Below, piece by piece: positions 1 to 64,000 of a stretch of DNA of 64,000 nucleotides. Position 1 is the stretch's first letter, and the number at the start of each line of letters is the position of its first letter. Source of the stretch: a virus; the IMG/VR virus record IMGVR_UViG_3300044799_000154, positions 1 through 64,000 of that record; one strand, given 5' to 3'. The notes beneath the pieces were generated by a model. It saw nothing but the letters and a program-made list of their open reading frames with translations, was not told where the DNA came from and searched no databases. Position numbers and translations under genes: made by a program.

Positions 1-1
1 A

Positions 2-37
2 AAAGAACTTAATCCAAGTAAGAGGGATGCTCATTGA
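2..37 (+). CDS. C-terminal end of a tagged protein (partial)
   Basis: Only the last 11 codons are inside the window. They end NPSKRDAH and stop at TGA, so the tag lies three residues from the C-terminus. The stop overlaps the TTG start of the next small ORF. The rest of the protein lies before the window and cannot be identified. Confidence 0.6.
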   Translation, partial: KELNPSKRDAH

Positions 38-126
38 TACCCTTTTGTGATAGATGTGGAAAAGAGACTCTTCTTCTCCATAAATTCTGTGATGGCAAAT
101 ATTATTTCTGCCAAGCAGAAGATTAA
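34..126 (+). CDS. 30-aa zinc-finger-like microprotein
   Basis: A TTG start overlaps the previous stop as TTGA, the junction style used throughout the window. The 30 residues hold C5xxC8, C19 and C26, enough for one small zinc site. It overlaps the next reading frame by about 35 bases. No family recognised; the length makes this tentative. Confidence 0.45.
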   Translation: MIPFCDRCGKETLLLHKFCDGKYYFCQAED

Positions 127-349
127 AGCTGAAGCTGATGCAAATGTAACTCTTACAAAAGCTAGTGCTGATGCTCAGAAAGTCTTACTAGAAGCTCAAG
201 CTCAAGCTGAATCTCAAAGATTACTTAACCAACAGTTGACTGAGATATACTTACGCTATTTGGCTCTACTGCAATGGGATGGTAAACTTCCCTATTTCTG
301 GGCTAGTGATTCTCCCATACCTTTCATACCTGTAAATCCAACACCATAA
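92..349 (+). CDS. Short SPFH/Band-7 C-terminal-like protein
   Basis: The frame carries an Ala/Glu/Gln-rich helix followed by LLQWDGKLPYF, which resembles the C-terminal coiled coil and the WDGKLP element after the Band-7 domain in phage and archaeal SPFH proteins. Those proteins are normally 250-300 residues; here only the tail exists because the upstream sequence is occupied by another gene. I chose ATG 92; a GTG at 47 is also in frame. It is either a remnant of a deleted SPFH gene or a stand-alone coiled-coil protein. No tag. Confidence 0.5.
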   Translation: MANIISAKQKIKAEADANVTLTKASADAQKVLLEAQAQAESQRLLNQQLTEIYLRYLALLQWDGKLPYFWASDSPIPFIPVNPTP

Positions 350-357
350 ACGGAAAG

Positions 358-398
358 GAAAGGTTCTAAACCTTTCTTATTTCCCTCTTTTTTTTCTA
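358..398 (+). terminator. Hairpin plus T-rich tract after the SPFH-like gene
   Basis: GAAAGG (358-363), loop TTCTAAA, CCTTTC (371-376), then a pyrimidine stretch with a run of Ts at about 388-395. It separates the first gene block from the one beginning at the palindrome at 447. Confidence 0.5.
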
Positions 399-446
399 TT
401 AGGAAGTTCTCATTCAAATTCTCCCTCAGGGCTGGAGGTAAAATTG

Positions 447-460
447 CATGGTTAACCATG
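447..460. promoter_or_regulatory. Palindrome CATGGTTAACCATG, perfect copy
   Basis: A perfect 14-base palindrome lies just after a terminator-like hairpin, at the head of a new gene block. The ATG inside it is also the first possible start codon of the next gene, so a bound protein would cover the translation start. It is one of ten such sites in the window. Confidence 0.6.
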
Positions 461-618
461 AAAAACGAAGAGCTGTGCAGGTTCGCAAAAAGATAATTCA
501 TAAGTGTAGATATTGTAAACGAATTATTCCAGCTACTTTAGATTTCTGTTGTGAGAATTGTTTGTCTCTTTACAAGAGAACTCATAGACCAATAGTCAGA
601 AAGGTTGTTAAGAAATGA
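448..618 (+). CDS. 56-aa zinc-ribbon protein
   Basis: Basic protein with C20xxC23 and C34C35xxC38, a zinc-ribbon layout. The start ATG lies inside the palindrome and gives an MVNHE N-terminus; a GTG at codon 10 is an alternative. It overlaps the next gene by ATGA. No tag and no specific family recognised. Confidence 0.55.
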   Translation: MVNHEKRRAVQVRKKIIHKCRYCKRIIPATLDFCCENCLSLYKRTHRPIVRKVVKK

Positions 619-836
619 AAGACGCATACAATAGAAAGCTTCAATGTCCTAAATGCAATAGTAAGAAGATAGGATTTATTAAAGATTCAGAAGGAAAATC
701 TTCCAATCTTCTATATTGTGAATCTTGTGGTATGATAGGTTCTGTCCTTGCATTCAGAGCACTTCCTTCTTTACCTGAAAATCCTTCCAGACGAGATTCA
801 GATTTAGAAGACCCAGATGAACCTAGAGCATTTTAA
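615..836 (+). CDS. Zinc-ribbon protein with C-terminal tag
   Basis: 73 aa. C11PKC14 and C35ESC38 form a classic zinc ribbon; NPSRR at 56-60 is followed by an acidic tail. The layout (ribbon, hydrophobic strand, tag) recurs at 10461, 14852 and 18429. Function unknown; nucleic-acid or protein binding is plausible. Confidence 0.7.
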   Translation: MKDAYNRKLQCPKCNSKKIGFIKDSEGKSSNLLYCESCGMIGSVLAFRALPSLPENPSRRDSDLEDPDEPRAF

Positions 837-849
837 AAAGGGATGAAGA

Positions 850-1131
850 ATGTCAGAAAATCCAAGTCGAAGATTAAACAAAGTCTATGTGGTTCTTCTT
901 TTAGAATATCCAGAAGAGGGAGAGGGTGGATATGATTCCGTTGAAGTTGTCTATATAACGCAAGATAAAACCAAAGTAGAAGAGATTAGGAAACTTTGGG
1001 ATACTGTTGAGAAAGAAAAACACCATGATGATAATAAGACAATGAAAGCTCTATCTGATTTGCAACATAAGTTTGGTATTATCTGTTGGTCTGGTGAAGA
1101 ACTTAGAATAGAAGAGAGGGTCTTACAATGA
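850..1131 (+). CDS. Small alpha/beta protein with N-terminal tag
   Basis: 93 aa. Begins MSENPSRR (tag 4-8). The hydrophobic strand VYVVLLLEYPEEG and an acidic helix suggest a compact alpha/beta fold. The next gene has a similar opening (tag, then LYAVLFEYPFG), so the two may be diverged duplicates. No family recognised. Confidence 0.65.
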   Translation: MSENPSRRLNKVYVVLLLEYPEEGEGGYDSVEVVYITQDKTKVEEIRKLWDTVEKEKHHDDNKTMKALSDLQHKFGIICWSGEELRIEERVLQ

Positions 1132-1373
1132 GACAAGCTACAGGTGGAAATCCTTCAAGTCGTAAGCAGTTATATGCTGTGCTCTTTGAATATCCTTTTG
1201 GATGCTTCTGGAAGTTCATGGAAGCAGAGAATGAGAAGGAAGCCAAACGCCTTTCTATTAGATGGCTTATGAAGTTGGAGAAAGAAGAACTTCAAGATAT
1301 TGTTATAAGAGAAGTAAAGCTAGTTTCCTCTCTGAAAGAAATAACAAAGCTAGATGGGTTGATAATGAAATGA
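1128..1373 (+). CDS. Small alpha/beta protein with N-terminal tag
   Basis: 81 aa, overlapping both neighbours by ATGA. Tag NPSSR at 8-12, then LYAVLFEYPFGCFWKFMEAENEKEAKR and a final strand. The strand / EAENEKEA helix / strand order resembles the product at 3442, suggesting one small family. Function unknown. Confidence 0.65.
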   Translation: MRQATGGNPSSRKQLYAVLFEYPFGCFWKFMEAENEKEAKRLSIRWLMKLEKEELQDIVIREVKLVSSLKEITKLDGLIMK

Positions 1374-1822
1374 AAGCTAATAAACTAAGTTTTGATTCTC
1401 CAAATCCTAGTCGAAGGAAGCAAGTTGTTAGCTTAGATACTTATGCTCATAATTGGGGTATTTTAGTGCCATCCAATTCAGGATTTATTTGGGAACAACA
1501 AACAGATGGAGTAATGTGTAATCATATTCAGGTAGAGGGAATTTACATTCCCCTTCGAGAACCTAATGATTATCTTGCTAAGTTAAGGATAGCTAACTAT
1601 GATGGAAAATCTACTCTTGCTATCTGGAAAAAGATAAAGGAGACTATGAAGCAATGGGAAGGTTTCCAATGGATAGAAGTTGATAATCCTAATCCAACTA
1701 AATTCCCAAATAACCAAGAAGGAATGCAATGGATTAGAATAACAGATTGGTGTTCTTCTTTAGGAAGAGGAAAACAACTTATCGGAGAGACTGTCATACT
1801 CATATATCCCAACTGTGATTAA
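1370..1822 (+). CDS. DUF6210-like protein with N-terminal tag
   Basis: 150 aa from the ATG overlapping the previous stop; the frame extends further upstream but the overlap favours this start. Tag NPSRR at 12-16. The core (GFIWEQQTDGVMCNHIQVEGIYIPL) resembles what I remember of DUF6210 proteins; this is a weak recollection and no function is known. A Trp-rich C-terminal half follows. Confidence 0.6.
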   Translation: MKANKLSFDSPNPSRRKQVVSLDTYAHNWGILVPSNSGFIWEQQTDGVMCNHIQVEGIYIPLREPNDYLAKLRIANYDGKSTLAIWKKIKETMKQWEGFQWIEVDNPNPTKFPNNQEGMQWIRITDWCSSLGRGKQLIGETVILIYPNCD

Positions 1823-1823
1823 A

Positions 1824-2054
1824 ATGGACTGTCCTATAAAACAAAATTGTTTAGCTAAGGATTGGTATCCAATATTCAGAGAAGTTTATTTAGAAAGAAC
1901 ATGGGAAGAATGGGAACGAGAACTCTGCAATAGTGGTCAATATCTAAAATGTTGTTTCTACAATTCAAAAGGCTTTCGTTTTAATCCATCTAAACGTCAT
2001 TCTCAATCAGAGAAAGCCAAGAAAGTAATCAGAATCTTAGAAGGGAAAGAATAA
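1824..2054 (+). CDS. Cys-containing small protein with tag
   Basis: 76 aa from ATG 1824, directly after the previous stop; GTG 1815 is an alternative. Cysteines at 3, 9, 35, 43 and 44 could bind metal. Tag NPSKR at 54-58 is followed by an 18-residue basic helix, so it is near but not at the end. Family not recognised. Confidence 0.65.
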   Translation: MDCPIKQNCLAKDWYPIFREVYLERTWEEWERELCNSGQYLKCCFYNSKGFRFNPSKRHSQSEKAKKVIRILEGKE

Positions 2055-2230
2055 TGCCAAAGCAATGTCCTGTCTGTGGCTATGATTTTGATGACAAAGG
2101 TAATTATTGGATTTGTCATCATTGTGGATTCGTTATCTCTAAGAACATCCATAAAGGTAAAGGTATTCACAATATAAGAAATTTCAATCCGAGTAGCAGA
2201 GATAATTTAGATGTTAGACCCGAAATCTGA
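2054..2230 (+). CDS. 58-aa zinc ribbon with tag
   Basis: MPKQCPVCGYDFDDKGNYW then CHHCG give C5xxC8 and C21xxC24, a textbook zinc ribbon. Tag NPSSR at 45-49. The start shares its A with the previous stop. The next gene begins inside its last codons. Confidence 0.65.
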   Translation: MPKQCPVCGYDFDDKGNYWICHHCGFVISKNIHKGKGIHNIRNFNPSSRDNLDVRPEI

Positions 2231-2585
2231 AATAGGAAAAGAAGTATTTGTTTGTGTTATCCATGACAGCGAAGTCTATATAGGACTTCACCGTGAAGCT
2301 ACTTTTTCTTCTTGCAAGAAATTTTTAGATGAAGTTCTCTCTGGTAAAAGGAAGAAATTCAAAATCTGTTTTGGTAAAGGAAAAATACTTGGAGTAACGG
2401 AAGAGAAAAATAAGAAATACGAAGTTTTAATAACTAAACTTTTCTTGAATGATGAAAATAATATCAGGGAAGAAGGAAAAACCTGTTGTTATGCTGATCT
2501 TTGGATTGAATTGGGAGAATATGCTAGAGAGCAATTCTCGAATCAGAATCCTTCAAGAAGAAGAATCTTGAAAGATTTTGAGTAA
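2211..2585 (+). CDS. Unrecognised protein with C-terminal tag
   Basis: 124 aa. A beta-rich N-terminus (EVFVCVIHDSEVYIGLHREATF) is followed by charged helices; tag NPSRR at 113-117. It is the last gene of its block; a 50-base gap with the palindrome follows. No homology recognised. Confidence 0.65.
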   Translation: MLDPKSEIGKEVFVCVIHDSEVYIGLHREATFSSCKKFLDEVLSGKRKKFKICFGKGKILGVTEEKNKKYEVLITKLFLNDENNIREEGKTCCYADLWIELGEYAREQFSNQNPSRRRILKDFE

Positions 2586-2606
2586 TCCACCCTGCTGGTG
2601 TGAATT

Positions 2607-2620
2607 CATGGTTAACCATA
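2607..2620. promoter_or_regulatory. Palindrome ATGGTTAACCAT in intergenic gap
   Basis: The exact 12-base core lies at 2608-2619 in the 50-base gap between two gene blocks, 16-28 bases before the TTG start at 2636. It is flanked by locally G-rich sequence, unlike the rest of the window. Confidence 0.6.
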
Positions 2621-2635
2621 TTAGTTTAACGGGGC

Positions 2636-2974
2636 TTGGAAGATTTGGATGATATTCAATTTGTAAAGAATGGCTGGATAATGTTAGTGGAACTGATAGA
2701 GAAGAGAATTCTTATTGGTGAAGCTAACAAATGGTTTGAAGATTTCATAATCATGGGTATTACTCATGAGACAATCCATATCGTTATTGATAGCTTAGAG
2801 GGTTTGGAGACTACGGATAAATTTGATAATCTCTTTGGCTATGCAAATCCAACTGTTCTTTTAGTTCCTGAAAATGATTCGGAGTTTGATTCTGTTCAAA
2901 GAAGTAGATTAGAGAAGGTATTTTGGAATGAAAAAGGTAAGCGTAGAGTTAGGTTCTTGGATTCAAATCGTTGA
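2636..2974 (+). CDS. Small putative zinc metallopeptidase (HETIH)
   Basis: 112 aa, TTG start. GITHETIHIVI carries H44-E45-x-x-H48, the zinc-binding signature of zincin peptidases, in a short single-domain protein. A downstream third ligand is plausible (the acidic stretch SLEGLETTDKFDN) but not certain. It is the first of several HExxH-type proteins here. No tag; substrate unknown. Confidence 0.6.
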   Translation: MEDLDDIQFVKNGWIMLVELIEKRILIGEANKWFEDFIIMGITHETIHIVIDSLEGLETTDKFDNLFGYANPTVLLVPENDSEFDSVQRSRLEKVFWNEKGKRRVRFLDSNR

Positions 2975-3179
2975 TAGCTCAGATGGTAGTTTGGTAACAG
3001 GTCAATTAGAAAAATATTTATCAGACAAACCATTCGATGAAAATAATCTAGCTTTCAAAAGGAGAGGGTATCACATTCCTATTTTTCTTGACCAGATTGT
3101 TCATGTCTTTCCAAAGATTGAATTGAAAGAGAATCCTCAAGATATTAATCCTTCAAAGAGGGAATCTAATGAATCCTAG
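2928..3179 (+). CDS. Small beta-barrel-like protein with C-terminal tag (paralogue of 39009)
   Basis: 83 aa. The shared pattern G-S/T-W-I/V ... G-x-L/V-E-K ... K-R-G-Y/F ... L-x-x-I-V/I-x-x-F-P-K-I links it to the product at 39009, of equal length and with the tag in the same place (NPSKR 74-78 here). The repeated short strands suggest an SH3-like barrel (inference). Confidence 0.7.
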   Translation: MKKVSVELGSWIQIVDSSDGSLVTGQLEKYLSDKPFDENNLAFKRRGYHIPIFLDQIVHVFPKIELKENPQDINPSKRESNES

Positions 3180-3408
3180 TAAGAGACAAGTTACTTGTTT
3201 GGAATGTAAAGAAAAAACTGATGCTGACGAAGTTGTCTGTAAAGAATGTTTTGAATCTACTCAAAATACTGCTTATGATAGTGGTTTTGATGATGGTAAG
3301 GCTGATGGAAAGAAAGAAGGTTATGAATCTGGACACGATGAAGGTTACAATGAAGGATATTCTGAAGCTATTAAGCAAGTTCAAAAAGCTATAGAGAAGC
3401 TGGCATAA
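3169..3408 (+). CDS. Zinc ribbon fused to GX3 repeats, N-terminal tag
   Basis: 79 aa, starting MNPSKR (tag 2-6) inside the end of the previous gene, whose own tag lies about 25 bases upstream in another frame. C10xxC13 and C24xxC27 form a ribbon. Seven glycines follow at every fourth position, 39 to 63, the pattern of the deca-GX3 motif of Yae1-type proteins. Function unknown. Confidence 0.7.
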   Translation: MNPSKRQVTCLECKEKTDADEVVCKECFESTQNTAYDSGFDDGKADGKKEGYESGHDEGYNEGYSEAIKQVQKAIEKLA

Positions 3409-3441
3409 GAACTTGAGAAGTTATGAAGAGGATGACAAAGA

Positions 3442-3651
3442 TTGACAATATTTGCAGTTAGAATCAAAGAATCGGATACCTATAACTACCATGTTTATCT
3501 AGTGGAAGCTAAGAATGAAAATCATGCCAAGAATGTAGCGGAAGCTAAATGGTATGAAAAACATAATATTAGAATAGCAGAAGGAGAAACCCAAGTCTGG
3601 GAAGTAGAATTAGATTTTAGTAATAGAGATAATCCGAGTGTGAGAGGCTAA
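3442..3651 (+). CDS. Small alpha/beta protein ending in the tag
   Basis: 69 aa, TTG start. Strand, helix containing EAKNENHAKNVAEAKW, strand; resembles 1128-1373. Ends NPSVRG, the tag at 64-68. Its stop overlaps the next start. Confidence 0.6.
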   Translation: MTIFAVRIKESDTYNYHVYLVEAKNENHAKNVAEAKWYEKHNIRIAEGETQVWEVELDFSNRDNPSVRG

Positions 3652-3893
3652 TGGAAATCTGGGTAGAAAGGAAATTAACTAAGCATCAAACACCATGTCA
3701 ATTCTGTCATAGAGAGATAGACAAAGGAGACTTTAGAGTAGTTGTAAGATATAATGGATATCATCAGCAAGATTCATTGTATGCTCATGTTGGATGTCTT
3801 CAGAACTTCACAGAACGAGAATTACTTCGTGCTAAAGAAACTCCAATTACAATAGATGAGAAAGTTAATCCTAGTCGGAGAGATGGACAATGA
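3651..3893 (+). CDS. PARP-type-like zinc-finger protein with tag
   Basis: 80 aa. C16QFC19 followed by EIDKGDFRV, an aromatic strand and YAHVGC gives a CxxC...HxxC site as in PARP-type or related DNA-binding fingers. Tag NPSRR at 73-77. The product at 12662 has the same arrangement (CxxC...GEER...HxxC). Confidence 0.65.
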   Translation: MEIWVERKLTKHQTPCQFCHREIDKGDFRVVVRYNGYHQQDSLYAHVGCLQNFTERELLRAKETPITIDEKVNPSRRDGQ

Positions 3894-4126
3894 AAAAGAA
3901 AATGGGTATTATAGAAAAAGACCTTAGAGTATCTCTTACCAAATATAAGGAAGATAGAAATCTTCAAGCTCTTTTGAAAGCAATTGTTACTCAATCTGAT
4001 AGCCATATCCATTACTTTTGGCAATATGATTTCTTTCAGAAGAAACTAGAAAAAGTTTGCAAAGAACTGATAAGTAATTCCAATCCTAGTCATAGAGAAG
4101 GAAGAGTAGATGCAGTATCGCCTTGA
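3890..4126 (+). CDS. Helical small protein with tag
   Basis: 78 aa, mostly amphipathic helix. Tag NPSHR at 65-69, with His at the variable position. Joined to its neighbours by overlaps. No family recognised. Confidence 0.6.
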   Translation: MKKKMGIIEKDLRVSLTKYKEDRNLQALLKAIVTQSDSHIHYFWQYDFFQKKLEKVCKELISNSNPSHREGRVDAVSP

Positions 4127-4343
4127 CAAAAAGAGTAAGCAGTATTACATGAAGGTTTGTGCATCTTGCAATGAGATATTTCTCTGTAAAGGAATATGTG
4201 AGAACTCTGAGAAAATATTCTATGAACAAAGTTGCATGTGTCCAGACCATTCAAGTCGAGAAGAGAAAAAGAAATGTCATAAACTTAGCTGGAAATACAA
4301 TCCATCTTACAGACATGAATATCCTCAAATTCAGGAGAAATAA
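4110..4343 (+). CDS. Cys-rich small protein with tag
   Basis: 77 aa. Cysteines in the patterns CASC, CKGIC and CMC suggest a metal site. Tag NPSYR at 64-68. An overlapping alternative frame exists but lacks both the Cys pattern and the tag, so I chose this one. Confidence 0.6.
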   Translation: MQYRLDKKSKQYYMKVCASCNEIFLCKGICENSEKIFYEQSCMCPDHSSREEKKKCHKLSWKYNPSYRHEYPQIQEK

Positions 4344-4345
4344 TT

Positions 4346-4771
4346 TTGATAATTGCAATTCTCAAGAAAAGAGGACAACTCTATATTGACTTATCATCCT
4401 ATAATAAAGGAAGCAAAGAACTAGAATTCAAAATAAGTGCTTACTATAAAGAAGACCATAAGAAGAAAGAAGAAGTAGGCGATTTGGAATATACGCTTAA
4501 AGTAAACAAAAATGGAATTCCAAAAGAAATCCATGTAGATAATATAGATGTTCGAGAACCTCTGTGGAAGAAAGGATATGGAAGAATACTAATGAGTTTC
4601 TGCCAAGCAATTGCTCAAGCTTCTAACTTGAAAGTAACTTTGTTCTCTTTGGGAGATGTAGTAGGATTCTACAGAAGATGTGGTTTTAATCCAGCTTGTA
4701 AAGACTCCCAAGACATGATATGGAGAGTTAAAAAGAGGAAAAAACATGATGCGAAAAGAGTTAAGATATGA
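4346..4771 (+). CDS. GNAT-family N-acetyltransferase-like protein
   Basis: 141 aa, TTG start two bases after the previous stop. The central REPLWKKGYGRILMSFC matches the acetyl-CoA-binding Q/RxxGxG/A loop and helix of GNAT enzymes, and VGFYRRCGF is the usual late motif. The acceptor is unknown. No tag. A second GNAT is at 9774. Confidence 0.75.
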   Translation: MIIAILKKRGQLYIDLSSYNKGSKELEFKISAYYKEDHKKKEEVGDLEYTLKVNKNGIPKEIHVDNIDVREPLWKKGYGRILMSFCQAIAQASNLKVTLFSLGDVVGFYRRCGFNPACKDSQDMIWRVKKRKKHDAKRVKI

Positions 4772-5018
4772 ATGCTTATTCTGTAATTTCTTTGATGAAT
4801 GCAGAAGATTAGAAGTTAATGAAATTATCATTAGAGCTATTCAAGAGACTGGAAAATGTCCTGATAGATATCCTATCAGAATAAATCCTTCTTGTAGAGT
4901 TCCTTTTTTCTATTGCTCAAGCAAGTATTATGTCATAGGCTCTGAAGAACCTATAGAGCTTGACAAATATTATAGAGTTCCTTCTAGGGAAGTGAAAGAA
5001 TATGTGGAGAAATCTTAG
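4746..5018 (+). CDS. Cys-rich protein with internal tag
   Basis: 90 aa. C10xxC13, C19 and C38 could form a zinc knuckle. The tag NPSCR is unusually central (47-51), followed by a beta-rich half (FFYCSSKYYVIG). It could be a fusion of a short tagged protein to a second domain. Confidence 0.6.
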   Translation: MMRKELRYECLFCNFFDECRRLEVNEIIIRAIQETGKCPDRYPIRINPSCRVPFFYCSSKYYVIGSEEPIELDKYYRVPSREVKEYVEKS

Positions 5019-5409
5019 AGAAAAAATATCAAGAACTTTGATTCCGCCAAAATCTAGAATCTATGTTAAACCAACTCAACAACCATCAACGATAGGTATG
5101 AAAGAACGAACTATTTTGTGTGATTGTTCAGATTGTAAAATAGAAAGTAAAGGATTCTTTGAAACGCTTCCTTTAGAAAATGGACATTGGACATCTTGCT
5201 CAGTTCATAAATGTAAAGACTGTGGTAGGATGGGTGGATTTCCACAAACAAACTTAGAAGATTCTATTTTGCATGGAACATTAGAAACTAAACAAGCTCT
5301 TCGTGATGCTGGTATTCCTGTAGATGAATTCATTACTGAATTCAAAAAGAAACACCCAATAACAGATGAACAATTGAATCCATCTAGGAGAGAAATAAAG
5401 AATGACTGA
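5002..5409 (+). CDS. Cys-rich protein with C-terminal tag
   Basis: 135 aa; an internal ATG at 5098 before CDCSDCK is an alternative start. Cysteine pairs CDCSDC and CSVHKCKDC suggest two metal sites. Tag NPSRR at 126-130. Function unknown. Confidence 0.65.
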   Translation: MWRNLREKISRTLIPPKSRIYVKPTQQPSTIGMKERTILCDCSDCKIESKGFFETLPLENGHWTSCSVHKCKDCGRMGGFPQTNLEDSILHGTLETKQALRDAGIPVDEFITEFKKKHPITDEQLNPSRREIKND

Positions 5410-5899
5410 TGATGATTGGTCTTACAAGATAAGTAAAAAGTATTGGCAGAACAAAGAAGAGTTAACAATTAAACTCCCACAAAATATCAAAGATGTCAAG
5501 ACAGTAGCTTATTTGTTGAGAACTTTCTTAGAGAACGAAAAGTGTCCTTTCAAAATTATCGGAGAAATAGAACTTCTCTACTCAGATAAAAGTGCAGATG
5601 CAAATTTAACTGAACATTGGGGTAGAGCTTATATTATAATTCCTGTATTGAAAAGAGGAATCTTAAAGAAACCTCGATATGACAAATTAGAAGAAAAGCA
5701 TTTCATAAAAGTAAGAATTTCTCTTGATAAATCAAATCTTGGAACATGGCAAGAACATTGTTGGGATAATGGAAATTGTCATAGATGGTACATGGAGATG
5801 GAACAAATCAAAGCATGGAAAGAACTTCTAGAGAAATTTGGTAAAACGCTTCCATCTTTGAAATCAAGTTCAGAGATAGGAAATCCTTCAGCTAGGTGA
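5402..5899 (+). CDS. Unrecognised 165-aa protein ending exactly in the tag
   Basis: A mixed alpha/beta protein with hydrophobic strands (AYIIIPVLKRGIL, FIKVRISL) and a Trp/His/Cys-rich segment (WQEHCWDNGNCHRWYM). The last five residues are NPSAR. No family recognised. Confidence 0.65.
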   Translation: MTDDDWSYKISKKYWQNKEELTIKLPQNIKDVKTVAYLLRTFLENEKCPFKIIGEIELLYSDKSADANLTEHWGRAYIIIPVLKRGILKKPRYDKLEEKHFIKVRISLDKSNLGTWQEHCWDNGNCHRWYMEMEQIKAWKELLEKFGKTLPSLKSSSEIGNPSAR

Positions 5900-5903
5900 T
5901 AGC

Positions 5904-6248
5904 ATGAGTGTTTTCCAAGACCCTGATATAGTAGCTATACAAAGGTTCAAAGCAGATGTCTTTATCCTTACTAAAGAGAGAATCAAATTCACACTAGAAG
6001 GAAGTAAAGTATTGAATCCTTTCTCTGCTATATTAGACCCAAGATTCTATCGGGGTAATATTGATATTTTGGAAGATGCTGTTAGGAATAAGAGAAAACT
6101 ATGGCTTATAATAGAAGTAAGAAAAGTTTCAACAACGAATTCAGTATCCCAAGGTTTCTCTGCATCTGGAAAAATCTTTGTTCTCTCAGATGCTCACTAT
6201 GTAAATGAAGCTGAAGAGTTGGAGGATATTAATCCAAGTAAAAGGTAA
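5904..6248 (+). CDS. Unrecognised 114-aa protein ending in the tag
   Basis: Alternating short strands (VFILTKERIKFTLEG, LWLIIEVRKV, GKIFVLSDAHY) suggest a beta-barrel or alpha/beta fold. Ends NPSKR followed directly by the stop. It precedes the aIF1A gene by nine bases. Confidence 0.65.
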   Translation: MSVFQDPDIVAIQRFKADVFILTKERIKFTLEGSKVLNPFSAILDPRFYRGNIDILEDAVRNKRKLWLIIEVRKVSTTNSVSQGFSASGKIFVLSDAHYVNEAEELEDINPSKR

Positions 6249-6257
6249 GGTGAGAAA

Positions 6258-6596
6258 ATGGGTAGAAAGAAAATAAGAAATGAAGAATATACTAGAATGA
6301 TTCTTCCAAAAACTACTGATGTAGTAGGAACAGTAGTACAGATGCTAGGCAATGATAGACTTCTAGTTAGACTTCCAGATGGAAAACAGATGATAGCTCG
6401 CATTAGAGGAAAGATGCGAAAGAGGGTTTGGATAAGACAAGGAGATGTAGTTCTAGTATCACCATGGGACTTTGAACCAGAGAAAGGAGACATTTTTTAC
6501 AGATATACACGAGACCAAGTCAAGGAACTAAAGAAACTTGGATTTAAGGTGTATGAACTTGGAGAAGGAAAGAAAACTAGCATCGGAAATAATTGA
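6258..6596 (+). CDS. Translation initiation factor aIF1A
   Basis: 112 aa, full length for archaeal aIF1A (about 100-115). The S1/OB core is clear: GTVVQMLGNDRLLVRLPDG, then IARIRGKMRKRVWIRQGDVV, then LVSPWDFEPEKGDI and the C-terminal Y-R-Y-x-x-D-Q-V-x-x-L segment. aIF1A binds the ribosomal A site on the small subunit during start-codon selection. With aRF1, eS26 and a tRNA it gives this element its own set of translation factors. No tag. Confidence 0.93.
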   Translation: MGRKKIRNEEYTRMILPKTTDVVGTVVQMLGNDRLLVRLPDGKQMIARIRGKMRKRVWIRQGDVVLVSPWDFEPEKGDIFYRYTRDQVKELKKLGFKVYELGEGKKTSIGNN

Positions 6597-6789
6597 CAGA
6601 GTTGAATGGGCTATCAGAAAAGCTCATCCTAAAGTAGATAAGGTAGGAAAGAACTGTCATGGAAATACACTACTTTATGGTGAGAAATATTTTGACTTAG
6701 AAGATACTCTGACTGAGATTATCCAAGATGCTTATCCTGCATATAGCAAGAAAAAGCAAACTTCATTCAATCCATCAAAAAGAGAATAA
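6553..6789 (+). CDS. Small helical protein with C-terminal tag
   Basis: 78 aa from ATG 6553, inside the aIF1A end (a TTG 15 bases upstream is also possible). Charged helix, then GNTLLYGEKYFDLEDTLTEI; ends NPSKRE, the tag at 73-77. Last gene of its block. Confidence 0.6.
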   Translation: MNLEKERKLASEIIDRVEWAIRKAHPKVDKVGKNCHGNTLLYGEKYFDLEDTLTEIIQDAYPAYSKKKQTSFNPSKRE

Positions 6790-6811
6790 CGTCTCTAAAA
6801 CGGGGTGAGCA

Positions 6812-6825
6812 TATGGTTAACCATG
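6812..6825. promoter_or_regulatory. Palindrome ATGGTTAACCAT before a zinc-ribbon gene
   Basis: The exact 12-base core is at 6813-6824, in a gap with G-rich flanks. Its ATG is in frame with the next gene and would add MVNHEVG to it; the more likely ATG is at 6834. Confidence 0.6.
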
Positions 6826-6833
6826 AAGTTGGC

Positions 6834-7082
6834 ATGTACAATTGTCCTGTTTGTAAGAAGAATCTTAAACGAATGGGTGAAGCTTCTATATTGACAGGCT
6901 TACCTAAAGAAGTAGGGAAGGAGATGGATTATTATTACTGTGCTGATTGTCACACGAATATGAATCGTTGTTGCTTTATCTTCTTTAAGGGCATAATATT
7001 CATTTTCTCTGACCATAAAAATTGGGAAGAACTAAGATTCAATCCAAGTGCAAGATATGGTGAAAATTATGAAATGCCCTGA
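6834..7082 (+). CDS. Zinc-ribbon protein, family A, with tag
   Basis: 82 aa. MYNCPVC opens the protein, a second pair lies in YYYCADC, then an aromatic strand with KNWEEL and the tag NPSAR at 70-74. The same plan (CPxC at residue 3-9, Y-x-C-x-x-C, W-x-F...W, tag) occurs at 14544, 15943 and 19657, defining a paralogous family. I prefer ATG 6834 because homologous members start right before CPxC. Confidence 0.7.
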   Translation: MYNCPVCKKNLKRMGEASILTGLPKEVGKEMDYYYCADCHTNMNRCCFIFFKGIIFIFSDHKNWEELRFNPSARYGENYEMP

Positions 7083-7176
7083 ATGTAAAGATACTTTGGT
7101 ATACGACCACATAGAGAATAAATGGTATTGTCTAAAGTGTAAAGCATATCCAGATGTAAAAATGATATTATGGTGA
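7069..7176 (+). CDS. 35-aa zinc ribbon
   Basis: MKCPECKDTLVYDHIENKW then CLKCK: C3xxC6 and C21xxC24 separated by a beta-hairpin, the minimum zinc ribbon. It overlaps the previous gene by 14 bases and ends just before the next start. No tag. Confidence 0.55.
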   Translation: MKCPECKDTLVYDHIENKWYCLKCKAYPDVKMILW

Positions 7177-7180
7177 AAGT

Positions 7181-7600
7181 ATGAATCCTTCAAGTAGAGA
7201 AATATATGTAGTTGGTGTTTTTGACTGTGGCTGTAACTATGAAGCTGGCTTTGGGTCTGTAGAGATAGTCAGATGCTCAAATATGTCAGAACTCAATGAC
7301 ATCAAACAGAAGATGAATAAACACTCTTCAGAATTTCAATGTCATTTTAGACATGCCCTCTGTCTCTTGGTTTTTGAAGGAAAACTTAAATTCAAATTTA
7401 AGGGATATGGAGCTAAGAGTTACAAAGGATATATCAGAACTTGGAATGCTAGGAACAAAGATGGAAGGAAAATGGGTAAGGAAATAGTTACTTTTAATAA
7501 GCAATTTGATAGAATTTGTGCATGGCTTGAAAGACATAGAAAATATAAAGAGAAAATTATACTTCAAGAAGATGCTAATACAGGATGTGGTTTAGCTTGA
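7181..7600 (+). CDS. Unrecognised protein with N-terminal tag
   Basis: 139 aa beginning MNPSSR (tag 2-6). A hydrophobic strand with a CGC motif (VVGVFDCGCNYEAGFG) is followed by a long basic helical region. No family recognised. Confidence 0.65.
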   Translation: MNPSSREIYVVGVFDCGCNYEAGFGSVEIVRCSNMSELNDIKQKMNKHSSEFQCHFRHALCLLVFEGKLKFKFKGYGAKSYKGYIRTWNARNKDGRKMGKEIVTFNKQFDRICAWLERHRKYKEKIILQEDANTGCGLA

Positions 7601-7785
7601 AAACTAAAATTAGATTTGCTTTTCCTTTAGGTGCAATTGCCTCAATTGCTATCTTTATCTATTTGATAAGTAGTGAAATCTGGTATCAACTAAGTTTTGC
7701 TCTGAAGTTCCTAGTAATAATTGCATTAACTATTCTATTCTTCTGTGGAGAGTTTGAATACTCAAAGGAAAGAAATGCACAGTGA
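7597..7785 (+). CDS. Small membrane protein, two TM segments
   Basis: 62 aa from a TTG that overlaps the previous stop (TTGA). Two hydrophobic segments at about 9-27 and 34-53 with a short loop, then a charged C-terminus. No tag. Likely in the cell membrane; role unknown. Confidence 0.6.
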   Translation: MKTKIRFAFPLGAIASIAIFIYLISSEIWYQLSFALKFLVIIALTILFFCGEFEYSKERNAQ

Positions 7786-7802
7786 CTGACTGGCGGGAAT
7801 TG

Positions 7803-7816
7803 CATGGTTAACCATG
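7803..7816. promoter_or_regulatory. Palindrome CATGGTTAACCATG, perfect copy
   Basis: A perfect 14-base palindrome in the 83-base gap after the membrane protein gene. A TATA-like ATATAT at 7844-7849 lies 20-25 bases before the next ATG (7869), placing the palindrome upstream of a possible archaeal core promoter. Confidence 0.6.
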
Positions 7817-7868
7817 TCAGAAAATGGAAATGGGGAAACAGGGATATATTCAAATTGGATGAATATTA

Positions 7869-8282
7869 ATGAGTGTGAAAATAACTCTTTCAGAGAATGC
7901 AAAGCGTCAGATTATCTTTCATGCTTGTCTTGATGCAAAGAATAAATTCTATCCAAATGCTATTGTCAATTGGGTAGATGATGATTATAAAATCTTAGTA
8001 TATTTTTGTTCTAAAATACAAACAAAGAAGAAAGTAGGTTTCTTACGAAAGAAAGAAATTTCTGAAGAACATGACTTAGAGATTCATTGTGTAGAAGTCA
8101 AACTCTGTCATCTAGGGTTCAATGATATGGATTGGGGAGAAATTAAAGTCAAGTCTCTTCATAAAGATTATGATGCCCTAGCAGAAGAGATAGCTCATAC
8201 CATTGAACAATACACATCAATAATTCTCATTATTAATAACCCAAGTAAAGTAGAATCTTTACAGAATCCAAGTAGGAGATAA
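7869..8282 (+). CDS. Unrecognised protein ending in a doubled tag
   Basis: 137 aa. The alpha/beta core has several cysteines and histidines (EIHCVEVKLCHLGF). It ends NPSKV-ESLQ-NPSRR (124-137): a degenerate copy, a four-residue spacer and a full tag at the very C-terminus. The product at 14544 ends the same way with the same spacer length. Confidence 0.65.
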   Translation: MSVKITLSENAKRQIIFHACLDAKNKFYPNAIVNWVDDDYKILVYFCSKIQTKKKVGFLRKKEISEEHDLEIHCVEVKLCHLGFNDMDWGEIKVKSLHKDYDALAEEIAHTIEQYTSIILIINNPSKVESLQNPSRR

Positions 8283-8283
8283 G

Positions 8284-8430
8284 ATGAGATTCAAACGTGG
8301 ATATTATGGATATCTAGAGTTCGTCAGACCTAATCCATCTCGAAGAGACTCTTTTATTCAAACTGAATGCGAATGTGGCATAGAACCAGCTACACACTTT
8401 CATAAAGTTTACAAAGAGAGGAAAAGATGA
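8284..8430 (+). CDS. 48-aa protein with central tag
   Basis: Basic, aromatic start (MRFKRGYYGYLEF), tag NPSRR at 17-21, then a CEC pair. ATG directly follows the previous stop and the end overlaps the next gene by ATGA, which supports it despite its length. Confidence 0.5.
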   Translation: MRFKRGYYGYLEFVRPNPSRRDSFIQTECECGIEPATHFHKVYKERKR

Positions 8431-8537
8431 TGATGAGATGGTGGTGGTGTTCTAAACACCATATTGCTGTCCCTGTAACTGATGAATGTCCTATCTGTGA
8501 AAGAGAGAAGATGAATCCTAGTAGGCGAGAACAATGA
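8427..8537 (+). CDS. 36-aa zinc microprotein ending in the tag
   Basis: MMMRWWWCSKHH, then CPICER and NPSRREQ. C8, H11/H12, C21 and C24 could bind one zinc ion. Tag at 30-34. Overlaps both neighbours by four bases. Confidence 0.5.
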   Translation: MMMRWWWCSKHHIAVPVTDECPICEREKMNPSRREQ

Positions 8538-8728
8538 TTCCCACCTCATATTTTTGCCCCATCTGTAGTGAATATCGAGCTAATAATGTCTTTGACTTTA
8601 TTTCTCACATAAGTATGAAGCATGGACAAGGAAATCCTTTCAAAGATGAGGAAAGAAAATATTGGTTGAATCCTAGCAGGAGAGATAATCTTGATATCAC
8701 AAGACTCAGGAAAAGATATGGAGAATAA
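8534..8728 (+). CDS. C2H2 zinc-finger protein with tag
   Basis: 64 aa. C8PIC11, then H25 and H30 (FISHISMKHG) form a C2H2 finger as in eukaryotic and archaeal-virus regulators. Tag NPSRR at 46-50, followed by a basic tail. Probably nucleic-acid binding. Confidence 0.7.
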   Translation: MIPTSYFCPICSEYRANNVFDFISHISMKHGQGNPFKDEERKYWLNPSRRDNLDITRLRKRYGE

Positions 8729-8957
8729 GAAGAATCAGGCTCTCTTGAGTATTCTGAGTTCAGAAGCAAGGCAACGGTTAGAACGCATAAGGATGGTAAG
8801 CACAGATAGAGCAGAATATCTTGAATATATCTTAATCCATCTAGCTTCTCAGAATAAACTTAGAATTCCAATGGGAGATGAAGATTTCAAGACTTTCATT
8901 ATGAGTAATGTTCCATCAAAAAGAGAAATTACAATAAAACGAGAATATGAAAAATAA
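8718..8957 (+). CDS. PDCD5/TFAR19-family DNA-binding protein
   Basis: 79 aa from ATG 8718. NQALLSILSSEARQRLERIR, the VSTDRAEYLE turn and DEDFKTFI are the three-helix signature of the archaeal PDCD5 family (usually 110-120 aa with a longer N-terminal helix, so this copy is short). It ends with NVPSKRE (64-70), close to but not matching the tag. Archaeal members bind DNA; their role is not settled. Confidence 0.85.
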   Translation: MENKKNQALLSILSSEARQRLERIRMVSTDRAEYLEYILIHLASQNKLRIPMGDEDFKTFIMSNVPSKREITIKREYEK

Positions 8958-8969
8958 AGAGGAATAATT

Positions 8970-9311
8970 TTGGGTTTGTATTTTTCAGGAAGAATAATTC
9001 AAGAAGAGACAGTTCTAAAACATCTGTTGGGAAAAGGTGTTCAACCCATTGGGAAAGAGGATGGAGCCAATGCTAATTATAACTGTGAAAGCTTGGGTCA
9101 TCGGATATGGGTTTGGATTAACCTGAACACAGGATATACAATAGCAACAGGAGATGAAGGAAATGGGTGGGTTATTGAATTAGCTAAAGGAACAAAAGAA
9201 GAAGTCTTAGAGAAAATACACCCTCTCAACTCTTCCAGACGAGTTCAAGATTCTAAGATTAAACCTCGTTATCGTAATATTTTTGAAAGTATCAAATCTT
9301 TGGAAAGGTAA
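8970..9311 (+). CDS. Unrecognised protein with a degenerate tag
   Basis: 113 aa, TTG start. Beta-rich centre (HRIWVWINLNTGYTIATGDEGNGWVIEL). NSSRR at 87-91 looks like the tag with Pro replaced by Ser, leaving a 22-residue basic tail. No family recognised. Confidence 0.6.
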   Translation: MGLYFSGRIIQEETVLKHLLGKGVQPIGKEDGANANYNCESLGHRIWVWINLNTGYTIATGDEGNGWVIELAKGTKEEVLEKIHPLNSSRRVQDSKIKPRYRNIFESIKSLER

Positions 9312-9315
9312 GAAG

Positions 9316-9414
9316 ATGAGGAAAATTATTAAAAGAGAAAAGCTTTGTAAACATTGCAAGAATCAAATTGCTTCTCCAAAGTATGCTTGGTTCTGTGACC
9401 ATTGGGTGAGATAG
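9316..9414 (+). CDS. 32-aa zinc-binding microprotein
   Basis: C11xxC14, C28 and H30 in a basic 32-residue peptide. ATG lies five bases after the previous stop. No tag. Kept at low confidence for its size. Confidence 0.4.
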   Translation: MRKIIKREKLCKHCKNQIASPKYAWFCDHWVR

Positions 9415-9417
9415 ATA

Positions 9418-9789
9418 ATGAGAAATATTCAGATGAGCTGGAAAGAGTTTGATAGAACTACTCGCTTACTAGCTAGAGACATTAAGAAATCCAAGATACA
9501 ATATTCAGCTCTTTGTGGAATTCCAAGAGGAGGGTTAATGATAGCCGTTAGGTTATCTCATCTTTTAAATATTCCATTAACAGAAAATGAAAGCTTAGAT
9601 TTTATGGATAGAACGATATTGATAGTTGATGATGTAGCAGATACAGGCAAGACTCTACAGTTCTATGCACGTTTTGGTTTTCCAACAGCTACATTATATT
9701 GGAATCCTGAATCTTCTATGCAACCTAAATTCTGGATTAAAAGAAAGTCTTCAAAAGAATGGATTGTCTTTCCATGGGAACAGATGTAA
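9418..9789 (+). CDS. Phosphoribosyltransferase-family protein
   Basis: 123 aa. LIVDDVADTGKT at 68-79 is the PRPP-binding loop of type I PRTases, and CGIPRGGLMIAVRLS is the conserved early segment. It is shorter than purine PRTases (about 180 aa), as in small archaeal and viral PRTases. It would use PRPP to salvage a nucleobase, or act as a regulator; the base cannot be told. Confidence 0.85.
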   Translation: MRNIQMSWKEFDRTTRLLARDIKKSKIQYSALCGIPRGGLMIAVRLSHLLNIPLTENESLDFMDRTILIVDDVADTGKTLQFYARFGFPTATLYWNPESSMQPKFWIKRKSSKEWIVFPWEQM

Positions 9790-10316
9790 TAGAATTCAGA
9801 AAACTGAAAAGAACAGATAAGAAATTGCTCTTGACTTTTGCTAAAGCTTTAACTTCTGACACTAAGATGAGATGGGGTTTACTAGAAGAACCAAAAGATA
9901 TTGCTAGATACATTATGGAAGAAAGACATAGAAATGGTTGCAAGAAGCATACTCAGATAATTGGTATTCAGAACAAAGTAATTGTTTGCTATGGAAAGGT
10001 TAGTGTCTTTGAATCTGGAGTTGGTTATATTGAAGGAATAGTAGTTCGTTCAGATTTACAAGGTAAAAGTATAGGAAAGCAACTGATGACATATCTGGAA
10101 TCTTTAGCTGAGAAAGAGAATTGTCCTTATGTAAAGTTAGAAGTATTCAAGGAGAACACCAAGTCAATTGAATTCTATGAACATATAGGCTACAAGAAGA
10201 GAGGACAATCAAGTGGCTCTTGGTTCATGAGGAAATACTTAAATCCAAATATACCCAAGAAAGAAAATCTGTTCAAGAAAATTAAACGTAAGTTGAAAGC
10301 TAAACGCAAATCCTAG
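9774..10316 (+). CDS. GNAT-family acetyltransferase
   Basis: 180 aa from ATG 9774, overlapping the PRTase end. GYIEGIVVRSDLQGKSIGKQL is the strand-4 and acetyl-CoA loop (Q-G-K-S-I-G), and SIEFYEHIGYKKRG is the late GNAT motif. A basic C-terminal extension (about residues 150-180) may bind nucleic acid. Its stop codon shares a base with the tRNA gene that follows. Confidence 0.85.
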   Translation: MGTDVIEFRKLKRTDKKLLLTFAKALTSDTKMRWGLLEEPKDIARYIMEERHRNGCKKHTQIIGIQNKVIVCYGKVSVFESGVGYIEGIVVRSDLQGKSIGKQLMTYLESLAEKENCPYVKLEVFKENTKSIEFYEHIGYKKRGQSSGSWFMRKYLNPNIPKKENLFKKIKRKLKAKRKS

Positions 10317-10404
10317 TTGGGGTGGCAGAGTTTGGTAATGCGTAAGTTTGCTAAACTTAAGCCTGTCTATGACAGCAAGAGTTCAAATCTCTTCCCCAAC
10401 GCCA
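10316..10404 (+). tRNA. tRNA-Ser(GCU), CCA encoded
   Basis: Acceptor stem GTTGGGG (10316-10322) pairs with CCCCAAC (10394-10400); discriminator G, then an encoded CCA. The anticodon stem TAAGT/ACTTA holds loop TTGCTAA with anticodon GCT at 10350-10352. A long variable arm (CTGTC/GACAG) marks a class II tRNA, as expected for serine, and the T arm is AAGAG-TTCAAAT-CTCTT. It would read AGU/AGC, common serine codons here and in many tags. The first base is the last base of the upstream stop codon. Confidence 0.92.
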
Positions 10405-10427
10405 TCTCATACATGTCACCTTTTCCC

Positions 10428-10439
10428 AAGGTTAACCAT
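10428..10439. promoter_or_regulatory. Palindrome variant AAGGTTAACCAT
   Basis: One mismatch to the 12-base palindrome; it is the reverse complement of the variant at 14472 and 30156. It lies between the tRNA and the next gene start at 10461. Confidence 0.5.
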
Positions 10440-10460
10440 CTGTAATGGGGGAATCGGGAT

Positions 10461-10685
10461 ATGTTTACTGAAGAAACAATTTCCTTAAAAAATATGGAAA
10501 GAGAGAAAAGGAAAATAGAGACTCATCCTAATTCTGCTCACCTTAAGATATTTCCTTTCAAATGCCCTAGTTGCAAGAAGACAGATATATTCTGGTTCAA
10601 TAGCAATGATTTCCTAGTCTGTAGTCATTGCCGTCATATATGGTTACTTGAAGTAGAGAATCCAACACGGAGAGATTGTAAATGA
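10461..10685 (+). CDS. Zinc ribbon with variant tag NPTRR
   Basis: 74 aa. CPSCKKTDIFWF and CSHCRHIW form a ribbon, and NPTRR at 67-71 keeps the tag with Thr for Ser. Same plan as 615 and 14852. It overlaps the next gene by ATGA. Confidence 0.65.
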   Translation: MFTEETISLKNMEREKRKIETHPNSAHLKIFPFKCPSCKKTDIFWFNSNDFLVCSHCRHIWLLEVENPTRRDCK

Positions 10686-10876
10686 AAACTCCTCTAATCT
10701 GTGAAAGATGTCATAAGAAATTCTTATGTCAAGCTAGAGTTAGTGGAAAATATCCTGTATCCGATTGTGAGACAGTTGAAAAATGTGTCTGTGAGAATTG
10801 TAATCCTGCAAATAGAAAGTCACCTTCTTGTCATAATATTCCTTTTGAAATGAATCCGTCAAGACGTGACAATTGA
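10682..10876 (+). CDS. Cys-rich small protein ending in the tag
   Basis: 64 aa with CERCHKKFLC, CVCENC and further cysteines, enough for two zinc ions. Tag NPSRR at 58-62, two residues before the stop. Confidence 0.65.
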   Translation: MKTPLICERCHKKFLCQARVSGKYPVSDCETVEKCVCENCNPANRKSPSCHNIPFEMNPSRRDN

Positions 10877-11159
10877 GGAAGACAACTTGAAAAACTGTGA
10901 AAAATGTGGTTTAGCTCCTGATTTATGTGCTTGCAAAGAAGAAGAGAAAGAGAAGTCAATGCTTGAGAAATATTGCCCAATCTCAGAAAGAGAAAGATGC
11001 GTGATATGTGGTCATATATGTTTTGGACTTATGGATTTTGCACAGCATGTAGCTCAATTTCATGGAATCTCTGCACTTCAGTATTGGAATAAATATGGAC
11101 ACAATGGAGAAAAACAAACTGATGAGACAATCAATCCATCTAAACGTAAACAAGAATAA
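10866..11159 (+). CDS. Two-finger zinc protein (CxxCGLxxxxCxC plus C2H2) with tag
   Basis: 97 aa, GTG start. The N-terminal CEKCGLAPDLCACKEEE resembles the short zinc knuckle often placed before SUI1/aIF1-type domains, but no SUI1 domain follows. Instead CVICGHICFGLMDFAQHVAQFHG is a C2H2 finger. Tag NPSKR at 90-94. Possibly an RNA- or ribosome-binding adaptor (speculative). Confidence 0.65.
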   Translation: MTIEEDNLKNCEKCGLAPDLCACKEEEKEKSMLEKYCPISERERCVICGHICFGLMDFAQHVAQFHGISALQYWNKYGHNGEKQTDETINPSKRKQE

Positions 11160-11169
11160 GAAAATAAAA

Positions 11170-11271
11170 ATGAAATGTCCACATTGTCTGAAAGAATTTG
11201 AGCCTAAAGCTCTTGCTGAATTATATGTATGTCCCTTATGTGGTTGTTGGATGCCTAGATATGAAAGATAA
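11170..11271 (+). CDS. 33-aa zinc ribbon
   Basis: MKCPHCLKEF and CPLCGCW give a minimal ribbon. A longer reading from upstream is open but overlaps the previous gene, and family members usually start at MKCP. No tag. Confidence 0.5.
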   Translation: MKCPHCLKEFEPKALAELYVCPLCGCWMPRYER

Positions 11272-11482
11272 AAAGATTTGGAAAATCTATGTTAAAGATA
11301 ATCTTTGCATTCGATGTGGAAAGTTCATTGATGCTCAAACTTACTTTGGAGTCTTGTGTCAGAAATGTAATGAGTTGTGGATAGAATTTGCTCAAGAGAA
11401 TGGTATATCTCCACTTTATGCAGATTCTAAGAAGAAATTCTGGTATAGTTTCATAGATATGAATCCTTCAAGTAGGTTGTAA
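11261..11482 (+). CDS. Zinc ribbon, family B, ending in the tag
   Basis: 73 aa from ATG 11261. CIRCGKF and LCQKCNELW are followed by a helix, an aromatic W-Y-S-F-I-D-M segment and NPSSRL (tag 68-72). Products at 15091, 16978 and 19271 share the plan CxxC...CxxC...W...aromatic...tag. Confidence 0.65.
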   Translation: MKDKKIWKIYVKDNLCIRCGKFIDAQTYFGVLCQKCNELWIEFAQENGISPLYADSKKKFWYSFIDMNPSSRL

Positions 11483-11483
11483 T

Positions 11484-11636
11484 ATGAACCCATCTTTAAG
11501 ATATAGAGTAAAATGTAAACCTGAGAAAGTAACATATCTTGGAGAAGCATTTATTGGTAAAAATTGTTATTATTGGATAAAAGGATATTGTAGTTTCAAA
11601 GGAAAATGTTGCTTCAAAGCAGGAACTAGAATGTGA
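11484..11636 (+). CDS. 50-aa Cys-rich protein with N-terminal tag
   Basis: Starts MNPSLR (tag 2-6) two bases after the stop of a gene that ends with its own tag, so two tags flank the junction. Five cysteines (11, 28, 36, 42, 43). No family recognised. Confidence 0.55.
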   Translation: MNPSLRYRVKCKPEKVTYLGEAFIGKNCYYWIKGYCSFKGKCCFKAGTRM

Positions 11637-11641
11637 TTTAA

Positions 11642-12631
11642 ATGGAATCAGAAAAACAAGCAAAAATCAAAGAATTATACATGAAATCAGAAATTAAAGC
11701 AATCATCACCTTGTATATCAGACCTGAGACTAGAAAACAGAAGATACTAGATTTATTGAAGAAAGAAGAACCAATAGTTGATAATATCAAGTCTAGGGTA
11801 ACGAGAGAAGGAATCAAAGCATCATTTCAACGTCTTAAAACTTTCATTGAAAGAATACCAAGTTCTGAGAATGGTTATATTATCTGTGTCTCTCCAGAAA
11901 AGCTAGTTTATGTCACAGATATTGTAGTAAATAGAGACAAATACTTTTGTGGTGGAGAATTCTATTCTGTTCCTTTGGAAGAAGAATTAGCATTAAGACT
12001 TCATCCAATAGGAATAATAGCTCTTGATACTCAAGAAGCAACTATTGCTTTTATTGGAAATAGAATTGAGATTCTTAAATCTATGACTTCTGGAATCTCT
12101 GGTAAACATAATAAAGGTGGACAATCTCAAAGAAGATTTGAACGAGAACGAGAAATGGAGATATTGAATTTCTTCCATAGGGTAGCTGATGCTTCTAAAG
12201 TCTTTGTGGAGAGTTATCCAATAGAAGAATTGTTGGTTTCTGGATGTGGACAAACTAAGAACAAGTTTCTTGATTCCAAGTATTTAGATTATAGACTTAA
12301 AGAGAAAGTAACTTTGGTTCTTGATACTCAATATACAGGAGATGCTGGTATCAGAGAAACCCTTCATAAAGCATTACCTTCTCTTGAAAAGAATGCTTAT
12401 GCTAAAGAAGTTAAAGCAGTAGAGGATTTCTTTGAACTTCTAAACAAGAACTTTGAAAGAGTTGTTTATGGGAAAGAAGAAATAGAAAAGAATCTTCATT
12501 CAATTACTAAGATTATCAAGGTAGAAGAAAACCCTTTGAATTATGAGAAAGACACCATAGTCCTTCATTTCAAAGGAGAACATGCTGATAAAATAAGAGG
12601 ACTTGGTGGAATTGTTGGAGTTAAGTGCTAA
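11642..12631 (+). CDS. Peptide chain release factor aRF1 (compact)
   Basis: 329 aa against about 410-420 for cellular aRF1. Domain 1 keeps the stop-decoding NIKS at 48-51 (VDNIKSRVTREGIKASFQRL); domain 2 keeps the hydrolysis motif GKHNKGGQSQRRFERERE with GGQ at 159-161; domain 3 begins near LDTQYTGDAGIRETL. The C-terminal region is short and I see no zinc minidomain. It would recognise stop codons in the A site and release nascent chains; all three stop codons are used here. No tag. Confidence 0.92.
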   Translation: MESEKQAKIKELYMKSEIKAIITLYIRPETRKQKILDLLKKEEPIVDNIKSRVTREGIKASFQRLKTFIERIPSSENGYIICVSPEKLVYVTDIVVNRDKYFCGGEFYSVPLEEELALRLHPIGIIALDTQEATIAFIGNRIEILKSMTSGISGKHNKGGQSQRRFEREREMEILNFFHRVADASKVFVESYPIEELLVSGCGQTKNKFLDSKYLDYRLKEKVTLVLDTQYTGDAGIRETLHKALPSLEKNAYAKEVKAVEDFFELLNKNFERVVYGKEEIEKNLHSITKIIKVEENPLNYEKDTIVLHFKGEHADKIRGLGGIVGVKC

Positions 12632-12661
12632 TGGATTAGATGCAAAAGAAGGATTAATGGA

Positions 12662-12916
12662 ATGAAAGGTATGAAGTTATTTAAAATTCACACAGGAAGA
12701 GTAGAAGTTAAATGCTCTATCTGTTGGAAGAATATTCCTGTTGGAGAAGAAAGATTAACAGCCAATCTAGGTTCTGGAATGTATCCACGTCATTATCACA
12801 TTCTTTGTTTCTTGAAGAGATATATCAAAGAGATTAATTATCTTGGAAATAGAATTCAAGTAGAACTGAATCCTTCTTCAAGAAAAACAATAGAAAGCAA
12901 AGAGGAAGAAGAATGA
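12662..12916 (+). CDS. PARP-type-like zinc-finger protein with tag
   Basis: 84 aa (ATG 12671 is an alternative). CSICWKNIPVGEERLT then PRHYHILCF gives CxxC...HxxC as at 3651. Tag NPSSR at 70-74, followed by an acidic tail. Confidence 0.65.
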   Translation: MKGMKLFKIHTGRVEVKCSICWKNIPVGEERLTANLGSGMYPRHYHILCFLKRYIKEINYLGNRIQVELNPSSRKTIESKEEEE

Positions 12917-13251
12917 GCTTTGAAATGATATTAGGTAAGAAAAAGATAATTATACCAGAAGAGAAAATCTTTCAAATCCCAGAACCAACTGATAATCCTC
13001 TAATTTTCTGGCTTTGGAATCCTGAATTAAAACCAGCTTTTACTATTAGAGAGTCTTCTTTAATCATAATGAATCTTTATTCTGTAAAAGAGATGAAAGA
13101 TTGTGATGCTGATATGGTAGGTTCATCTCTATTTCTAAGTGCAGTTTTGGTAGAAGAACTAACTCATTGTGCTACTTTATCTCTTAGAAATCATAAGAAT
13201 TGGAATAAATGGTTAGAACATCTACAGGAGGAATTACATGGTAATGAGTAA
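12913..13251 (+). CDS. Zincin-like protein with altered motif (EELTH)
   Basis: 112 aa. LVEELTHCATLSLRNHKNWNKWLEHL has the setting of a zincin active-site helix, but the first His is Glu (EELTH), so catalysis would need other ligands or is lost. Overlaps the transglutaminase-like gene. No tag. Weak assignment. Confidence 0.5.
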   Translation: MSFEMILGKKKIIIPEEKIFQIPEPTDNPLIFWLWNPELKPAFTIRESSLIIMNLYSVKEMKDCDADMVGSSLFLSAVLVEELTHCATLSLRNHKNWNKWLEHLQEELHGNE

Positions 13252-13837
13252 AAAGAAAATATTTCTTATTCTTCTAGCAGTAATCTTTGGAGGCTATGCT
13301 GGATGGCAATTACTTATACCCAATGAACCTCTTGTGAATATCTACAAGTGGCGATATGAAGAGATGAGTAAACCAGAATATCTTCAAGCTCTTAGAGATT
13401 TCTGTACGAATGAGCTTAATGATTCCATTGAAAACTTAAACTATTCTCAGCTAATAACTTGGGAACACAAACATCTGACATATACTCCTTATCAATTCAA
13501 CAGAGAAGAGATGCCTATTGCAATTCTAAAAGGACTTTTCGGTAGATGTGGAGAATTTGCTCTTTGTTACAATGGTTTATGCCTAGCAAATGGATATGAG
13601 ACAAGATTGATAGTAGATGATTCTAGAGCTACAGGTAACAAAACATCAGGAGACCATGTTTGGGTAGAAGTTAAAATTAATGGAAATTGGATTCATGTAG
13701 ACCCAACTGAATCTCGTTTTAATGACTCAAAGATGTATATCAGAGATTGGAACAAAGAAGTCAATCATGTCGTAGCTATAAGTAAAGATAATTCTGGTAA
13801 CATGGTGATAATAGATGTTACGAAAGATTACCAATGA
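13238..13837 (+). CDS. Membrane-anchored transglutaminase-like protein
   Basis: 199 aa (ATG 13244 also possible). A hydrophobic segment at about 7-25 predicts a signal anchor. The transglutaminase-like triad is in order: Cys104 in FGRCGEFA, His140 in GDHVWVEV, Asp155 in IHVDPTES. Archaeal members are thiol proteases, transamidases or peptide-N-glycanase-like; which one is unclear. Likely acts at the cell surface. No tag. Confidence 0.85.
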   Translation: MVMSKKKIFLILLAVIFGGYAGWQLLIPNEPLVNIYKWRYEEMSKPEYLQALRDFCTNELNDSIENLNYSQLITWEHKHLTYTPYQFNREEMPIAILKGLFGRCGEFALCYNGLCLANGYETRLIVDDSRATGNKTSGDHVWVEVKINGNWIHVDPTESRFNDSKMYIRDWNKEVNHVVAISKDNSGNMVIIDVTKDYQ

Positions 13838-14051
13838 AACAACATTCTCAGAAGAATATTGTAGAATTCTAAGGGAATCACAGCGAAGATTAGCTTTGAT
13901 ATCTGAAGAAGATGATAAGGCTTCTCTTTGGAATGACTACTTTCTGAAACTTCAACTTTTACAAGAATGTATAAATATGAATCCAAGTCGAAGAGACCAT
14001 AAAGAAAATAAAAACTACTCATTTGTAGCTCCATGGATAGTGGGGAAATGA
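13815..14051 (+). CDS. Helical small protein with tag
   Basis: 78 aa, mostly helical, tag NPSRR at 56-60 with an 18-residue tail. It starts inside the end of the transglutaminase-like gene and overlaps the next start by ATGA. Confidence 0.6.
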   Translation: MLRKITNETTFSEEYCRILRESQRRLALISEEDDKASLWNDYFLKLQLLQECINMNPSRRDHKENKNYSFVAPWIVGK

Positions 14052-14524
14052 GAATAAAAGTTTTAATTTGTGGAGATAGGAATTGGAATTATCCAGAAGA
14101 CATAGATGCCTTTGTTCAATCCCTTCCAAAGGATACTATTATCATAGAGGGAGAATGCAGAGGAGCAGATATCCAAGCTAAACAATCTGCTATCAAACAT
14201 AAACTCATAGTTGAGAGTTATCCAGCTCAATGGGTAAGATATGGAAAAGGTGCAGGAGTTCTTAGGAACAAAGAAATGCTTGAAATTGGTAAACCTAATT
14301 TGGTAGTTGCATTCCATACTGATTTAGCAAAGAGTAGAGGAACTCGAAATATGATTTCTCTAGCAATGGCTAAAGGATTGCCAGTCACTATCTATGGACA
14401 TTCTATGGAATCCAGAAACATTAATGCCTCAGTTATGCAAAAATTAGCGACCATATGCGGCTCCAGTAGCACATGGTTAACCTTGGATACAGTGCACTGC
14501 CAGTCTGACTTTATAATGGGCTAA
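14048..14524 (+). CDS. DUF2493/YspA-type (SLOG-like) protein
   Basis: 158 aa from ATG 14048. KVLICGDRNWNYPEDIDAF, IIEGECRGADIQAKQSA and VVAFHTDLAKSRGTRNMISLA match the nucleotide-binding Rossmann-like fold of DUF2493, frequent in viruses. The last ~35 residues (after VTIYGHS) do not look like the family and contain a palindrome copy, so the original stop may have been lost and the frame now runs into intergenic sequence. Confidence 0.8.
   Translation: MRIKVLICGDRNWNYPEDIDAFVQSLPKDTIIIEGECRGADIQAKQSAIKHKLIVESYPAQWVRYGKGAGVLRNKEMLEIGKPNLVVAFHTDLAKSRGTRNMISLAMAKGLPVTIYGHSMESRNINASVMQKLATICGSSSTWLTLDTVHCQSDFIMG
14472..14485. promoter_or_regulatory. Palindrome variant CATGGTTAACCTTG
   Basis: One mismatch to the 14-base palindrome. 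It sits inside the atypical 3' extension of the DUF2493 gene, about 60-70 bases before the next start, consistent with that stretch being former intergenic DNA. Confidence 0.5.
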
Positions 14525-14543
14525 GAAGGAGAAAATAATTAAT

Positions 14544-14852
14544 ATGGACAAAAAATGGGAAAATCTAAAAAGAAAGGAAGAAAAGTATATGAAGACACAC
14601 GATACTATGTTTGTCTGTCCTTATTGCAATGCTTTTCTAGTTCCTTGGTCTTGGGATGGGAATCGTGAAAAAGCTAAGACTGGTTATGTATTCCAATATG
14701 TTTGTCAATGTAATTTATCAAAAAGGAAAGGTTCTCCTTCATGGTATGAAACGATTGAGAAAAAAAGAAGAAGTGATTGGTATTTCTTCAATGGAATCCA
14801 ATGGACTAATCCATCTAAAGTTCCTATTTTATTCAATCCTTCGGTGAGATAA
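14544..14852 (+). CDS. Zinc-ribbon protein, family A, ending in a doubled tag
   Basis: 102 aa; ATG 14589 (MKTHDTMFVCPYC) fits family members better and has AAGGAAG upstream. VCPYC and VCQC ligands, then WYFFNGIQW. Ends NPSKV-PILF-NPSVR (89-102), the same doubled ending as at 7869 but with different serine codons. Confidence 0.65.
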   Translation: MDKKWENLKRKEEKYMKTHDTMFVCPYCNAFLVPWSWDGNREKAKTGYVFQYVCQCNLSKRKGSPSWYETIEKKRRSDWYFFNGIQWTNPSKVPILFNPSVR

Positions 14853-15076
14853 TGAAAATACCTGAGATTTGTCCAAACTGTAAGAAGAAGACATATTGGA
14901 TTGAGAGGACAGAATTAAACTTTGACTCTGATGAGCCTAGTAGAATAGATGACCAAATCTTCGAATGTGATAATTGTCACACACTTTTCAGAGTTAGATG
15001 GGAATTAAAGTCTTTTCATCAACTTACAGAAGTTCCTACAAATCCCTCGGAAAGAAGCAAGAATGTCAAACATTGA
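14852..15076 (+). CDS. Zinc ribbon with tag
   Basis: 74 aa. CPNCKKKTYW and CDNCHTLF form the ribbon. Tag NPSER at 64-68, with Glu at the variable site. It overlaps the previous stop by one base. Confidence 0.65.
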   Translation: MKIPEICPNCKKKTYWIERTELNFDSDEPSRIDDQIFECDNCHTLFRVRWELKSFHQLTEVPTNPSERSKNVKH

Positions 15077-15090
15077 ATGAGGGATTCAGC

Positions 15091-15339
15091 ATGAGAGAAA
15101 CCTGTTTTAAATGTAAAGAAAGTTTCAACAGGGAAGCTCTTTTTGAGATTTATCTTACCGTTCATCTTGCAACAGATAGTAATTGTTATCTTTGTCCGAC
15201 ATGTTTGGAAACATGGGTACAGATATACAACAGATGGAAACGAACAAGGCATGATGATTTCTGGAATAGAGGTTGGGATGAATTTCTAAAAAGGAAAGCC
15301 AAGAATATATTTAATCCCTCTATGAGAGGTTCTACATGA
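15091..15339 (+). CDS. Zinc ribbon, family B, with tag
   Basis: 82 aa from ATG 15091; a TTG at 15073 overlapping the previous stop is an equally good start. CFKCKESF and LCPTCLETW, then an aromatic helix and NPSMR at 75-79. Confidence 0.65.
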   Translation: MRETCFKCKESFNREALFEIYLTVHLATDSNCYLCPTCLETWVQIYNRWKRTRHDDFWNRGWDEFLKRKAKNIFNPSMRGST

Positions 15340-15938
15340 AAATTCTAATTGTAAGTGACCTACACAATAGAGACATTACTTCAATAGTTCCTCAGAAGAC
15401 GTTGAAGGAAGTAGAGTTTATCTTAAGTGCAGGAGACTATGAAAAGTATCCATATCCTATTCAAGCTATAGGCATTTATGGAAATCATGACCCCATCAAA
15501 GAAGTTTTTACTGATAAGACTCTAATAGATTGTAATCTTAAAGTCAAACGAGTGCATGGCTTGAAGTTCATGGGTGTTCAAGGAGTCTTCTGTGGTCAGA
15601 GAAGGTATTACAAGAATCCAAGTTGGTATCATATTCTAGAAGAGGATATTCAACTCAAGTTAGATAAAATGCCCAAAGTAGATTTCTTTATAACTCACTT
15701 TCGAGCAAAAGAAATCTTTGACAGATTCCATCAAGGAAGTCCAGCATTCAGAGAATACATTGAGAAAAAGAAACCATTTTACTACATCTCTGGGCATACT
15801 TGTTTTGATGGTGGATTAGATAGAATAGGAGATACTGTTTGTCTGAATCCACATCCATGTGGAAAGATTCGTTATATAGTGCTTGACCTCAAAACTCAAG
15901 GTATCAAATTTACTGACATTGAACAAACTCGGATTTGA
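15336..15938 (+). CDS. Calcineurin-like metallophosphoesterase
   Basis: 200 aa. The metal motifs are in order: VSDLHN (DxH), SAGDY (GD), GIYGNHD, FFITHF, then SGHT. The compact size matches the YfcE/MJ0936 type of phosphodiesterases. YKNPSWYH inside is not the tag (no Arg). A second, larger member is at 39523. Confidence 0.9.
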   Translation: MKILIVSDLHNRDITSIVPQKTLKEVEFILSAGDYEKYPYPIQAIGIYGNHDPIKEVFTDKTLIDCNLKVKRVHGLKFMGVQGVFCGQRRYYKNPSWYHILEEDIQLKLDKMPKVDFFITHFRAKEIFDRFHQGSPAFREYIEKKKPFYYISGHTCFDGGLDRIGDTVCLNPHPCGKIRYIVLDLKTQGIKFTDIEQTRI

Positions 15939-15942
15939 GATT

Positions 15943-16233
15943 ATGGATTGTCCTTATTGTAAAAATAAGATGGATGTCTCAGAAGTTTCATCAACCTATA
16001 TTTGGAACAAGGGATTACCTAAACCTTTTTGCAATAAAGATTGGAAATATTATACTTGTGAAAAATGTTACAAAGACAAGAAAGGAGAAAATCACTTTTT
16101 CTGTTTTGTTTTTCTTCCAGATAAGGAGATTTACATCTGGGATAATTCCAAACACTACTGGAAAAAATTGAATCTTGCTATAAATCCATCAAGGAGAGAT
16201 AGTCCATACACAAAAGAAGAGAAAACAGGATAA
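15943..16233 (+). CDS. Zinc-ribbon protein, family A, with tag
   Basis: 96 aa from ATG 15943. MDCPYCKNKM, then KYYTCEKCYKD, a strand with IYIWDNSKHYW, and NPSRR at 81-85. Closest in plan to 6834 and 19657. Confidence 0.7.
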   Translation: MDCPYCKNKMDVSEVSSTYIWNKGLPKPFCNKDWKYYTCEKCYKDKKGENHFFCFVFLPDKEIYIWDNSKHYWKKLNLAINPSRRDSPYTKEEKTG

Positions 16234-16271
16234 TTAAAGACAAAGCAATTAATTGGGATGGAGAAAATTGT

Positions 16272-16499
16272 TTGCTTATAGATTGCTATCGAGTAAAAAT
16301 AGAATTTAAACCTGATGGCATGATGAGATTCTACTTTTTCAATTGTAACGAGAAAGGAGATTCTTGCATTGAAATCAAAGAACCAATATTTCAAGCAATA
16401 GTTTCTCACGAAAAGGAAAGAACATTTATTTTCAATAATCCTTTTATAAATCCAAGTAAGAGGTTTAATAATGATAAAGCAAAAGACAAAGAATACTGA
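16272..16499 (+). CDS. Small beta-rich protein with tag
   Basis: 75 aa from TTG 16272. Coding-like sequence continues upstream in frame to about 16220 without ATG, GTG or TTG (ending INWDGEN), so the true start may be a rarer codon such as ATA at 16229. Tag NPSKR at 60-64. Confidence 0.55.
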   Translation: MLIDCYRVKIEFKPDGMMRFYFFNCNEKGDSCIEIKEPIFQAIVSHEKERTFIFNNPFINPSKRFNNDKAKDKEY

Positions 16500-16563
16500 G
16501 AAAGAGAAGGACATGGCTATCTACTATTGGTATCTAATCCAAAGAATGAGGATGATTTGCTAA
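16471..16563 (+). CDS. 30-aa basic peptide ORF
   Basis: Lys-rich start, then an aromatic segment (YYWYLI). Its TAA overlaps the next ATG as TAATG, which is the main support. Could be an upstream coupling ORF rather than a functional protein. Confidence 0.35.
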   Translation: MIKQKTKNTEKEKDMAIYYWYLIQRMRMIC

Positions 16564-16904
16564 TGGACATCTGGACACTACTTTTCTTCTTTGCTCTTGC
16601 CTATGCTTTTCTTATGTATTTGAACTATAGAAAGAGGAAACAATTGAAGCAGGAAGCAGATAATCCATTCAAACTCTGGGAAATGAAAGAACAACTCAAG
16701 TGCAAGAAATGTGGAAAGACTTGGGAAATTCCTTTCAAGAGATTTGATTATGTATTTCAAAAGATAGCTGATGAAAGAGCAAAGCACAAAGCAAAGCGTA
16801 AGAACTGTGATGGCGAAGTAGAAGTCTCTGGTATTTGGTATGAATATAGAGAAGAGACTCCTGCTGAAAAGAAATGGAAAAAATTCGAGTCAAGATTCCA
16901 ATAG
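16563..16904 (+). CDS. Membrane-anchored zinc-ribbon protein
   Basis: 113 aa. An N-terminal hydrophobic segment at about 3-20 is followed by a basic stretch and C47KKC50 in a cytoplasmic zinc ribbon with a later Cys. No tag. The C-terminal half is charged and helical. Confidence 0.65.
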   Translation: MDIWTLLFFFALAYAFLMYLNYRKRKQLKQEADNPFKLWEMKEQLKCKKCGKTWEIPFKRFDYVFQKIADERAKHKAKRKNCDGEVEVSGIWYEYREETPAEKKWKKFESRFQ

Positions 16905-16977
16905 GAACTTGAGGGTAAGGAGAAGACTCTTGTAAAGACAGAGAAAACCTCTGCCCTAAATACTATAGGAATTCCTC

Positions 16978-17283
16978 TTGAGAACCAAATTTATGCTTGG
17001 TCAAAAGGGAGAATATTCTAACTTCTCCAATTTTATTCCCTCAATAGAAGAGGAATCAAAATTGAAAGAAATCAGATGCTTAAAATGTCATGTAAAACTA
17101 AAACATAATCAAGGATTTAAAGTCAATTGGAATCCTACAGGATGGCTATGTTATTCTTGCCAAAATAAATGGACAGAACTATTTTTCAAAAAGAAATTAG
17201 AAAAAGCCATGTATGGTAAAAGAGAAGAACTTATCAATAAAGTCTGGAGAAATTTTATAGATTTCAATCCTTCTTATAGGTAG
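16978..17283 (+). CDS. Zinc ribbon, family B, ending in the tag
   Basis: 101 aa, TTG start (ATG 16993 alternative). CLKCHVKL and LCYSCQNKW, then a long helix and an aromatic W-R-N-F-I-D-F segment, ending NPSYR at the last residue. Closely parallels 11261. Confidence 0.65.
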   Translation: MRTKFMLGQKGEYSNFSNFIPSIEEESKLKEIRCLKCHVKLKHNQGFKVNWNPTGWLCYSCQNKWTELFFKKKLEKAMYGKREELINKVWRNFIDFNPSYR

Positions 17284-17295
17284 GTTGAATAAATT

Positions 17296-18078
17296 ATGGA
17301 ATACCTAAAAGAAAATGATACAAAAGAATTCATTAAACGGTTACCAGATTTGACAGTTAATCCTCTCAATGTTCACTTAATAATGTTAGCTGTTAGGTCT
17401 AGAAAAGCTAGAGAGATAATGGGTTTCAAAGTAAAAGACTTGGTTATTGAAAGACGCATCATTAGACCAATTCCTTATCTTCCAAATCAGAACTTGGACA
17501 TTTCTAATTGGAGAGAGAAATACTTCAATACTGTTTACAATCTTTCTATCCTTCAACATCAAGGAAGATATTCTGTCAAAGGTGTTCTTGCTCCTGCTGA
17601 AGCTATGGGAATCTTTGCTACTTTAAGTCCTAGAAATGTTATGTCTGCTAATGCTGATTTGATGAAAGAGAACATAACCTATTTCTATCAAGGAGATGAT
17701 ACATCCAAAATGGAAATAGCCAAGCTTAGTTCTAGATACTTTGGAATGCTTCATAGACATAAGGATAGAAGTTCTAATTTTGTAACCTTAGATATTGATA
17801 ATGGAGACAAACTTCTTTTCAAGGAAATCTTAGACAAAGTAAGTATCCTTCCTATCTTCATGGCTACTGAGACTTCAAGAGGTTACCACATAGTCTTGAA
17901 TCTTACCAAACCAGAGGATGCTAGAATCTTCTATGGAAAGAATGCTCTTATTCAACAATTAGGTTTAGCTTATGCTAAGAAAGGATTGGAAATTCAGAAG
18001 GACTCGCAAGAACCTGTGGCAGGGACATTGTATTATCGGGAGAAAGGAGTAATCCATTATGTCACAATCTTACAGTAG
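17296..18078 (+). CDS. Archaeo-eukaryotic primase (AEP)-like protein
   Basis: 260 aa. TLDIDNG (DxD at 166-168) matches AEP motif I, ETSRGYHIVL (His198) matches the S/T-x-G-x-H motif II, and LEIQKDSQEPVAGTLYY carries the late acidic residue and the PxxGT signature. It would synthesise primers for the element's own PolB. The N-terminal ~110 residues are not recognised. No tag. Confidence 0.75.
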   Translation: MEYLKENDTKEFIKRLPDLTVNPLNVHLIMLAVRSRKAREIMGFKVKDLVIERRIIRPIPYLPNQNLDISNWREKYFNTVYNLSILQHQGRYSVKGVLAPAEAMGIFATLSPRNVMSANADLMKENITYFYQGDDTSKMEIAKLSSRYFGMLHRHKDRSSNFVTLDIDNGDKLLFKEILDKVSILPIFMATETSRGYHIVLNLTKPEDARIFYGKNALIQQLGLAYAKKGLEIQKDSQEPVAGTLYYREKGVIHYVTILQ

Positions 18079-18382
18079 AAATATAGAAATCTATTGGATG
18101 CTTATTATGACAGCTATAGCTTTAATCATTTCTGCTACTTTCCTAGAAGGTTGGACTTCAATTTACGTCTTGGTAATTGCTGGAGTTATCTATATTATAT
18201 CTCAGATATTCTTCTGGTGGAATAGATGGAAACATCAGAAGAATGCATGCAATACTACTAATTACCACGGTCTTTCAGGAATTTATTACCAAATGCATGG
18301 GAAATATATCAATTATATTACTCAATTTATTACAAATTTCAGTAATTCCGCCCAGTGCAGAGAGCTGGTTAACCATGGTTAA
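18059..18382 (+). CDS. Small membrane protein
   Basis: 107 aa with two hydrophobic segments at about 13-29 and 34-54. The last ~45 residues are of low complexity, and the frame ends within the double palindrome, so the 3' part may be read-through of intergenic sequence. No tag. Confidence 0.55.
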   Translation: MSQSYSRNIEIYWMLIMTAIALIISATFLEGWTSIYVLVIAGVIYIISQIFFWWNRWKHQKNACNTTNYHGLSGIYYQMHGKYINYITQFITNFSNSAQCRELVNHG

Positions 18383-18386
18383 CCAG
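18365..18386. promoter_or_regulatory. Double palindrome, perfect 22-base inverted repeat
   Basis: Two GGTTAACC cores fused through a central CCATGG make one perfect 22-base palindrome (18365-18386). A TATA-like TTATATAA at 18406-18413 follows, then the next ATG at 18429. It is the only doubled copy in the window, so it may be the strongest site. Confidence 0.65.
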
Positions 18387-18428
18387 TAATTAGATTACAA
18401 TTTTATTATATAATTTGAAGGAATTTTC

Positions 18429-18656
18429 ATGAGAATGGTTTGTCCAGAATGTTATCCTTATCTGAAGAATAAGGGCAGAGATACAATAGAATGCTTCCTT
18501 GACAGAGTAGATATCTTTCCTCAATTTCCAGAAGCAGGTCAATGTCCACGCTGTAGGAAAATCTGGAATGATGATGGAAGAGAGATTTTGGTAACTGGAC
18601 AGATTAAAGTAGAACTAAAAGATAAAGAATATAATCCATCAAGGCGAGAAGATTGA
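18429..18656 (+). CDS. Zinc ribbon ending in the tag
   Basis: 75 aa. CPECYPYL and CPRCRKIW are the ribbon pairs. Tag NPSRR at 69-73, two residues before the stop. First gene after the double palindrome. Confidence 0.7.
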   Translation: MRMVCPECYPYLKNKGRDTIECFLDRVDIFPQFPEAGQCPRCRKIWNDDGREILVTGQIKVELKDKEYNPSRRED

Positions 18657-18952
18657 GAAATGAAAATAAATCCAAGCAACTTGACCTGAGGGAGCTTTCT
18701 GATGTGGAAAGGATTGCGTTAAGTGGAGATAATCCTTCACTTAGATTCTACTGCTTATACAAAGAGACTTTAGACAAAATTCTCAAAGACATAGAAAAAG
18801 CTAGGGAATCTAATAATAAAAGCAAAGTTCTTGGACTAACTTTGGAAATGTATCTCGCTTATCGAGAAAAAACAGGATGTGAAGGATGCACGAAAGGAGC
18901 AGATAAATGTGTTCATTGGTCACCAGAGAGGGTTGAAGTCAATAGGAGTTAG
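18653..18952 (+). CDS. Small protein with internal tag
   Basis: 99 aa, TTG start overlapping the previous stop (TTGA). Tag NPSLR at 27-31, then a long helix and CEGCTKGADKC. Family not recognised. Confidence 0.6.
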   Translation: MRNENKSKQLDLRELSDVERIALSGDNPSLRFYCLYKETLDKILKDIEKARESNNKSKVLGLTLEMYLAYREKTGCEGCTKGADKCVHWSPERVEVNRS

Positions 18953-18955
18953 AAA

Positions 18956-19267
18956 ATGAGTTCAACTACTAAACAAGTAAATAAAAAAGCTGTCAAAGTA
19001 TTCCACTTCTGGTTCTGTTCAAAATGTTTACAAAAAATAGATATGTCCAAATTGCAAGTTGCATTGGATATTCCATTTGGAGACCCTAATGACCTAAGTA
19101 AAAACTTAGAACCAATTGGTTTCAAACTTTGTTGTAAACTATGTGACAATACTACTTTTGTTAAGAAAGAGTTCTCTATTCCCATTGAAGATATCATTGA
19201 GAAAGAACTAGAAAAGCAATTGAAAGAATATACTAACAACAATCGGAATCCAACAAGGAGAAATTAG
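18956..19267 (+). CDS. Cys-rich protein ending in variant tag NPTRR
   Basis: 103 aa. FCSKCLQKI and CCKLC form a metal site. A final acidic/basic helix leads to NPTRRN, the Thr variant at 98-102. Confidence 0.6.
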   Translation: MSSTTKQVNKKAVKVFHFWFCSKCLQKIDMSKLQVALDIPFGDPNDLSKNLEPIGFKLCCKLCDNTTFVKKEFSIPIEDIIEKELEKQLKEYTNNNRNPTRRN

Positions 19268-19270
19268 GAA

Positions 19271-19660
19271 ATGAATGTTATGAGATTACAGGAATATCTT
19301 GAAGCTCACAAAGAAGTGCCAAAAGAAGCTCTCTATTTCTCGAATGAAAGGAAATGCTCTCTTTGCGGCAATTTCTTTCATGTTCAAAATTCAATCTTCC
19401 TTATGGGGACTAAGATAAATAAATATGGTACTATGTCTATGAACCTTTGCAAAGATTGTTTACCCAATTGGCAAAAAGAATTCAAGAAACATAGATTGGT
19501 CTCAACTATTCATGACTGGCATTGGTCTTGTTGGGATTTAGATAAGCCTATGCCTCATACAGAAGTTGATAGAGTTTTCCTTTATTTGGAGAATGGACAG
19601 TTCTTTCTTCAAACAAACTTTAATCCATCCAGACGAGAAAGAGTGGAGGAAATTAGATGA
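19271..19660 (+). CDS. Zinc ribbon (family B-like) with tag
   Basis: 129 aa. CSLCGNFFHVQ and LCKDCLPNW are the ribbon; a Trp/His-rich segment (DWHWSCWDLD) follows. Tag NPSRR at 118-122. Overlaps the next gene by ATGA. Confidence 0.65.
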   Translation: MNVMRLQEYLEAHKEVPKEALYFSNERKCSLCGNFFHVQNSIFLMGTKINKYGTMSMNLCKDCLPNWQKEFKKHRLVSTIHDWHWSCWDLDKPMPHTEVDRVFLYLENGQFFLQTNFNPSRRERVEEIR

Positions 19661-19911
19661 TGCGATGTCCTATATGTAATTCTGTGATGAATATTCATGG
19701 TCAACTATCTTTACCAGAGGATAGACCACCTTTTAATTTGACTTCTAAGAAGATTGTTCCTTATTATCAATGTGAAAATTGCTTAAAAAGTCCTAAGAAA
19801 AACTTAGCATATCAAAGAGTGATTGTTGATGGAAAATGGTATTTCTTTAATTGGGGCAGATGGAATTTTTTGAGAGAAAGTATTTTTAATCCAAGTAGGA
19901 GGGCAGACTAA
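19657..19911 (+). CDS. Zinc-ribbon protein, family A, ending in the tag
   Basis: 84 aa. MMRCPICNSVM, then YYQCENCLKS, the strand WYFFNWGRWNF, and NPSRR at 78-82. The W-x-F-F-N-x-x-x-W segment is shared with 14544. Confidence 0.7.
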   Translation: MMRCPICNSVMNIHGQLSLPEDRPPFNLTSKKIVPYYQCENCLKSPKKNLAYQRVIVDGKWYFFNWGRWNFLRESIFNPSRRAD

Positions 19912-20366
19912 TGTATTGGATAAATGAAAGAATAGGAACGGCATCAGCAGATGAGATTACACATGAATATCATCATCTGATAGATAAATATTTTATCTGT
20001 TGTCTAGATATGATAGATGGAAAGAATGACCCAGAGATAATCTATCAAAAGCTAAAGATAGCTTTGAATCAATGGTGTCTTGGAAGGAAAGTAATATTCT
20101 TCTGCTTTGCTGGAATATCTAGAAGTAATGGAATGGCTACAACTCTCATTGCATATTATCAGAATATGGATTGGGAAGATGCTTATACAATTACAAGAAA
20201 GGCTTGTCCTAGAGCACAAGTATGTCTTGATTTTTCTGATTCCTGTAAAATAGCTCTTGAGATGATGAGAACCAGATTAACTAAGAAATGTCCTTTTTGT
20301 AATAGTCCTATTGAATATTGGGAAGAATGTTGTAGTTATTGTTGGTCAAATAGAGTGAAGAAGTGA
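19911..20366 (+). CDS. Dual-specificity phosphatase with C-terminal zinc ribbon
   Basis: 151 aa. FFCFAGISRSNGMA carries the CX5R P-loop (Cys65, Arg71) of protein tyrosine/dual-specificity phosphatases; the usual general-acid Asp may be Asp33. After AYTITRKACPRAQV the C-terminus is a zinc ribbon (CPFC...CSYCW) like that opening the product at 30214. No tag. Confidence 0.8.
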   Translation: MYWINERIGTASADEITHEYHHLIDKYFICCLDMIDGKNDPEIIYQKLKIALNQWCLGRKVIFFCFAGISRSNGMATTLIAYYQNMDWEDAYTITRKACPRAQVCLDFSDSCKIALEMMRTRLTKKCPFCNSPIEYWEECCSYCWSNRVKK

Positions 20367-20400
20367 GAAGTGAATTGTTGGAAATCCAAGAGGCAACTGA

Positions 20401-20670
20401 ATGAAAATATTAATCATTTATGATAATAACAATTCACAAGTAAAGAAAGGATACAAAGGAATGTTTTTTACAAATGATTTTGGTATAAGACTTTATTATC
20501 CAAATATTAAAAATCCAATAGATTTGTTTCTAACTTATTTCCATGAAATTCTACATTATCTTTCCAACAAATATTTAGGAAAAGGTGAGAGGATAGTGTG
20601 GATACTTCTTGATTATAGAAAAGACTATTTGCTTAAACATGGAATTAATCCTTGGAAAAAGGAAAGGTAA
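20401..20670 (+). CDS. Small putative metallopeptidase (HEILH)
   Basis: 89 aa. YFHEILHYLS gives H48-E49-x-x-H52 after a beta-rich start. Short for a complete zincin, as with the other HExxH proteins here. No tag. Confidence 0.6.
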   Translation: MKILIIYDNNNSQVKKGYKGMFFTNDFGIRLYYPNIKNPIDLFLTYFHEILHYLSNKYLGKGERIVWILLDYRKDYLLKHGINPWKKER

Positions 20671-20674
20671 TACT

Positions 20675-21763
20675 TTGAGTAAGTTCTCTTCTAATCTAGA
20701 AATCTGGTGGTCTCAAAGAATCAAAGCATCTAAGAATGGAAAGACACTTTCTCCCCTGACTATTAGAGGAGTTCTTTATTTGATGAGACAGAAAGTAGGT
20801 ATTAAGGCAATGCCTAAGACCAAGGCTGGATTCTATTCAGCTCTTGAAAGAGTCGAGATTCAATTCAAAGTTCCTAGAGAGAAATTGAGAATAGTAACAG
20901 AACCCAAGGTAAATCTAATCTCAAGGTCAGGTGAAGTTCCCTTACTCAAAGCAGACCCAAAAGAATTCCAGAATGCATGTGCCTTAATTTACATTGAGAA
21001 ATCAACTATCATAGAAGCAATCGAAGAAGATAAGAGCTTGACTGATAGAGGAATCCTGATTATCAAAGCAATGGGATTCTCATCTAGAGAAGTAAATAGA
21101 ATAATCAAACAAGCTCAGTCATTGGGATTACCCATTTTTACATTAACAGACTATGACCCATCGGGAATTCTGATAGACCTCAAGATTCAAGACTCAGGAG
21201 TGAAAACTGCTAGACTTGGAGTAGACCCAGAGCTCGTAAAGACTTTAAATTTAAAGCTTGACGATGTTCGTGAAGCTCTTCCAAAGGATAAGAAGAAGTT
21301 GGCTCATTACAAATATCTGAAGACCAAATATCCTAAGTTAGCAGATGGGTTCTTGAAGATAGGAATGAATAATCAACCTTATAGAATAGAAATAGACGGT
21401 ATCTTTGCATTAGCAGGAAAGGATAGATTTGTTGAGGAAATTCTAAAAAGAGCAGATAATATTGTTCAAATTAAGCCCATACAGAAAGTTCTCAAGCACA
21501 AGAAAGTTCCTGAGAATGTGAACAAAATGAAGGAAGAGATGCATGCAATAGTTGATAAGTTGTTTGAACAAGCCTCTGAGGATGCAGAGAAGTCCCATAT
21601 AAACGCTAAAGATTCTTTCAATAACATACATCTGAGTAAGATTGAGAAATCCATTGAGAAGACTATAGATTCAAAGTCTTCCAATGATACAACTCAGGTA
21701 TTGCAAGATACCATAAATAGTCTTCAAAAATTATTGGAAGCTCAGAATCATAGAGGAAAATAA
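20675..21763 (+). CDS. Spo11/Topo VI A-like protein (Mini-A type)
   Basis: 362 aa from TTG 20675, directly after the previous gene. The 5Y-CAP part keeps the RxxxY signature (TIRGVLYLMR, Tyr35) and the Toprim part keeps Glu108 (YIEKST) and the DxD of TDYDPSG (159-161). Topo VI A and Spo11 cut duplex DNA with this tyrosine. The N-terminal portion is shorter than in cellular Topo VI A, as in Mini-A proteins of mobile elements. A ~70-residue charged C-terminal tail is added. Confidence 0.85.
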   Translation: MSKFSSNLEIWWSQRIKASKNGKTLSPLTIRGVLYLMRQKVGIKAMPKTKAGFYSALERVEIQFKVPREKLRIVTEPKVNLISRSGEVPLLKADPKEFQNACALIYIEKSTIIEAIEEDKSLTDRGILIIKAMGFSSREVNRIIKQAQSLGLPIFTLTDYDPSGILIDLKIQDSGVKTARLGVDPELVKTLNLKLDDVREALPKDKKKLAHYKYLKTKYPKLADGFLKIGMNNQPYRIEIDGIFALAGKDRFVEEILKRADNIVQIKPIQKVLKHKKVPENVNKMKEEMHAIVDKLFEQASEDAEKSHINAKDSFNNIHLSKIEKSIEKTIDSKSSNDTTQVLQDTINSLQKLLEAQNHRGK

Positions 21764-21764
21764 A

Positions 21765-22214
21765 ATGACACATAAAAAGTCACATAAAAAGAAAGAAATA
21801 AACTTGGAAATATTAATTAGAAAAGAAGCACAGGAAAGATTGGTAATCAAAGCTAAAAGATTCTTCCAAAAAGACCTTAGACATACTTCAGGATTTAGTG
21901 ACAAGAAAGGATTAACTTGTGTAGTTCTGGATACTCTCCTGAAAGAAATGTATCAATCTTGTTATCAAGATGTCATGGAAGATGGAGAAAATCAATGTGT
22001 TGAAAATGTTGAAGAGATGGCTAATGATATTGCAACAGATTTCGTTGAAGAAGAAATAGCTTCTGAAATTAGTAGAGTAGCATTGCATGAGATTATTCAT
22101 ACTATGCTTCCATATCAGTATGATGATTGTTGTGATGGTTGTGAGGAAGAAACAGTAGAATTAATAGTTGAGCAAATGACAGAATATCCTCCTAATTTAA
22201 TTGATATAGATTGA
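21765..22214 (+). CDS. Putative zinc metallopeptidase (HEIIH)
   Basis: 149 aa. VALHEIIHTM gives H108-E109-x-x-H112, and EEETVELIVEQM about 20 residues later supplies a plausible third ligand, as in gluzincins. A CC-x-x-C lies between. It follows the Spo11-like gene by one base. No tag. Confidence 0.65.
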   Translation: MTHKKSHKKKEINLEILIRKEAQERLVIKAKRFFQKDLRHTSGFSDKKGLTCVVLDTLLKEMYQSCYQDVMEDGENQCVENVEEMANDIATDFVEEEIASEISRVALHEIIHTMLPYQYDDCCDGCEEETVELIVEQMTEYPPNLIDID

Positions 22215-22239
22215 TTGAAAGTCATTTGTTGACAGAGTT

Positions 22240-22253
22240 GTTCCCTAAGGAAC
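22240..22253 (+). terminator. Small hairpin between HEIIH gene and next ORF
   Basis: GTTCC-CTAA-GGAAC, a perfect 5-bp stem in a 61-base gap, followed by A-rich rather than T-rich sequence. It may be a processing or pausing hairpin. Confidence 0.3.
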
Positions 22254-22275
22254 ATAAAAATAAAGGAAAGATAAA

Positions 22276-22650
22276 ATGAAAAAATCGGCGGAAATCTCAA
22301 AAGAAATTTTAGAAGAAATCTTGGATAATTTTGATAGAGACATCTCAATACAAGAAATGCTTGACAAAGCAAAAAACAAATGGCACATAGGAAAAAGCAG
22401 ACTTTTCATAATTTTGAAAGAAAATGGAAGACATAGAATAGACACAGGAATTTCAAATTATCGGAAAAAGTTGAGAGAAAAAGCTAAATCTTATTGGGCA
22501 TCACAATTAGACAAACCAGAAGAAGAAAGTTTGATTTGGTTGCTTGAACCTGAACTTGGGAAAATTGATGCTCAACTAATTATCAGGGGATATGCTTTGA
22601 TAAAAAAGAATACCAAGTTAAAAAAGCTTTTAGAGAGTGAACATATATGA
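22276..22650 (+). CDS. Unrecognised helical protein in the Spo11/GHKL cassette
   Basis: 124 aa, almost wholly charged amphipathic helix, with a possible HTH-like start (ISIQEMLDKAKNKWHIGKSRLF). It overlaps the GHKL gene by ATGA, suggesting the two act together. No tag. Confidence 0.6.
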   Translation: MKKSAEISKEILEEILDNFDRDISIQEMLDKAKNKWHIGKSRLFIILKENGRHRIDTGISNYRKKLREKAKSYWASQLDKPEEESLIWLLEPELGKIDAQLIIRGYALIKKNTKLKKLLESEHI

Positions 22651-24158
22651 AGCAAATAAAAAGGATAATAAAAACACAATTGAAACCTTTGAATCCACAC
22701 ATGCCAGCAATGTTCCAAAATTGGATTCGTCAGGGAAATGCCAGTCCAATAGAATTTCTTATTGAAGGAATTGACAATGAACTTGAATATGGAAAATCTC
22801 GGTTCATAAAAATAATTATTCTTAGAAATACTTCAAAGCCATTGATAATTCTTAAAGGATTTGGAACTGGAATGACAAATAATGGCTGGAATTTTTTTAC
22901 CAATTCATTATTTAAGAACTGTAGTCAAAAATCATCTGTAGGAGGAATTGGACTTTTTGGGGAAGGTTTGAGAAGAACCGCTTTCTCACTTTCAATTGCA
23001 CAAAATAAGGAATTTTGGGTTTGTTCAAATAATAATGGACATATAGAAAATGCTTTGTTTATATGGAACCCAAAAACTGGACTTCCTTCTAGGCAACTTT
23101 CTTACCCTATGTGGGCTAATAACCTTGAAAATGAGAGAAGGTCTAAAAATGGAGTTACTATAGCTGTTCCATATCTCTGTTCTAATCAAGAAATCTCTGA
23201 AATAAAAAATGTTCTTTCAGACACATATGCTTACAATCTCTATAATAACATTTTGAGAATAAAATTGGAAGTCATAGACAATAATACCAAAATTTCTTAT
23301 CCAATTGATTTTCCCAACTATGGAACAAATCAAGTAAAACATGTTTCTTTGGGAAAACAGATAACAGGAACTATTTTTGAAAATCCTACTGCTGGAAATG
23401 ATTCTGGAGCAATTAAATTTTATTTCAAAGGAAGAAAAGTTTATGAACCTCAGAGAAAAAGAATCTCAGCCATTGCTTGGATTGACATAAGTAATTTATC
23501 TGGGATAAGAGTGAATCTTACCACAAGAAAAAATGGCTTTAAAACAGGCTTTCAGACTTCAAAGATTGACCCTCTAATCTATCAGATTTATAAAAACTAC
23601 AGCATTTCAGGAGTAAGTTCTAACACGGTATCCACATTAGCTAATAACTTATACAAAAAAGCTATCAAAGCAATAAATGTTGGAATGAAAAGACCAAGAA
23701 AAATAGCAGAGTTCTTGTTTAGATGTACAAATCCCTTTTGCAGTTTCAATTTAAAAAATAAGAAACCTTTTGAAATTTTCTCTCTAATAAATTGTCCTCT
23801 AAATTGCCCACATTGTTCTTCTATCCTTACTTGGATTCCTACAATTAAATATCCTCCAAATCCTACTGGAAGACAAAATAATACACAACAAATTGCTTGG
23901 AGTGTACAATCTTTTAATGGTTTGCATTTTGTATTCTATAGTTTTCCATCTGTTATCATTGACTCTAAACATCCTTTGTATCATAAGTTTCTTAATATGA
24001 CTAGCAAAGGTCAAGGAAGAATCTTGGGAGCTTATATTGCCGAAGTAGCGGAAATAGCCAACAGTCCCAGTCAAAGAAATTCGTCATCTGTTACTCAAGA
24101 TCTCCAGTTAAGATTAGATAGAATAGCTAGAGTCAATCTAGCACTAGAGTCAATCTAG
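22647..24158 (+). CDS. GHKL-fold ATPase with zinc ribbon (possible B-like partner)
   Basis: 503 aa. The N-box is IEFLIEGIDNELEYG (Glu40, Asn44), G1 is LKGFGTGM (71-76) and G2 is GGIGLFGEGLRR (99-109), the Bergerat ATP site; G1 has Lys where Asp is typical. Near the C-terminus two Cys pairs (CTNPFC and CPHC) form a zinc ribbon. It is two genes from a Spo11-like protein, so it may supply the ATP clamp as Topo VI B does, but the transducer is not obvious; a MORC/Hsp90-type ATPase is the alternative. NPTGR and SPSQR occur inside, without clear tag status. Confidence 0.75.
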   Translation: MKQIKRIIKTQLKPLNPHMPAMFQNWIRQGNASPIEFLIEGIDNELEYGKSRFIKIIILRNTSKPLIILKGFGTGMTNNGWNFFTNSLFKNCSQKSSVGGIGLFGEGLRRTAFSLSIAQNKEFWVCSNNNGHIENALFIWNPKTGLPSRQLSYPMWANNLENERRSKNGVTIAVPYLCSNQEISEIKNVLSDTYAYNLYNNILRIKLEVIDNNTKISYPIDFPNYGTNQVKHVSLGKQITGTIFENPTAGNDSGAIKFYFKGRKVYEPQRKRISAIAWIDISNLSGIRVNLTTRKNGFKTGFQTSKIDPLIYQIYKNYSISGVSSNTVSTLANNLYKKAIKAINVGMKRPRKIAEFLFRCTNPFCSFNLKNKKPFEIFSLINCPLNCPHCSSILTWIPTIKYPPNPTGRQNNTQQIAWSVQSFNGLHFVFYSFPSVIIDSKHPLYHKFLNMTSKGQGRILGAYIAEVAEIANSPSQRNSSSVTQDLQLRLDRIARVNLALESI

Positions 24159-24161
24159 CAT
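24128..24161 (+). repeat. Two tandem 17-base repeats at the GHKL gene end
   Basis: TAGAGTCAATCTAGCAC at 24128-24144 is repeated with one change at 24145-24161. The repeat spans the last codons and stop of the GHKL gene and may be a slippage duplication or a junction scar. Confidence 0.7.
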
Positions 24162-24212
24162 TAGAATAGGATTCTAATAGGATTCTTTAATAGAGAGTTC
24201 CTTCTCTTTTCT
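24160..24212 (+). terminator. Two hairpins after the GHKL gene
   Basis: ATTAGAAT-AGG-ATTCTAAT (24160-24178) is a perfect 8-bp stem. A second stem, AGAGA/TCTCT (24192-24207), runs into a short T stretch. Together they probably end the Spo11/GHKL unit. Confidence 0.5.
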
Positions 24213-24223
24213 ATTGGATAAAG

Positions 24224-25117
24224 ATGGAAGAGAAAGAACTACTAAGAAGACAACAGCTACCATTGAGAATAAAAATCAAACTTTCTCAAGATATGATTAG
24301 ACAATTCCATGAAATGTTAGATGGAAATGTCTACATCAGCTTTTCTGGTGGAAAAGATTCAACTGTTCTTCTTCATCTAGTTCGTCAAATGTATCCAGAA
24401 GTGCCAGCAGTCTTTGTTGACACAGGACTAGAATATCCAGAAATTAGAGAATTTGTAAAGACAATTTCTAATGTAATCTGGTTAAAGCCAAAGAAGTCTT
24501 TCTATCAAGTTGTTAAAAAATATGGTTATCCTATTGGTACTAAAGCTCAAGCAACATATATTCGACAGGTTCAAACAACAAAAAGTTCATCATTTAGAAG
24601 TTACAGGTTACACGGAAAGAAAGGCAATTACAAAGTTTCTGTAAATGACAAATGGAACTTTTTAGTGAATGCTCCTTTCAAGACTTCAGAAAGATGTTGT
24701 TATATTCTGAAAAAGAATCCTGTCAAAATATTTGAAAGAGAGACTCTTCGTAGACCTTTTATGGGAACAATGGCAATAGATTCTATTAGTAGGAAAAGAT
24801 TGTATCTTCAGAGTGGTTGCAATTCATTTGAGTTTGGAAAAGAACAATCTACTCCACTAGGATTCTGGACTGAAAAAGATGTATGGGATTATATTCATCA
24901 GAATAGAATTCCATATTGTACTCTTTATGATAAAGGAATGGATAGAACAGGATGTATGTTCTGTCTATTCGGGATAGATAAAGAAAAGACTTCTAGATTT
25001 CTTATTTTGAAGGAACTTCATCCTGAACTTCATTCTTATTGCATGAAGAACTTGGGTATTGAAGAAGTCTTAGAATATTTGAAAATACATGGAATTAATG
25101 TTCCTATTTGGGAATAA
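24224..25117 (+). CDS. PAPS reductase-like PP-loop protein
   Basis: 297 aa. ISFSGGKDS (PP-loop, 41-46) and VFVDTGLEYPEI are diagnostic of the PAPS reductase/adenine nucleotide alpha hydrolase family. CCYILKKNP, SGCNSFEFG and RTGCMFCLFG add cysteines as in the phage and DndC-like branch, which can hold a cluster. It could serve sulfur transfer or DNA modification; no other Dnd gene is seen in the window. No tag. Confidence 0.85.
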   Translation: MEEKELLRRQQLPLRIKIKLSQDMIRQFHEMLDGNVYISFSGGKDSTVLLHLVRQMYPEVPAVFVDTGLEYPEIREFVKTISNVIWLKPKKSFYQVVKKYGYPIGTKAQATYIRQVQTTKSSSFRSYRLHGKKGNYKVSVNDKWNFLVNAPFKTSERCCYILKKNPVKIFERETLRRPFMGTMAIDSISRKRLYLQSGCNSFEFGKEQSTPLGFWTEKDVWDYIHQNRIPYCTLYDKGMDRTGCMFCLFGIDKEKTSRFLILKELHPELHSYCMKNLGIEEVLEYLKIHGINVPIWE

Positions 25118-25140
25118 AATACACTATAGGGTTAGCTTCC

Positions 25141-25154
25141 CATGGTTAACCATT
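25141..25154. promoter_or_regulatory. Palindrome ATGGTTAACCAT in 145-base gap
   Basis: The exact 12-base core lies at 25142-25153, shortly after the PAPS-reductase-like gene and far (110 bases) from the next start. In between lie a stem-loop and a TATA-like box. Confidence 0.6.
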
Positions 25155-25177
25155 TTATCATTTTCTCTGCTGGTTGC

Positions 25178-25216
25178 GGGTCAATTCAACAGTAGTGGCA
25201 TCATGGATTTTGACCC
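25178..25216 (+). promoter_or_regulatory. Stem-loop GGGTCAA/TTGACCC
   Basis: Seven perfect base pairs around a 25-base loop, between the palindrome and the next gene. It could be a terminator without a T tract, an operator or a small RNA hairpin. Confidence 0.4.
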
Positions 25217-25233
25217 ACAACATTTTATGGTAA

Positions 25234-25240
25234 TTTAAAA
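25234..25240 (+). promoter_or_regulatory. Possible TATA box for the 25263 gene
   Basis: TTTAAAA lies 23-29 bases before the ATG at 25263, the spacing expected for a leaderless archaeal transcript. Seen by eye only. Confidence 0.4.
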
Positions 25241-25262
25241 CTTAAATAGGTAAAGTGATATA

Positions 25263-25580
25263 ATGTCTATTGATAGAGCTTTGTCTCAACCAGAAAATCC
25301 CAGTGAACGGTATCCATTGATGCCAATAATCTTAAGATGTAATCATTGTGGTCAAGACTTTACTGTTTGGAAGGAATTCTTAGACCATATGGAAAAGTCT
25401 TCCCATAGAATATGTTACAAATGTGGATATTCCTGTGGTGGAATGGTTGAGTATTTACGTTCAGAGTTTATAGCAATCCATCAAATTGATGGAACTGTAG
25501 AGTCATGGAAATATAAGCACATAATTCCATGTCCTTTTCTTAACCCTTCAAAAAGGAGTTTAAAGAATAATGACATATAA
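25263..25580 (+). CDS. C2H2-type zinc-finger protein with tags at both ends
   Basis: 105 aa. The N-terminal tag NPSER is at 12-16 and the C-terminal tag NPSKR at 94-98. CNHCGQDFTVWKEFLDHMEKSSH is a C2H2 finger and CYKCGYSCGG plus a late His may form another. Its double tagging makes it informative about the tag's role. Confidence 0.75.
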   Translation: MSIDRALSQPENPSERYPLMPIILRCNHCGQDFTVWKEFLDHMEKSSHRICYKCGYSCGGMVEYLRSEFIAIHQIDGTVESWKYKHIIPCPFLNPSKRSLKNNDI

Positions 25581-25597
25581 AAAAGGAGTGATTAAAG

Positions 25598-25891
25598 TTG
25601 CCATTTAAGCGTAAGAGTCGTGGTAGGTCTAAAGGTAATAAGGGAAGTGGAGCTACTGTTCAATGTGATAATTGTGGGGCAATAGTTCCAAGAGATAAGG
25701 CTAAGAAAGTTATGAGTAGACTTTCTTTCGTTGATTATGCATTAGCTAAGGAGTTACGAGATAAAGGTGCATATCTTCCTTTGTCTTCTGATGTAAAATA
25801 TTACTGCATTTCATGTGCTGTGCATCGTGGTATAGTGAAGGTCAGAGCTGAGAAAGAACGTCATACACGCACACGAAGATATCACAATTGA
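25598..25891 (+). CDS. Ribosomal protein eS26
   Basis: 97 aa, TTG start. It matches eS26 almost end to end: basic FKRKSRGRSKGNKGSG, VQCDNCGAIVPRDKAKK (C23, C26), LAKELRDKGAYLP, then YYCISCAVHRGIVKVR (C70, C73). eS26 sits at the mRNA exit channel of the small subunit. It is known from eukaryotes and from TACK/Asgard archaea, not from most Euryarchaeota. An eS26 on a mobile element suggests ribosome remodelling. No tag. Confidence 0.93.
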   Translation: MPFKRKSRGRSKGNKGSGATVQCDNCGAIVPRDKAKKVMSRLSFVDYALAKELRDKGAYLPLSSDVKYYCISCAVHRGIVKVRAEKERHTRTRRYHN

Positions 25892-25901
25892 GGAATAAGA
25901 A

Positions 25902-26120
25902 ATGACCGAATTAATAAAGAATTCAAAATATGAGATTAAATGTACTAAGGCAGATGGAGACATAGTTGAGATACAAGTTACAATCAAAGACCAGAAACTC
26001 TCAGATGATGAAATGGCTAGTCTGAGTACGACTATCCGCAAGATTCTCTATGCTTTCGATAGAGCAGATAGTGTCTCATCCAGATATGGGTCTGCTGATG
26101 GAAAGAGGAGTAAGGAGTAA
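25902..26120 (+). CDS. Unrecognised 72-aa protein after eS26
   Basis: Strand-strand-helix: KYEIKCTKADGDIVEIQVTIKD, then an acidic helix. No tag and no family recognised. Ends just before the next ATG. Confidence 0.55.
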   Translation: MTELIKNSKYEIKCTKADGDIVEIQVTIKDQKLSDDEMASLSTTIRKILYAFDRADSVSSRYGSADGKRSKE

Positions 26121-26121
26121 A

Positions 26122-26307
26122 ATGTCAGAGAATAATAAGCCTAAGACTCCCTGTGACAGGTGTGGGAGTTATAGATGGATAAGATGGGCTGATAAGCATA
26201 ATTATACCTGTCAGAAGTGTGGTAACTTCTATTTGAAGAAACCAGTCAAAGTAATTGGAAAATTAGAAAAATTAGGAGAATTGAAAGATGAATATAAACA
26301 AGAATAA
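26122..26307 (+). CDS. 61-aa zinc ribbon
   Basis: From ATG 26122: CDRCGSYRWIRW and CQKCGNFYL with a basic tail, a nucleic-acid-binding style ribbon. Overlaps the ParB-like gene start by 20 bases. No tag. Confidence 0.6.
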   Translation: MSENNKPKTPCDRCGSYRWIRWADKHNYTCQKCGNFYLKKPVKVIGKLEKLGELKDEYKQE

Positions 26308-27310
26308 ATTCAAAGATGTAAAAGAGATAGATGAACATACAGCATTTGGATGGCTAAAACTTTCAGAAGCTAAAGTAAGTCCAAATAATATCAGAGAAAA
26401 ACTTGAGAAAGAAGACATAGAAATTGTAAAGAAAAATCTACTTCCATCAATCAAAGCTCTGGGATTAGCACAATTGCCTCTTAGCACTCCAGAAGGAGAA
26501 ATCTTTGCTGGTTCTAGACGCTTGAAAGCATGTGAAGAGTTAGGAGAAACATTAATTCCTGTTGTGATAAAAGACATAGATTCTAAAGCTCAGATTGCAT
26601 TGTCTTGGTCAGAGAACAGAGCCCGACAAGAAGTTGAGACTTTAGCAGAAGCTAGAAAATTCAAACAATTAATGGATGAACATGGAATGTCTGGAAGAGA
26701 AGTCGGAATATATTTAGGAATACCAAATACCTATGTTGCTGAAAGATTACAGATGCTTGAAACTTTTGGAGAGGGTGTCCTGAGTCAGGACACTAAGATT
26801 GTGGAAAGTAAAGGTTTGACTAAAGAGGAAGAAAAGAAAAGCTTGACAACAGAGAAAGCTAAGATTCTTTCTCGTGATTGGGTCCCTCAAAAAATAAAAG
26901 AAGAACTTGTTCAACAAATTGAGACAGGTGGACTGAGTTATCAGCAAGTTAAAGGAATACTTGGTAAAGGAAAGGTTGTCCTTACAATCATAGAAGAGGA
27001 AGAAAAACCTGAAGTAAAAGCTAAACTGCAAGAAGAGTTTGGTGGAGTAAAAGCATTTAAAGTAAAGCCAGAAAAAGTCATTGATAGACAAAATGAACTT
27101 AAAGGATTAGCACCTAAACTATCCAAAGAAGAACTTCCTGCTGAACAATTTGAAACTGATTCTGAGAAAATAGATGTCCAAATACATCCAAAAGTATTGC
27201 AGAGAATAACTAAATACTTTGTAGACAAGAAAGGACGATATGTAAGATGTAAAGTTGAAGTTGTTGGTGAAATAGCTAGGTCAGAAAAGGAAGAGAAGAA
27301 TAAAAAGTGA
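26288..27310 (+). CDS. ParB/Srx-fold protein
   Basis: 340 aa. VSPNNIREKLEKEDIE, GLAQLPL and EIFAGSRRLKACEELG match the ParB N-terminal domain (partner box and GxRR motif), and MSGREVGIYLGIPNTYVAERLQML is the HTH that binds centromere-like sites. A 150-residue charged C-terminal region follows. It could bind the ATGGTTAACCAT palindromes. A second ParB-like protein is at 56339; no ParA is seen in the window. Confidence 0.85.
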   Translation: MNINKNKFKDVKEIDEHTAFGWLKLSEAKVSPNNIREKLEKEDIEIVKKNLLPSIKALGLAQLPLSTPEGEIFAGSRRLKACEELGETLIPVVIKDIDSKAQIALSWSENRARQEVETLAEARKFKQLMDEHGMSGREVGIYLGIPNTYVAERLQMLETFGEGVLSQDTKIVESKGLTKEEEKKSLTTEKAKILSRDWVPQKIKEELVQQIETGGLSYQQVKGILGKGKVVLTIIEEEEKPEVKAKLQEEFGGVKAFKVKPEKVIDRQNELKGLAPKLSKEELPAEQFETDSEKIDVQIHPKVLQRITKYFVDKKGRYVRCKVEVVGEIARSEKEEKNKK

Positions 27311-27320
27311 GTTGAGATAA

Positions 27321-28052
27321 TTGCCAAGATATTGGTTATCAGGTGAAGAAAAGAAGCTTCTTTGGAAGCTTAGAGATAAAGGACTCAAGTCTGACAGTGG
27401 AGACTATTGGAGACATTTGATTCCTAGAAATGAGAAAGAACTTAACTTTCTTTTAAGTATAATACCTGATAATGCAGTAGAACAAGAGAGAGCCAATGAA
27501 TCTTTTAGTTGGAAAGAAAGGCAAACAAGAAGACTTCCTGATGGAACAAGAGAACTTAGAGACATTATCTACACAGCTAATCTAAAAACTTCTCTTTGGT
27601 ATTTTGAGATTTTGCATCCTTTTACAATTCAACCTTTACCAGAAGGACTGGATGCTAATCAATATGAATCCAAAGAATGGATTCCTCAAGTCTTTGATAT
27701 TTCCAATAAAACTTGGAGACAAACTTCACAAAGGGAATGTGAAAATTGGAATGATTTGGTAAATTGTCCTTCTTGTAATCATCCAACATTTCCACAATTT
27801 GAATGCCATGTTTGTGGAGCAAGAATAGTTCCTCCTTTGAAGGAGATAGAAAAAAGAGTTCTAAGTCTCATTTGTATTCTTCCAGATACTACAGATTGGC
27901 TTGAAGAAGAAGAACAAGCAATTGAAAAGCCTGAATCTGAAGAAAAGGAAGAAGAACCTACTGAACTTGAAGAAGTAATTGAAGAAACAGTTAGTGAGGA
28001 AGTTGTAGAGAGGGAAGAAGATGAAGAAACCAAAGATATCCCAATCAGTTAA
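27321..28052 (+). CDS. Zinc-ribbon protein with acidic tail
   Basis: 243 aa, TTG start. The N-terminal half is Trp-rich and unrecognised; a ribbon (CPSC...CHVC) lies near residues 152-170, and the last ~45 residues are strongly acidic. Such tails often contact basic partners. No tag. Confidence 0.6.
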   Translation: MPRYWLSGEEKKLLWKLRDKGLKSDSGDYWRHLIPRNEKELNFLLSIIPDNAVEQERANESFSWKERQTRRLPDGTRELRDIIYTANLKTSLWYFEILHPFTIQPLPEGLDANQYESKEWIPQVFDISNKTWRQTSQRECENWNDLVNCPSCNHPTFPQFECHVCGARIVPPLKEIEKRVLSLICILPDTTDWLEEEEQAIEKPESEEKEEEPTELEEVIEETVSEEVVEREEDEETKDIPIS

Positions 28053-28284
28053 AGAGATAGATAATAGAATCTCAGAACTCAAGGAAGCAATTGAAGAAGA
28101 GAATAGAAAGATAAGTGTTCTTAATCTTGAATTAAAACAGAAAGAACATGAGACTGAGAAGTCTATCCGAGAGCATGAGCTTCTTATCGAAGAGTATAAA
28201 CTCCTTCTCAAACATTATCATGAAGAAAGAGTATTAGTATCTAATCCATCAAGTCGAAATGGAAATGGGAGGCATAAAGATTGA
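28021..28284 (+). CDS. Coiled-coil protein with tag
   Basis: 87 aa. One long heptad-like coiled coil (about 5-65) and the tag NPSSR at 75-79 near the end. It starts inside the acidic tail of the previous gene. Confidence 0.65.
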   Translation: MKKPKISQSVKEIDNRISELKEAIEEENRKISVLNLELKQKEHETEKSIREHELLIEEYKLLLKHYHEERVLVSNPSSRNGNGRHKD

Positions 28285-28436
28285 AAGCAAAAATAGATAG
28301 AGAAAGAAAGATGGTAGTTCTAACAGTTGATGACCCTCGTGCTAGAGAAGGTCTAAAAGAAGAAATGCCATTTGACAACTGGTTTGAATTCTCTAAAAGA
28401 ATATCAGAGAAAATAGCAAAAAGCCATCGGTGTTAA
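28281..28436 (+). CDS. 51-aa small protein
   Basis: TTG start overlapping the previous stop (TTGA). Basic N-terminus, then MVVLTVDDPRAREGL and an aromatic helix. No tag; family unknown. Confidence 0.45.
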   Translation: MKAKIDRERKMVVLTVDDPRAREGLKEEMPFDNWFEFSKRISEKIAKSHRC

Positions 28437-28439
28437 ATT

Positions 28440-28607
28440 ATGGATTTCGATAATAGCGTAGCCTATGTTGCTTATAAGTTCTACAATCGTTTAGCTATCC
28501 ACAATGCACCCGAGAAAGTATTAGATTTCTTCATATCATTTTTATGTGTATATTCTACCAAGCATAATTTCATCTACTTCTTTGTAAATGATTGGCTTAG
28601 GATTTGA
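28440..28607 (+). CDS. 55-aa hydrophobic/aromatic small protein
   Basis: An aromatic-rich helix pair (AYVAYKFYNRLAI; FFISFLCVYS) that may be membrane associated. It fits exactly between its neighbours. No tag. Confidence 0.45.
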   Translation: MDFDNSVAYVAYKFYNRLAIHNAPEKVLDFFISFLCVYSTKHNFIYFFVNDWLRI

Positions 28608-28613
28608 TGATTA

Positions 28614-29162
28614 ATGAGTTCAAAATATAACAAGAAAGGTTGTCCTTATTGTGATGAAGACAAAGGAAACCTTTATCCATTGAATGCAAAAGAAGAGCAG
28701 AGTTGCTTCTATTGTAAACTTTGTCCTAAATGTCGAGACCCAATTATCATCTATAAATATCATAATGAGCCCTCTAACTCTGAAATAGAAGAAATGACAG
28801 AATGGGCAATGATTACTTTCCAAGGAAGGACTCCTGATTTTGAACGATTACATGTATTAGACCATTTCTCAATAGAACTTAGACCAAATGTGAGAGCTAA
28901 ACAAATAACAACTAGGAAAGTTGTTTTCTCATGTCCTGTGTGCAATAGATTCTTTTCTTCTTCAGAAATGATAAAATGTAAGGAAGGACTTTTCGTATGC
29001 AGAGAATGTCATATCAAACTTTCTAACAATTCTTTAGAAGAACATCTGATTGGGCAGACGAATGAAAGTATCGGAGAGCCCTCTGGTTTATCCAAAGAAC
29101 AAGCTCAATATGAGCATATTCAACAGATGGATGATGAAGATGAAGAAGGAACAAATAACTAA
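28614..29162 (+). CDS. Multi-zinc-ribbon protein
   Basis: 182 aa. CPYC, CFYCKLCPKC, then CPVC and CREC give two or three zinc sites around a central alpha/beta segment. Acidic C-terminus. No tag. RING- or ribbon-like, with no confident family. Confidence 0.65.
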   Translation: MSSKYNKKGCPYCDEDKGNLYPLNAKEEQSCFYCKLCPKCRDPIIIYKYHNEPSNSEIEEMTEWAMITFQGRTPDFERLHVLDHFSIELRPNVRAKQITTRKVVFSCPVCNRFFSSSEMIKCKEGLFVCRECHIKLSNNSLEEHLIGQTNESIGEPSGLSKEQAQYEHIQQMDDEDEEGTNN

Positions 29163-29361
29163 GAAATTCGTGAATGATTCTGTGGTAGAATCTATTAGAC
29201 AAGCCATTAGATTTGAAGTGAAGAAAGAGTATAAAGAAAGAGAGATAGAAGTTACTCGGCTAGTTCTAGGTAAACTCATCCATGATTGTAGAATAGAAAT
29301 CACACCAAGTAGAAGGGAAGAAAGTGTCTTATTCACCAAAAAGAATAAAAATGAAAAATAA
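29140..29361 (+). CDS. Helical small protein with variant tag
   Basis: 73 aa from ATG 29140, inside the end of the previous gene. Basic helices, then ITPSRRE (TPSRR 55-59), the tag with Thr for Asn, and a 14-residue basic tail. Confidence 0.6.
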   Translation: MKKEQITKKFVNDSVVESIRQAIRFEVKKEYKEREIEVTRLVLGKLIHDCRIEITPSRREESVLFTKKNKNEK

Positions 29362-29710
29362 GCCAACCTGCTTGTTCTGTCATGGAAAACTAGAAGCAAC
29401 ATCAGTTAGTATAAGCAGAGGCATAAGTTCTTATGATATACTTGGAAGTAATCAACCTTTTGCTATTCCTTCTCAAGATGAGATAACTTTGAAAATAAAC
29501 TGCCCTCAGTGTGGAGCTTATGGTGAAGCATTAGGAGATAAGGCTTCTTTCTCAGGAAACTCGAAGCATCCAATAATTGAAATTGATAATGTAGCTATTG
29601 GAAGTTTGATGAATGGAAGTGGAATTATTGAAGCATTCCATCCTAAACTTCAACCTTTCAACCCAAGTAGGCGAGATAATAATCCAAATAGAAGGGAATC
29701 AAATGAGTGA
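29351..29710 (+). CDS. Zinc-ribbon protein ending in two adjacent tags
   Basis: 119 aa from ATG 29351. CLFCHGKLEA and CPQCGAYGE form the ribbon. Ends NPSRR-DN-NPNRR-ESNE: a canonical tag (104-108) and an Asn variant (111-115) two residues apart. Confidence 0.7.
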   Translation: MKNKPTCLFCHGKLEATSVSISRGISSYDILGSNQPFAIPSQDEITLKINCPQCGAYGEALGDKASFSGNSKHPIIEIDNVAIGSLMNGSGIIEAFHPKLQPFNPSRRDNNPNRRESNE

Positions 29711-29990
29711 TAATACAAATCCCTATATCAAAAAAACAAGACGAGATAAGCTAGATGCGTATCTAGACCCTCTAATCAAAGAAATCAGTCCAGAAAAAGC
29801 ACCTGAAGAAGTCAGTTACATAATCTTGAAGTTGCTAGTGAAAGGATTACCTATAGATGTAAGAGGAGGTATCCTTGCTCAAGGTGTCATGACAGAAACT
29901 TTAAAGAATTACCAAGAATTCATATTCATGCCAATGGAGAAAAGAATACTATTACAGCGATGGTTAGACCCTGATGGGAGTTGGACTTAA
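29703..29990 (+). CDS. Unrecognised 95-aa helical protein
   Basis: From ATG 29703. NTNPYIKKTRR near the start is tag-like in position but lacks Ser. Helical body, no cysteines. Overlaps neighbours on both sides. Confidence 0.55.
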   Translation: MSDNTNPYIKKTRRDKLDAYLDPLIKEISPEKAPEEVSYIILKLLVKGLPIDVRGGILAQGVMTETLKNYQEFIFMPMEKRILLQRWLDPDGSWT

Positions 29991-30151
29991 TGAAAGTTTC
30001 TGATATGGATGAACTTGTTTTTCTTTGGAAAGAGTATGCTAAAGCTAGGGACAAAGATTTGACTGAAGATGCTAAAGACCTTAAAAGGCAAATCCGTAAA
30101 TTTATTCAATCATTGCCAAAATTTGATGAGAGAGACCAGGTCGTCCACTGA
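29990..30151 (+). CDS. 53-aa helical small protein
   Basis: ATG overlaps the previous stop as TAATG. Two charged amphipathic helices; the last residues run toward the palindrome at 30156. No tag. Confidence 0.45.
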   Translation: MKVSDMDELVFLWKEYAKARDKDLTEDAKDLKRQIRKFIQSLPKFDERDQVVH

Positions 30152-30155
30152 ATAT

Positions 30156-30169
30156 CATGGTTAACCTTG
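30156..30169. promoter_or_regulatory. Palindrome variant CATGGTTAACCTTG
   Basis: The same one-mismatch variant as at 14472, in the 62-base gap before the next gene. Its ATG is in frame with that gene, but ATG 30214 (MKECPSC) is the better start. Confidence 0.5.
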
Positions 30170-30213
30170 TAGGGAGCAGTCCATCATACTTAGTAAATAA
30201 GGAAGTTGATACA

Positions 30214-30573
30214 ATGAAAGAATGTCCAAGTTGTAGAAATCAGATTGAAGATTGGCAAGCTGTTTGTAAGAATTGCTGGAATACTCTTCAGAAGCATGAT
30301 GAGAAGTTTGGTTCAAACTTTTGTACAATGGTTACTGAGGAACTTCTAAAATCTGGAAAAAGAGATTGTATCACTAAGGAGCTAATGGTTGTTATCCAAG
30401 ATAGACTTACTCCTGATACTGCTAGGAAAGCTGAGAAATTAAAACAGAAAATGAAGGGCGTTTGCAATGCATGTTATCACCAAATAGGTTCTAAAGACAT
30501 AGATGAATGCTTCAACTGTCCCTATCACATTCTTTTCAACAAGATGCTAGAAGAAATCTGGAATGGTAAATGA
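30214..30573 (+). CDS. Zinc-ribbon protein
   Basis: 119 aa from ATG 30214. CPSCRNQIEDWQAVCKNCWNTL resembles the C-terminal ribbon of the phosphatase at 19911; further cysteines (CNACYHQIG, CFNC) form a second site. No tag. Confidence 0.65.
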   Translation: MKECPSCRNQIEDWQAVCKNCWNTLQKHDEKFGSNFCTMVTEELLKSGKRDCITKELMVVIQDRLTPDTARKAEKLKQKMKGVCNACYHQIGSKDIDECFNCPYHILFNKMLEEIWNGK

Positions 30574-30854
30574 GAAAGAAACAAAAACAAACACAGATAG
30601 GAAAAATAGATGCATCTATTGTAGACAATATAGATAATATTGGACAAGCTATTGAAGTAGCAAAGAAGGTTGATGAAGCTCAGAGAGCTTTCCCTATTGA
30701 GATTTTTGACAATAATAATGAAGAAGAAGATTTGCGAATGACAATTAAGTATGGTTTAGCACCATGGTTTCAGGAATACTTTGGAATCTCTGTTTATCCA
30801 GATGGTAAGGTTTCTTACAAGAAAACAAACCCCTCAAGAAGAGATAACCATTGA
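30570..30854 (+). CDS. Small helical protein ending in the tag
   Basis: 94 aa. Basic start, then amphipathic helices and an acidic patch (NNNEEED); the tag NPSRR at 87-91 lies three residues before the end. Overlaps the HD gene by TTGA. Confidence 0.6.
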   Translation: MRKKQKQTQIGKIDASIVDNIDNIGQAIEVAKKVDEAQRAFPIEIFDNNNEEEDLRMTIKYGLAPWFQEYFGISVYPDGKVSYKKTNPSRRDNH

Positions 30855-31477
30855 AGAATTTTGTAGAAGAAATTAAAGATAAGAAGCTTCGTAAAGCAGT
30901 AGAACTAATGCTAAAAGATTGGGAATATAAACTTAAATTCATCCCTGGTTCTATGACAGGAGTTCATCATGCTAAAGATGAAAGAATCAAAGGAGGACTT
31001 AGTAGACATATTGAGAAGGTTTGTTGGTTTATAACTAAGAGTGCAGAAGCTTTCAAGTTATCAGATGAAGATAAAGATATTCTTCTAGTCTGTGCTTATT
31101 TCCATGATATCAGTAAAGTCAGGGATACTAGAGTTCTAGAGAAGCTAATCTATTGGGGAAAGAAGATTCTAAGAAAAGTGGAAGTTGCTCGGGAAGTAAA
31201 AGATGGAGATAAACATCCATTTGAAAGTGCAAACATGGCTAGAAACTATTTAGCTAAAGCTGAAGTAGACACTTGCACAGTTGGTATTATTGTGAACATC
31301 ATTATCTGTCACATGAACCATTGGTATCCTAGATACCCTCTCCCAAAGACAGAAAGAGAGAAGATGTTTGCTCTTGCAGATTATATAGTCTCAAGAGAAG
31401 AATTTGATGTAAAAGAGAAATCGTGTCTCAAAGAACGATTGAGGAAAAGTTTTTGTAAAGCAAAGGGTTATCCATGA
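30851..31477 (+). CDS. HD-domain phosphohydrolase
   Basis: 208 aa, TTG start. LSRHIEKV (His53), YFHDISKV (His85-Asp86), and a later His/Asp pair (CHMNHW, ALADYIVS) follow the HD order H...HD...D. Such proteins cleave nucleotides or cyclic nucleotides using metal. Substrate not inferable. No tag. Confidence 0.85.
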   Translation: MKNFVEEIKDKKLRKAVELMLKDWEYKLKFIPGSMTGVHHAKDERIKGGLSRHIEKVCWFITKSAEAFKLSDEDKDILLVCAYFHDISKVRDTRVLEKLIYWGKKILRKVEVAREVKDGDKHPFESANMARNYLAKAEVDTCTVGIIVNIIICHMNHWYPRYPLPKTEREKMFALADYIVSREEFDVKEKSCLKERLRKSFCKAKGYP

Positions 31478-31803
31478 AGAAAACTCCAACATTTAATAAG
31501 CTCTGTCCCTTCTGTCCTCAAGTGACTTATGCTTATAAATACAAAACTTGGTGTGGATTATTAAGGCATGTTCATACTGAACATCTAAGGGTAATAACAA
31601 GAAGTAGAGGTTATGAGAATTCTTGGTACTTCAAAGGAGAAAAATGGAAGCAAGGTTCTCTAATTTATATTCGAGTCTATGATATTAAGTATTCCAAATA
31701 CCATGATATAGATATCAAATCTCCTGAAGAATGCGAGAAACTCCTAATGGCTTATGTAACGGACAACCCATCCTTTCGTCTCCTTAAGGAGTTGAAAAAA
31801 TGA
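31474..31803 (+). CDS. C2H2-type zinc-finger protein with tag
   Basis: 109 aa. LCPFCPQVTYAYKYKT, then LLRHVHTEH, gives C-x2-C...H-x3/4-H. A beta-rich second half follows, then tag NPSFR at 98-102. Confidence 0.7.
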   Translation: MKKTPTFNKLCPFCPQVTYAYKYKTWCGLLRHVHTEHLRVITRSRGYENSWYFKGEKWKQGSLIYIRVYDIKYSKYHDIDIKSPEECEKLLMAYVTDNPSFRLLKELKK

Positions 31804-32312
31804 GTGTTCAAGTTACTAAAGATATCTTAGAATTCTGGGATGAGAAATCCTTCAATCCTTCTTCACGTCATCAAAAACAAATAATTCCCAATCTAGAAAA
31901 TGTTATTTTAGAGAAAATAGAGAAAGAATTATTCTCGAAGTTTCCTGAACTTGTGGCAGGAAATGTTCAAGTAGAAGTACTAGATGATGTTCAACTTAAC
32001 ATGGTTAATATGTATATTAGTTGGAGAGTATGGATGCCAACAGCAGTTAAAGGAAAGATAGTAACGCTTGAAAATATGAAAAGTATTATAAAGATTCAAT
32101 TCTTTACTGACATATTAGAAAATAAACCCGTGGAATATTTCGCCACTCGTTTTGAAGAAGCTCTAGATATGATGGAAGAGCAGATGGATAAAGTTAAGTT
32201 TGAATTCTACAAGAAAGGAATAGACACAAAAGTTGTAGCACCTTATCTAAGAAAATATGCTAAAGGTAAAATTATTCAAGTCCCTATTAATAGCATGAAG
32301 GTCATACCATGA
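31800..32312 (+). CDS. Unrecognised 170-aa protein with N-terminal tag
   Basis: Tag NPSSR at 19-23, just after the C-terminal tag of the upstream gene. Then an alpha/beta domain with VQVEVLDDVQLNMVNMYISWRVW. No family recognised. Confidence 0.6.
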   Translation: MSVQVTKDILEFWDEKSFNPSSRHQKQIIPNLENVILEKIEKELFSKFPELVAGNVQVEVLDDVQLNMVNMYISWRVWMPTAVKGKIVTLENMKSIIKIQFFTDILENKPVEYFATRFEEALDMMEEQMDKVKFEFYKKGIDTKVVAPYLRKYAKGKIIQVPINSMKVIP

Positions 32313-32833
32313 GTGAAGATATCAATCCATCTAGAAAAGAACAAAAGCAGCATATCTATGAGGCTTATATTGATGGTTCTGGAGTTTGGATGGATGAGAA
32401 TGGAAAGCTACAAGAACCTCTATATGGATTCCTAATAACAAAGAAAGGATTTTTCATGGAACCAGACTCTATAATTAATAATCCTTATCCTCCTGTCATT
32501 GTTCAAGCTACAAATAAAACAACAAATAATCAAGCAGAATATCTAGCTTTGAAAGAACTTATTGAGTGGTTACCTGATAGTTCTGTTGTTAAAGTGTTCT
32601 CTGACTCTACTTTAGTTGTTGCTCAATTAGGAGGTCTCATCAAAGGAGTATATACGAAATGGGAATGCAGACATCCAGAATTGAAAGTACTCAAGGCTAA
32701 TATTGAAGCTAGAATTATAGAGAAGCAATTGGCTATTAATCTGGAATGGGTGCCGAGAGAAAAGAACAAGTTTGGTCTAATCCTTCAGAGAATAAATGAA
32801 CGAGCAGCTAACAAACGGAGAGGAAAGAAGTGA
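32309..32833 (+). CDS. RNase H-like protein with N-terminal tag
   Basis: 174 aa. YIDGSG (Asp22), NNQAEYLAL (Glu77) and FSDSTLV (Asp99) are three of the four RNase H carboxylates. The last motif reads WVPREKNKFG, where A-D usually follows the Asn, so the fourth acid appears missing. It would cleave RNA in RNA-DNA hybrids. INPSRK (6-10) is the tag with Lys for the final Arg; this is the only clearly recognised enzyme carrying one. Confidence 0.85.
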   Translation: MSEDINPSRKEQKQHIYEAYIDGSGVWMDENGKLQEPLYGFLITKKGFFMEPDSIINNPYPPVIVQATNKTTNNQAEYLALKELIEWLPDSSVVKVFSDSTLVVAQLGGLIKGVYTKWECRHPELKVLKANIEARIIEKQLAINLEWVPREKNKFGLILQRINERAANKRRGKK

Positions 32834-33039
32834 CAGAACCTCAGCTTCATCACCATGAGAAGAAGAAATATCCATGGAAGAAAGCTATGTTACCAATGAT
32901 AGGCAGAACTTGTTCAACTGCTGGATGGTTAGGCTTACTATATTTCTTAACATGGAATGAAAATGCAATAGGAATCATTCTTGCTATTGTTCTAATTATT
33001 TTAGGAGATTTCCTAGATGTCTACTCGTACTACTCTTAA
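32830..33039 (+). CDS. Small membrane protein
   Basis: 69 aa, GTG start overlapping the previous stop (GTGA). His/Lys-rich N-terminus and two hydrophobic segments (about 28-41 and 46-62). No tag. Confidence 0.55.
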   Translation: MTEPQLHHHEKKKYPWKKAMLPMIGRTCSTAGWLGLLYFLTWNENAIGIILAIVLIILGDFLDVYSYYS

Positions 33040-33244
33040 ACTAGAAAACTTGAATAATCCTTCGTGCAGGTACTCATTAAAATTAAATCCTAAAACTACT
33101 AAAGCTTTAGTTCCTGATGTTATTATGAATACCATAGTTGAAGCAGCTAAGGTCTCTGCTACTATAAGAGACTTGTATGTTCAAGAAATAATATCTGTTC
33201 CTAAAAAGGAATTCAATCCATCAAGACGTGATTCAAATTGTTAA
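33017..33244 (+). CDS. Small protein with tags at both ends
   Basis: 75 aa. NPSCR at 14-18 and NPSRR at 67-71, four residues before the end. Between them is a helical domain without cysteines, so dual tagging is not limited to zinc proteins. Confidence 0.65.
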   Translation: MSTRTTLKLENLNNPSCRYSLKLNPKTTKALVPDVIMNTIVEAAKVSATIRDLYVQEIISVPKKEFNPSRRDSNC

Positions 33245-33564
33245 ATCCATCCAAGAGAAATGAGAAAGCTAAGTTCCTAATCCATATTGGGAACGGCTTC
33301 ATAGTGGATTCATATTGCGTTAGACTTGATAAGCTAGAGCCTCCTATGTTTGGAGCAAATAGTCCTGAGGACTGGTTGATAGAGATATGCCATGATTATA
33401 TATATCAGAGAAATCCAACTGATTCTTGTTACTATAAATCTTTCATAGTTGAACTAGAAGTAAAATTAGTCACTAGAGATAAGAGATATGATAGTTCTTC
33501 AACTATAATTAAATTGAAAGAGAGAATCTTTGGAAACAGCAAATTAAAGATGTGGAAAAAATAA
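33238..33564 (+). CDS. Small alpha/beta protein with N-terminal tag, possibly frameshifted end
   Basis: 108 aa, TTG start. MLNPSKR (tag 3-7), then LIHIGNGFIVDSY and a strand pair. The annotated frame stops at 33564, but the next frame is open from 33513, codes a second tag and ends in an ATGA overlap with the next gene. The true C-terminus may therefore be there. Confidence 0.6.
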   Translation: MLNPSKRNEKAKFLIHIGNGFIVDSYCVRLDKLEPPMFGANSPEDWLIEICHDYIYQRNPTDSCYYKSFIVELEVKLVTRDKRYDSSSTIIKLKERIFGNSKLKMWKK

Positions 33565-33590
33565 ACCCTTCAAAGAGAGATAAACAATGA
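33513..33590 (+). other. Open frame coding a tag, reached only by frameshift
   Basis: In the frame minus one to the upstream gene, 25 codons end ...EKINPSKRDKQ and stop at TGA 33588-33590, overlapping the next ATG (33587). There is no good start upstream (GTG 33549 would give a 13-residue peptide). Either a programmed frameshift, an indel in the sequence, or a separate micro-ORF. Confidence 0.5.
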
Positions 33591-34267
33591 CATGGATATG
33601 TATCAGAAATATACCTCCAGATTTGTATGGAATAAATTTAGAGAAGTGGAAAAGAGAACAAACTAGAACTCTCTGGGTCAAAAGGGAAGTTCCCAATGAC
33701 CAACTTGAAGATTATGTTAAGAGAGGAGCTAGAGTTATTCAAACCAAAGACTTAACCACTATTCTAGAAGAACCTTCAACCAAATCTGATACTGCTGGAA
33801 AGATATTCAAAGATATTCTTATCAAAGACAGAGTTGATAATGAAATATATGCTGATTTATTGAAGAGCTTTGGATGGATTCCTAAACAGATTGGAAACCC
33901 CAATCTATCATACTATTCTGCATTAGATGAGCAGAAAGTTCAAGCTCATTTCATAGTTGTGGAGAAAGGAGTAAGAATAATCAAAACGGAAACGAGAATT
34001 GTTAGAGCAGGGTCACAAGAAATAGTTTACATCTTAGCTAAGAAAGAACCAATAAACGGTCTTATCTCAGTCTCCTATGTTCGTGGAGCAGAAGGGATAT
34101 ATAAATACGATTCAGCAACTCTCTGCCGTAGAGAAGAAACAAAGAAAGACATGGATGGCAATCCAGTAATTCTTGATAGGGCTAAGATTCCAGAAACTTA
34201 TAATTTGCCAAGGATACTAAATATAGATGAAGCTAGAATAAAGAAGAAAATCTTTGAGGATGATTAG
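33587..34267 (+). CDS. Unrecognised 226-aa protein
   Basis: An alpha/beta protein with no cysteine pattern and no tag. Segments such as AHFIVVEKGVRIIKTETRIV and ISVSYVRGAEGIYKYDS are beta-rich. It has the size of a structural or enzymatic protein, but I recognise nothing. Confidence 0.65.
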   Translation: MTWICIRNIPPDLYGINLEKWKREQTRTLWVKREVPNDQLEDYVKRGARVIQTKDLTTILEEPSTKSDTAGKIFKDILIKDRVDNEIYADLLKSFGWIPKQIGNPNLSYYSALDEQKVQAHFIVVEKGVRIIKTETRIVRAGSQEIVYILAKKEPINGLISVSYVRGAEGIYKYDSATLCRREETKKDMDGNPVILDRAKIPETYNLPRILNIDEARIKKKIFEDD

Positions 34268-34657
34268 ATGACCTATGCAGGATTGTCTTGGGGCAAACCT
34301 ATTTTTCAACCTTTAACCAAGCATTTGCGAATAGACCAAATAACAAAAACAGATACAGAGGCTTTCTTCAAAGCACTATCTAAAACAGGCAAAATTCAAG
34401 TAAAGATAAACTCCATAAACAAGGTAATTGCTATTCGGAAAGGATACTTACGAGAAGATATAGAGAATCCTTCTACTCGAACAGGTAAAGAGAACTTCTA
34501 TGAGATATCAGCCTCATTTCCTCTAAGTTTAGCTAAGAAAGCTGAAGTTGCTCAGTTGTTAGTTCAAGATATCCTTCTAGCTCAGACTCCTATAAAGGAG
34601 ATAGGAAGAGTAGAGAACAATAGGATGATAGTGTCATGGCGACTAAGAATAAAGTAA
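34268..34657 (+). CDS. Small protein with internal tag
   Basis: 129 aa. Tag NPSTR at 67-71, between an N-terminal alpha/beta part and a helical C-terminal part (SASFPLSLAKKAEVAQLL). ATG directly follows the previous stop. Confidence 0.6.
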   Translation: MTYAGLSWGKPIFQPLTKHLRIDQITKTDTEAFFKALSKTGKIQVKINSINKVIAIRKGYLREDIENPSTRTGKENFYEISASFPLSLAKKAEVAQLLVQDILLAQTPIKEIGRVENNRMIVSWRLRIK

Positions 34658-34887
34658 ATTCATGCAGAGGATGTAAATATAAAAAAATACAAGAGCTCTG
34701 TGGGCATTGTACAGAGAATCCATCTAGAAGAAAAGATAAAATAGAAGAGAAAACACCATGGGGATTAGAGATAGACGGAAAGATAAGGATATCAGTCCAA
34801 TCTGTGACAGTGCAACTAGCAGACCTGAAGATTCTTCAAACAAAGATGCACAGGGAACTGCTAAAATCATTGAAGCGAAGATATTGA
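34636..34887 (+). CDS. Four-Cys knuckle protein with tag
   Basis: 83 aa. C10RGC13...C22GHC25-TENPSRRK: the tag (28-32) directly follows a four-Cys knuckle of the CxxC...CxxCxxNP type, also seen at 42553 and 48939. The 3' half overlaps the next gene in another frame by about 130 bases. Confidence 0.6.
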   Translation: MATKNKVNSCRGCKYKKIQELCGHCTENPSRRKDKIEEKTPWGLEIDGKIRISVQSVTVQLADLKILQTKMHRELLKSLKRRY

Positions 34888-35468
34888 CTGAAGAAGTAAC
34901 ATATCCTTGTCCTAAATGTGGACATTACTACAAGCCATTCATGCATGACAGAGATGGTTTTGCTCTAATGCTCTGTGAGACCTGTAATTGTCAATATAAG
35001 ACATCTACTCGTGTATCTGCTAACTTTAGGAAATTCTGTCAGAAACTTGGTTCTGCTCCTAATAGAAGTCCAACATATTATACTTCTTCAGAAGGAGTTG
35101 TTCAAAGATTCTTGGTGAGCCAAGGATTGAAAGAAGGATTGGATTTCTTCCATAATGCAAGAGTTGGTCCGTTTATCAATGATAACAATCATAAAGTCTA
35201 TTTCTGGTGTGACTTTGTTATTCCCAAATATACTCTTGTCTTAGAAGCTTCTCCCCATATTTGGCACAAAATGTGGAATAGAGAACAAGCAGACAGTCGA
35301 AAAGAGTTATGCTTAGGTAACCTAGGATGGAAAGTAGTTAATCTTGATGAAAAGGACTTACATCAATTGAACAAGATACGCAAAGAGAAGAAGTATCCTA
35401 AGACTGAAAGAGTAAAAGAGATTTATGGAATATTTGGATGTGAGAAGAAGTATGTCAAATACCTTTAA
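34758..35468 (+). CDS. PD-(D/E)XK-like nuclease with zinc ribbon
   Basis: 236 aa. A ribbon (CPKCGHYY...CETCNC) leads into EGVVQRFLVSQGLKEGLDF, WCDFVIPKYTLVLEAS (Asp, then Glu-x-Ser) and LGWKVVNLDEKDL, the order seen in Vsr/DUF559-type endonuclease folds. It may cut or nick DNA. The start is uncertain because of the long overlap with the previous gene. No tag. Confidence 0.65.
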   Translation: MGIRDRRKDKDISPICDSATSRPEDSSNKDAQGTAKIIEAKILTEEVTYPCPKCGHYYKPFMHDRDGFALMLCETCNCQYKTSTRVSANFRKFCQKLGSAPNRSPTYYTSSEGVVQRFLVSQGLKEGLDFFHNARVGPFINDNNHKVYFWCDFVIPKYTLVLEASPHIWHKMWNREQADSRKELCLGNLGWKVVNLDEKDLHQLNKIRKEKKYPKTERVKEIYGIFGCEKKYVKYL

Positions 35469-35730
35469 CCCTTCTATGAGAAAACAACTAAGAAAGATTA
35501 TAGATAAAATAGAGATAACTTGGAGTTATCATCTTGCTCATCGGAATGCTCACCATAGAGGTAGACTTGCTAAATGTTATTCACTGCATATTATCTGCCA
35601 TTTGAAGAATTCCAAATGGAAGGATACTCATCTATATTTCTCAGACTTGGAATATAGTATGAAAGACCTCAAGAGAATGGAATATGAATTCACACAGATG
35701 AAAAAGTTCTTTGATGAGGTAGAACCATAA
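35452..35730 (+). CDS. Small helical protein with N-terminal tag
   Basis: 92 aa from ATG 35452 (an in-frame ATG at 35425 is less likely). Tag NPSMR at 6-10. The body is His-rich and helical (YHLAHRNAHHRGRLAKCYSLH). Function unknown. Confidence 0.6.
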   Translation: MSNTFNPSMRKQLRKIIDKIEITWSYHLAHRNAHHRGRLAKCYSLHIICHLKNSKWKDTHLYFSDLEYSMKDLKRMEYEFTQMKKFFDEVEP

Positions 35731-35927
35731 TGGCACATTATTTCAATCCTTCTGCTAGACACAACTTTCCAACTAAGCATCAAGAGAATAAGATGCTAGT
35801 AGTTTATTGTCGTTGTGGATTCATGATGAGCTATGACCTTTTCACAGATACCTTTGAATGTCAGAAATGTGGTCTACGTTGTACTCCTGAGGCTCTAACA
35901 AGCTTTATAAGGAAAAGATTTAAATAG
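35730..35927 (+). CDS. Zinc ribbon with N-terminal tag
   Basis: 65 aa. MAHYFNPSAR (tag 6-10), then YCRCGFMMSYDLFTDTFECQKCG, a clean ribbon. Last gene before the non-coding, LAGLIDADG-containing insert. Confidence 0.7.
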   Translation: MAHYFNPSARHNFPTKHQENKMLVVYCRCGFMMSYDLFTDTFECQKCGLRCTPEALTSFIRKRFK

Positions 35928-36033
35928 CAAGAGAAACAATAGATAAGTGAGGAAAGGAACAAGGTATCCAGCAAATTTATAACTATGATTAGTAAAAGCT
36001 GTATTGAGTTATAAACTTTGGTAAATAAAGAAT

Positions 36034-36160
36034 ACCTATAAGCCATGGAAGGACAACCGCAATCCTTTCGGTATTTAGGTCTGGAGACAGATAAAGGAAC
36101 ACGCTGTCTTCTATAAATCCTGTCTGGAAATGGCTGTAAGATGGGTGGCTGGAACGACCT
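36034..36160 (+). ncRNA. Candidate structured RNA upstream of the homing endonuclease
   Basis: The 269 bases between 35927 and 36197 code nothing. They hold nested complementarity: ACCTA/TAGGT (36034-36038 with 36076-36080) enclosing GGAAGGA/TCCTTTC (36047-36053 with 36063-36069), AGACAG/CTGTCT (36085-36090 with 36104-36109) and AGGTC/GACCT (36077-36081 with 36156-36160, mutually exclusive with the first). Its position before a LAGLIDADG gene suggests an intron or mobile RNA, but I find no convincing group I core. Confidence 0.4.
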
Positions 36161-36196
36161 CATTCTTTGTTCTTCTTTCCTCAATCTTATTTTTGA

Positions 36197-36610
36197 GTGG
36201 ATAAAAAAATGAAAGAAAAAGATGTTATTTATATTTCTGGAATAATAGATGGAGAAGGTTGTATTGGTATTTTTAAGGAAAATCCGAAAAGAAAACAACC
36301 AGTTCTTAGACCTTTGATTTCTATTACAAATTCTAATCATCAACTTCTAAAATATCTTCTAAAGAGACTTCCAAGAGTGAAACCAACCTTTTATAAACGA
36401 GATATCATTTTTCATAAAAATTGGACTTTAATATTCAGAAAACAAGAAATTGTAGAATCAATCTTGAAAGACATTCTCCCATTTTTAGTTGCCAAGAAGG
36501 AACAAGCAAATTTAGTTCTAAAATTCATCAATCTGAGAAAACAAAATAATAGATATTCACAAGAAGAATGGAAACTTTACACGAAAGTAAAAAATCTCAA
36601 CAATCTTTAA
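36197..36610 (+). CDS. LAGLIDADG-type homing endonuclease
   Basis: 137 aa, GTG start (ATG 36209 alternative). ISGIIDGEGCIGIF is the LAGLIDADG helix with its catalytic acid, and the remainder fits a single-motif enzyme that works as a homodimer. It would cut a specific site and promote its own spread. No tag; flanked by non-coding sequence on both sides. Confidence 0.85.
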   Translation: MDKKMKEKDVIYISGIIDGEGCIGIFKENPKRKQPVLRPLISITNSNHQLLKYLLKRLPRVKPTFYKRDIIFHKNWTLIFRKQEIVESILKDILPFLVAKKEQANLVLKFINLRKQNNRYSQEEWKLYTKVKNLNNL

Positions 36611-36635
36611 ATACCTGAGTTTTGATAGTTCTATT

Positions 36636-36652
36636 GGTGGAGAAAATCCACT
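36636..36652 (+). terminator. Short hairpin after the homing endonuclease
   Basis: GTGGA-GAAAA-TCCAC, a five-pair stem with a purine loop in a 66-base gap. No T tract, so it may instead be part of the structured element around the homing gene. Confidence 0.3.
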
Positions 36653-36676
36653 TGAATTGACTTGAGGTGAAATGAA

Positions 36677-37009
36677 ATGGAAAAGACGGAAATAGAATTG
36701 CTAGACTCAGAGAATACCTTAGTGAGAGTTTTTAGGTATCCTTCAGCAAAGATTACCAATGCTTCCTTTTGTGAAGATGGAAATGCCAACACTATTACTT
36801 TCTATTTTGATTCTTCATACATAAATGCTTTCACAAACAAAAGGGAAACCCGATGGTGTTATTATCTAGAAAGACTAAAGGATGACATCAAGAGAGCAGT
36901 ATCAGAAGGAGCAGATGTAACTCTTATAATAAGAAGATATGCTATGCGTACTTCTGGGCAGCAAGAAAAAGATATGCACGATTTTTGTGAAGATATCATT
37001 TTCAATTAA
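36677..37009 (+). CDS. Unrecognised 110-aa protein
   Basis: Beta-rich first half (TLVRVFRYPSAKITNASFCEDG, NTITFYFDSSY), then a helix and a strand. No tag, unlike most neighbours. A strong hairpin follows its stop directly. Confidence 0.6.
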   Translation: MEKTEIELLDSENTLVRVFRYPSAKITNASFCEDGNANTITFYFDSSYINAFTNKRETRWCYYLERLKDDIKRAVSEGADVTLIIRRYAMRTSGQQEKDMHDFCEDIIFN

Positions 37010-37045
37010 GACTATTCCTTAAAGAATAGTCAATTCCCTTTTTCT
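37010..37045 (+). terminator. Strong hairpin with T tract
   Basis: GACTATTC-CTTAAA-GAATAGTC, a perfect 8-bp stem (37010-37031), followed by CCCTTTTTCTTT. The best intrinsic-terminator-like structure in the window. Confidence 0.7.
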
Positions 37046-37081
37046 TTCAAAGCTTATATAGCTCAGTAGAGAGTATGTCTA

Positions 37082-37417
37082 ATGAGGATGTCATTGAAAT
37101 TAGAAGACGTTCTAATCCTTATTTCTGTTAAGATAGAGGAGATTAAAGCAACTTTACCAGATAATGGTAGAAGACTAGAATATAAGTGCTTCATCCTCAC
37201 ACAAGAGCAATGGAAAGTCCTTTGTAAAGATGTAACTTTTAAGAATGAGGCAGACCATGGAAATGCTAATCTTGGTGGTATCCCTGTCAAATTTGATGCT
37301 AATTTATCTGAGATGAAGATTGAATACTTTCAAACGGAGAAGCAAAGAAAGTATTTTCGATTGAAAAGGTCAAGAAAACATGACGTATCAGAAAAGAAGA
37401 TTCAATCCCAACTATAG
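37082..37417 (+). CDS. Unrecognised 111-aa protein
   Basis: First gene after the strong terminator. Alpha/beta with KCFILTQEQWKVLCKDV and a basic C-terminus. ATG 37088 is an alternative start. No tag. Confidence 0.55.
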   Translation: MRMSLKLEDVLILISVKIEEIKATLPDNGRRLEYKCFILTQEQWKVLCKDVTFKNEADHGNANLGGIPVKFDANLSEMKIEYFQTEKQRKYFRLKRSRKHDVSEKKIQSQL

Positions 37418-37769
37418 ATTCCCTCATCAGAGAACTGATGACAAGGTGTTGAAAAGTATAGCTCTAAGACAACCTAAGTTCCATTATCTTAGGAATCTAG
37501 AGAAAGTTGGTGGACTTGATGGAATGAGTCTTGACTTTGGAGTATGTTGGATATGTTGGATACGCATAACAGGAGAAGGATTGAACAATTGGAGAAAAGA
37601 ACCATTCTCTGAAAATCGAAGTCATTCTGGTATTTGTCCATTATGTTTACAGGAGAAATGGTCTGGACGAGTATGGTATCCTAAACGATTTGTAATGTAT
37701 ACAGAAATAGGTAATCCAAGTAGAAGAGATAATATAGCACCTGAGATGAGAAGTAAATGCTTGACTTAA
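37380..37769 (+). CDS. Zinc protein with two tags
   Basis: 129 aa. NPNYR at 9-13 is an Asn variant of the tag and NPSRR at 112-116 a canonical one. CWICWIRITG and CPLCLQEKW form a ribbon, with a Trp-rich spacer. Confidence 0.65.
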   Translation: MTYQKRRFNPNYRFPHQRTDDKVLKSIALRQPKFHYLRNLEKVGGLDGMSLDFGVCWICWIRITGEGLNNWRKEPFSENRSHSGICPLCLQEKWSGRVWYPKRFVMYTEIGNPSRRDNIAPEMRSKCLT

Positions 37770-38002
37770 TCTTGAATATCCTTGCTTTCCTTTTCTTGAC
37801 AATTCCATATTTCTTAGCAGCAATGGGAAAATGGAAAGGGGATTCGTACAAGTTCATTGGCTTCAATGTTATAGCTGGAATCTTAATGATTATTTACTTC
37901 ACATTTTGCTTCTTTAATCCAATACTAATTTTGCTCAATGTAATCTGGAGTGTTGGTGGAAGCATTCAAATGTTCAGAAAATGGAGAAGAAAAATAGAAT
38001 GA
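37757..38002 (+). CDS. Small membrane protein
   Basis: 81 aa, two or three hydrophobic segments (about 3-22, 35-52, 53-70) and a basic C-terminus. Starts within the end of the previous gene; ATGA overlap with the next. No tag. Confidence 0.6.
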   Translation: MLDLILNILAFLFLTIPYFLAAMGKWKGDSYKFIGFNVIAGILMIIYFTFCFFNPILILLNVIWSVGGSIQMFRKWRRKIE

Positions 38003-38583
38003 AAAAGAATGGAAGAATTCCTCGGAAATTCTATATAGCTCATAGCATTATAGAAAGGGAACATGTAAAAGGAATCTGTCTGAAATTACAAGCAATTGGA
38101 ATTGAGACTTTCAATCCTTTCTATCTGGCAGATGGTTCATGGAGACCTGAAAGACCAGAGATAAAGAGGATTGATGAAGGTAAGCTTGACCCATATTATA
38201 TCAAGAACAAATCAAAAGCAAATGGCATAGTAGAGGCAGATTTAAGATTGATAGAGGCAGCAGATGGCATCATTGCTTTCCTTAAATCTCCAAGTGTAGG
38301 AACTTCTATGGAAATATTCTTCTGCTCATACATTCTTCATAAACCAACTTTTGTTATAACTGAGAAAGCTTTCAAACATGCATGGGTTATGGCTCTAGCA
38401 ACTGAGAGATTTAAGAACTTAGATGATTTCATGAGATGGTATAAACGAACATATCCTGTTAGCTTTCCTAAAGTGGAAGTAGATGGAGCAATAAAATTGG
38501 AGAGTATTGAAGATGGAAGAGAAAGAGACGGAAAAGAAAGAGATGGAAGAGATAAGCAGACCTCTGATACCCATAGTAATTGA
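37999..38583 (+). CDS. Nucleoside 2-deoxyribosyltransferase-like protein
   Basis: 194 aa from ATG 37999. FYIAHSIIEREHVKGICLKLQAIGIETFNP, then VEADLRLIEAADGIIAFLKSPSVGTSMEI, match the NDT fold (nucleotide-binding strand, acidic residue, GT-x-x-E). Could process (deoxy)nucleosides with the RNR and MazG genes. A charged C-terminal tail overlaps the next gene. Confidence 0.75.
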   Translation: MKKNGRIPRKFYIAHSIIEREHVKGICLKLQAIGIETFNPFYLADGSWRPERPEIKRIDEGKLDPYYIKNKSKANGIVEADLRLIEAADGIIAFLKSPSVGTSMEIFFCSYILHKPTFVITEKAFKHAWVMALATERFKNLDDFMRWYKRTYPVSFPKVEVDGAIKLESIEDGRERDGKERDGRDKQTSDTHSN

Positions 38584-38866
38584 AGTTAAATCCATCTTAG
38601 ATATGATGGAAGCTTGTCCAAATGGAATAATAATGCATAAGAAATTACAACATCATTTCTATTACTATTACATTTCCTTGGGAGAGACACTTGTAGTTAT
38701 AATGTTGTATAAAACAGACAAACCTTTAAGAAGATACATTGGATATCCAAAAGGAAAAATCTTAGAAGCAGATGAACCAAACTCAGATTGCTTTACACCA
38801 ATCATAGAGGTCAATTGCGACCCTATACTTGAATTAAGTGTAATGGAAGAAGATAAAAATGAATAA
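38513..38866 (+). CDS. Unrecognised 117-aa protein
   Basis: From ATG 38513 inside the previous gene's tail. A Glu/Lys-rich start is followed by aromatic strands (HFYYYYISLGETLVVIML). No tag and no family recognised. Confidence 0.5.
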   Translation: MEEKETEKKEMEEISRPLIPIVIEVKSILDMMEACPNGIIMHKKLQHHFYYYYISLGETLVVIMLYKTDKPLRRYIGYPKGKILEADEPNSDCFTPIIEVNCDPILELSVMEEDKNE

Positions 38867-39008
38867 GAAAAATAAGATATGCCCTAAATGTGGCAAAGAT
38901 ATGCAGTATATAGAACCCTGTCATGAATGTGGTAGACCGTTCTCATACTGGATTTGCTACAATAGTAAAGAGCATGACAATAAAGAAATATACTATGAGA
39001 GGGATTGA
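38859..39008 (+). CDS. 49-aa zinc ribbon
   Basis: ICPKCGKDM and CHECGRPFSYW form the ribbon, with a further Cys at 33. ATG overlaps the previous stop; ends directly before the next GTG. No tag. Confidence 0.55.
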   Translation: MNKKNKICPKCGKDMQYIEPCHECGRPFSYWICYNSKEHDNKEIYYERD

Positions 39009-39260
39009 GTGAGAAGCATTGCAATAGTAGAAGGAACTTGGGTTAAATTCCTAGAAGATCACAAAGTTATTTTAGGAAAAGTAGAAAAGAAAGATTCAAA
39101 TAAACCTTTGAGCCAAGATAACTTCTGGATTAAAACTAAAAGAGGATTTTATCAACCTAATCTTGAAGATATCATTTATGCATTTCCAAAGATTATTTTG
39201 AAAGACAAACTCAAATCTAAAATAAATCCATCTTTAAGAATCCAAAGAGGTTATCCATAA
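39009..39260 (+). CDS. Small beta-barrel-like protein with tag (paralogue of 2928)
   Basis: 83 aa, GTG start. GTWVKFLEDHKVILGKVEK, KRGFYQPNLEDIIYAFPKI and tag NPSLR at 73-77 align along the full length with the product 36 kb upstream. This is good evidence that the tag is kept after duplication. Confidence 0.7.
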   Translation: MRSIAIVEGTWVKFLEDHKVILGKVEKKDSNKPLSQDNFWIKTKRGFYQPNLEDIIYAFPKIILKDKLKSKINPSLRIQRGYP

Positions 39261-39526
39261 TGAATGTTTATCAAAAAGCTGTTGAGAAATGGGGTAAAGA
39301 AGCTCAACTAAATATGATAGTTGAGGAATGTGGTGAATTAATAACAGCTATAGAGCATTGGAAAAGAGGAAGAGGAAATGGCGAATTGCTCCAAGAATGG
39401 GCTGATGTAGAAATCATGCTTTCTCAACTTCCATATATCTTTCCTGAAAGTGTTGGTTATTTCAAAATTCAGAAGAAATATAAAGTTGGAAAATTAAGAA
39501 GAAAAATAAGAGGAAAAGAAGAATGA
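39260..39526 (+). CDS. MazG-like NTP pyrophosphohydrolase
   Basis: 88 aa. MIVEECGELITAIEHWKRGR and LLQEWADVEIMLSQL contain the EExxE...ExxD metal-binding pattern of single-domain MazG/MazG-like enzymes, which hydrolyse NTPs or dNTPs to monophosphates. Suits nucleotide-pool control. A second copy is at 49711. Confidence 0.85.
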   Translation: MNVYQKAVEKWGKEAQLNMIVEECGELITAIEHWKRGRGNGELLQEWADVEIMLSQLPYIFPESVGYFKIQKKYKVGKLRRKIRGKEE

Positions 39527-40617
39527 GAAAATATTATCACCCAGGAATATTCCTAGACACAGACAAATCTTTGATATATGAAATAGAGATTCCTGTATTG
39601 CCAGGAAAACCTTATGCAGAAGTAATGCACATTGGAGACCTCCACATTGGACACAAAGACTTTGCTCCAAGATTCTTAGCCAAATACTTAGCATTCCTGA
39701 AAGCTACTCCAGAGAGAAGAGTAGTTATGATGGGCGATTATTTCGAACATGAAGAAGGTACAAACTTTGTGCATGAGCAAGTAATGGATTTCACTACTCA
39801 AGTAAAAGAATTTGTCAAGTTCTTCACTCCTGTCAGCAAACAAATAGTCTCAATGATTTATGGAAACCATGATGAAAGATATTCAAAGCAAACTGGTTCA
39901 GGAATTGACTTGCTAGATTATCTGAGATTGAAAATAGGAAATCCAGACATCTTCATTGCTCCTCCACAAAGAGGATTGATAATAATCTTCAAAGTAAAGA
40001 ATCCAAATGGTGGATACTTTATTTATCCTGAGTATACTTTGCATTCTTCAACAGGAGCAATAGTTAATGTAGAATCTCAATTTAGGAGAACAGCAGATAA
40101 CTTCGATGTCCCCATCATAGCCCATGGTCACACTCATAAGATATTCTGGAAGGAGAATACACGATTTCTAGTTGCTGAAGATGAGAATGGAAGCTTCTCA
40201 AGAGCAGTTGTTAGACAATATTGGATTTCAACTGGATGCACTCTTAGATTTCCTTCATATGGAGAAACCAAATCAATGCCAGTTCCAGATATGGGATGTC
40301 CCATTATTCGTCTGTATGCTGATAGACATGCAGTTGAATATGTAGACCCAAGAACTACTTATGGATTAGACCAAGAACCTTTCACTGAGAGCTATGAGAA
40401 AGAATTAGGAGAAAGATTAGAAGACCCTCAAGATAAAGAGAAAGAACAAGCAAGTGAATGTGATACAGTAGATTCTCAGGAATTAGATGAAATCAAGAAT
40501 CTTAGATGTCCCGAATGCAGTGGTTATAAAATAGGTTCTAAAGGAACTGAATGGGTCTGTAAGTCTTGTGGAAAAAGATGGGTAAAGAATCCTAGAAAAG
40601 ACAAGAAGCATGAATAG
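39523..40617 (+). CDS. Metallophosphoesterase with C-terminal zinc ribbon
   Basis: 364 aa. HIGDLHIGH (Asp39, His41), MMGDYFE (71-72), YGNHDE (114-118) and HGHTH give the full calcineurin-like set. A zinc ribbon (CPECSGYKIG...CKSCGKRW) is added at the C-terminus before KNPRKDKK, a tag-like but different ending. Resembles archaeal phage-type phosphoesterases; could act on DNA or nucleotides. Confidence 0.85.
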   Translation: MRKYYHPGIFLDTDKSLIYEIEIPVLPGKPYAEVMHIGDLHIGHKDFAPRFLAKYLAFLKATPERRVVMMGDYFEHEEGTNFVHEQVMDFTTQVKEFVKFFTPVSKQIVSMIYGNHDERYSKQTGSGIDLLDYLRLKIGNPDIFIAPPQRGLIIIFKVKNPNGGYFIYPEYTLHSSTGAIVNVESQFRRTADNFDVPIIAHGHTHKIFWKENTRFLVAEDENGSFSRAVVRQYWISTGCTLRFPSYGETKSMPVPDMGCPIIRLYADRHAVEYVDPRTTYGLDQEPFTESYEKELGERLEDPQDKEKEQASECDTVDSQELDEIKNLRCPECSGYKIGSKGTEWVCKSCGKRWVKNPRKDKKHE

Positions 40618-40960
40618 AATGTCCTCAACCTCGCCATTAGCTGATGAGATACTAAAGAAGAAAATGGATTGCTCTAGTCAGAACTATAATTTGGAAGCTG
40701 TCTTTATCAATCCAATTGACCTAATCTCCTTACTAACTGATATTAGATTCGAAGATGTTAGTTACTATGCACAGAAGAATGCTCCTCTAGATAGAGGCGA
40801 GGTAGGAATGATTCTAGGAGTCAAGATTATAGTCTCAACTAATGTCCCTCTTCACAAACTTCTATTTTCTGTGAATATGGGAGGATATAGAAGTGTTCAA
40901 GGTCCAGCGTGGGATAAAGAGATAGATGAGCAAGTAAATCCGAGTAGGAGAGATAATTAA
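40610..40960 (+). CDS. Unrecognised protein ending in the tag
   Basis: 116 aa (ATG 40619 alternative). A helix (DLISLLTDIRFEDV) and strands (VGMILGVKIIVSTNVP) form a small alpha/beta domain. Tag NPSRR at 110-114, two residues before the stop. Confidence 0.6.
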   Translation: MNRMSSTSPLADEILKKKMDCSSQNYNLEAVFINPIDLISLLTDIRFEDVSYYAQKNAPLDRGEVGMILGVKIIVSTNVPLHKLLFSVNMGGYRSVQGPAWDKEIDEQVNPSRRDN

Positions 40961-41269
40961 ATGTTTGACAACATTTTAGATTGGTGGATATTAATTATGA
41001 CTATCGTGAATGTAGTAGTCATTGGTGGATTCTCATTACTTAGAACTTACTATCAACGTAAGGCTCTTAAAGTCCAAGAAGAGACTCTGAAAGAATCAAG
41101 AGAATATTGGAACTCTTGGCAGAAAAGGTCTCAGAACATTAAAGTAGAAATGAAGGATGAAATGAAGAAGGAAGAGAAAGTTGAAAAAGAGTCTAAAAGA
41201 GTTGACAAGAGAAATAGAGCAAATAAACGCAAGACTCAAAGAGATAAAACTGGAAAAGACCAAGCTTGA
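40961..41269 (+). CDS. Membrane-anchored, highly charged protein
   Basis: 102 aa. One TM segment at about 9-27, then a Lys/Glu-rich coiled coil to the C-terminus. No tag. Confidence 0.55.
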   Translation: MFDNILDWWILIMTIVNVVVIGGFSLLRTYYQRKALKVQEETLKESREYWNSWQKRSQNIKVEMKDEMKKEEKVEKESKRVDKRNRANKRKTQRDKTGKDQA

Positions 41270-41612
41270 GACAGAGATTGAACATCTTGAGGATTCTATG
41301 GCTAAAGAGAAAGGGAAGATTACGACAGCTAACATTAATATTAAGAACTTTACAACTAGACGTTTGAAATCTAGAAAAGAGAGGAATAGAATAGTGAGAG
41401 AAGAAGATAATCTTGAGCAGACTGAAAAAGTCAAGAAGAAACAACTGGACAAAGCTAAGAAAGAGTTCTTTGAAAGCATGAAAAACCAAAAGGACTTTAC
41501 AACTGAGAAATATGGTCCAGATTATCTTCAAGATTTGGGTAATCTATTGATAGAGAATGGAAATAGCCATAATAAGAAGAAGGAGGAAAAGAAAGATGAA
41601 AGCACGAAGTAA
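41181..41612 (+). CDS. Coiled-coil protein
   Basis: 143 aa, TTG start (a TTG at 41202 is also possible); overlaps the previous gene by up to 89 bases. Heptad-like charged repeats fill nearly the whole length. No tag. Confidence 0.5.
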   Translation: MKKSLKELTREIEQINARLKEIKLEKTKLETEIEHLEDSMAKEKGKITTANINIKNFTTRRLKSRKERNRIVREEDNLEQTEKVKKKQLDKAKKEFFESMKNQKDFTTEKYGPDYLQDLGNLLIENGNSHNKKKEEKKDESTK

Positions 41613-41937
41613 TCCTTGTCCTGTTCCATGTGAAGAAAAAGAATCTGTTTCTAGGACACGATTTGGAAGACTAAAGAGAACTTTTCGAAATTTCAAGAGA
41701 AGAATATCAAAAGAGAATAAGAAAACTAAGATTAAAAGTGGTGGTCTCATGAGAGGTCAATGGAATCAAAAAGATTTGCCTAAAATCGTAAAGAAAATTG
41801 TGGATAACAATCTTGGAATCACTGACATAGAAATTTATTCTAATGAGATTCGTTGGCATTGTGAGATTAATTATTTTGACTTATTCCCTAAGAAGAAAGG
41901 AAATGAAAATCCAAGTAAAAGGGATGAAAATGAATAA
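41596..41937 (+). CDS. Basic small protein with tag
   Basis: 113 aa from ATG 41596. CPVPC, then a strongly basic region (RTFRNFKRRISKENKKTK) and an alpha/beta end. Tag NPSKR at 105-109. Likely binds nucleic acid. Confidence 0.6.
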   Translation: MKARSNPCPVPCEEKESVSRTRFGRLKRTFRNFKRRISKENKKTKIKSGGLMRGQWNQKDLPKIVKKIVDNNLGITDIEIYSNEIRWHCEINYFDLFPKKKGNENPSKRDENE

Positions 41938-42140
41938 TGGGAAAAAGATGTTTAGATATTAAGTGTCCTTATCTCGCATATGATGGGACTTGTCTAATGT
42001 CAAAAGGAGAACTAGCAGATAATTGTCCAGCGAGAGAGAATCTTAGAAATGAATCTAAAGATGTTTGGATAACTAACCTCAAATACGTTAAGAAGAATGG
42101 TAATCCTTCAAAGAGAAAGAATATGAAATTGGTGAGTTGA
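41937..42140 (+). CDS. Cys-rich small protein with tag
   Basis: 67 aa. CLDIKCPYLAYDGTC...CPARE suggests a zinc or cluster site. Tag NPSKR at 56-60. ATG overlaps the previous stop. Confidence 0.6.
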   Translation: MGKRCLDIKCPYLAYDGTCLMSKGELADNCPARENLRNESKDVWITNLKYVKKNGNPSKRKNMKLVS

Positions 42141-42587
42141 ATGAGAAAAAGACAAAGAAAGGGAAAAGCTGGAGAAGATAAGGCTGATCTGGAAGATACC
42201 AATACCAAGGTTAACCATGAGCCTACTGATCAGCAACTCAAAGAGTTCATTGCAAAGAAGAAAGGAAAAGAAATCACAGAAAGAGTAGAAACATTTGAAC
42301 CCATAGAACAAGCTGGTGTTGAGAAAGCTAAGATTCTTCAAGTTTCTGAAGAACAACCAAGAAAGAAAATGATTTTATCTAAGATGACTGAAGAAGAGAA
42401 AGAAATGTTTAATGCTAGGAATGAATGGATACGAGAACAAAGACGCAAAGCTTCAATAGAGAAAATACTCGAAAAAATGGGAAAGAACAAGTATTCAGGA
42501 TTAATAGGTCAGAAAATAAATATCATGGGAGAACTTTACGAGGTAAAAGCCATTGGAAGAAAACCAAAAGATACAAGAACCAAGTAA
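42141..42587 (+). CDS. Highly charged helical protein
   Basis: 148 aa, rich in Lys and Glu, with basic start and end. No cysteines, no tag. The palindrome variant at 42206 lies inside the gene and codes TKVNHE. Confidence 0.55.
   Translation: MRKRQRKGKAGEDKADLEDTNTKVNHEPTDQQLKEFIAKKKGKEITERVETFEPIEQAGVEKAKILQVSEEQPRKKMILSKMTEEEKEMFNARNEWIREQRRKASIEKILEKMGKNKYSGLIGQKINIMGELYEVKAIGRKPKDTRTK
42206..42219. repeat. Palindrome variant CAAGGTTAACCATG inside a gene
   Basis: One mismatch to the 14-base palindrome, the reverse complement of the 14472/30156 variant. It is within coding sequence rather than a gap. Weaker copies occur at 47123 and 48714. Confidence 0.5.
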
Positions 42588-42981
42588 GGAATCTTTTCCC
42601 AGTTGCGAAGAATGTGCATGGAAGCTTGAAACCTTATCTGGAATCAGTCCATGTGAGTATTGTATAAGGAATCCAGAAATAGTTTCCAAGCGATGGAAAG
42701 GACCAAAAGAACTTAGCATTAAAGGTGTTCAGATGAAAGTTCCAAGAGATATGTATATCTCAAAGGAAATGCTAGATTTCTTTAAGATAATAATTTCAAC
42801 CTATTCCAGAGAAAATGAGATGCTACAAGCAATGATGGAAAGAAACAAGAGAAGTCCTCCTATCTTGAAGCCAATGTGGGAATATCCTTATTGGAAGATA
42901 ATTACAGTAGATAATAAAACCTATCAGACTACTTGGATGTCTTATGCTGTCCAAATGAGAAAAGGAAGTATGCTAGTTTAG
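42553..42981 (+). CDS. Four-Cys knuckle protein
   Basis: 142 aa, TTG start. CEECAWKLETLSGISPCEYCIRNPEIVSKRW is a CxxC...CxxCxRNP knuckle similar to 34636, but the NP is followed by EIV, so there is no tag. A helical region and a beta-rich end follow. Confidence 0.6.
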   Translation: MEENQKIQEPSKESFPSCEECAWKLETLSGISPCEYCIRNPEIVSKRWKGPKELSIKGVQMKVPRDMYISKEMLDFFKIIISTYSRENEMLQAMMERNKRSPPILKPMWEYPYWKIITVDNKTYQTTWMSYAVQMRKGSMLV

Positions 42982-43346
42982 AAAGTGAGAACTTGGAAAG
43001 AAGACCAAAACAATGGGGAGAAGAGATAGTTTGTATTGATGAGCCAGAGTATGCTATGAAGATTCTAAAGATAAAGAAGCTTCATCATACTTCAATGCAT
43101 TATCATCCTACCAAGAAAGAAACTTTCTATGTTCTTGAAGGAGAACTCAAAGTTCATCTTCAAACTGGTTGCTGTGGTAGCTTCTGTCCTGTAATGAAAG
43201 ACCAAACATATACAATTCTTCCAGGTACTAAGCATAGTATTCATGCAGTAATGGATGCTATTATAATTGAAGTCTCTACTCAACCAAAGGATGACTCTAT
43301 TAGGATTGAAAGCCAACAAGGTGAAGAAATTGCAACAAAGAACTGA
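42933..43346 (+). CDS. Cupin-fold protein
   Basis: 137 aa (start uncertain; TTG 42993 would avoid most of the overlap). MHYHPTKKETFYVLEGELKVHL and LPGTKHSIHAV are the two cupin motifs with metal-binding His/Glu. Next to a sugar nucleotidyltransferase, it may be a sugar-phosphate isomerase/epimerase-like enzyme. Confidence 0.8.
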   Translation: MDVLCCPNEKRKYASLESENLERRPKQWGEEIVCIDEPEYAMKILKIKKLHHTSMHYHPTKKETFYVLEGELKVHLQTGCCGSFCPVMKDQTYTILPGTKHSIHAVMDAIIIEVSTQPKDDSIRIESQQGEEIATKN

Positions 43347-43518
43347 GTCCTGGGATATTAGAGGATGGTCTCTCCAACAAATAAAAGACAAACTTAATGG
43401 TATTTTTAGAAGAAAAGAAATTGCTATAGAAGAGATTCATGTTACCCCTCAGACTTTACGAATTAAATATTATGAGAAAGAGTCAAATGAAGTGGTGAAT
43501 CCTAGTAAGAGGTATTAA
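43321..43518 (+). CDS. Small basic protein with tag
   Basis: 65 aa from GTG 43321; the frame is open further into the cupin gene (ATG 43291), so the start is uncertain. WSLQQIKDKLNGIFRRKEIAIEEI, then tag NPSKR at 60-64 one residue before the stop. Confidence 0.55.
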   Translation: MKKLQQRTESWDIRGWSLQQIKDKLNGIFRRKEIAIEEIHVTPQTLRIKYYEKESNEVVNPSKRY

Positions 43519-43519
43519 G

Positions 43520-44182
43520 ATGGAAACAATAATCCTAGCGGGTGGTTCTGGAAAACGACTGAGGCTGGAGACAAAAACACCAAAGCCACTTCTCAAGCTG
43601 AATGGAACAACATTAATAGATTATCAATTGAAGTGGTTATCCTCTTATGGGTTTGATAAGTTCTATGTTCCCAGTCATGATAAAATTAAAACCAAAACTC
43701 CTATTGTTTGGATTAAAGAACCAAAGGAGAAATTGGGGACAGGAGGAGCAATTAAGATAGCTCTTCAGAAAGTTCAAGATTCTAGAGTCTATATTATGAA
43801 CGTAGATGACATCGTATTCTATGATCCAAATACGCTTGTTAAGGAAGCATATCTTGGAGGGTCAATCTTAGTAACCAAACCAGTCTCAGGATTTGGAAGA
43901 GTAGAATTTGACAATGCTGATAATGTCTCTCAGTTTGTTGAGAAACCAGAGATGCCTTGGAGTACAAGTTGTGGACATTATGCAATGAAGAGAGATGTTC
44001 TTATGAAGTATCTTCCAGATAAAGGAGATATCGAAGTATGCACTTTCCAGCCTATGGCTACTGCTAAGTTATTGAGAGTTTTAGAGTACAACGGAACGTG
44101 GATAACAATAAATACATTTAAAGATTTAGATAAAGCAAGAGGAGAATTACATGCAACTAAAGCTCTCACCTTATACCTTTAA
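43520..44182 (+). CDS. Sugar-phosphate nucleotidyltransferase
   Basis: 220 aa. IILAGGSGKRLRLETKTPKPLL is the NTP-binding loop of the NTP_transferase family, with GTGGAIKIAL, NVDDIVFYD and FVEKPE following. It would make an NDP-sugar for glycosylation. It lacks the left-handed helix domain, like short archaeal enzymes. With the cupin and the GT4 at 63377 it hints at glycan modification. Confidence 0.88.
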   Translation: METIILAGGSGKRLRLETKTPKPLLKLNGTTLIDYQLKWLSSYGFDKFYVPSHDKIKTKTPIVWIKEPKEKLGTGGAIKIALQKVQDSRVYIMNVDDIVFYDPNTLVKEAYLGGSILVTKPVSGFGRVEFDNADNVSQFVEKPEMPWSTSCGHYAMKRDVLMKYLPDKGDIEVCTFQPMATAKLLRVLEYNGTWITINTFKDLDKARGELHATKALTLYL

Positions 44183-44333
44183 ACGATATACTTATCCAAA
44201 CAAAGTAGGATGGCTTGGTTGGATAGAAACTAACAAGGATACTATTTATATAGATCTTCAAGGTAAGATGTATCATTGGAAACTAGAAAAGGTTTCTTGT
44301 AATAAAGTATTCAATCCCTCTTATCGTTGGTGA
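44151..44333 (+). CDS. 60-aa small protein ending in the tag
   Basis: A beta-rich peptide (YTYPNKVGWLGWIETNKDTIYIDLQGKMYHW) ending NPSYRW, tag at 55-59. Overlaps the nucleotidyltransferase end. Confidence 0.6.
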   Translation: MQLKLSPYTFKRYTYPNKVGWLGWIETNKDTIYIDLQGKMYHWKLEKVSCNKVFNPSYRW

Positions 44334-44337
44334 TAAT

Positions 44338-45585
44338 TTGAAATTACAAAATAGTCCTTTTACTAAAGAATTTTTTAAGCTCTCATATGGGAAATATGGG
44401 AACTTGGGATTATTCTGGGGACCACTCATCCTATTAACTTCTTGTTATGTTGTAGCTCCAGAGAAGTTCTTAATGATGAAATGGGGCTATTCTGGAGTAG
44501 GTAAAACGATATCTGATAAGGTTTCTTTATTTTTTGTAGAACCATCTGCTGGAGGTAAACCAGCCAATGGGCAAGAAGAGGAAGTGCCTTATCTAATTCT
44601 TTCGGCTAGATTAACTCCAGCAGGGCTTGGAAAGATGCTCAAAAATGAGAAAGTCTCTGCTTATAAATTCCGCAAGGCTAATTTGATTCTATATGAAGAT
44701 TTGTCAAAGGCGACTACTTCTTATCTTCAGAAGACTGCTGTTACTTTCTTAGCTGCCCTTACTGAATCCAAGACTTTAGATGATATTACATCTGATGGTG
44801 CAGGTCTAGGACTTCCTATGTCTGATAAGAAAAAGAAATGTATGCTCTCAGGCACACCATCTCAATTTGATTTCATTAGTTCACAAGATGTCTTCACAGA
44901 ATATATTGATAGACGTAGTATCTCTATCTTTCTTTTGATGTCATCTGATGAATGGAATGAAAGAATCAATAGAGCTAGAAATGGTACATTCTCTAGAGAT
45001 GATGATAAGATAATAGAGGAATGGAAAAGATTAATCTCTGATGCTTTTGTCAAATCTGATATTCAACCAGAAAGTGCTTGTCCAGATATTCACATTGATA
45101 TGACTTCTCAAGCTAGGCAAGAAGTCTATGATGAGATGCTTAAAATCAAAAGATTCCCAGAGAACTTGATGTTAATGATAGATGCTCTAGCTAAAGGTCA
45201 TGCTATGTTGAATGGAAGAAACTGTACTTGCAATGAAGATTATGAAGTTCTAGGAAAGCTATTCTCTAGGTATCTATTCATTGGAAGCGTCAGGAAGAAG
45301 GAATTCCTACTCATTGAAGAAATCATGAGAAATAATGGCAGAGTATCTATGAAATATCTAGTTCACATATTACAAGGAAGAACCCAAGGAAGCAATCTAC
45401 CAGAAGTAATATCTGTTGAGAAGACTATCAAGAAGTATGCTGAATTGTCTCCATTCATAGAATACAAGTTGATGGATGAGCCTTATGGTAATTTGAGAAG
45501 ACAAGTAGCCTATTTAGAGCTTACAGATAATTTGAAGAAGATAATCTCAGAATGCATGAGAGAAACTAAGGAAGCAATCCAATGA
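44338..45585 (+). CDS. P-loop (AAA-like) ATPase
   Basis: 415 aa, TTG start. WGYSGVGKT (50-57) is Walker A and ANLILYEDLSKA is Walker B (acidic ED); LSGTPSQFDF lies where a sensor would be. The C-terminal ~130 residues look helical (possible winged helix). Helicase-like or a motor ATPase; the exact family is not clear. No tag. Confidence 0.75.
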   Translation: MKLQNSPFTKEFFKLSYGKYGNLGLFWGPLILLTSCYVVAPEKFLMMKWGYSGVGKTISDKVSLFFVEPSAGGKPANGQEEEVPYLILSARLTPAGLGKMLKNEKVSAYKFRKANLILYEDLSKATTSYLQKTAVTFLAALTESKTLDDITSDGAGLGLPMSDKKKKCMLSGTPSQFDFISSQDVFTEYIDRRSISIFLLMSSDEWNERINRARNGTFSRDDDKIIEEWKRLISDAFVKSDIQPESACPDIHIDMTSQARQEVYDEMLKIKRFPENLMLMIDALAKGHAMLNGRNCTCNEDYEVLGKLFSRYLFIGSVRKKEFLLIEEIMRNNGRVSMKYLVHILQGRTQGSNLPEVISVEKTIKKYAELSPFIEYKLMDEPYGNLRRQVAYLELTDNLKKIISECMRETKEAIQ

Positions 45586-45821
45586 CAGAACAGAAAGACT
45601 TAAATCCCTCAAAGCGTACTCAGAAAGAAGAGGACGATATTCTCTGGAACCTCAAAAAAGAATTAGAACTTTATCGAACCAAATATTGGAATGAAGTTAA
45701 AGCAATCCATATATGGAGAGATAAGGAATGGAACATGGAAAAGAAAAGGAACGAGTGGAGATTATGCTTCATTATGTTTATTGTTCTCATGGTTATCCTC
45801 AAATTAATAAAAGTGATATAA
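45582..45821 (+). CDS. Tail-anchored membrane protein with N-terminal tag
   Basis: 79 aa. Tag NPSKR at 8-12, charged helix, then a C-terminal TM segment (about 61-77: CFIMFIVLMVILKLI). The tag would face the cytoplasm. Confidence 0.65.
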   Translation: MTEQKDLNPSKRTQKEEDDILWNLKKELELYRTKYWNEVKAIHIWRDKEWNMEKKRNEWRLCFIMFIVLMVILKLIKVI

Positions 45822-46169
45822 ATGAAAGAAGAAGAATATCTAAAATTGATTGAAGAGTCATGGAAGAGACGAAAAGCAATCCATACAAAGAAGAGCCATG
45901 ATTATGCTACTGAAGATGTACTCTCAAATTTCAAGAGAGTAGCTCAAATGATAGAGATTCTAGGTGTAGACCCAACTACTCCTCATGGAATAGCTTGTGT
46001 ATACATTATCTTGAAAATGGATAGATTCTGTAATCTTGCTTTCCGTAAGAGTGGAGAAGAACCTAGCAATGAAGCCGTTGAAGATACATTGGATGATTGG
46101 AAGAGTTATCTAGACTTGTTAGACGCAAATTGGTTGGAGTATAGGAAGAAACAACAAACTCCCACTTGA
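45822..46169 (+). CDS. DUF1599/Nmad1-like protein
   Basis: 115 aa. KKSHDYATEDVLSNFKRVAQMI, then IILKMDRFCNLA and SNEAVEDTLDDWKSYLDLL match the phage 'nucleotide modification associated domain 1' (DUF1599) pattern: K-x-x-DYA, K-x-x-R, ED-T-x-D. A role in nucleotide metabolism is inferred in the family. No tag. Confidence 0.75.
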   Translation: MKEEEYLKLIEESWKRRKAIHTKKSHDYATEDVLSNFKRVAQMIEILGVDPTTPHGIACVYIILKMDRFCNLAFRKSGEEPSNEAVEDTLDDWKSYLDLLDANWLEYRKKQQTPT

Positions 46170-46179
46170 TAGAGTCGAG

Positions 46180-46243
46180 AGAGTTAGTTCTTCTAGGAAT
46201 GGATGGAAGGATGGATAAAATGTTTTTCAGATTAACTAACTCT
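46180..46243 (+). other. Long-range inverted repeat in a 132-base gap
   Basis: AGAGTTAGTT (46180-46189) is perfectly complementary to AACTAACTCT (46234-46243) across a 44-base loop. Downstream ACAGA/TCTGT adds another short stem. No coding sequence is seen in 46170-46301. Possibly a small RNA, or a leader for the Topo IB gene block. Confidence 0.45.
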
Positions 46244-46301
46244 ACAGAGATTTCTAGGTGAAAGGAGTTCTGTTTCTTCCAACAGCAAAGAGGTATTCTG
46301 A

Positions 46302-46640
46302 ATGAATGGAGTAGATTATGAAGCGATGATTAGAGCTAGAGTTAAGACAAGACCTGTCTCATTAAGAGAGAACTTGGACACAAAGCATGGAATCTCACTA
46401 TTCCAGAAACTGAATCTAGAAAAATCTTTCAAAGTATTGAAAACATATCCAATCAAGAATCTTGGAACTAGTCATGAATACATTGAGATTGTTGAGTGTC
46501 CTAGATGCAAAGAGGAATTTCCAAGACTTGTTAGGTCAGGATGTTTTAATGTGCATATTGACCCAGAAACTTGTCCAAAATGTAATTATCCTTTTAACAT
46601 TCAACCAAAAGATGAAGATATTAATCCATCAAAAAGATAA
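46302..46640 (+). CDS. Zinc ribbon ending exactly in the tag
   Basis: 112 aa. VECPRCKEEF and TCPKCNYPF form the ribbon after a helical N-terminus. The final five residues are NPSKR. Confidence 0.65.
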   Translation: MNGVDYEAMIRARVKTRPVSLRENLDTKHGISLFQKLNLEKSFKVLKTYPIKNLGTSHEYIEIVECPRCKEEFPRLVRSGCFNVHIDPETCPKCNYPFNIQPKDEDINPSKR

Positions 46641-46651
46641 GGAGGAAGAAT

Positions 46652-46849
46652 ATGTCAAAGAAAGAAGAAAAGGAAGCTGAACTGTCTGATGTCTTAAAGG
46701 AAGCATCAAAGAGAAAGAAGATTCCAGAAATAGTTGCTGGAGTACCTATCTCTGAGAAAGAAGAGACATTCCCTGATGGACAACAGGCTAAGGGAGAGAA
46801 GCTTCCACCTGAGAAAGTAGAAGTAAAGAAAGAAGAAAAGAAGGAATAG
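46652..46849 (+). CDS. 65-aa highly charged protein
   Basis: Glu/Lys-rich, probably disordered. Preceded by AAGGAGGAAG, a strong Shine-Dalgarno. It lies just before Topo IB. No tag. Confidence 0.5.
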   Translation: MSKKEEKEAELSDVLKEASKRKKIPEIVAGVPISEKEETFPDGQQAKGEKLPPEKVEVKKEEKKE

Positions 46850-46854
46850 ATTTC

Positions 46855-48390
46855 ATGACTAACTATACGATGAAATCCTTGATAAACAATGGGATTTATG
46901 TAGCTCCTATTGAGTATCATGGATTCACTATCAAAGTCAAAGGTAAACCTGTTAAGCTTAATACTAAAGCTGAACAGATGGCAATTGCTTGGTGTCGTAG
47001 ATTACTAAGTCCTACTCTTTCTAAACCAGATGAAGTTATGATAAAGAATTTTATGGAAGACTTCTCTAAAGAACTCTCTTTAACTACACAATATTCTGAA
47101 GTGGATTTTACTGAAGTTTTATCGTGGTTAACCTTGGAAAAAGGATCCAGGGAGACGATGACCAAAGAGTTAAAGAAAGCACTTTCATTAGAACGAAAAG
47201 GAATCCGTGAGAAACTCAAAGAACATTATGGTTTTGCTATTGTAGATGGCAAGACTCTTGAGATAGGTAATTGGGCTTCTGAACCATCCTGTCTATTTGT
47301 AGGAAGAGGAAACCATCCAATGAGAGGACATTGGAAGGAAGGTCCAAAGGAAGAAGATATTATACTCAATCTTAGTCCTAATGCTCCAAGACCTAAAGGG
47401 AATTGGAAGAGCATTGTGTGGGAACCCAATAAGATGTATCTTGCAAAGTGGGTTGACAAATTATGTGGCAAGGTGAAGTATGTCTTATTTTCTGACTCAG
47501 CATTTCTTAAGCAAGATAGAGAGAAAGCTAAGTTCGAGAAAGCAGAACTCCTCGGGAAGAACATTCAAGTTGTTGAGAAGCATATTCAAACTAATCTTAA
47601 CGCTAAAGATTTGAAAAGACGAAAAGTAGCAACAGTTAGTTACCTCATCTTAGCAGTAAACATGAGAGTTGGAGATGAGAAAGACCCTGATGAAGCAGAT
47701 ACTGTTGGAGCTATCACTTTAAGACCTCAACATCTAACTATCTTAGGAAATGAGATTCTCTTTGATTTCCTTGGAAAAGATTCTGTTAGATGGGAGAAGA
47801 AAATCATAGCATCACCACAAGTTATAAACAATCTACAGGACTTTGCTACTCATTGTAAGGATTATCTCTTTGAAGGAATAACTTCAAGTGATGTTAAGGA
47901 ATTCTTATCAGAAGCATTGTCTGGATTATCAGCGAAAACATTCAGGACTTGGAAATGTACAGATAGAGTAAAAGCTTATCTAGACCAATGTGGTGCCAAG
48001 AAAACAGATACAGATGACGTAAAGAAGTATCATGCTAAGAAAGCTAATCTAGAAGCTGCTAAGATTGCCAATCATAAAAGGAAAGTACCAGATAACTTTG
48101 ATCAAAAGTTGAATGAACGAGATATGAAAATCGAGGAAGAAAATAAAAGACTTAGAGAACTGATGAAGCAAGGAAAAGCTAGTGACTTTGCTATCAGGAA
48201 AGTAAGAAAAGCTGAGATGGAAGTAGACTTAGCTAAAGAAGCAAGGGATTACAATCTCAATACGTCTCTTAAGAATTATATAGACCCTAGTGTGTATGTT
48301 CAATGGGCAAAGAAGGTAGACTTCAGTTTGAAGAATCTATACTCTAAGACTCTCCAAAAGAAATTTAGTTGGTTATTTGAAGATGAGTAA
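46855..48390 (+). CDS. DNA topoisomerase IB (eukaryote type)
   Basis: 511 aa. The core is intact: CLFVGRGNHPMRGHWKEG, the NWKSIVW segment, LAVNMRVGDEKDPDEADTVGA with a catalytic Arg, SAKTFRTWK, IANHKRKVPDNF, and the catalytic Tyr near residue 475 in TSLKNYIDPSVY. A coiled-coil linker precedes the Tyr, as in eukaryotic Topo I. It relaxes positive and negative supercoils without ATP. Among archaea this enzyme is typical of Thaumarchaeota and relatives. No tag. Confidence 0.93.
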   Translation: MTNYTMKSLINNGIYVAPIEYHGFTIKVKGKPVKLNTKAEQMAIAWCRRLLSPTLSKPDEVMIKNFMEDFSKELSLTTQYSEVDFTEVLSWLTLEKGSRETMTKELKKALSLERKGIREKLKEHYGFAIVDGKTLEIGNWASEPSCLFVGRGNHPMRGHWKEGPKEEDIILNLSPNAPRPKGNWKSIVWEPNKMYLAKWVDKLCGKVKYVLFSDSAFLKQDREKAKFEKAELLGKNIQVVEKHIQTNLNAKDLKRRKVATVSYLILAVNMRVGDEKDPDEADTVGAITLRPQHLTILGNEILFDFLGKDSVRWEKKIIASPQVINNLQDFATHCKDYLFEGITSSDVKEFLSEALSGLSAKTFRTWKCTDRVKAYLDQCGAKKTDTDDVKKYHAKKANLEAAKIANHKRKVPDNFDQKLNERDMKIEEENKRLRELMKQGKASDFAIRKVRKAEMEVDLAKEARDYNLNTSLKNYIDPSVYVQWAKKVDFSLKNLYSKTLQKKFSWLFEDE

Positions 48391-48673
48391 AATATATATA
48401 CCTCTAACAAAAGAGATTAAAATTCAAGGATATAAGTTCAAGATAAAAGCTCTCACATTTGAAGACCTGAGAGTTCTAAGTTCTATCGACCAAACTAATG
48501 CCATAGAGTTCACCAAGACAGTCATGGAAAGAGGAGTATTGAAATCAGAAGCAGATATTTCTTCATTACCTATTCCATTGTATACTGAACTTCTTAAGGA
48601 AATCATGGATTTCTCTGGTCTTGGACAAGGAAACAATATTTTCAATCCTTCAGCGAGGAAACAAATACCTTGA
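48383..48673 (+). CDS. Small protein with C-terminal tag
   Basis: 96 aa from ATG 48383 (TTG 48377 possible). An alpha/beta start (YIPLTKEIKIQGYKFKIKALTFEDL) and helices; tag NPSAR at 88-92. It follows Topo IB with an eight-base overlap. Confidence 0.6.
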   Translation: MSKIYIPLTKEIKIQGYKFKIKALTFEDLRVLSSIDQTNAIEFTKTVMERGVLKSEADISSLPIPLYTELLKEIMDFSGLGQGNNIFNPSARKQIP

Positions 48674-48924
48674 AAAGACGAAAAGTGAGATCTCGTTTTC
48701 CCATCAAACGTACTCGGTTAACCATGGTAAAAAGACCTCGAATAAGAATTCCTTCTTATGAAGAGCAATATCCTCATGATATGTTGTATCATCCTTCTCC
48801 CTCAATGAAAAGACTTGAGAAGATGATTGAAAAGGAGGACTTTAATCCTTCAAGACGCAGACAAAGAAAACTTAAGCAAATCTTGGATGAAGATACAGAA
48901 TTTGATAATGAGAATGACACTTAA
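48670..48924 (+). CDS. Very basic protein with tag
   Basis: 84 aa, TTG start. The first 28 residues are mostly Arg/Lys; tag NPSRR at 59-63, then an acidic end. Nucleic-acid binding is likely. A weak palindrome copy lies in the coding sequence at about 48714-48725. Confidence 0.6.
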   Translation: MKRRKVRSRFPIKRTRLTMVKRPRIRIPSYEEQYPHDMLYHPSPSMKRLEKMIEKEDFNPSRRRQRKLKQILDEDTEFDNENDT

Positions 48925-48938
48925 GTAAAGGAATAATT

Positions 48939-49175
48939 ATGGACCCTAGTAAAAGAGTAAACAAGAATCCTCATGTCACACCTGGTTGCCAAGGTTGTAT
49001 TTATGAAAATCAAGATAATCCTACTAAGAGACCTTGCTTTCTATGCGTTAGAAAAGAATTCATGATCATAGATAGCAAATTAACTACAAGGGAATTGATG
49101 GCTCATTACAAAGAATATTTTGAGGAAGGCAAACAAACGTATAGAGATCATTATATGCCTCATGAAAAGGTTTAG
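48939..49175 (+). CDS. Four-Cys knuckle protein with two variant tags
   Basis: 78 aa, preceded by AAAGGAAT. It begins MDPSKR, an Asp variant at 2-6, and has NPTKR at 27-31 within the knuckle (CQGCIYENQDNPTKRPCFLC). Helical C-terminus. Confidence 0.6.
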   Translation: MDPSKRVNKNPHVTPGCQGCIYENQDNPTKRPCFLCVRKEFMIIDSKLTTRELMAHYKEYFEEGKQTYRDHYMPHEKV

Positions 49176-49186
49176 GGAAGGATAAA

Positions 49187-49552
49187 ATGACTGAGACTCG
49201 GAAATTAGATGTATGGAAATTGAAAGATAGACAACTGATTGAGAAGCTTCCATGTGCTTTCTGTGGAAAACATAAGATAAGCTTTAGAAGCTCAGATGGA
49301 TATGAATCTCATTTCTCAGATTCAGACTTTGATTGTCTCAATTGTGGTTGTTGTTATCCTGTTGGTTTATTCATACCAGACAAGACTCTAGATGAATGCA
49401 AGGAAATGATGAAAAGGAGAGCATTGGGATATTATACTCAACTTCAGAAAGATTACCTAGAAAAATCTGAGATTGCTACAAGATTGAAGAAACAAATGAA
49501 AATGTATGAGGATAATTTCAATCCATCAAAGAGGGAAGAACTTGGAAGATGA
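49187..49552 (+). CDS. Cys-rich protein with tag
   Basis: 121 aa. PCAFCGKHKI and CLNCGCC form a ribbon in the first half; a long helix leads to tag NPSKR at 112-116. Confidence 0.65.
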   Translation: MTETRKLDVWKLKDRQLIEKLPCAFCGKHKISFRSSDGYESHFSDSDFDCLNCGCCYPVGLFIPDKTLDECKEMMKRRALGYYTQLQKDYLEKSEIATRLKKQMKMYEDNFNPSKREELGR

Positions 49553-49733
49553 CAGACCTCGTTGTATAGATTGTGCTATGTATCAAATAGGATGTAGAAG
49601 TGAAGAGCTCTTATGTTGTTCTTGCTGTCCTGAGTATAGAAGAATCCCTGGAGATTGGAGAATAGTTATAGATAGATTACTCATCAGAATAACTAGATGG
49701 TGGTTGAAACATGGAAATAAAGGACTATATTAG
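49542..49733 (+). CDS. Cys-rich small protein
   Basis: 63 aa from TTG 49542. CIDCAMYQIGC...CCSCC, then RRIPGDWRIV and a basic amphipathic helix with WW. No tag. Confidence 0.5.
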   Translation: MEDDRPRCIDCAMYQIGCRSEELLCCSCCPEYRRIPGDWRIVIDRLLIRITRWWLKHGNKGLY

Positions 49734-50007
49734 ACTTTGTGGAGAATCTGCAAATAGGAAAGGTTGGAGAGTAACCTGGGAACAACTCCCTGCTTTTCTC
49801 ATGGCTACTATAGATGAACTAACAAATGGCTTTGAGAAAGGTTGGAGAGATGATAATCCAGAGAAAATGAATGAAGAGATCGGAGATTGTTTTGTCAGGC
49901 TCTTTCATATATGTCACGATCTAGATATACCAATTGAAGATATCTTAAAGAAGATAATGAAAAACAATGAGAAGAGGATAAAGTTACATGGGCACAAGCG
50001 GATTTAA
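49711..50007 (+). CDS. MazG-like NTP pyrophosphohydrolase
   Basis: 98 aa. MATIDELTNGFEKGW, then EEIGDCFVRLFHICHDLDI and KNNEKRIKLHGH follow the MazG-like pattern (ExxE...EExxD...NxxR). It differs from the copy at 39260, so the two are not a recent duplication. Confidence 0.8.
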   Translation: MEIKDYIRLCGESANRKGWRVTWEQLPAFLMATIDELTNGFEKGWRDDNPEKMNEEIGDCFVRLFHICHDLDIPIEDILKKIMKNNEKRIKLHGHKRI

Positions 50008-50533
50008 TCCTAGTCTTCGAAGAAAAGTAATTCAATTGGGAAAAGTCTACATTCCTCCTAATTACATGATTGCTAAAATCTGGAGAAAACCTGATTACAG
50101 AAAAGATATTGCATATTCCTGTAATATTCATGTTGCTACTTTAGCTTCCTTAACAGAGCAACAAACTAACAGAATAATCTCAGTGTCCAAAGTTAAACCT
50201 TTGGTTAAATATCCACTCAAACTCTGGAGGAATGCTGGAGTTACTACAAGTTATTTTGATATAGAAAAAGTTGTGGCTGCTTTTGATTATCCTTTGAAAC
50301 AAAAATGTGTTCTAACAATTCGTCCTACTCTAGATTCTAATGGACATTCCATGCTTATGAATATTGGTTACTTCTTATGGCAAGTAGCTAGAGCTTATCA
50401 AGATATAGTTTATGTGAGTCCTCAGAAATATGGTATTTGGGGTCATGGTTTAAATGATCTTTACTTTGAAACTATAATTTTGAAGAAAATATCGCCTAAG
50501 AATTATTATGGAGTAGTTGATTTTGGGTCTTAA
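49988..50533 (+). CDS. Unrecognised 181-aa protein with N-terminal tag
   Basis: MGTSGFNPSLRR (tag 7-11) is followed by an alpha/beta domain with YIPPNYMIAKIW and LTIRPTLDSNGHSMLMNIGYF. No family recognised. Confidence 0.6.
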   Translation: MGTSGFNPSLRRKVIQLGKVYIPPNYMIAKIWRKPDYRKDIAYSCNIHVATLASLTEQQTNRIISVSKVKPLVKYPLKLWRNAGVTTSYFDIEKVVAAFDYPLKQKCVLTIRPTLDSNGHSMLMNIGYFLWQVARAYQDIVYVSPQKYGIWGHGLNDLYFETIILKKISPKNYYGVVDFGS

Positions 50534-50786
50534 TAACAATAATGCAATAAAGACTAGAGAAAAAACAGGGAAGGAAATCTTTTGCCCTGTTTGTGGATCT
50601 AAGGTTAAACCTAAATGTCCATTCTATGCTTTTTGTACTTACAGATTAAATGATCTGGGAATTCCTCATCTTTGTGTATCTCATCCTGAGATGTGTGATT
50701 TCTTCAAAAGTCAAGGAGGAATTTCCAAGATGAATGTTGAAGTTAACCCGAGTAGAAGAGATGAACTAGATTATGAGCCTATCTGA
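50517..50786 (+). CDS. Cys-rich protein with tag
   Basis: 89 aa, TTG start (50523 also possible). CPVCGSKVKPKCPFYAFC with later Cys/His residues; tag NPSRR at 77-81. Overlaps the RNR start. Confidence 0.6.
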   Translation: MILGLNNNNAIKTREKTGKEIFCPVCGSKVKPKCPFYAFCTYRLNDLGIPHLCVSHPEMCDFFKSQGGISKMNVEVNPSRRDELDYEPI

Positions 50787-52500
50787 GAATGCTAAATATA
50801 TTCTTAAACAAAGATACTTAAAGAAAGATGAAAATAGAGAGACCATAGAGTCTCCTAGACAATTGTTCAGACGAGTATCTAGAGCTATCGCTGAAGTTGA
50901 TTTGAAGTATGGAAAAACAAAGGAAGAAATAAAGAAAGAGGAAACTGATTTTCTAAACATGATGCTCAAGTTTGAATTCTTACCTAATTCACCAACTTTG
51001 ATGAATGCAGGAACAGACCTGGGACAATTGTCTGCTTGCTTTGTATTGCCAGTAGATGATGATATAGATGCTATCTTTGAAGCTGTTCATTATACTGCTA
51101 AGATACATAAAACAGGAGGAGGAACAGGAATGTCTTTCTCTAGACTTAGACCTAAAGATGATGTGGTCAAGTCTACAGGAGGAATAGCTTCTGGTCCAAT
51201 ATCTTTTATGACTGTCTTTGATTCTGCTACTGAAGTGATAAAGCAAGGAGGAAAACGTAGAGGAGCTAATATGGGACTTCTAAGAGTAGATCATCCAGAC
51301 ATATTTGACTTCATAGTTCTAAAAGAAAAAGAAGGAGTTCTGAGGAATTTCAATATCTCCATTGGACTCACTAAAGAATTCATGGATGCTGTAGAGAAAG
51401 ATTTGGACTTTAATCTGGTTAATCCTAAGACACATAAGGTTTCCAAGACTATTAGAGCTAGAGCTCTATGGAATCTAATAATTACTATGAGTTGGAAGAA
51501 TGGAGAACCAGGTATTATCTTCTTGGATAAGATGAATGATACAAATCCAACTCCAGACCTCGGAGACATAGAGTCTACTAATCCTTGTGCAGAACAACCA
51601 CTTCTTCCCTATGAGTCTTGTAATCTTGGGTCTATCAACCTATCAAAGTTTGTTAAGAATGGAAAAATAGAATGGACAAAGTTAAGAAAAATAATACGTC
51701 TATCAGTTAGATTCCTAGATAATGTAGTAGATGCTAACAAGTATCCTTTGCCACAAATAGAACAGATGACATTGGGAAATAGGAAAATAGGACTTGGAGC
51801 AATGGGTTGGGCAGATATGCTCTTAATGCTAGGCATACGCTATGATTCTGATCAAGGAATAGACCTAGCTAAGAAGATAATGCAGTTCATTCAGAAAGAG
51901 GGATTCCAAATGTCTCAAGAACTTGGGAAGGAGAAAGGTAATTTCCCAAATATCTCCAAGAGTATCTACAAAGATTTATCTTTTCTAAGGAATGCAACGA
52001 TCACTACAATAGCTCCCACTGGAACTATTAGTATTATTGCTAATTGCTCAAGTGGAATTGAACCTATCTATGCTGTTGTTCAAAGAAGAAATGTTAAGGA
52101 AACTCTAGGAAAAGACTTGATAGAGGTTAATCCAGCTATTAGACATTCACTAGAATTGAAAGGATTATGGAGTCCTCAAATGGAAGAAGCTCTAAAGAAG
52201 ACTCAATGTATTAAATGTAGCTTACTACCGAAAGAGACCAAGGATGTAGTAGTTACATCTGCTGAGATAAAACCAGAATGGCATGTAAAGATGCAAGCAG
52301 CTTTCCAAGAATATACTAATAATGCAGTATCTAAGACAATTAATCTTCCTTCAGATGCTACTCCAAATGATATTGAGGATATTTATCTTTTAGCTTACAA
52401 GTTAAACTGTAAAGGAATAACAGTATATCGTGATGGTAGTAGGAAACATCAACTGTTAACAAAAGAGGAAGGAGTGTGTCCTGTCTGTGGCGACAATTAA
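50773..52500 (+). CDS. Class II (adenosylcobalamin-dependent) ribonucleotide reductase
   Basis: 575 aa, compact for NrdJ. The core has NSPTLMNAG and SACF (Cys89), KTGGGTGMSFS, the active-site NPCAE at about 269-273, CNLGSINLSKFV, and TIAPTGTISIIANCSSGIEP. A C-terminal CPVC is the shuttle pair. It reduces ribonucleotides for DNA synthesis using B12, so the host must supply cobalamin. No tag. Confidence 0.92.
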   Translation: MSLSENAKYILKQRYLKKDENRETIESPRQLFRRVSRAIAEVDLKYGKTKEEIKKEETDFLNMMLKFEFLPNSPTLMNAGTDLGQLSACFVLPVDDDIDAIFEAVHYTAKIHKTGGGTGMSFSRLRPKDDVVKSTGGIASGPISFMTVFDSATEVIKQGGKRRGANMGLLRVDHPDIFDFIVLKEKEGVLRNFNISIGLTKEFMDAVEKDLDFNLVNPKTHKVSKTIRARALWNLIITMSWKNGEPGIIFLDKMNDTNPTPDLGDIESTNPCAEQPLLPYESCNLGSINLSKFVKNGKIEWTKLRKIIRLSVRFLDNVVDANKYPLPQIEQMTLGNRKIGLGAMGWADMLLMLGIRYDSDQGIDLAKKIMQFIQKEGFQMSQELGKEKGNFPNISKSIYKDLSFLRNATITTIAPTGTISIIANCSSGIEPIYAVVQRRNVKETLGKDLIEVNPAIRHSLELKGLWSPQMEEALKKTQCIKCSLLPKETKDVVVTSAEIKPEWHVKMQAAFQEYTNNAVSKTINLPSDATPNDIEDIYLLAYKLNCKGITVYRDGSRKHQLLTKEEGVCPVCGDN

Positions 52501-52792
52501 GAAAGAATGTTTGGGACAACATGATTATGCTCGTGAGGATTGTTATTCTTGTCCTCAAAGAGTAGAATGTATGCTCAAGAAGTTTGAAAATAAAGAACAA
52601 TTTGATGATTGGGGAGATGGAGAGAAACCTAACTGCTTTGGAAGTTACAGAGGAAGAGCAGACTGTGGTTCTTGTGGATATAGAAAGGAATGCTCTGGAA
52701 TTAGCAAAGATATTCTTAAAGGAAAGACTCAGAAAAGACATGGTGGCAAGTACAAAAGTAGAGGCAAGGAAATAGAGAGGGATATCTATTGA
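52487..52792 (+). CDS. Cys-rich protein with internal repeat
   Basis: 101 aa, GTG start. The motif C-L-G-Q-H...DCYSCPQRVEC is repeated as C-F-G-S-Y...DCGSCGYRKEC about 35 residues later, implying two similar metal sites. No tag. Confidence 0.6.
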   Translation: MATIKKECLGQHDYAREDCYSCPQRVECMLKKFENKEQFDDWGDGEKPNCFGSYRGRADCGSCGYRKECSGISKDILKGKTQKRHGGKYKSRGKEIERDIY

Positions 52793-53055
52793 CAACTATT
52801 AGAGAAAGAATAGAAGATGACCAGTTCTTTCCATGGGTTATTAATCATTTTGTAAAACATAAAGGGCAAGTTCCACTTTGCTGTTTTTCCAATAAGAAAA
52901 CAAAGAAAGGGTGGGTTTTAAACTGCACTTGGTTACGGTCTCAAGGAGTAAAAGACCTCTCTTTTAAAGAGTTCCAAGTCAAATGTTTAGAATGTCAGAA
53001 AGAGATTGAAAAGAAAATAAGAGAATGGGATGAAGCTTATGGCAAAAGTTCATAG
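52789..53055 (+). CDS. Small Cys-containing protein
   Basis: 88 aa, TTG start overlapping the previous stop. CCFSNKKTKKGWVLNC and CLECQKE suggest a ribbon. No tag. Confidence 0.55.
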   Translation: MTTIRERIEDDQFFPWVINHFVKHKGQVPLCCFSNKKTKKGWVLNCTWLRSQGVKDLSFKEFQVKCLECQKEIEKKIREWDEAYGKSS

Positions 53056-53278
53056 ATATAAACACGGAAAGGGAGAAAGGATAACTGTTCTAAATAACAA
53101 TGGCACAGTAGGAGCCGTCATCTATATAGACAAAAAAGGTAATGTTCATTGTGATAGCTGGATTAATTACAATCAAACCAACAAGAAGAAATTTGATGGG
53201 GCTATGTATGATGATTCTAAATCTAAATCCAGAAAATTTGATCCATCTTATAGGGAATGCAAAGGATTGATATCATGA
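53039..53278 (+). CDS. Small beta-rich protein with variant tag
   Basis: 79 aa from ATG 53039. A beta-hairpin (RITVLNNNGTVGAVIYIDKKG) resembles short OB or SH3-like strands. DPSYR at 68-72 replaces Asn with Asp, as at 48939. Confidence 0.55.
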   Translation: MAKVHRYKHGKGERITVLNNNGTVGAVIYIDKKGNVHCDSWINYNQTNKKKFDGAMYDDSKSKSRKFDPSYRECKGLIS

Positions 53279-53838
53279 GTTTACATCCAATTGATAGGCA
53301 AAAGAAGAATTGGACTGATGAAGAATTAGAAAAGATGTTTATATTTTGTCTATTAGATAGAGCAATGCCTTATGAAAAAGTATGCAAAGCTTTCAATCAT
53401 TTAGATCAATGTGGATTAACTACAAGAAATGGACTTAAACGAATATCTTATCCTTACAAAGATGAAGCACATATTGCTAATAAATTACGAGAAGTCGGCT
53501 ATCGCTTTCCTAATCAAACTGCTAAATTTCTAATGTTATTCGTTTCTAATCCAATTGATTTGAGAAATGCGTCCAGAGATGAGATTGCAGAGAATGTTAA
53601 GGGAATAGGGTATAAACTTGCTTCAATGTTCTTAAGAAATACTCGTGGAGAAGAATATGCTGTCTTAGATGTTCATGTCAAAAGATGGCTCAAAGAGAAA
53701 GGCATCCTATTCAAGAAATACAAAGATCAGGAAAGAGCATTCCTGAGTTTGGCTAGAGCTATGGGTAAAACTCCCTATGAGTTAGATATGGAAATATGGC
53801 AGGAACGTAGAATTGGGAACAAAAATAAATCCAAGTAA
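53275..53838 (+). CDS. HhH-GPD DNA glycosylase (Ogg2-like)
   Basis: 187 aa from ATG 53275, overlapping by ATGA. REVGYRFPNQTAKFL, ENVKGIGYKLASMFLRN (hairpin with likely catalytic Lys) and YAVLDVHVKRWL (catalytic Asp) fit archaeal 8-oxoguanine glycosylase/lyase of the Ogg2 type. Repairs oxidised guanine. No tag. Confidence 0.8.
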   Translation: MSLHPIDRQKKNWTDEELEKMFIFCLLDRAMPYEKVCKAFNHLDQCGLTTRNGLKRISYPYKDEAHIANKLREVGYRFPNQTAKFLMLFVSNPIDLRNASRDEIAENVKGIGYKLASMFLRNTRGEEYAVLDVHVKRWLKEKGILFKKYKDQERAFLSLARAMGKTPYELDMEIWQERRIGNKNKSK

Positions 53839-54049
53839 AAGATATCAAGGTTCTCTTCCTTCTTTAGCTTTATATTTAGAAGCTTTGAAAGATGGAAATA
53901 ACAAATGTGTTTGTTGTGGTTATCCAGTTCAACTTTCTAATGTTTCTTCTTTCTCAAGAAGATACGTTAACTTCAAATGGCAATGGTTTCTGATATGCAA
54001 AAATGATTATTGTGAAAGAATGGAAAGAAGTGGAAAGTATGCGGATTAA
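53813..54049 (+). CDS. Zinc-binding protein with N-terminal tag
   Basis: 78 aa, TTG start. MGTKINPSKR (tag 6-10), then CVCCGYPV and CKNDYC. Overlaps the glycosylase end by 26 bases. Confidence 0.6.
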   Translation: MGTKINPSKRYQGSLPSLALYLEALKDGNNKCVCCGYPVQLSNVSSFSRRYVNFKWQWFLICKNDYCERMERSGKYAD

Positions 54050-54203
54050 TCCCAGTAGAAGATTTCAAAAAGAAGACTTCTATTGTTATCTAGAAGCAGA
54101 TTCTCTTGTTATTACGAAAGAAGAACTCACGGAGTTAGAATCATTAAAAATAGATATTCTAAGAACGTATCATATTAAGAAAATTAGGAGGAAAGAAATA
54201 TGA
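54039..54203 (+). CDS. 54-aa protein with N-terminal tag
   Basis: From ATG 54039: MRINPSRR (tag 4-8), then an alpha/beta segment with LEADSLVITKEELTELESL. The start overlaps the previous gene's last codons. Confidence 0.55.
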   Translation: MRINPSRRFQKEDFYCYLEADSLVITKEELTELESLKIDILRTYHIKKIRRKEI

Positions 54204-54268
54204 AAAGAACCAAAGACTTAAATACAGGTGAAACACCTTGTATGTTGGAAGGAAGGATGGTGTCCTAG
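54200..54268 (+). CDS. 22-aa peptide ORF with strong Shine-Dalgarno
   Basis: AGGAGGAAAG lies directly upstream of ATG 54200; the 22-residue frame ends at TAG four bases before the DHH gene. Possibly a leader peptide for the replication block. Confidence 0.35.
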   Translation: MKRTKDLNTGETPCMLEGRMVS

Positions 54269-54271
54269 AAG

Positions 54272-55249
54272 ATGCCACAAGAAACTGATGTAGTTAAGAG
54301 ACTAAAGAAAGGTATCAATCTCCTTTACATGCATGATGATGCAGATGGTATTACCTCTGCTGTTCTTTTAAGCCATGCGTTTCCTGTCAAAGAAGTCTTC
54401 TGTCCTGAAGACTTTGGAGAATGGGCAGCAAAGGCAGATATTGCAAAGAAATACATTCCGCCAGATGTTGCTGTTGACATGGTTCCAAAAGATCCAGAAT
54501 GGGCTGGTCTATGTATAGATCATCACCCTACTCATCCTGCAAGCAATGTGAGAAAATATACTTTAGTCTGGGATGGAGGATATCCTGCAACAGGCATTAT
54601 TTACAATCTCTTCAAAGATTATATTCCACCAGAACATCATTGGAAGATGGTTGTAGGCTTAGTTGGGGATGGACAGGCTGATTTGATTCCACCTGAGATT
54701 TGGGCAAAGTGTCCAAGTTTGCTAGATGGTTATGGATCGGTCTATGAAAAGTATGGGAAGGTAACAATCTATAAACTCCCAGTGTATCTCAAACTCTCCT
54801 CGTTTATCAATGCTCCTTGTAAGATACCTGACAAGTGGTATACAGGATATCAAATTTTGAAGAATGCTAAAGAACCTTTGGATATCATAGAAGACCCTGC
54901 ATTAAGAGCAGCTAAAGAAACTGTAGATGAAGAATACAAAAGAGTTATGCGGGATTCGGCACCTATTGAATTTCCTAATCTTAGAGTATGGAGACTATCT
55001 TCAGACTATAAGTTGGAAAGAACAATAGCATGGAAAGCAAGTGAGATAGACCAAAAGACTTGTCTTATTGTAAACACAAAAACAGGGCGTATGTCGTTGC
55101 GAGGAGTATTAAGTCTAGTAATTTATGAGGAATTGAAAAAGATGAATTACAACATAAATGGACATCCAGGCTTTGGGGGCGGAAAGCTAACAAAGAATCA
55201 GTCACCAGAGCAATTAATCCGAGATTTAAGAAAGATCAAAATAATCTAA
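54272..55249 (+). CDS. DHH-family phosphoesterase
   Basis: 325 aa. YMHDDADGITSA (motif I), CIDHHPTH (DHH, 83-85) and GHPGFGGGKL (DHHA1-type glycine motif) are clear. Members include archaeal RecJ-like nucleases (GAN) and nanoRNases; given its place beside replication genes, a 5'-3' exonuclease or Okazaki maturation role is plausible. No tag. Confidence 0.88.
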   Translation: MPQETDVVKRLKKGINLLYMHDDADGITSAVLLSHAFPVKEVFCPEDFGEWAAKADIAKKYIPPDVAVDMVPKDPEWAGLCIDHHPTHPASNVRKYTLVWDGGYPATGIIYNLFKDYIPPEHHWKMVVGLVGDGQADLIPPEIWAKCPSLLDGYGSVYEKYGKVTIYKLPVYLKLSSFINAPCKIPDKWYTGYQILKNAKEPLDIIEDPALRAAKETVDEEYKRVMRDSAPIEFPNLRVWRLSSDYKLERTIAWKASEIDQKTCLIVNTKTGRMSLRGVLSLVIYEELKKMNYNINGHPGFGGGKLTKNQSPEQLIRDLRKIKII

Positions 55250-55265
55250 AAGGAGGAAAAGAAAA

Positions 55266-56333
55266 ATGGATAAAGAATTCATAAATAGGTGGGTTAAAAG
55301 CACCAAAAAACCACTCAAAGAACTAGAGAAGAAATTTGATGAGATATGTATGGAGGTTGATAGACTCCATGCAGAGAAATCAGATTTGGAGAGAGAAAGA
55401 ATCTCTAAGGTTCTATTCCGTAAAGAAATGGGAAGAGAACTTTACTCTAAATCAAAACCAGACACATACTTCGGTTTCATCCTTGGAACAAACCGAGCCT
55501 TTGACATAAATGAAAACTATAGACGCAAAGCACTTGCTCGTGCAAGAGAAGATCCAGTTCAAGCACAACTTGAGGGATTGATTGATGAGCAAGGTACACC
55601 TCTGGACCCAAGAGAAAAGTTAGGAACTAGGGATAACCCCAACTTCCATAAGCCTCTGACTGAACATCTTTGGACTCGCAAGGTCTATGGTATTGCTCAG
55701 AAAGAAGGAACTAAGGGTCCTCTAGTATTCGTCATGTCATTATGGCGAGCTAGTGCAAAGAACTTTACATACAAACCATTTGTACCTGTAGAGTTTAAAG
55801 CTCTAACAAAGGACATGAAGAAAGGATACTACACTCTAAATGTATCTACACAGACCAAGTTCCAGGTCACAAGGAAAGAAGTGGACTTCGAGAAGTGGAT
55901 TAGAGATGCTTCTAAAGTGGTAGCATTGGCTGATCTGAAAAAGATAGCAGGACAGCACATGAAAGAGTTTGATTTCTTCATTGTCACGGAGGGAGACGTG
56001 GATCTCATTCGTCCCGAAGTAAATGCAAACACAAACAGCAGAAGTATCATTCTATCAGATGCCGATTCTGGCATGATAGAAACTGTAAGACTGTTCCTAT
56101 CAGCAGACTTTCCAATAGGCTTCTCAGAACTTAGCAGAGTACTTGTGCTAGGAAAGCCTCGACTCTGGAAGAGAAATGATGAAGATGAGGAACAAGTCAG
56201 CATGGAAGCATTTTCAATATACCCATTGCCAGGCAAGACTGTAACTGGAGTAGAAGCACCAACTGAAAACATACCCACTGAAGGTGAAGATGAAGGTCCC
56301 ATCGTGGAATTCGTTGAAGAACCTGAGAAGTAA
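55266..56333 (+). CDS. Candidate single-stranded-DNA-binding protein
   Basis: 355 aa, preceded by AAGGAGGAAAAG. A beta-rich middle (GPLVFVMSLWRAS...FVPVEFKALT...YYTLNVSTQTKF) could be an OB fold, and the C-terminus is acidic (EGEDEGPIVEFVEEPEK), as in many SSBs. It opens an operon with ParB-like, RadA-like, ERCC4 and PolB genes. Assigned by context; no family motif recognised. Confidence 0.5.
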   Translation: MDKEFINRWVKSTKKPLKELEKKFDEICMEVDRLHAEKSDLERERISKVLFRKEMGRELYSKSKPDTYFGFILGTNRAFDINENYRRKALARAREDPVQAQLEGLIDEQGTPLDPREKLGTRDNPNFHKPLTEHLWTRKVYGIAQKEGTKGPLVFVMSLWRASAKNFTYKPFVPVEFKALTKDMKKGYYTLNVSTQTKFQVTRKEVDFEKWIRDASKVVALADLKKIAGQHMKEFDFFIVTEGDVDLIRPEVNANTNSRSIILSDADSGMIETVRLFLSADFPIGFSELSRVLVLGKPRLWKRNDEDEEQVSMEAFSIYPLPGKTVTGVEAPTENIPTEGEDEGPIVEFVEEPEK

Positions 56334-56338
56334 GGTGA

Positions 56339-57220
56339 ATGAACTTGAAGTTTAAAGAGTTCAAATGGATTCCTTTGAAGAGCTTGAAAGTCTCTGACGA
56401 GAACATCAGGAAAACTTTGATAGATAGAGAAAAGGATGCTCTTAAAAAGTGCATTCGAGCCAAGGTTATACTCGATGTTCTTACTGTAGTATACAATGAG
56501 AATGACCAAACCTATGAGATCATTAAAGGACAAAGACGACTAATAGCAGCTCTGGAACTTCAAAAAGAAGGATTTCCAATAAAGGAACTTCCTTGTATAG
56601 TAAAAGTTCCAGAGAACACTACTAAACCAGAAGGGGCAGAAGAATGTGTCTGTGATGAACTATTGCGATGTGGTACTGAAGCTAATGATATTGGACAAGC
56701 CATTCAAAAGTTGATAGCATATTATGGTTCAGTAAACAAAGTTAGCCAAGAACTTGGTATAGCTGAAGATTGGCTAAACTACTATATCCAACATTTGAAT
56801 CTTAATGAGCCAGCAAATGCACAAGAAGCTACTAGTTCTGTCACATCCAAGATCTTAGAAGATTTTAGTAAGAAAGAACCTGATGTGGAAGCAGTTACAG
56901 ATCCTTTGGCTGACTTTTCGTTGGAAGAACGGAAAGAAGCTGAGAGGAGAATACTTGAGACACCAAAAGTGTCAATACCTGTAATCAAATCTGCTACAAA
57001 GGATTGGTTGGACAACTCTAGAGATTTTCTTTTTAGAGTTGATGAAAAGAACTTCCAGGCTCTCTCAGATTGGGCTAAGACTGGTCAAGCTAAAGTGAAT
57101 ATTACTATTGACATAGAACTGCCAATTCATGAACAAGGAATTCAAATAAGACGAGCAATGGATATTGTCGTTAATGAAGCTCTTAAAGAAATCCTAAGAA
57201 AGTTACATTTCAGAACCTAA
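56339..57220 (+). CDS. ParB/Srx-fold protein, second copy
   Basis: 293 aa. WIPLKSLKVSDENIRKTLIDRE and YEIIKGQRRLIAALEL are the ParB N-terminal motifs, and YYGSVNKVSQELGIAEDWLNYYI is an HTH. The C-terminal half differs from the copy at 26288. Candidate reader of the palindromic sites, or a replication regulator given its neighbours. No tag. Confidence 0.82.
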   Translation: MNLKFKEFKWIPLKSLKVSDENIRKTLIDREKDALKKCIRAKVILDVLTVVYNENDQTYEIIKGQRRLIAALELQKEGFPIKELPCIVKVPENTTKPEGAEECVCDELLRCGTEANDIGQAIQKLIAYYGSVNKVSQELGIAEDWLNYYIQHLNLNEPANAQEATSSVTSKILEDFSKKEPDVEAVTDPLADFSLEERKEAERRILETPKVSIPVIKSATKDWLDNSRDFLFRVDEKNFQALSDWAKTGQAKVNITIDIELPIHEQGIQIRRAMDIVVNEALKEILRKLHFRT

Positions 57221-57241
57221 GCTCCCAAGTTTCTTTGGAGC
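57221..57241 (+). terminator. Hairpin after the ParB-like gene
   Basis: GCTCC...GGAGC with inner AAG/CTT pairs around TTT (57221-57241). No T tract follows, so it may attenuate rather than end transcription. Confidence 0.4.
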
Positions 57242-57265
57242 ATATCATTAAATTGAGGTCAGAAC

Positions 57266-57658
57266 ATGAGTCAGAAATTTAAAATAGCAACAGAAAGTAT
57301 CAAAGGTACAAAGTTCAGTATTGAATTCGAAATAACAAACAGTGGATCTTGGAAAATAAGTAACTTACCACCACTTCCTAAAAGGAACTATTGGAATTGG
57401 AATACAAATTACTATTACAAAAACTATCCTGTCTTGAAAGAGTTACTATTTGTAATTAACTTTCTAAAAGAAAATCAGATCAAATTAAACACCCTAAGTG
57501 CCAGAGACCTTTCAGAGATAATCTGTATGTTGTTAGAAATAAAAATAATACCTAAGCAGAACACCGTAGGCAGCGTCCTAAGTAAGAAATATCCAAAGAA
57601 AGCCTTGGTTCTTACTCATGTTATAAAAGACCTTGAAACTAAATTGAAATTAATATAG
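57266..57658 (+). CDS. Unrecognised 130-aa protein in the replication block
   Basis: Beta-rich start (FKIATESIKGTKFSIEFEITNSG), an aromatic NYWNWNTNYYYKNY linker, then helices. No tag. Ends three bases before a strong Shine-Dalgarno for the RadA-like gene. Confidence 0.6.
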   Translation: MSQKFKIATESIKGTKFSIEFEITNSGSWKISNLPPLPKRNYWNWNTNYYYKNYPVLKELLFVINFLKENQIKLNTLSARDLSEIICMLLEIKIIPKQNTVGSVLSKKYPKKALVLTHVIKDLETKLKLI

Positions 57659-57671
57659 GAGGAAAAAGAAA

Positions 57672-58595
57672 ATGTCATTTTGTTCTACAGGATGCAAGAG
57701 CTTGGATGATATGATGAATGGTGGATTCCCACTGAAAGCTCCTAGTTTAGTCTTTGGTATTCCAAACCTGGGAAAGACTTGGTTATGCTTTCAGACTGCT
57801 TCTAACTGCACTCGTGAGATAAGCAAAGGTGGACTTGGAAGACCAGCTTTATACTTGGATACAGAATCATTCTTTACTCCAGATGTCTTTGATAGATTCT
57901 ATGGATACTTTGGGAAGAGATGGACTGACCTGCCCAAGAATCCAAAGATAGAAGTTAAGATGATCTCAGATATCTTCGAACTTGGTAAAGAATTCGGCAT
58001 TCAGTATGAAATTGTTCAAGAGGAAGCAAGAGTTTCTGTATTGGCTAAGTTCCCTACTGATAGGCAAGCAAAACTTGCTGAAGGAAAAGGAGATGTAGTA
58101 AAACAAACTGTTCAGACTTATGATTGGCTAACAGGATCTCCTATTTGGAAAGCAATGGAAGCTAAGAACTATGGCATAATAGTTCTGGATTCAATAACAG
58201 TACCAATTAAAAGTGTTATTCCAAAAGGAACACAACATTTGCCTGGACGAGGAACTCTAATAACATCATTACTAGGAACTTTATATCCAATAGCTAAACA
58301 CTTCAATTGTGCAATTGTTATAACAGATCACTACTCAAGCAATCCAATGATGGGATATGGTCAGGGATTTGGAGGGAGTGCATGGGGAGGTCAAGACATG
58401 ATGTTCTACATTAAGTATCACTATGGAATAGCACCTGCTCTCAAAGAACAGAGAGAGAAATATGGACCAGATGCAGAAAGACTCAGAAGGATTGAAAGAC
58501 ATAGATTTCCAGGATTAGACAAAGATATTCAATTGTTCTTGCTAATGAAAGACTACGGATACACAGACGTACCTAGAGGTTCTAGACCTGCTTAG
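57672..58595 (+). CDS. RadA/RadB-like recombinase
   Basis: 307 aa, with AGGAGG upstream. STGCKSLDDMMNGGFP and FGIPNLGKT (Walker A, 29-36), YLDTESFF, YGIIVLDSITVPIK (Walker B) and the L2-like GQGFGGSAWGGQDMMF are RecA-fold features in the archaeal RadA/RadB style. No N-terminal HhH domain, so it is more RadB-like. Acts in recombination or replication restart. Confidence 0.87.
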   Translation: MSFCSTGCKSLDDMMNGGFPLKAPSLVFGIPNLGKTWLCFQTASNCTREISKGGLGRPALYLDTESFFTPDVFDRFYGYFGKRWTDLPKNPKIEVKMISDIFELGKEFGIQYEIVQEEARVSVLAKFPTDRQAKLAEGKGDVVKQTVQTYDWLTGSPIWKAMEAKNYGIIVLDSITVPIKSVIPKGTQHLPGRGTLITSLLGTLYPIAKHFNCAIVITDHYSSNPMMGYGQGFGGSAWGGQDMMFYIKYHYGIAPALKEQREKYGPDAERLRRIERHRFPGLDKDIQLFLLMKDYGYTDVPRGSRPA

Positions 58596-58606
58596 AGGGA
58601 TAACCA

Positions 58607-58807
58607 ATGACAGGCACTAAAACTACTGCAAAGACTGAATCCAAGAAGTATCCTTGTGTTTTTAAACTAACAGATGATTGCCCAGTGAAAGCTGAGTTTA
58701 AGTTGAAACCAGAGAACTTGAGACCTTGGTGTGAAATATGTCCTATTAGACATCAAGAGATCAAAGAAGTTGAAGCTGAAGTAGAAGCAGATCAAGAAAA
58801 AAGTTAG
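58607..58807 (+). CDS. 66-aa Cys protein
   Basis: CVFKLTDDCPVKAEF and CEICPIRHQE contribute four cysteines, followed by an acidic tail. Between the RadA-like and nuclease genes. No tag. Confidence 0.55.
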   Translation: MTGTKTTAKTESKKYPCVFKLTDDCPVKAEFKLKPENLRPWCEICPIRHQEIKEVEAEVEADQEKS

Positions 58808-58817
58808 GGATAAGAAG

Positions 58818-59561
58818 ATGAAGAAATCTCCAGACAATAATAATCTACAAATAACATTCCCAATAGAAGACCAACTGAAAGATGAAGAAGAGAAAAAGAA
58901 TGGGAATGGTTTACAGACCTCATTTGCTCCAGGATTTACAGGAATTATAGTTGATGTTCATGAGCCAAAGATAATTGCTCTATCTCTTCAGAAAGACAAA
59001 GGTCTTCTTGTTAAAGTTATGTCATTGAAATCTGGAGACTATGTCTTTGCAAATGTTGGAATTGAAAGGAAGGACTTTGGGGACTATATGACTAGCTTAA
59101 CCTCTGGTCGGCTTTGGGAACAAATGTATAACTTAAAGAGAACTTATGAGAGACCTGTTCTAGTTGTTGAAGGTCTCAAAGATCCAACTTTACAATTGGC
59201 TGGAAACATCTCTATCAGGTTTGTTAGTTCTTTGTCAAGGATAATTCTTATGGGAATATCTGTTGTCGTACTTCCAACTCTTGCTCATTTTCTAAGTTTT
59301 ATTCAGTATACATACTTATCTTGTGGTCGGCAAGGAATAAGTATGAAACCAATTCCCAAGAAACCTTGGTATCGAGAGAAGGAAGAAATCAAAGAAGACC
59401 TTCTTTGTATGTGCCCAGGAATAGGAAGAAAGACAGCTAAATCTATCTTAGCTAGATTTAATACGTTTGATAAACTAATGGCTGCTAGTCCATTGGAGAT
59501 AGCAAATACAGGTCTAGGGAAAAAGAGAAGTCAGGCACTCTGGGAAATACTTCATACCTGA
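58818..59561 (+). CDS. XPF/ERCC4-type nuclease with tandem HhH
   Basis: 247 aa. IIVDVHEPK, SGDYVFANVGIERKDFGDY (GDY at 73-75; ERKxxxD at 83-89) and RPVLVVEG form the ERCC4 nuclease core. The C-terminal LLCMCPGIGRKTAKSILARF and IANTGLGKKRSQALWEIL are the paired HhH. No helicase domain, as in short archaeal XPF. Cuts branched DNA 3' flaps. Confidence 0.9.
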   Translation: MKKSPDNNNLQITFPIEDQLKDEEEKKNGNGLQTSFAPGFTGIIVDVHEPKIIALSLQKDKGLLVKVMSLKSGDYVFANVGIERKDFGDYMTSLTSGRLWEQMYNLKRTYERPVLVVEGLKDPTLQLAGNISIRFVSSLSRIILMGISVVVLPTLAHFLSFIQYTYLSCGRQGISMKPIPKKPWYREKEEIKEDLLCMCPGIGRKTAKSILARFNTFDKLMAASPLEIANTGLGKKRSQALWEILHT

Positions 59562-59575
59562 AGGAAGGATGCACA

Positions 59576-62362
59576 ATGAAAATTATACCAAATGAGAAGA
59601 TCTGTATCAATTGTTGGGAATATCTAAACCTGCCAAATGCTCAGAAAGAGGTTGTTCCTGTAATCTTTGCATGGTACAGAGATTACCAAAAGAATAGAAA
59701 ACGTCTTGTTTTTCGAGGCTTTGAACCTTATTGCTATGTAGATCAAAGTATTAGAGTGCCTCAATTCTTCTATCACAAGGAAACTGGAGAAAAAGAGAAG
59801 CTTGTTAAACGATTAGAGACAACCCGAATTAGAGATCCAGGTAATCCTATGTTATTGAAAGTATTCACATTCTTACCCTCTCAAGTTAGAGCTATTAGAA
59901 TTCTTCTTGAATCACAAAATCCTCCTTTAGGAGATCATATCTTTGAAGCAGATATAGAATTTATCTATAGATTTATGATAGACAAGAAGATTAGATTCGC
60001 ATTGGAAAGGACACCTTCTGGGTTCTTACCAATAGAAGAAGAGATTCCTTCAAATCTCAAATATGTCTTTCTAGACTTTGAAGTTTATACTAATAGAAAG
60101 CCTGATCCTAGAAAACTTAGGATAGGAGAGAAAGTTATCTGTGCTACTCTCTGGGATAATTATTCTAAGATATATCATCTTTTCTACGAATATTCTAGAC
60201 AATTAACTTTACCTTCATTTGGTTCAAATGTTGTAGTCCATTATTGTGTGAATGAGAGAGAACTCCTTAAATCAGTTACAAAATATCTGATGGAACAAGA
60301 CCCAGATATCATTGCTGGATATAACATTGATTGGGACTTAACATGTCTTATCAAGACTATGGAACAACGGTATAAGATGTCTCCAGATGTTATTAGTCCA
60401 CTCAAGAAAGTTAAGATACGCAATTCCAAGAAGAGACTTGGAGATATTCTCATTAATGCTCCTCGTGCTAGGATATGGGGTAGAAGTACATTAGACCTTC
60501 TGGAACTTTACATGAAGATGCATCTTTCTGGATTAGAAGAAATGACATTGGAATATGTAGCTAAACTAGAGAAACTTCCAATTCAGAAGATTGTTGTTCC
60601 TGACTTCTTTGATACATGGAATAAGAATCCTGAGTTGATTATTAGAAGGAACTTAGGAGATGTTCAGATTTATGTGGAATTAGAGAAGAAACTCAATCTC
60701 ATTAGATTTGCAGATGAACAGAGAAGACTAGTAGGCTGTAGATTAGAAGATACTCTCTCATCAAAGAAGATGTTAGACTTATTCATGATGAGAATGAAAG
60801 ACAAGAAGATAATGCCTACAGCTAGAAGTCGAGGAGCTAAGTATATTGGAGCTTATGTTAGAGATCCTATCTCTGGAATGTATTCCTGGGTTATACAATT
60901 AGACTTCTCTGCTCTATATCCTACTATAATGATATGCTTCAATATTGATCCTGATACTTTCAGAAATCCTCAGTTCTATAAGGGATCAGAGGATTTATTC
61001 AGATTAGATGAGAGCCATGCTTTTGTTAAAGATCCAATTGGTCTTATTCCTAAGATGTTAAAGAAACTGCTAGAGCTAAGGGCTCAGAAGAAGCAACTTC
61101 AAGTAGAAGCTTTAGCTAAGAATGATGATGAAGCCTACAAGATGTATAACTTACAGGAAGGAGTAATCAAAGTTCTGAGCAATGCATTGTATGGAGTTAT
61201 GGGTTATAGGTTTAGAAAAGGAAGTAAGGAAACGGTAGAGTCAGTAACTTTAATGGGCAGAAGTCTCATCACTTTTGTAGCTGAAAAATTAATTGAATCT
61301 AATAGGAAAGTAATATATGGTGATACAGATTCAGTCTTCTTTGAAGCAAAAGGAAAGAGTTTAGATGAGTGTCTTGTAGAAGCAAAAGAAATACAAGCAA
61401 TGATTCATGCAAAGTTACCTGAATTCTTAGCTAAGTTTGGAGTAACAGGAGAACAGCCATTTAATATTGAACCTGCTCAAATTTATTCTGCTTTCTTCAT
61501 ATTGGAAGCTAAGAAAAGATATGCAGGAAAGATTGAATGGGATTCCAAAAGAGGGACCAAACTTAACTATAGGTACAATATCAAAGGTCTGGAAACAAGA
61601 AGATCAGATCTCTCGGTATTAGGAAAGAGAATTCAGAAAGAAGTAATACATAAGCTTCTAGAGAAGACTTCCAAAGAAGAGATGCTCAAGTTCTTAGAAA
61701 CAGAATTAAGTAATTTTGATACTCTACCATTGACAGAGATTGGTACTCCTTCTGCAATAGGACAGCCATTGAAAGCATATAAAGGAAATGCTATTCAGAA
61801 AACTTCTGCTGAATATTCCAATAACTTCTTACACACTCAATTTGATGTTGGATCTAAACCCAAAAGAATTGCAATAAAAGGAGTTCCTCCTCGAATAGAA
61901 CAATCAGAAATTCTAGTAGGTTTACCAAAAGGACAAATTTATAGAGTCAAGAATGTTCCTTTGTCTGAAATAACAAAGTTAGAGATGGGATACTTAGATA
62001 TCAAGAATAAACTCAAAAGTTATCATGCAGATGGATCTTTTGTTCTGGATCTTGAAGCTAAAAATCAAACTATCTCAATTAGTTATTTGCAAGGATATTC
62101 AGATACTCATTCTATAGCTATAGATTATGGTATAGTTCCACCTCCAGGATTCCAGATAGATTATTTGAAGATGTTGGATTCAACAGTAAAAAAGAAGATT
62201 GAGAAATTAATTGCTATGATTGGAATAACTTGGGAAGAAATCAACCTAAAGCCTGAATTGAAGATTGTTCCCAAAGTTCCAAAGAAACGAAAAGAAAAAG
62301 TAGATAAAAAAGGAAAGATAAAAGATGACAAGCAAAAAACCCTTAGCCAATTCAAGTGTTGA
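59576..62362 (+). CDS. Family-B DNA polymerase
   Basis: 928 aa. Exo I is VFLDFEVY (DxE at 167-169) and Exo II is AGYNIDWD; Exo III reads RRNLGDV, where the usual Tyr four residues before Asp is Arg. Polymerase motifs are DFSALYPTIM (about 443), KVLSNALYGVMGYR (about 531) and IYGDTDSVFF (about 580). The C-terminus is basic and ends QKTLSQFKC; the QxxLxxF-type spacing hints at a PCNA-binding peptide. It is the element's replicative polymerase. No tag. Confidence 0.95.
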   Translation: MKIIPNEKICINCWEYLNLPNAQKEVVPVIFAWYRDYQKNRKRLVFRGFEPYCYVDQSIRVPQFFYHKETGEKEKLVKRLETTRIRDPGNPMLLKVFTFLPSQVRAIRILLESQNPPLGDHIFEADIEFIYRFMIDKKIRFALERTPSGFLPIEEEIPSNLKYVFLDFEVYTNRKPDPRKLRIGEKVICATLWDNYSKIYHLFYEYSRQLTLPSFGSNVVVHYCVNERELLKSVTKYLMEQDPDIIAGYNIDWDLTCLIKTMEQRYKMSPDVISPLKKVKIRNSKKRLGDILINAPRARIWGRSTLDLLELYMKMHLSGLEEMTLEYVAKLEKLPIQKIVVPDFFDTWNKNPELIIRRNLGDVQIYVELEKKLNLIRFADEQRRLVGCRLEDTLSSKKMLDLFMMRMKDKKIMPTARSRGAKYIGAYVRDPISGMYSWVIQLDFSALYPTIMICFNIDPDTFRNPQFYKGSEDLFRLDESHAFVKDPIGLIPKMLKKLLELRAQKKQLQVEALAKNDDEAYKMYNLQEGVIKVLSNALYGVMGYRFRKGSKETVESVTLMGRSLITFVAEKLIESNRKVIYGDTDSVFFEAKGKSLDECLVEAKEIQAMIHAKLPEFLAKFGVTGEQPFNIEPAQIYSAFFILEAKKRYAGKIEWDSKRGTKLNYRYNIKGLETRRSDLSVLGKRIQKEVIHKLLEKTSKEEMLKFLETELSNFDTLPLTEIGTPSAIGQPLKAYKGNAIQKTSAEYSNNFLHTQFDVGSKPKRIAIKGVPPRIEQSEILVGLPKGQIYRVKNVPLSEITKLEMGYLDIKNKLKSYHADGSFVLDLEAKNQTISISYLQGYSDTHSIAIDYGIVPPPGFQIDYLKMLDSTVKKKIEKLIAMIGITWEEINLKPELKIVPKVPKKRKEKVDKKGKIKDDKQKTLSQFKC

Positions 62363-62516
62363 CGATCTAATAGAAATGCTTAGAAAGTATAAAGAAGAGA
62401 AAGAAGCTAGAGACTTTCTTATGAGGATTCTATTAGAGCATCCAGAGAAGAAAACCGAAATGGATGAGGAATTGTGGAAGAAGAAGACTAATCCATCGAA
62501 GAGGAATAATAAATGA
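62325..62516 (+). CDS. Small helical protein ending in the tag
   Basis: 63 aa, starting within the last codons of PolB. Charged helices, then tag NPSKR at 56-60. Marks the return of tagged genes after the replication core. ATGA overlap with the next gene. Confidence 0.65.
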   Translation: MTSKKPLANSSVDDLIEMLRKYKEEKEARDFLMRILLEHPEKKTEMDEELWKKKTNPSKRNNK

Positions 62517-62794
62517 CGGGAAAGATAAAGTATGGGTTCCATGAATTACGCAATAAAAACCCAAATAAGTATACCAGAGAACTTTATAAAGTCAATTTAG
62601 ACTATAAACAAAAGAAAATAATTCGTAGTCTGAATTCTTATTATAATAATAAAACTTGGATGGTTAGAAATTGTATTACATGTGGTAGATTCTGCTCTAA
62701 GTATTCTAGTAAGTACTGCAAAGATTGTGCAGTAATCTTTCATATAATTGATTCTAGAATTGGAGCTTGTGAACAAAGGAGGAGGCAAAAATAG
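62513..62794 (+). CDS. Small zinc protein
   Basis: 93 aa. Basic Tyr-rich N-terminus (NKNPNKYTRE is tag-like but without the pattern), then CITCGRFCSKYSSKYCKDC, a dense Cys cluster. No tag. Confidence 0.6.
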   Translation: MTGKIKYGFHELRNKNPNKYTRELYKVNLDYKQKKIIRSLNSYYNNKTWMVRNCITCGRFCSKYSSKYCKDCAVIFHIIDSRIGACEQRRRQK

Positions 62795-62797
62795 TTT

Positions 62798-63223
62798 ATG
62801 AAAATCTTCACGAGATATCCAAGAATATGTATGCGTGAGAAGAAAGTAGTCTTCTCAGAAGAAGAATTATTGGATAATATCCGAGAAGGAGCTCAAAATA
62901 GAAAGCAATGTATAATGAGCTTATACTCCTTTGAAGAAGTCTATGATAAGAAAGTAAGACCAGAGACTGCTGTTATTGATTGTGCTATGTGGATTGGAGA
63001 TAGAGCATTCTGTGAAAGTAAATGTAAATTATTTCCACATGATTCATCTCTCGTTATTGATGAAGGCAAGGATCATTTAGCTATTGTCTTCAAGAACTTT
63101 ACACGAGAACAATTACAAAGTTTAAATGCCTGTACAGAGTTAGATATTATGATTGTTGTGCCTGGTTGCTTGAACCTCCGCACAGGCAAGAAATGTACTA
63201 TCGTCAAGAGGAATAACATTTGA
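62798..63223 (+). CDS. Unrecognised 141-aa protein
   Basis: Preceded by AAAGGAGGAGG. KVRPETAVIDCAMWIGDRAFCESKCKLF and LDIMIVVPGCLNLRTGKKC contain five cysteines in an alpha/beta setting. No tag and no family recognised. Confidence 0.6.
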   Translation: MKIFTRYPRICMREKKVVFSEEELLDNIREGAQNRKQCIMSLYSFEEVYDKKVRPETAVIDCAMWIGDRAFCESKCKLFPHDSSLVIDEGKDHLAIVFKNFTREQLQSLNACTELDIMIVVPGCLNLRTGKKCTIVKRNNI

Positions 63224-63390
63224 AAATAATAGATAAAATTGCGAGTACAGTAATTTTAAATACAGGTGAAAATATTCAAATAGGACCAATATTACTAATG
63301 AATACAGCATCTGGAAAGAAATTACGAATCTCAATAGAAATATCTGAAGAAATAAATCCATCTGGGAGAAAAGAAAATGAAGAAACCTAA
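63220..63390 (+). CDS. 56-aa beta-rich protein with tag
   Basis: TTG start overlapping the previous stop (TTGA). Strands (STVILNTGENIQIGPILLM, KLRISIEIS) and tag NPSGR at 46-50, with Gly at the variable site. Overlaps the next gene. Confidence 0.6.
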   Translation: MKIIDKIASTVILNTGENIQIGPILLMNTASGKKLRISIEISEEINPSGRKENEET

Positions 63391-64000
63391 GATCATTTGG
63401 ATAACACAATTTCCTCTATCTGGAGTATCCTTTGGTGCTGTTAGTCAGCAATTGCTAATGCCATTGACTAATAAATATGATATCTATTGCCTAAGCTTTG
63501 GATATGATGGACAGCCCCTCGACATAGGGTATACAATATTACCATTCTCATCTGGAAGTCATATTGACTTCTATTGGAAAGAGATCAAGCCAGACTTGGT
63601 AGTTCTATTCCATGCTGTAGTTGCTTTGCCTAAGATAATGTCTATGGGAAGATTTGCAGAGCCATCAATCTTGTATGTTCCTGTGGAAGGTCATAGAGTT
63701 CCTCCAAGTTATATTTCATATTTCCAGCACTTTGATAGAATCATTACTCCTTCAAAATGGAGTCAAGATGCTTTAGCTAGAGACAAGATAAACGCTGAGA
63801 TTCTACCTCATGGTGTCAATACTGACTTCTATCATCCTTATGAGAGGAAGAATGAGGCATTCACATTTGGGTATTTAGGTTCAAATGATACAAGGAAACA
63901 AGTACCCACGATTATGGATGCATTTGCTAGAGTTAAAGGACCAAAGGAATTGAATATGGCAACTCCAATTCAAGGATACATGGATTTAGGAGAAGTTTCT
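63377..64000 (+). CDS. GT4-family glycosyltransferase (partial)
   Basis: 208 codons to the window edge, still open. SGVSFGAVSQQLLMPL, KPDLVVLFHAVVALP and the inter-domain RIITPSKWSQDAL...ILPHGVNTDFYHP are typical of GT-B family 4 enzymes. FGYLGSND begins the donor-binding half. ITPSKWS is a family motif and not the tag. It may use the NDP-sugar from the enzyme at 43520. Confidence 0.88.
   Translation, partial: MKKPKIIWITQFPLSGVSFGAVSQQLLMPLTNKYDIYCLSFGYDGQPLDIGYTILPFSSGSHIDFYWKEIKPDLVVLFHAVVALPKIMSMGRFAEPSILYVPVEGHRVPPSYISYFQHFDRIITPSKWSQDALARDKINAEILPHGVNTDFYHPYERKNEAFTFGYLGSNDTRKQVPTIMDAFARVKGPKELNMATPIQGYMDLGEVS

Follow-up and report, generated by a model that had tools for sequence, protein, structure and literature searches.

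A recurrent NPSxR peptide is a probable docking tag on small proteins of a tailed virus that carries archaeal translation genes

The translation genes of the viral DNA analysed here are surrounded by small genes whose products carry a pentapeptide, NPSxR (Asn-Pro-Ser-any-Arg), which the original prediction had not mentioned and which we interpret as a protein-level docking tag (probability about 0.78). The window is the whole 64,000-base stretch, bases 1-64000 of a 121,517-bp IMG/VR record; it makes up about half of this tailed-virus record and forms its left arm. In the proposed mechanism, a single putative receptor would bind the tag and thereby bring together, at one site, small proteins that are not otherwise related. 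We consider it somewhat probable that one such receptor reads the terminal pentapeptide on more than half of the small left-arm proteins, as a modular address system. If so, any acquired domain could be made a member of one assembly, be it virion cargo, a factory or a degradation pathway.

On its + strand, the whole record contains 74 copies of the motif, all of them before base 63,400; the - strand of the record and the structural (right) arm contain none. In the left-arm proteins, called with a simple script, it was found 64 times against 0.14 expected (Poisson about 1e-143), and each of the 23 alternative orders of its residues gives 0-1 occurrences. The motif is carried by 67 of the 125 proteins of less than 200 aa in the left arm. 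The tag nearly always lies near a terminus, mostly the C-terminus (53 of 74 end at most 21 residues before the stop), but N-terminal tags and tags inside ORFs are also present, and all three frames of the + strand are used. The consensus can be written [F/I/M/L]-N-P-S-[R/K]-R-[D/E]. An unbiased motif search recovered NPSxR in 62 of 150 left-arm proteins, whereas the best motif in HGTV-1, HRTV-25, small host proteins or the right arm of the virus was shared by at most 8 proteins. A profile scan with the tag gave 72 matches in the left arm and none in the right arm, with 0.7 expected at the host rate. The tagged ORFs, including variant tags, are the following.

615..836, +, ORF, NPSRR in C-terminal region
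850..1131, +, ORF, N-terminal NPSRR
1128..1373, +, ORF, N-terminal NPSSR
1262..1822, +, ORF, internal NPSRR, residue 48 of 186
1824..2054, +, ORF, C-terminal NPSKR
2054..2230, +, zinc-ribbon-like ORF, C-terminal NPSSR
2211..2585, +, ORF, C-terminal NPSRR
2928..3179, +, ORF, C-terminal NPSKR
3169..3408, +, ORF, N-terminal MNPSKR
3442..3651, +, ORF, C-terminal NPSVR
3651..3893, +, ORF, C-terminal NPSRR
3890..4126, +, ORF, C-terminal NPSHR
4746..5018, +, ORF, internal NPSCR
5002..5409, +, ORF, C-terminal NPSRR
5402..5899, +, ORF, NPSAR as last residues
5904..6248, +, ORF, NPSKR as last residues; immediately upstream of aIF1A
6559..6789, +, ORF, C-terminal NPSKR
6813..7082, +, ORF, C-terminal NPSAR
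7181..7600, +, ORF, N-terminal MNPSSR
7869..8282, +, ORF, NPSRR as last residues
8284..8430, +, ORF, NPSRR at residue 17 of 48
8427..8537, +, ORF, 36 aa, C-terminal NPSRR
8534..8728, +, ORF, C-terminal NPSRR
10461..10685, +, ORF, C-terminal variant NPTRR
10682..10876, +, ORF, C-terminal NPSRR
10887..11159, +, ORF, C-terminal NPSKR
11225..11482, +, ORF, C-terminal NPSSR
11484..11636, +, ORF, N-terminal MNPSLR; immediately upstream of aRF1
12662..12916, +, ORF, C-terminal NPSSR; immediately downstream of aRF1
13815..14051, +, ORF, C-terminal NPSRR
14544..14852, +, ORF, NPSVR as last residues
14852..15076, +, ORF, C-terminal NPSER
15091..15339, +, ORF, C-terminal NPSMR
15943..16233, +, ORF, C-terminal NPSRR
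16272..16499, +, ORF, C-terminal NPSKR
17062..17283, +, ORF, NPSYR as last residues
18435..18656, +, ORF, C-terminal NPSRR
18704..18952, +, ORF, N-terminal NPSLR
18956..19267, +, ORF, C-terminal variant NPTRR
19271..19660, +, ORF, C-terminal NPSRR
19657..19911, +, ORF, C-terminal NPSRR
25263..25580, +, ORF, two tags, N-terminal NPSER and C-terminal NPSKR; immediately upstream of eS26
28021..28284, +, ORF, C-terminal NPSSR
29351..29710, +, ORF, C-terminal NPSRR and variant NPNRR
30570..30854, +, ORF, C-terminal NPSRR
31474..31803, +, ORF, C-terminal NPSFR
31800..32312, +, ORF, N-terminal NPSSR
32309..32833, +, RNase H-like ORF, variant NPSRK at residue 6, before the matched domain
33017..33244, +, ORF, two tags, NPSCR near N-terminus and C-terminal NPSRR
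33238..33564, +, ORF, N-terminal NPSKR; extra tag in another frame shortly after the stop
34268..34657, +, ORF, internal NPSTR
34636..34887, +, ORF, NPSRR at about residue 28 of 83
35425..35730, +, ORF, N-terminal NPSMR
35730..35927, +, ORF, N-terminal NPSAR
37380..37769, +, ORF, C-terminal NPSRR and N-terminal variant NPNYR
39009..39260, +, ORF, C-terminal NPSLR
40664..40960, +, capsid-protein fragment, C-terminal NPSRRDN; paralogue of major capsid protein (MCP) residues 238-294
41596..41937, +, ORF, C-terminal NPSKR
41937..42140, +, ORF, C-terminal NPSKR
43330..43518, +, ORF, C-terminal NPSKR
44151..44333, +, ORF, C-terminal NPSYR
45582..45821, +, ORF, N-terminal NPSKR
46302..46640, +, ORF, NPSKR as last residues
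48383..48673, +, paralogue of the probable tail assembly chaperone, C-terminal NPSAR
48724..48924, +, ORF, NPSRR at residue 41 of 66
48939..49175, +, ORF, variants MDPSKR and NPTKR
49187..49552, +, ORF, C-terminal NPSKR
49988..50533, +, ORF, N-terminal NPSLR
50523..50786, +, ORF, C-terminal NPSRR
53039..53278, +, ORF, C-terminal variant DPSYR
53813..54049, +, ORF, N-terminal NPSKR
54039..54203, +, ORF, N-terminal NPSRR
62325..62516, +, ORF, C-terminal NPSKR
63220..63390, +, ORF, C-terminal NPSGR

The tag is selected at the protein level, since its codons vary synonymously. Serine is encoded by AGT (23), TCA (18), TCT (15), TCG (4), TCC (3) and AGC (1), and all six arginine codons are used, with a choice no different from the average of the arm. 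The Asn, Pro and Ser codons depart mildly from the usage of the arm (p 0.02, 0.0006 and 0.013, respectively), which counts against a docking tag. So does the lack of support from conservation among related viruses, since the data scanned contained a single genome with the tag: pattern scans of IMG/VR returned no second genome with the tag, and 257 Bathyarchaeia genomes contained no tag clusters. A relative that is 87% identical covers the structural arm only. In favour of the tag, a 1.6-Mb contig of the host lineage has NPSxR at background level (2 observed, 2.4 expected).

The proteins with the tag are soluble, and most of them are orphans. None of 68 has a transmembrane segment, compared with 7 of 57 untagged proteins (p 0.003), and CxxC zinc-ribbon-like motifs are present in 32 of 68 tagged against 15 of 57 untagged proteins (p 0.026). 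The tag is absent from the translation proteins, the main replication proteins and the virion proteins of the virus; the polymerase, TopoIB, RecA-like, XPF-like and ParB-like proteins all lack it. Two of the tagged proteins have paralogues among the other proteins of the virus. The capsid fragment at 40664..40960 matches the virus's own MCP (E 4e-8), the MCP of a host-lineage provirus (E 8e-6) and PHROG MCP (E 3e-5), and the product of 48383..48673 is 33% identical over 73 aa (E 1e-4) to the probable tail assembly chaperone (record 97423-97776). If the address system is real, even these paralogues have been captured into it.

By analogy, the most likely destination of the tagged proteins is the virion, a suggestion we put forward tentatively: the tag may load them into the capsid, for ejection as takeover or anti-defence proteins. 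The tagged genes, however, share their orientation with the replication genes and run opposite to the virion genes. This orientation fits another possible, though doubtful, destination, also suggested by analogy, in which the tag would direct small proteins of the virus to an intracellular replication factory, condensate or shell, much as the pyrenoid Rubisco-binding motif does. The placement of the tag at either end or internally, its restriction to soluble proteins and the enrichment in zinc-ribbon-like motifs are consistent with such a hub. On the other hand, the expected factory residents named above are untagged, and no shell protein was recognised, with no family match to a chimallin-type shell protein among the subset of proteins scanned with Pfam or PHROGs. 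Moreover, phage-nucleus import as known uses no linear signal (PMC11087766).

It is unlikely that the tag serves proteolysis, either as a degron or as a mark of adaptors that bring targets to a protease. The virus does encode a candidate protease, an archaeal enzyme of the LonB type (Lon_C E 6e-21; LonB LID E 1e-9), and the two tagged paralogues of virion assembly proteins are what would be expected of baits. However, the degrons recognised by Lon tend to be hydrophobic and loosely defined, in contrast to the polar and strict NPSxR, and LonB would have to be co-expressed with the tagged proteins.

The translation genes, which carry no tag, were all confirmed by profile, ARAGORN or Rfam matches, as the original prediction had it.

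6258..6596, +, aIF1A, 112 aa, no tag (PF01176 above cut-off, E 1.6e-27)
10316..10404, +, tRNA-Ser(GCU) (ARAGORN; Rfam RF00005, 60.2 bits)
11642..12631, +, aRF1, 329 aa, shortened C-terminal domain, no tag (PF03464, eRF1 domain 2, E 4e-27)
25598..25891, +, eS26, 97 aa, no tag (PF01283, positions 1-97 of 108, E 3e-24)

The view that a mobile element bears genes for initiation and release factors, for a ribosomal protein of the small subunit and for a tRNA likewise held. A chromosomal origin of the window, which had been named as the refuting finding, does not apply; the element is a tailed virus (tailed dsDNA, Caudoviricetes), because the record encodes a terminase large subunit (record 117970-119574; phrog_2, E 1.6e-24), an HK97-type major capsid protein (record 101912-102994; phrog_267, E 5e-14) and a family-B DNA polymerase (PolB). 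A candidate tail tape measure protein (record 94803-97271) has only a weak match, to phrog_1533 (E 5e-4). The host is most likely a bathyarchaeon, as the closest relatives of aIF1A, eS26 and TopoIB (57% identity for the latter) are from Bathyarchaeia. Comparison of the four genes with host lineages by phylogeny had been proposed; a tree placed Bathyarchaeia nearest to the viral eS26 in a phylum-wide sample (up to 74% identity), and the two factors were assigned by identity, aIF1A at 50-57% to Bathyarchaeota aIF1A, with all best matches from that group, and aRF1 at up to 41% to Bathyarchaeia. The three protein genes are thus probably of Bathyarchaeia origin, and together with tRNA-Ser they are probably accessory genes from bathyarchaeal hosts that would support translation during infection. 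Such a general boosting role, a prediction here, is plausible because ribosomes can take in virus-encoded ribosomal proteins (PMC6375957).

That the four genes rebuild host ribosomes in favour of viral polycistronic messages with weak starts, as had been proposed, now appears quite improbable. The genes are real and host-like, yeast eS26 can exit and rejoin mature ribosomes (PMC8880767), and exchangeable ribosomal proteins are the kind that viruses tend to encode (PMC6375957). The predicted close overlaps between genes were also found. However, the 'many TTG and GTG starts' amount to 24 and 4 in the left arm against 120 ATG (81%), and 75% of left-arm genes have an ordinary Shine-Dalgarno match, compared with 21% for all ATGs. 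AGY codons are not overused for serine (30% of Ser in the virus, 41% in the host-lineage genome). Finally, aRF1 is diverged and truncated: it retains NIKS at position 48 and GGQ at 159, but the match to host homologues of about 420-430 aa stops near residue 288 of 329, about 100 C-terminal residues are lacking, and eRF1_3 is matched over only 34 of 106 positions. Least credible of all is a nucleic-acid feature (a promoter, a processing site or the Shine-Dalgarno site of the next gene) whose translation as NPSxR is incidental: ARRAGR codons do resemble a Shine-Dalgarno site and 3-30 nt separate many C-terminal tags from the next start, but this reading is already contradicted by amino acids that stay constant while codons vary (AGT/TCN, AGR/CGN) and by the occurrence of tags at N-termini, within ORFs and in each of the three frames of the + strand.

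The virus resembles Kunpengvirus and other tailed viruses of Bathyarchaeia in being tailed and in its probable host group, and Kunpengvirus also has a ribosomal protein gene (PMC10848311). It would be set apart from these viruses by TopoIB, LonB, eS26, aIF1A, aRF1 and the tag system. Like the virus-encoded ribosomal proteins bS21, bL12, archaeal L21e and bL19, its eS26 is probably host-derived, but the archaeal-virus examples in the same reports do not include eS26, aIF1A or aRF1 (PMC6375957, PMC8651126, PMC10848311).

The tag itself has the appearance of an address label, of a type without earlier description in viruses. The pyrenoid Rubisco-binding motif, which is short, often lies near the C-terminus and gathers many proteins in one compartment, belongs to a eukaryotic organelle, is a different motif and has a known receptor, Rubisco. 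The capsid targeting sequence (CTS) of T4 is N-terminal, longer, confined to few proteins and removed by the prohead protease; the tag, in contrast, spans 5-7 residues, occurs on 67 proteins and, given its mostly C-terminal position, does not follow the T4-type placement. The two are alike in that a short targeting sequence is the sole common part of small, unrelated viral proteins, as the CTS is for the T4 internal proteins (PMC3012670). Encapsulin cargo-loading peptides differ in sequence and have far fewer clients, and shell binding is hypothetical for the tag, but they too are short terminal peptides, found at either terminus and bound by an HK97-fold shell (PMC7355545), and the virus described here has an HK97-type capsid protein.

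The tag, a pentapeptide NPSxR (Asn-Pro-Ser-any-Arg), stands at the end or beginning of many of the ORFs surrounding four genes of the left arm, the part of the 121,517-bp record (about 1-64 kb, + strand) that holds small genes and replication genes:

6258-6596: aIF1A
10316-10404: tRNA-Ser(GCU)
11642-12631: aRF1
25598-25891: eS26

The translated + strand contains 74 NPSxR, every one before base 63,400, and the - strand contains none. In the called left-arm proteins, whose gene starts were calls by a simple script, 64 NPSxR were found compared with 0.14 expected from composition, and the same four residues in other orders occur 0 or 1 time each. An unbiased search for four-residue motifs returned NPSxR as the top motif, in 62 of 150 left-arm proteins; the best motif of the comparison sets (two haloarchaeal viruses, the right arm of this virus and small proteins of the host) reached at most 8 proteins. 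With a profile, the tag was detected in 67 of the 125 left-arm proteins shorter than 200 aa (0.7 expected at the host rate) and in none of the right arm. The enrichment is independent of gene calling.

The tag is a protein signal, because its Ser codons switch between AGT and TCN, which is not expected of a DNA element. Several codons are used for every one of the four fixed residues (Asn, Pro, Ser and Arg); those for Arg match the usage of the arm, and those for Asn, Pro and Ser are mildly off. An origin of the motif as a DNA repeat or Shine-Dalgarno sequence is ruled out by this codon variety, the N-terminal positions and the frame. The tag ends within 21 residues of the stop in 53 of the 74 cases, and most of the others lie near the N-terminus; in an RNase H-like protein it stands ahead of the matched domain. 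The tag is usually preceded by F, I, M, L or V (position -1) and often followed by D or E, and R or K is the usual choice for x. Two proteins, at 25263 and 33017, carry the tag twice. At 33238-33590, an N-terminally tagged ORF stops at 33564 and a C-terminal tag (INPSKRDKQ*) follows directly in another frame, reflecting a frameshift, a sequencing error or an overlapping gene.

The tagged proteins are 36-186 aa long, frequently contain CxxC motifs and lack transmembrane segments (0 of 68, compared with 7 of 57 untagged proteins, p 0.003). The tag is absent from aIF1A, aRF1, eS26, PolB, TopoIB, RNR, the GNAT and PRTase enzymes and the virion proteins. Two carriers are related to virion assembly proteins, whose virion copies are untagged. 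The product of 40664-40960 is similar to residues 238-294 of the capsid protein that the virus itself encodes (E 4e-8), and also matches PHROG capsid profiles and the capsid protein of a provirus of the host lineage. The product of 48383-48673 matches a 117-aa protein that is probably the tail assembly chaperone, since its gene sits at the usual chaperone place, immediately ahead of the gene for the probable tape measure protein. AlphaFold models were of low confidence, with pLDDT 35 for 44338-45585 and 40 for the capsid fragment.

Within the data available, the tag occurs in one genome only. The window covers bases 1-64000 of the record, which encodes a terminase large subunit and an HK97-type major capsid protein. 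Its family-B DNA polymerase shares only about 22-27% identity with those of haloarchaeal tailed viruses. The left arm is followed by a second + strand block (64-81 kb) and a structural arm (81-116 kb, - strand). The terminase query in IMG/VR found solely L006, a sequence about 87% identical in DNA to the structural arm, whose single NPSIR lies inside a 13-codon frame and was left out of the count; this relative, in 3300047507, shows that metagenomes contain related viruses. L006 extends about 1.1 kb beyond the record end, so the record is probably incomplete. Searches with terminase and PolB in 257 Bathyarchaeia genomes gave remote matches only, and queries with PolB, TopoIB, ParB-like, aIF1A and aRF1 proteins revealed no tagged relatives in IMG/VR. 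Tag clusters were absent from the 257 genomes in a codon-pattern search and from the IMG/VR contigs found by two codon-specific patterns. Every one of these patterns catches only a fraction of the tags, so the searches may have overlooked tagged relatives. The IMG/VR matches of the first pattern came mostly from one conserved protein with YRHGNPSKRDPKNE and were not tags. A 1.6-Mb bathyarchaeal contig is at background (2 NPSxR, 2.4 expected), leaving mimicry of a common host motif unsupported. Nothing on NPSxR was found in the literature, a weak test since notation varies.

The cellular genes of the virus suggest Bathyarchaeia as the host. An unrestricted genome scan returned four relatives of aIF1A, all from Bathyarchaeota (50-57% identity); TopoIB is up to 57% identical to Bathyarchaeia proteins across almost its full length. 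For eS26, Bathyarchaeia are nearest (up to 74% identity) among phylum-wide sampled sequences, and the tree places the virus beside them on a long, unresolved branch. An apparent tailed provirus with a capsid protein related to that of the virus lies at about 796-800 kb of L197, a host-lineage contig of bathyarchaeon G130.

All four translation genes are genuine: the family match of eS26 spans its whole length, and aRF1 retains the NIKS and GGQ motifs and lacks about 100 C-terminal residues found in homologues. The original prediction that they alter host ribosomes to favour the element's polycistronic messages is not supported by the left-arm calls (120 ATG, 24 TTG and 4 GTG starts) or by Shine-Dalgarno matches at 75% of gene starts compared with 21% of all ATGs. 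A codon-supply role for tRNA-Ser is likewise unsupported, as AGY codons are not in excess (30% of Ser codons in the virus, 41% in a host-lineage genome). The viral proteins may have some effect on ribosomes, because the eS26 of yeast can be exchanged (PMC8880767) and E. coli ribosomes incorporate viral bS21 and bL12 (PMC6375957). In the literature covered, the ribosomal proteins named for archaeal viruses are L21e and bL19 (PMC8651126, PMC10848311), so the joint presence of eS26, aIF1A and aRF1 appears to be new and would add to the translation components described there for such viruses. Other features observed in the record are:

20783-21763: TOP6A/Spo11-like toprim protein (E 8e-9), perhaps forming a TopoVI-like pair with the following protein
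22680-24158: 492-aa protein without a family match, with GxG-type motifs, suggestive of a GHKL ATPase
24224-25117: PAPS-reductase-family protein with profile matches to BrxP, SspD and DndC and a possible role in DNA modification or counter-defence
26288-27310 and 56417-57220: two ParB-like proteins
46855: eukaryote-type TopoIB, separate from the candidate TopoVI-like pair
record 69.5-78.8 kb: block of proteins, about 300-460 aa each, that resemble one another (69483/73942; 70612, 74958, 75909, 76890, 77808), probably glycosyltransferases
record 119,937-121,517: about 1.6 kb without a called gene, at the record end

A strict short motif that recurs at the termini of numerous unrelated soluble proteins resembles a docking or address signal, and in the simplest reading a single putative receptor would bind it. 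Such a shared address would place the 67 small proteins in one functional class and predict their destination. Loading into the virion ranks first, with a probability of about 35%, because of parallels with T4 internal proteins and encapsulins. An intracellular hub is rated only slightly lower; the phage nucleus fits poorly, as import there has no known linear signal (PMC11087766). Recruitment to proteolysis is the third option: the virus encodes a LonB-type protease, and the tagged capsid and chaperone paralogues could serve as baits. The protease gene (record 113801-115975, - strand) encodes a Lon_C domain, a LonB LID and extended hydrophobic stretches that look like membrane segments.

If the tag does direct virion loading, its closest counterparts would be the T4 internal proteins, which share a capsid targeting sequence and differ in their functional parts (PMC3012670), much as the short sequence is the only common part of the tagged proteins, and the encapsulins, whose shells share the HK97 fold with the capsid protein of this virus and load cargo through short peptides that, like the tag, stand at either end (PMC7355545). 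A shared address tag would also amount to a sorting system in a prokaryotic virus, here one assigned to a major class of archaea, with far more client proteins than the known examples of capsid targeting.
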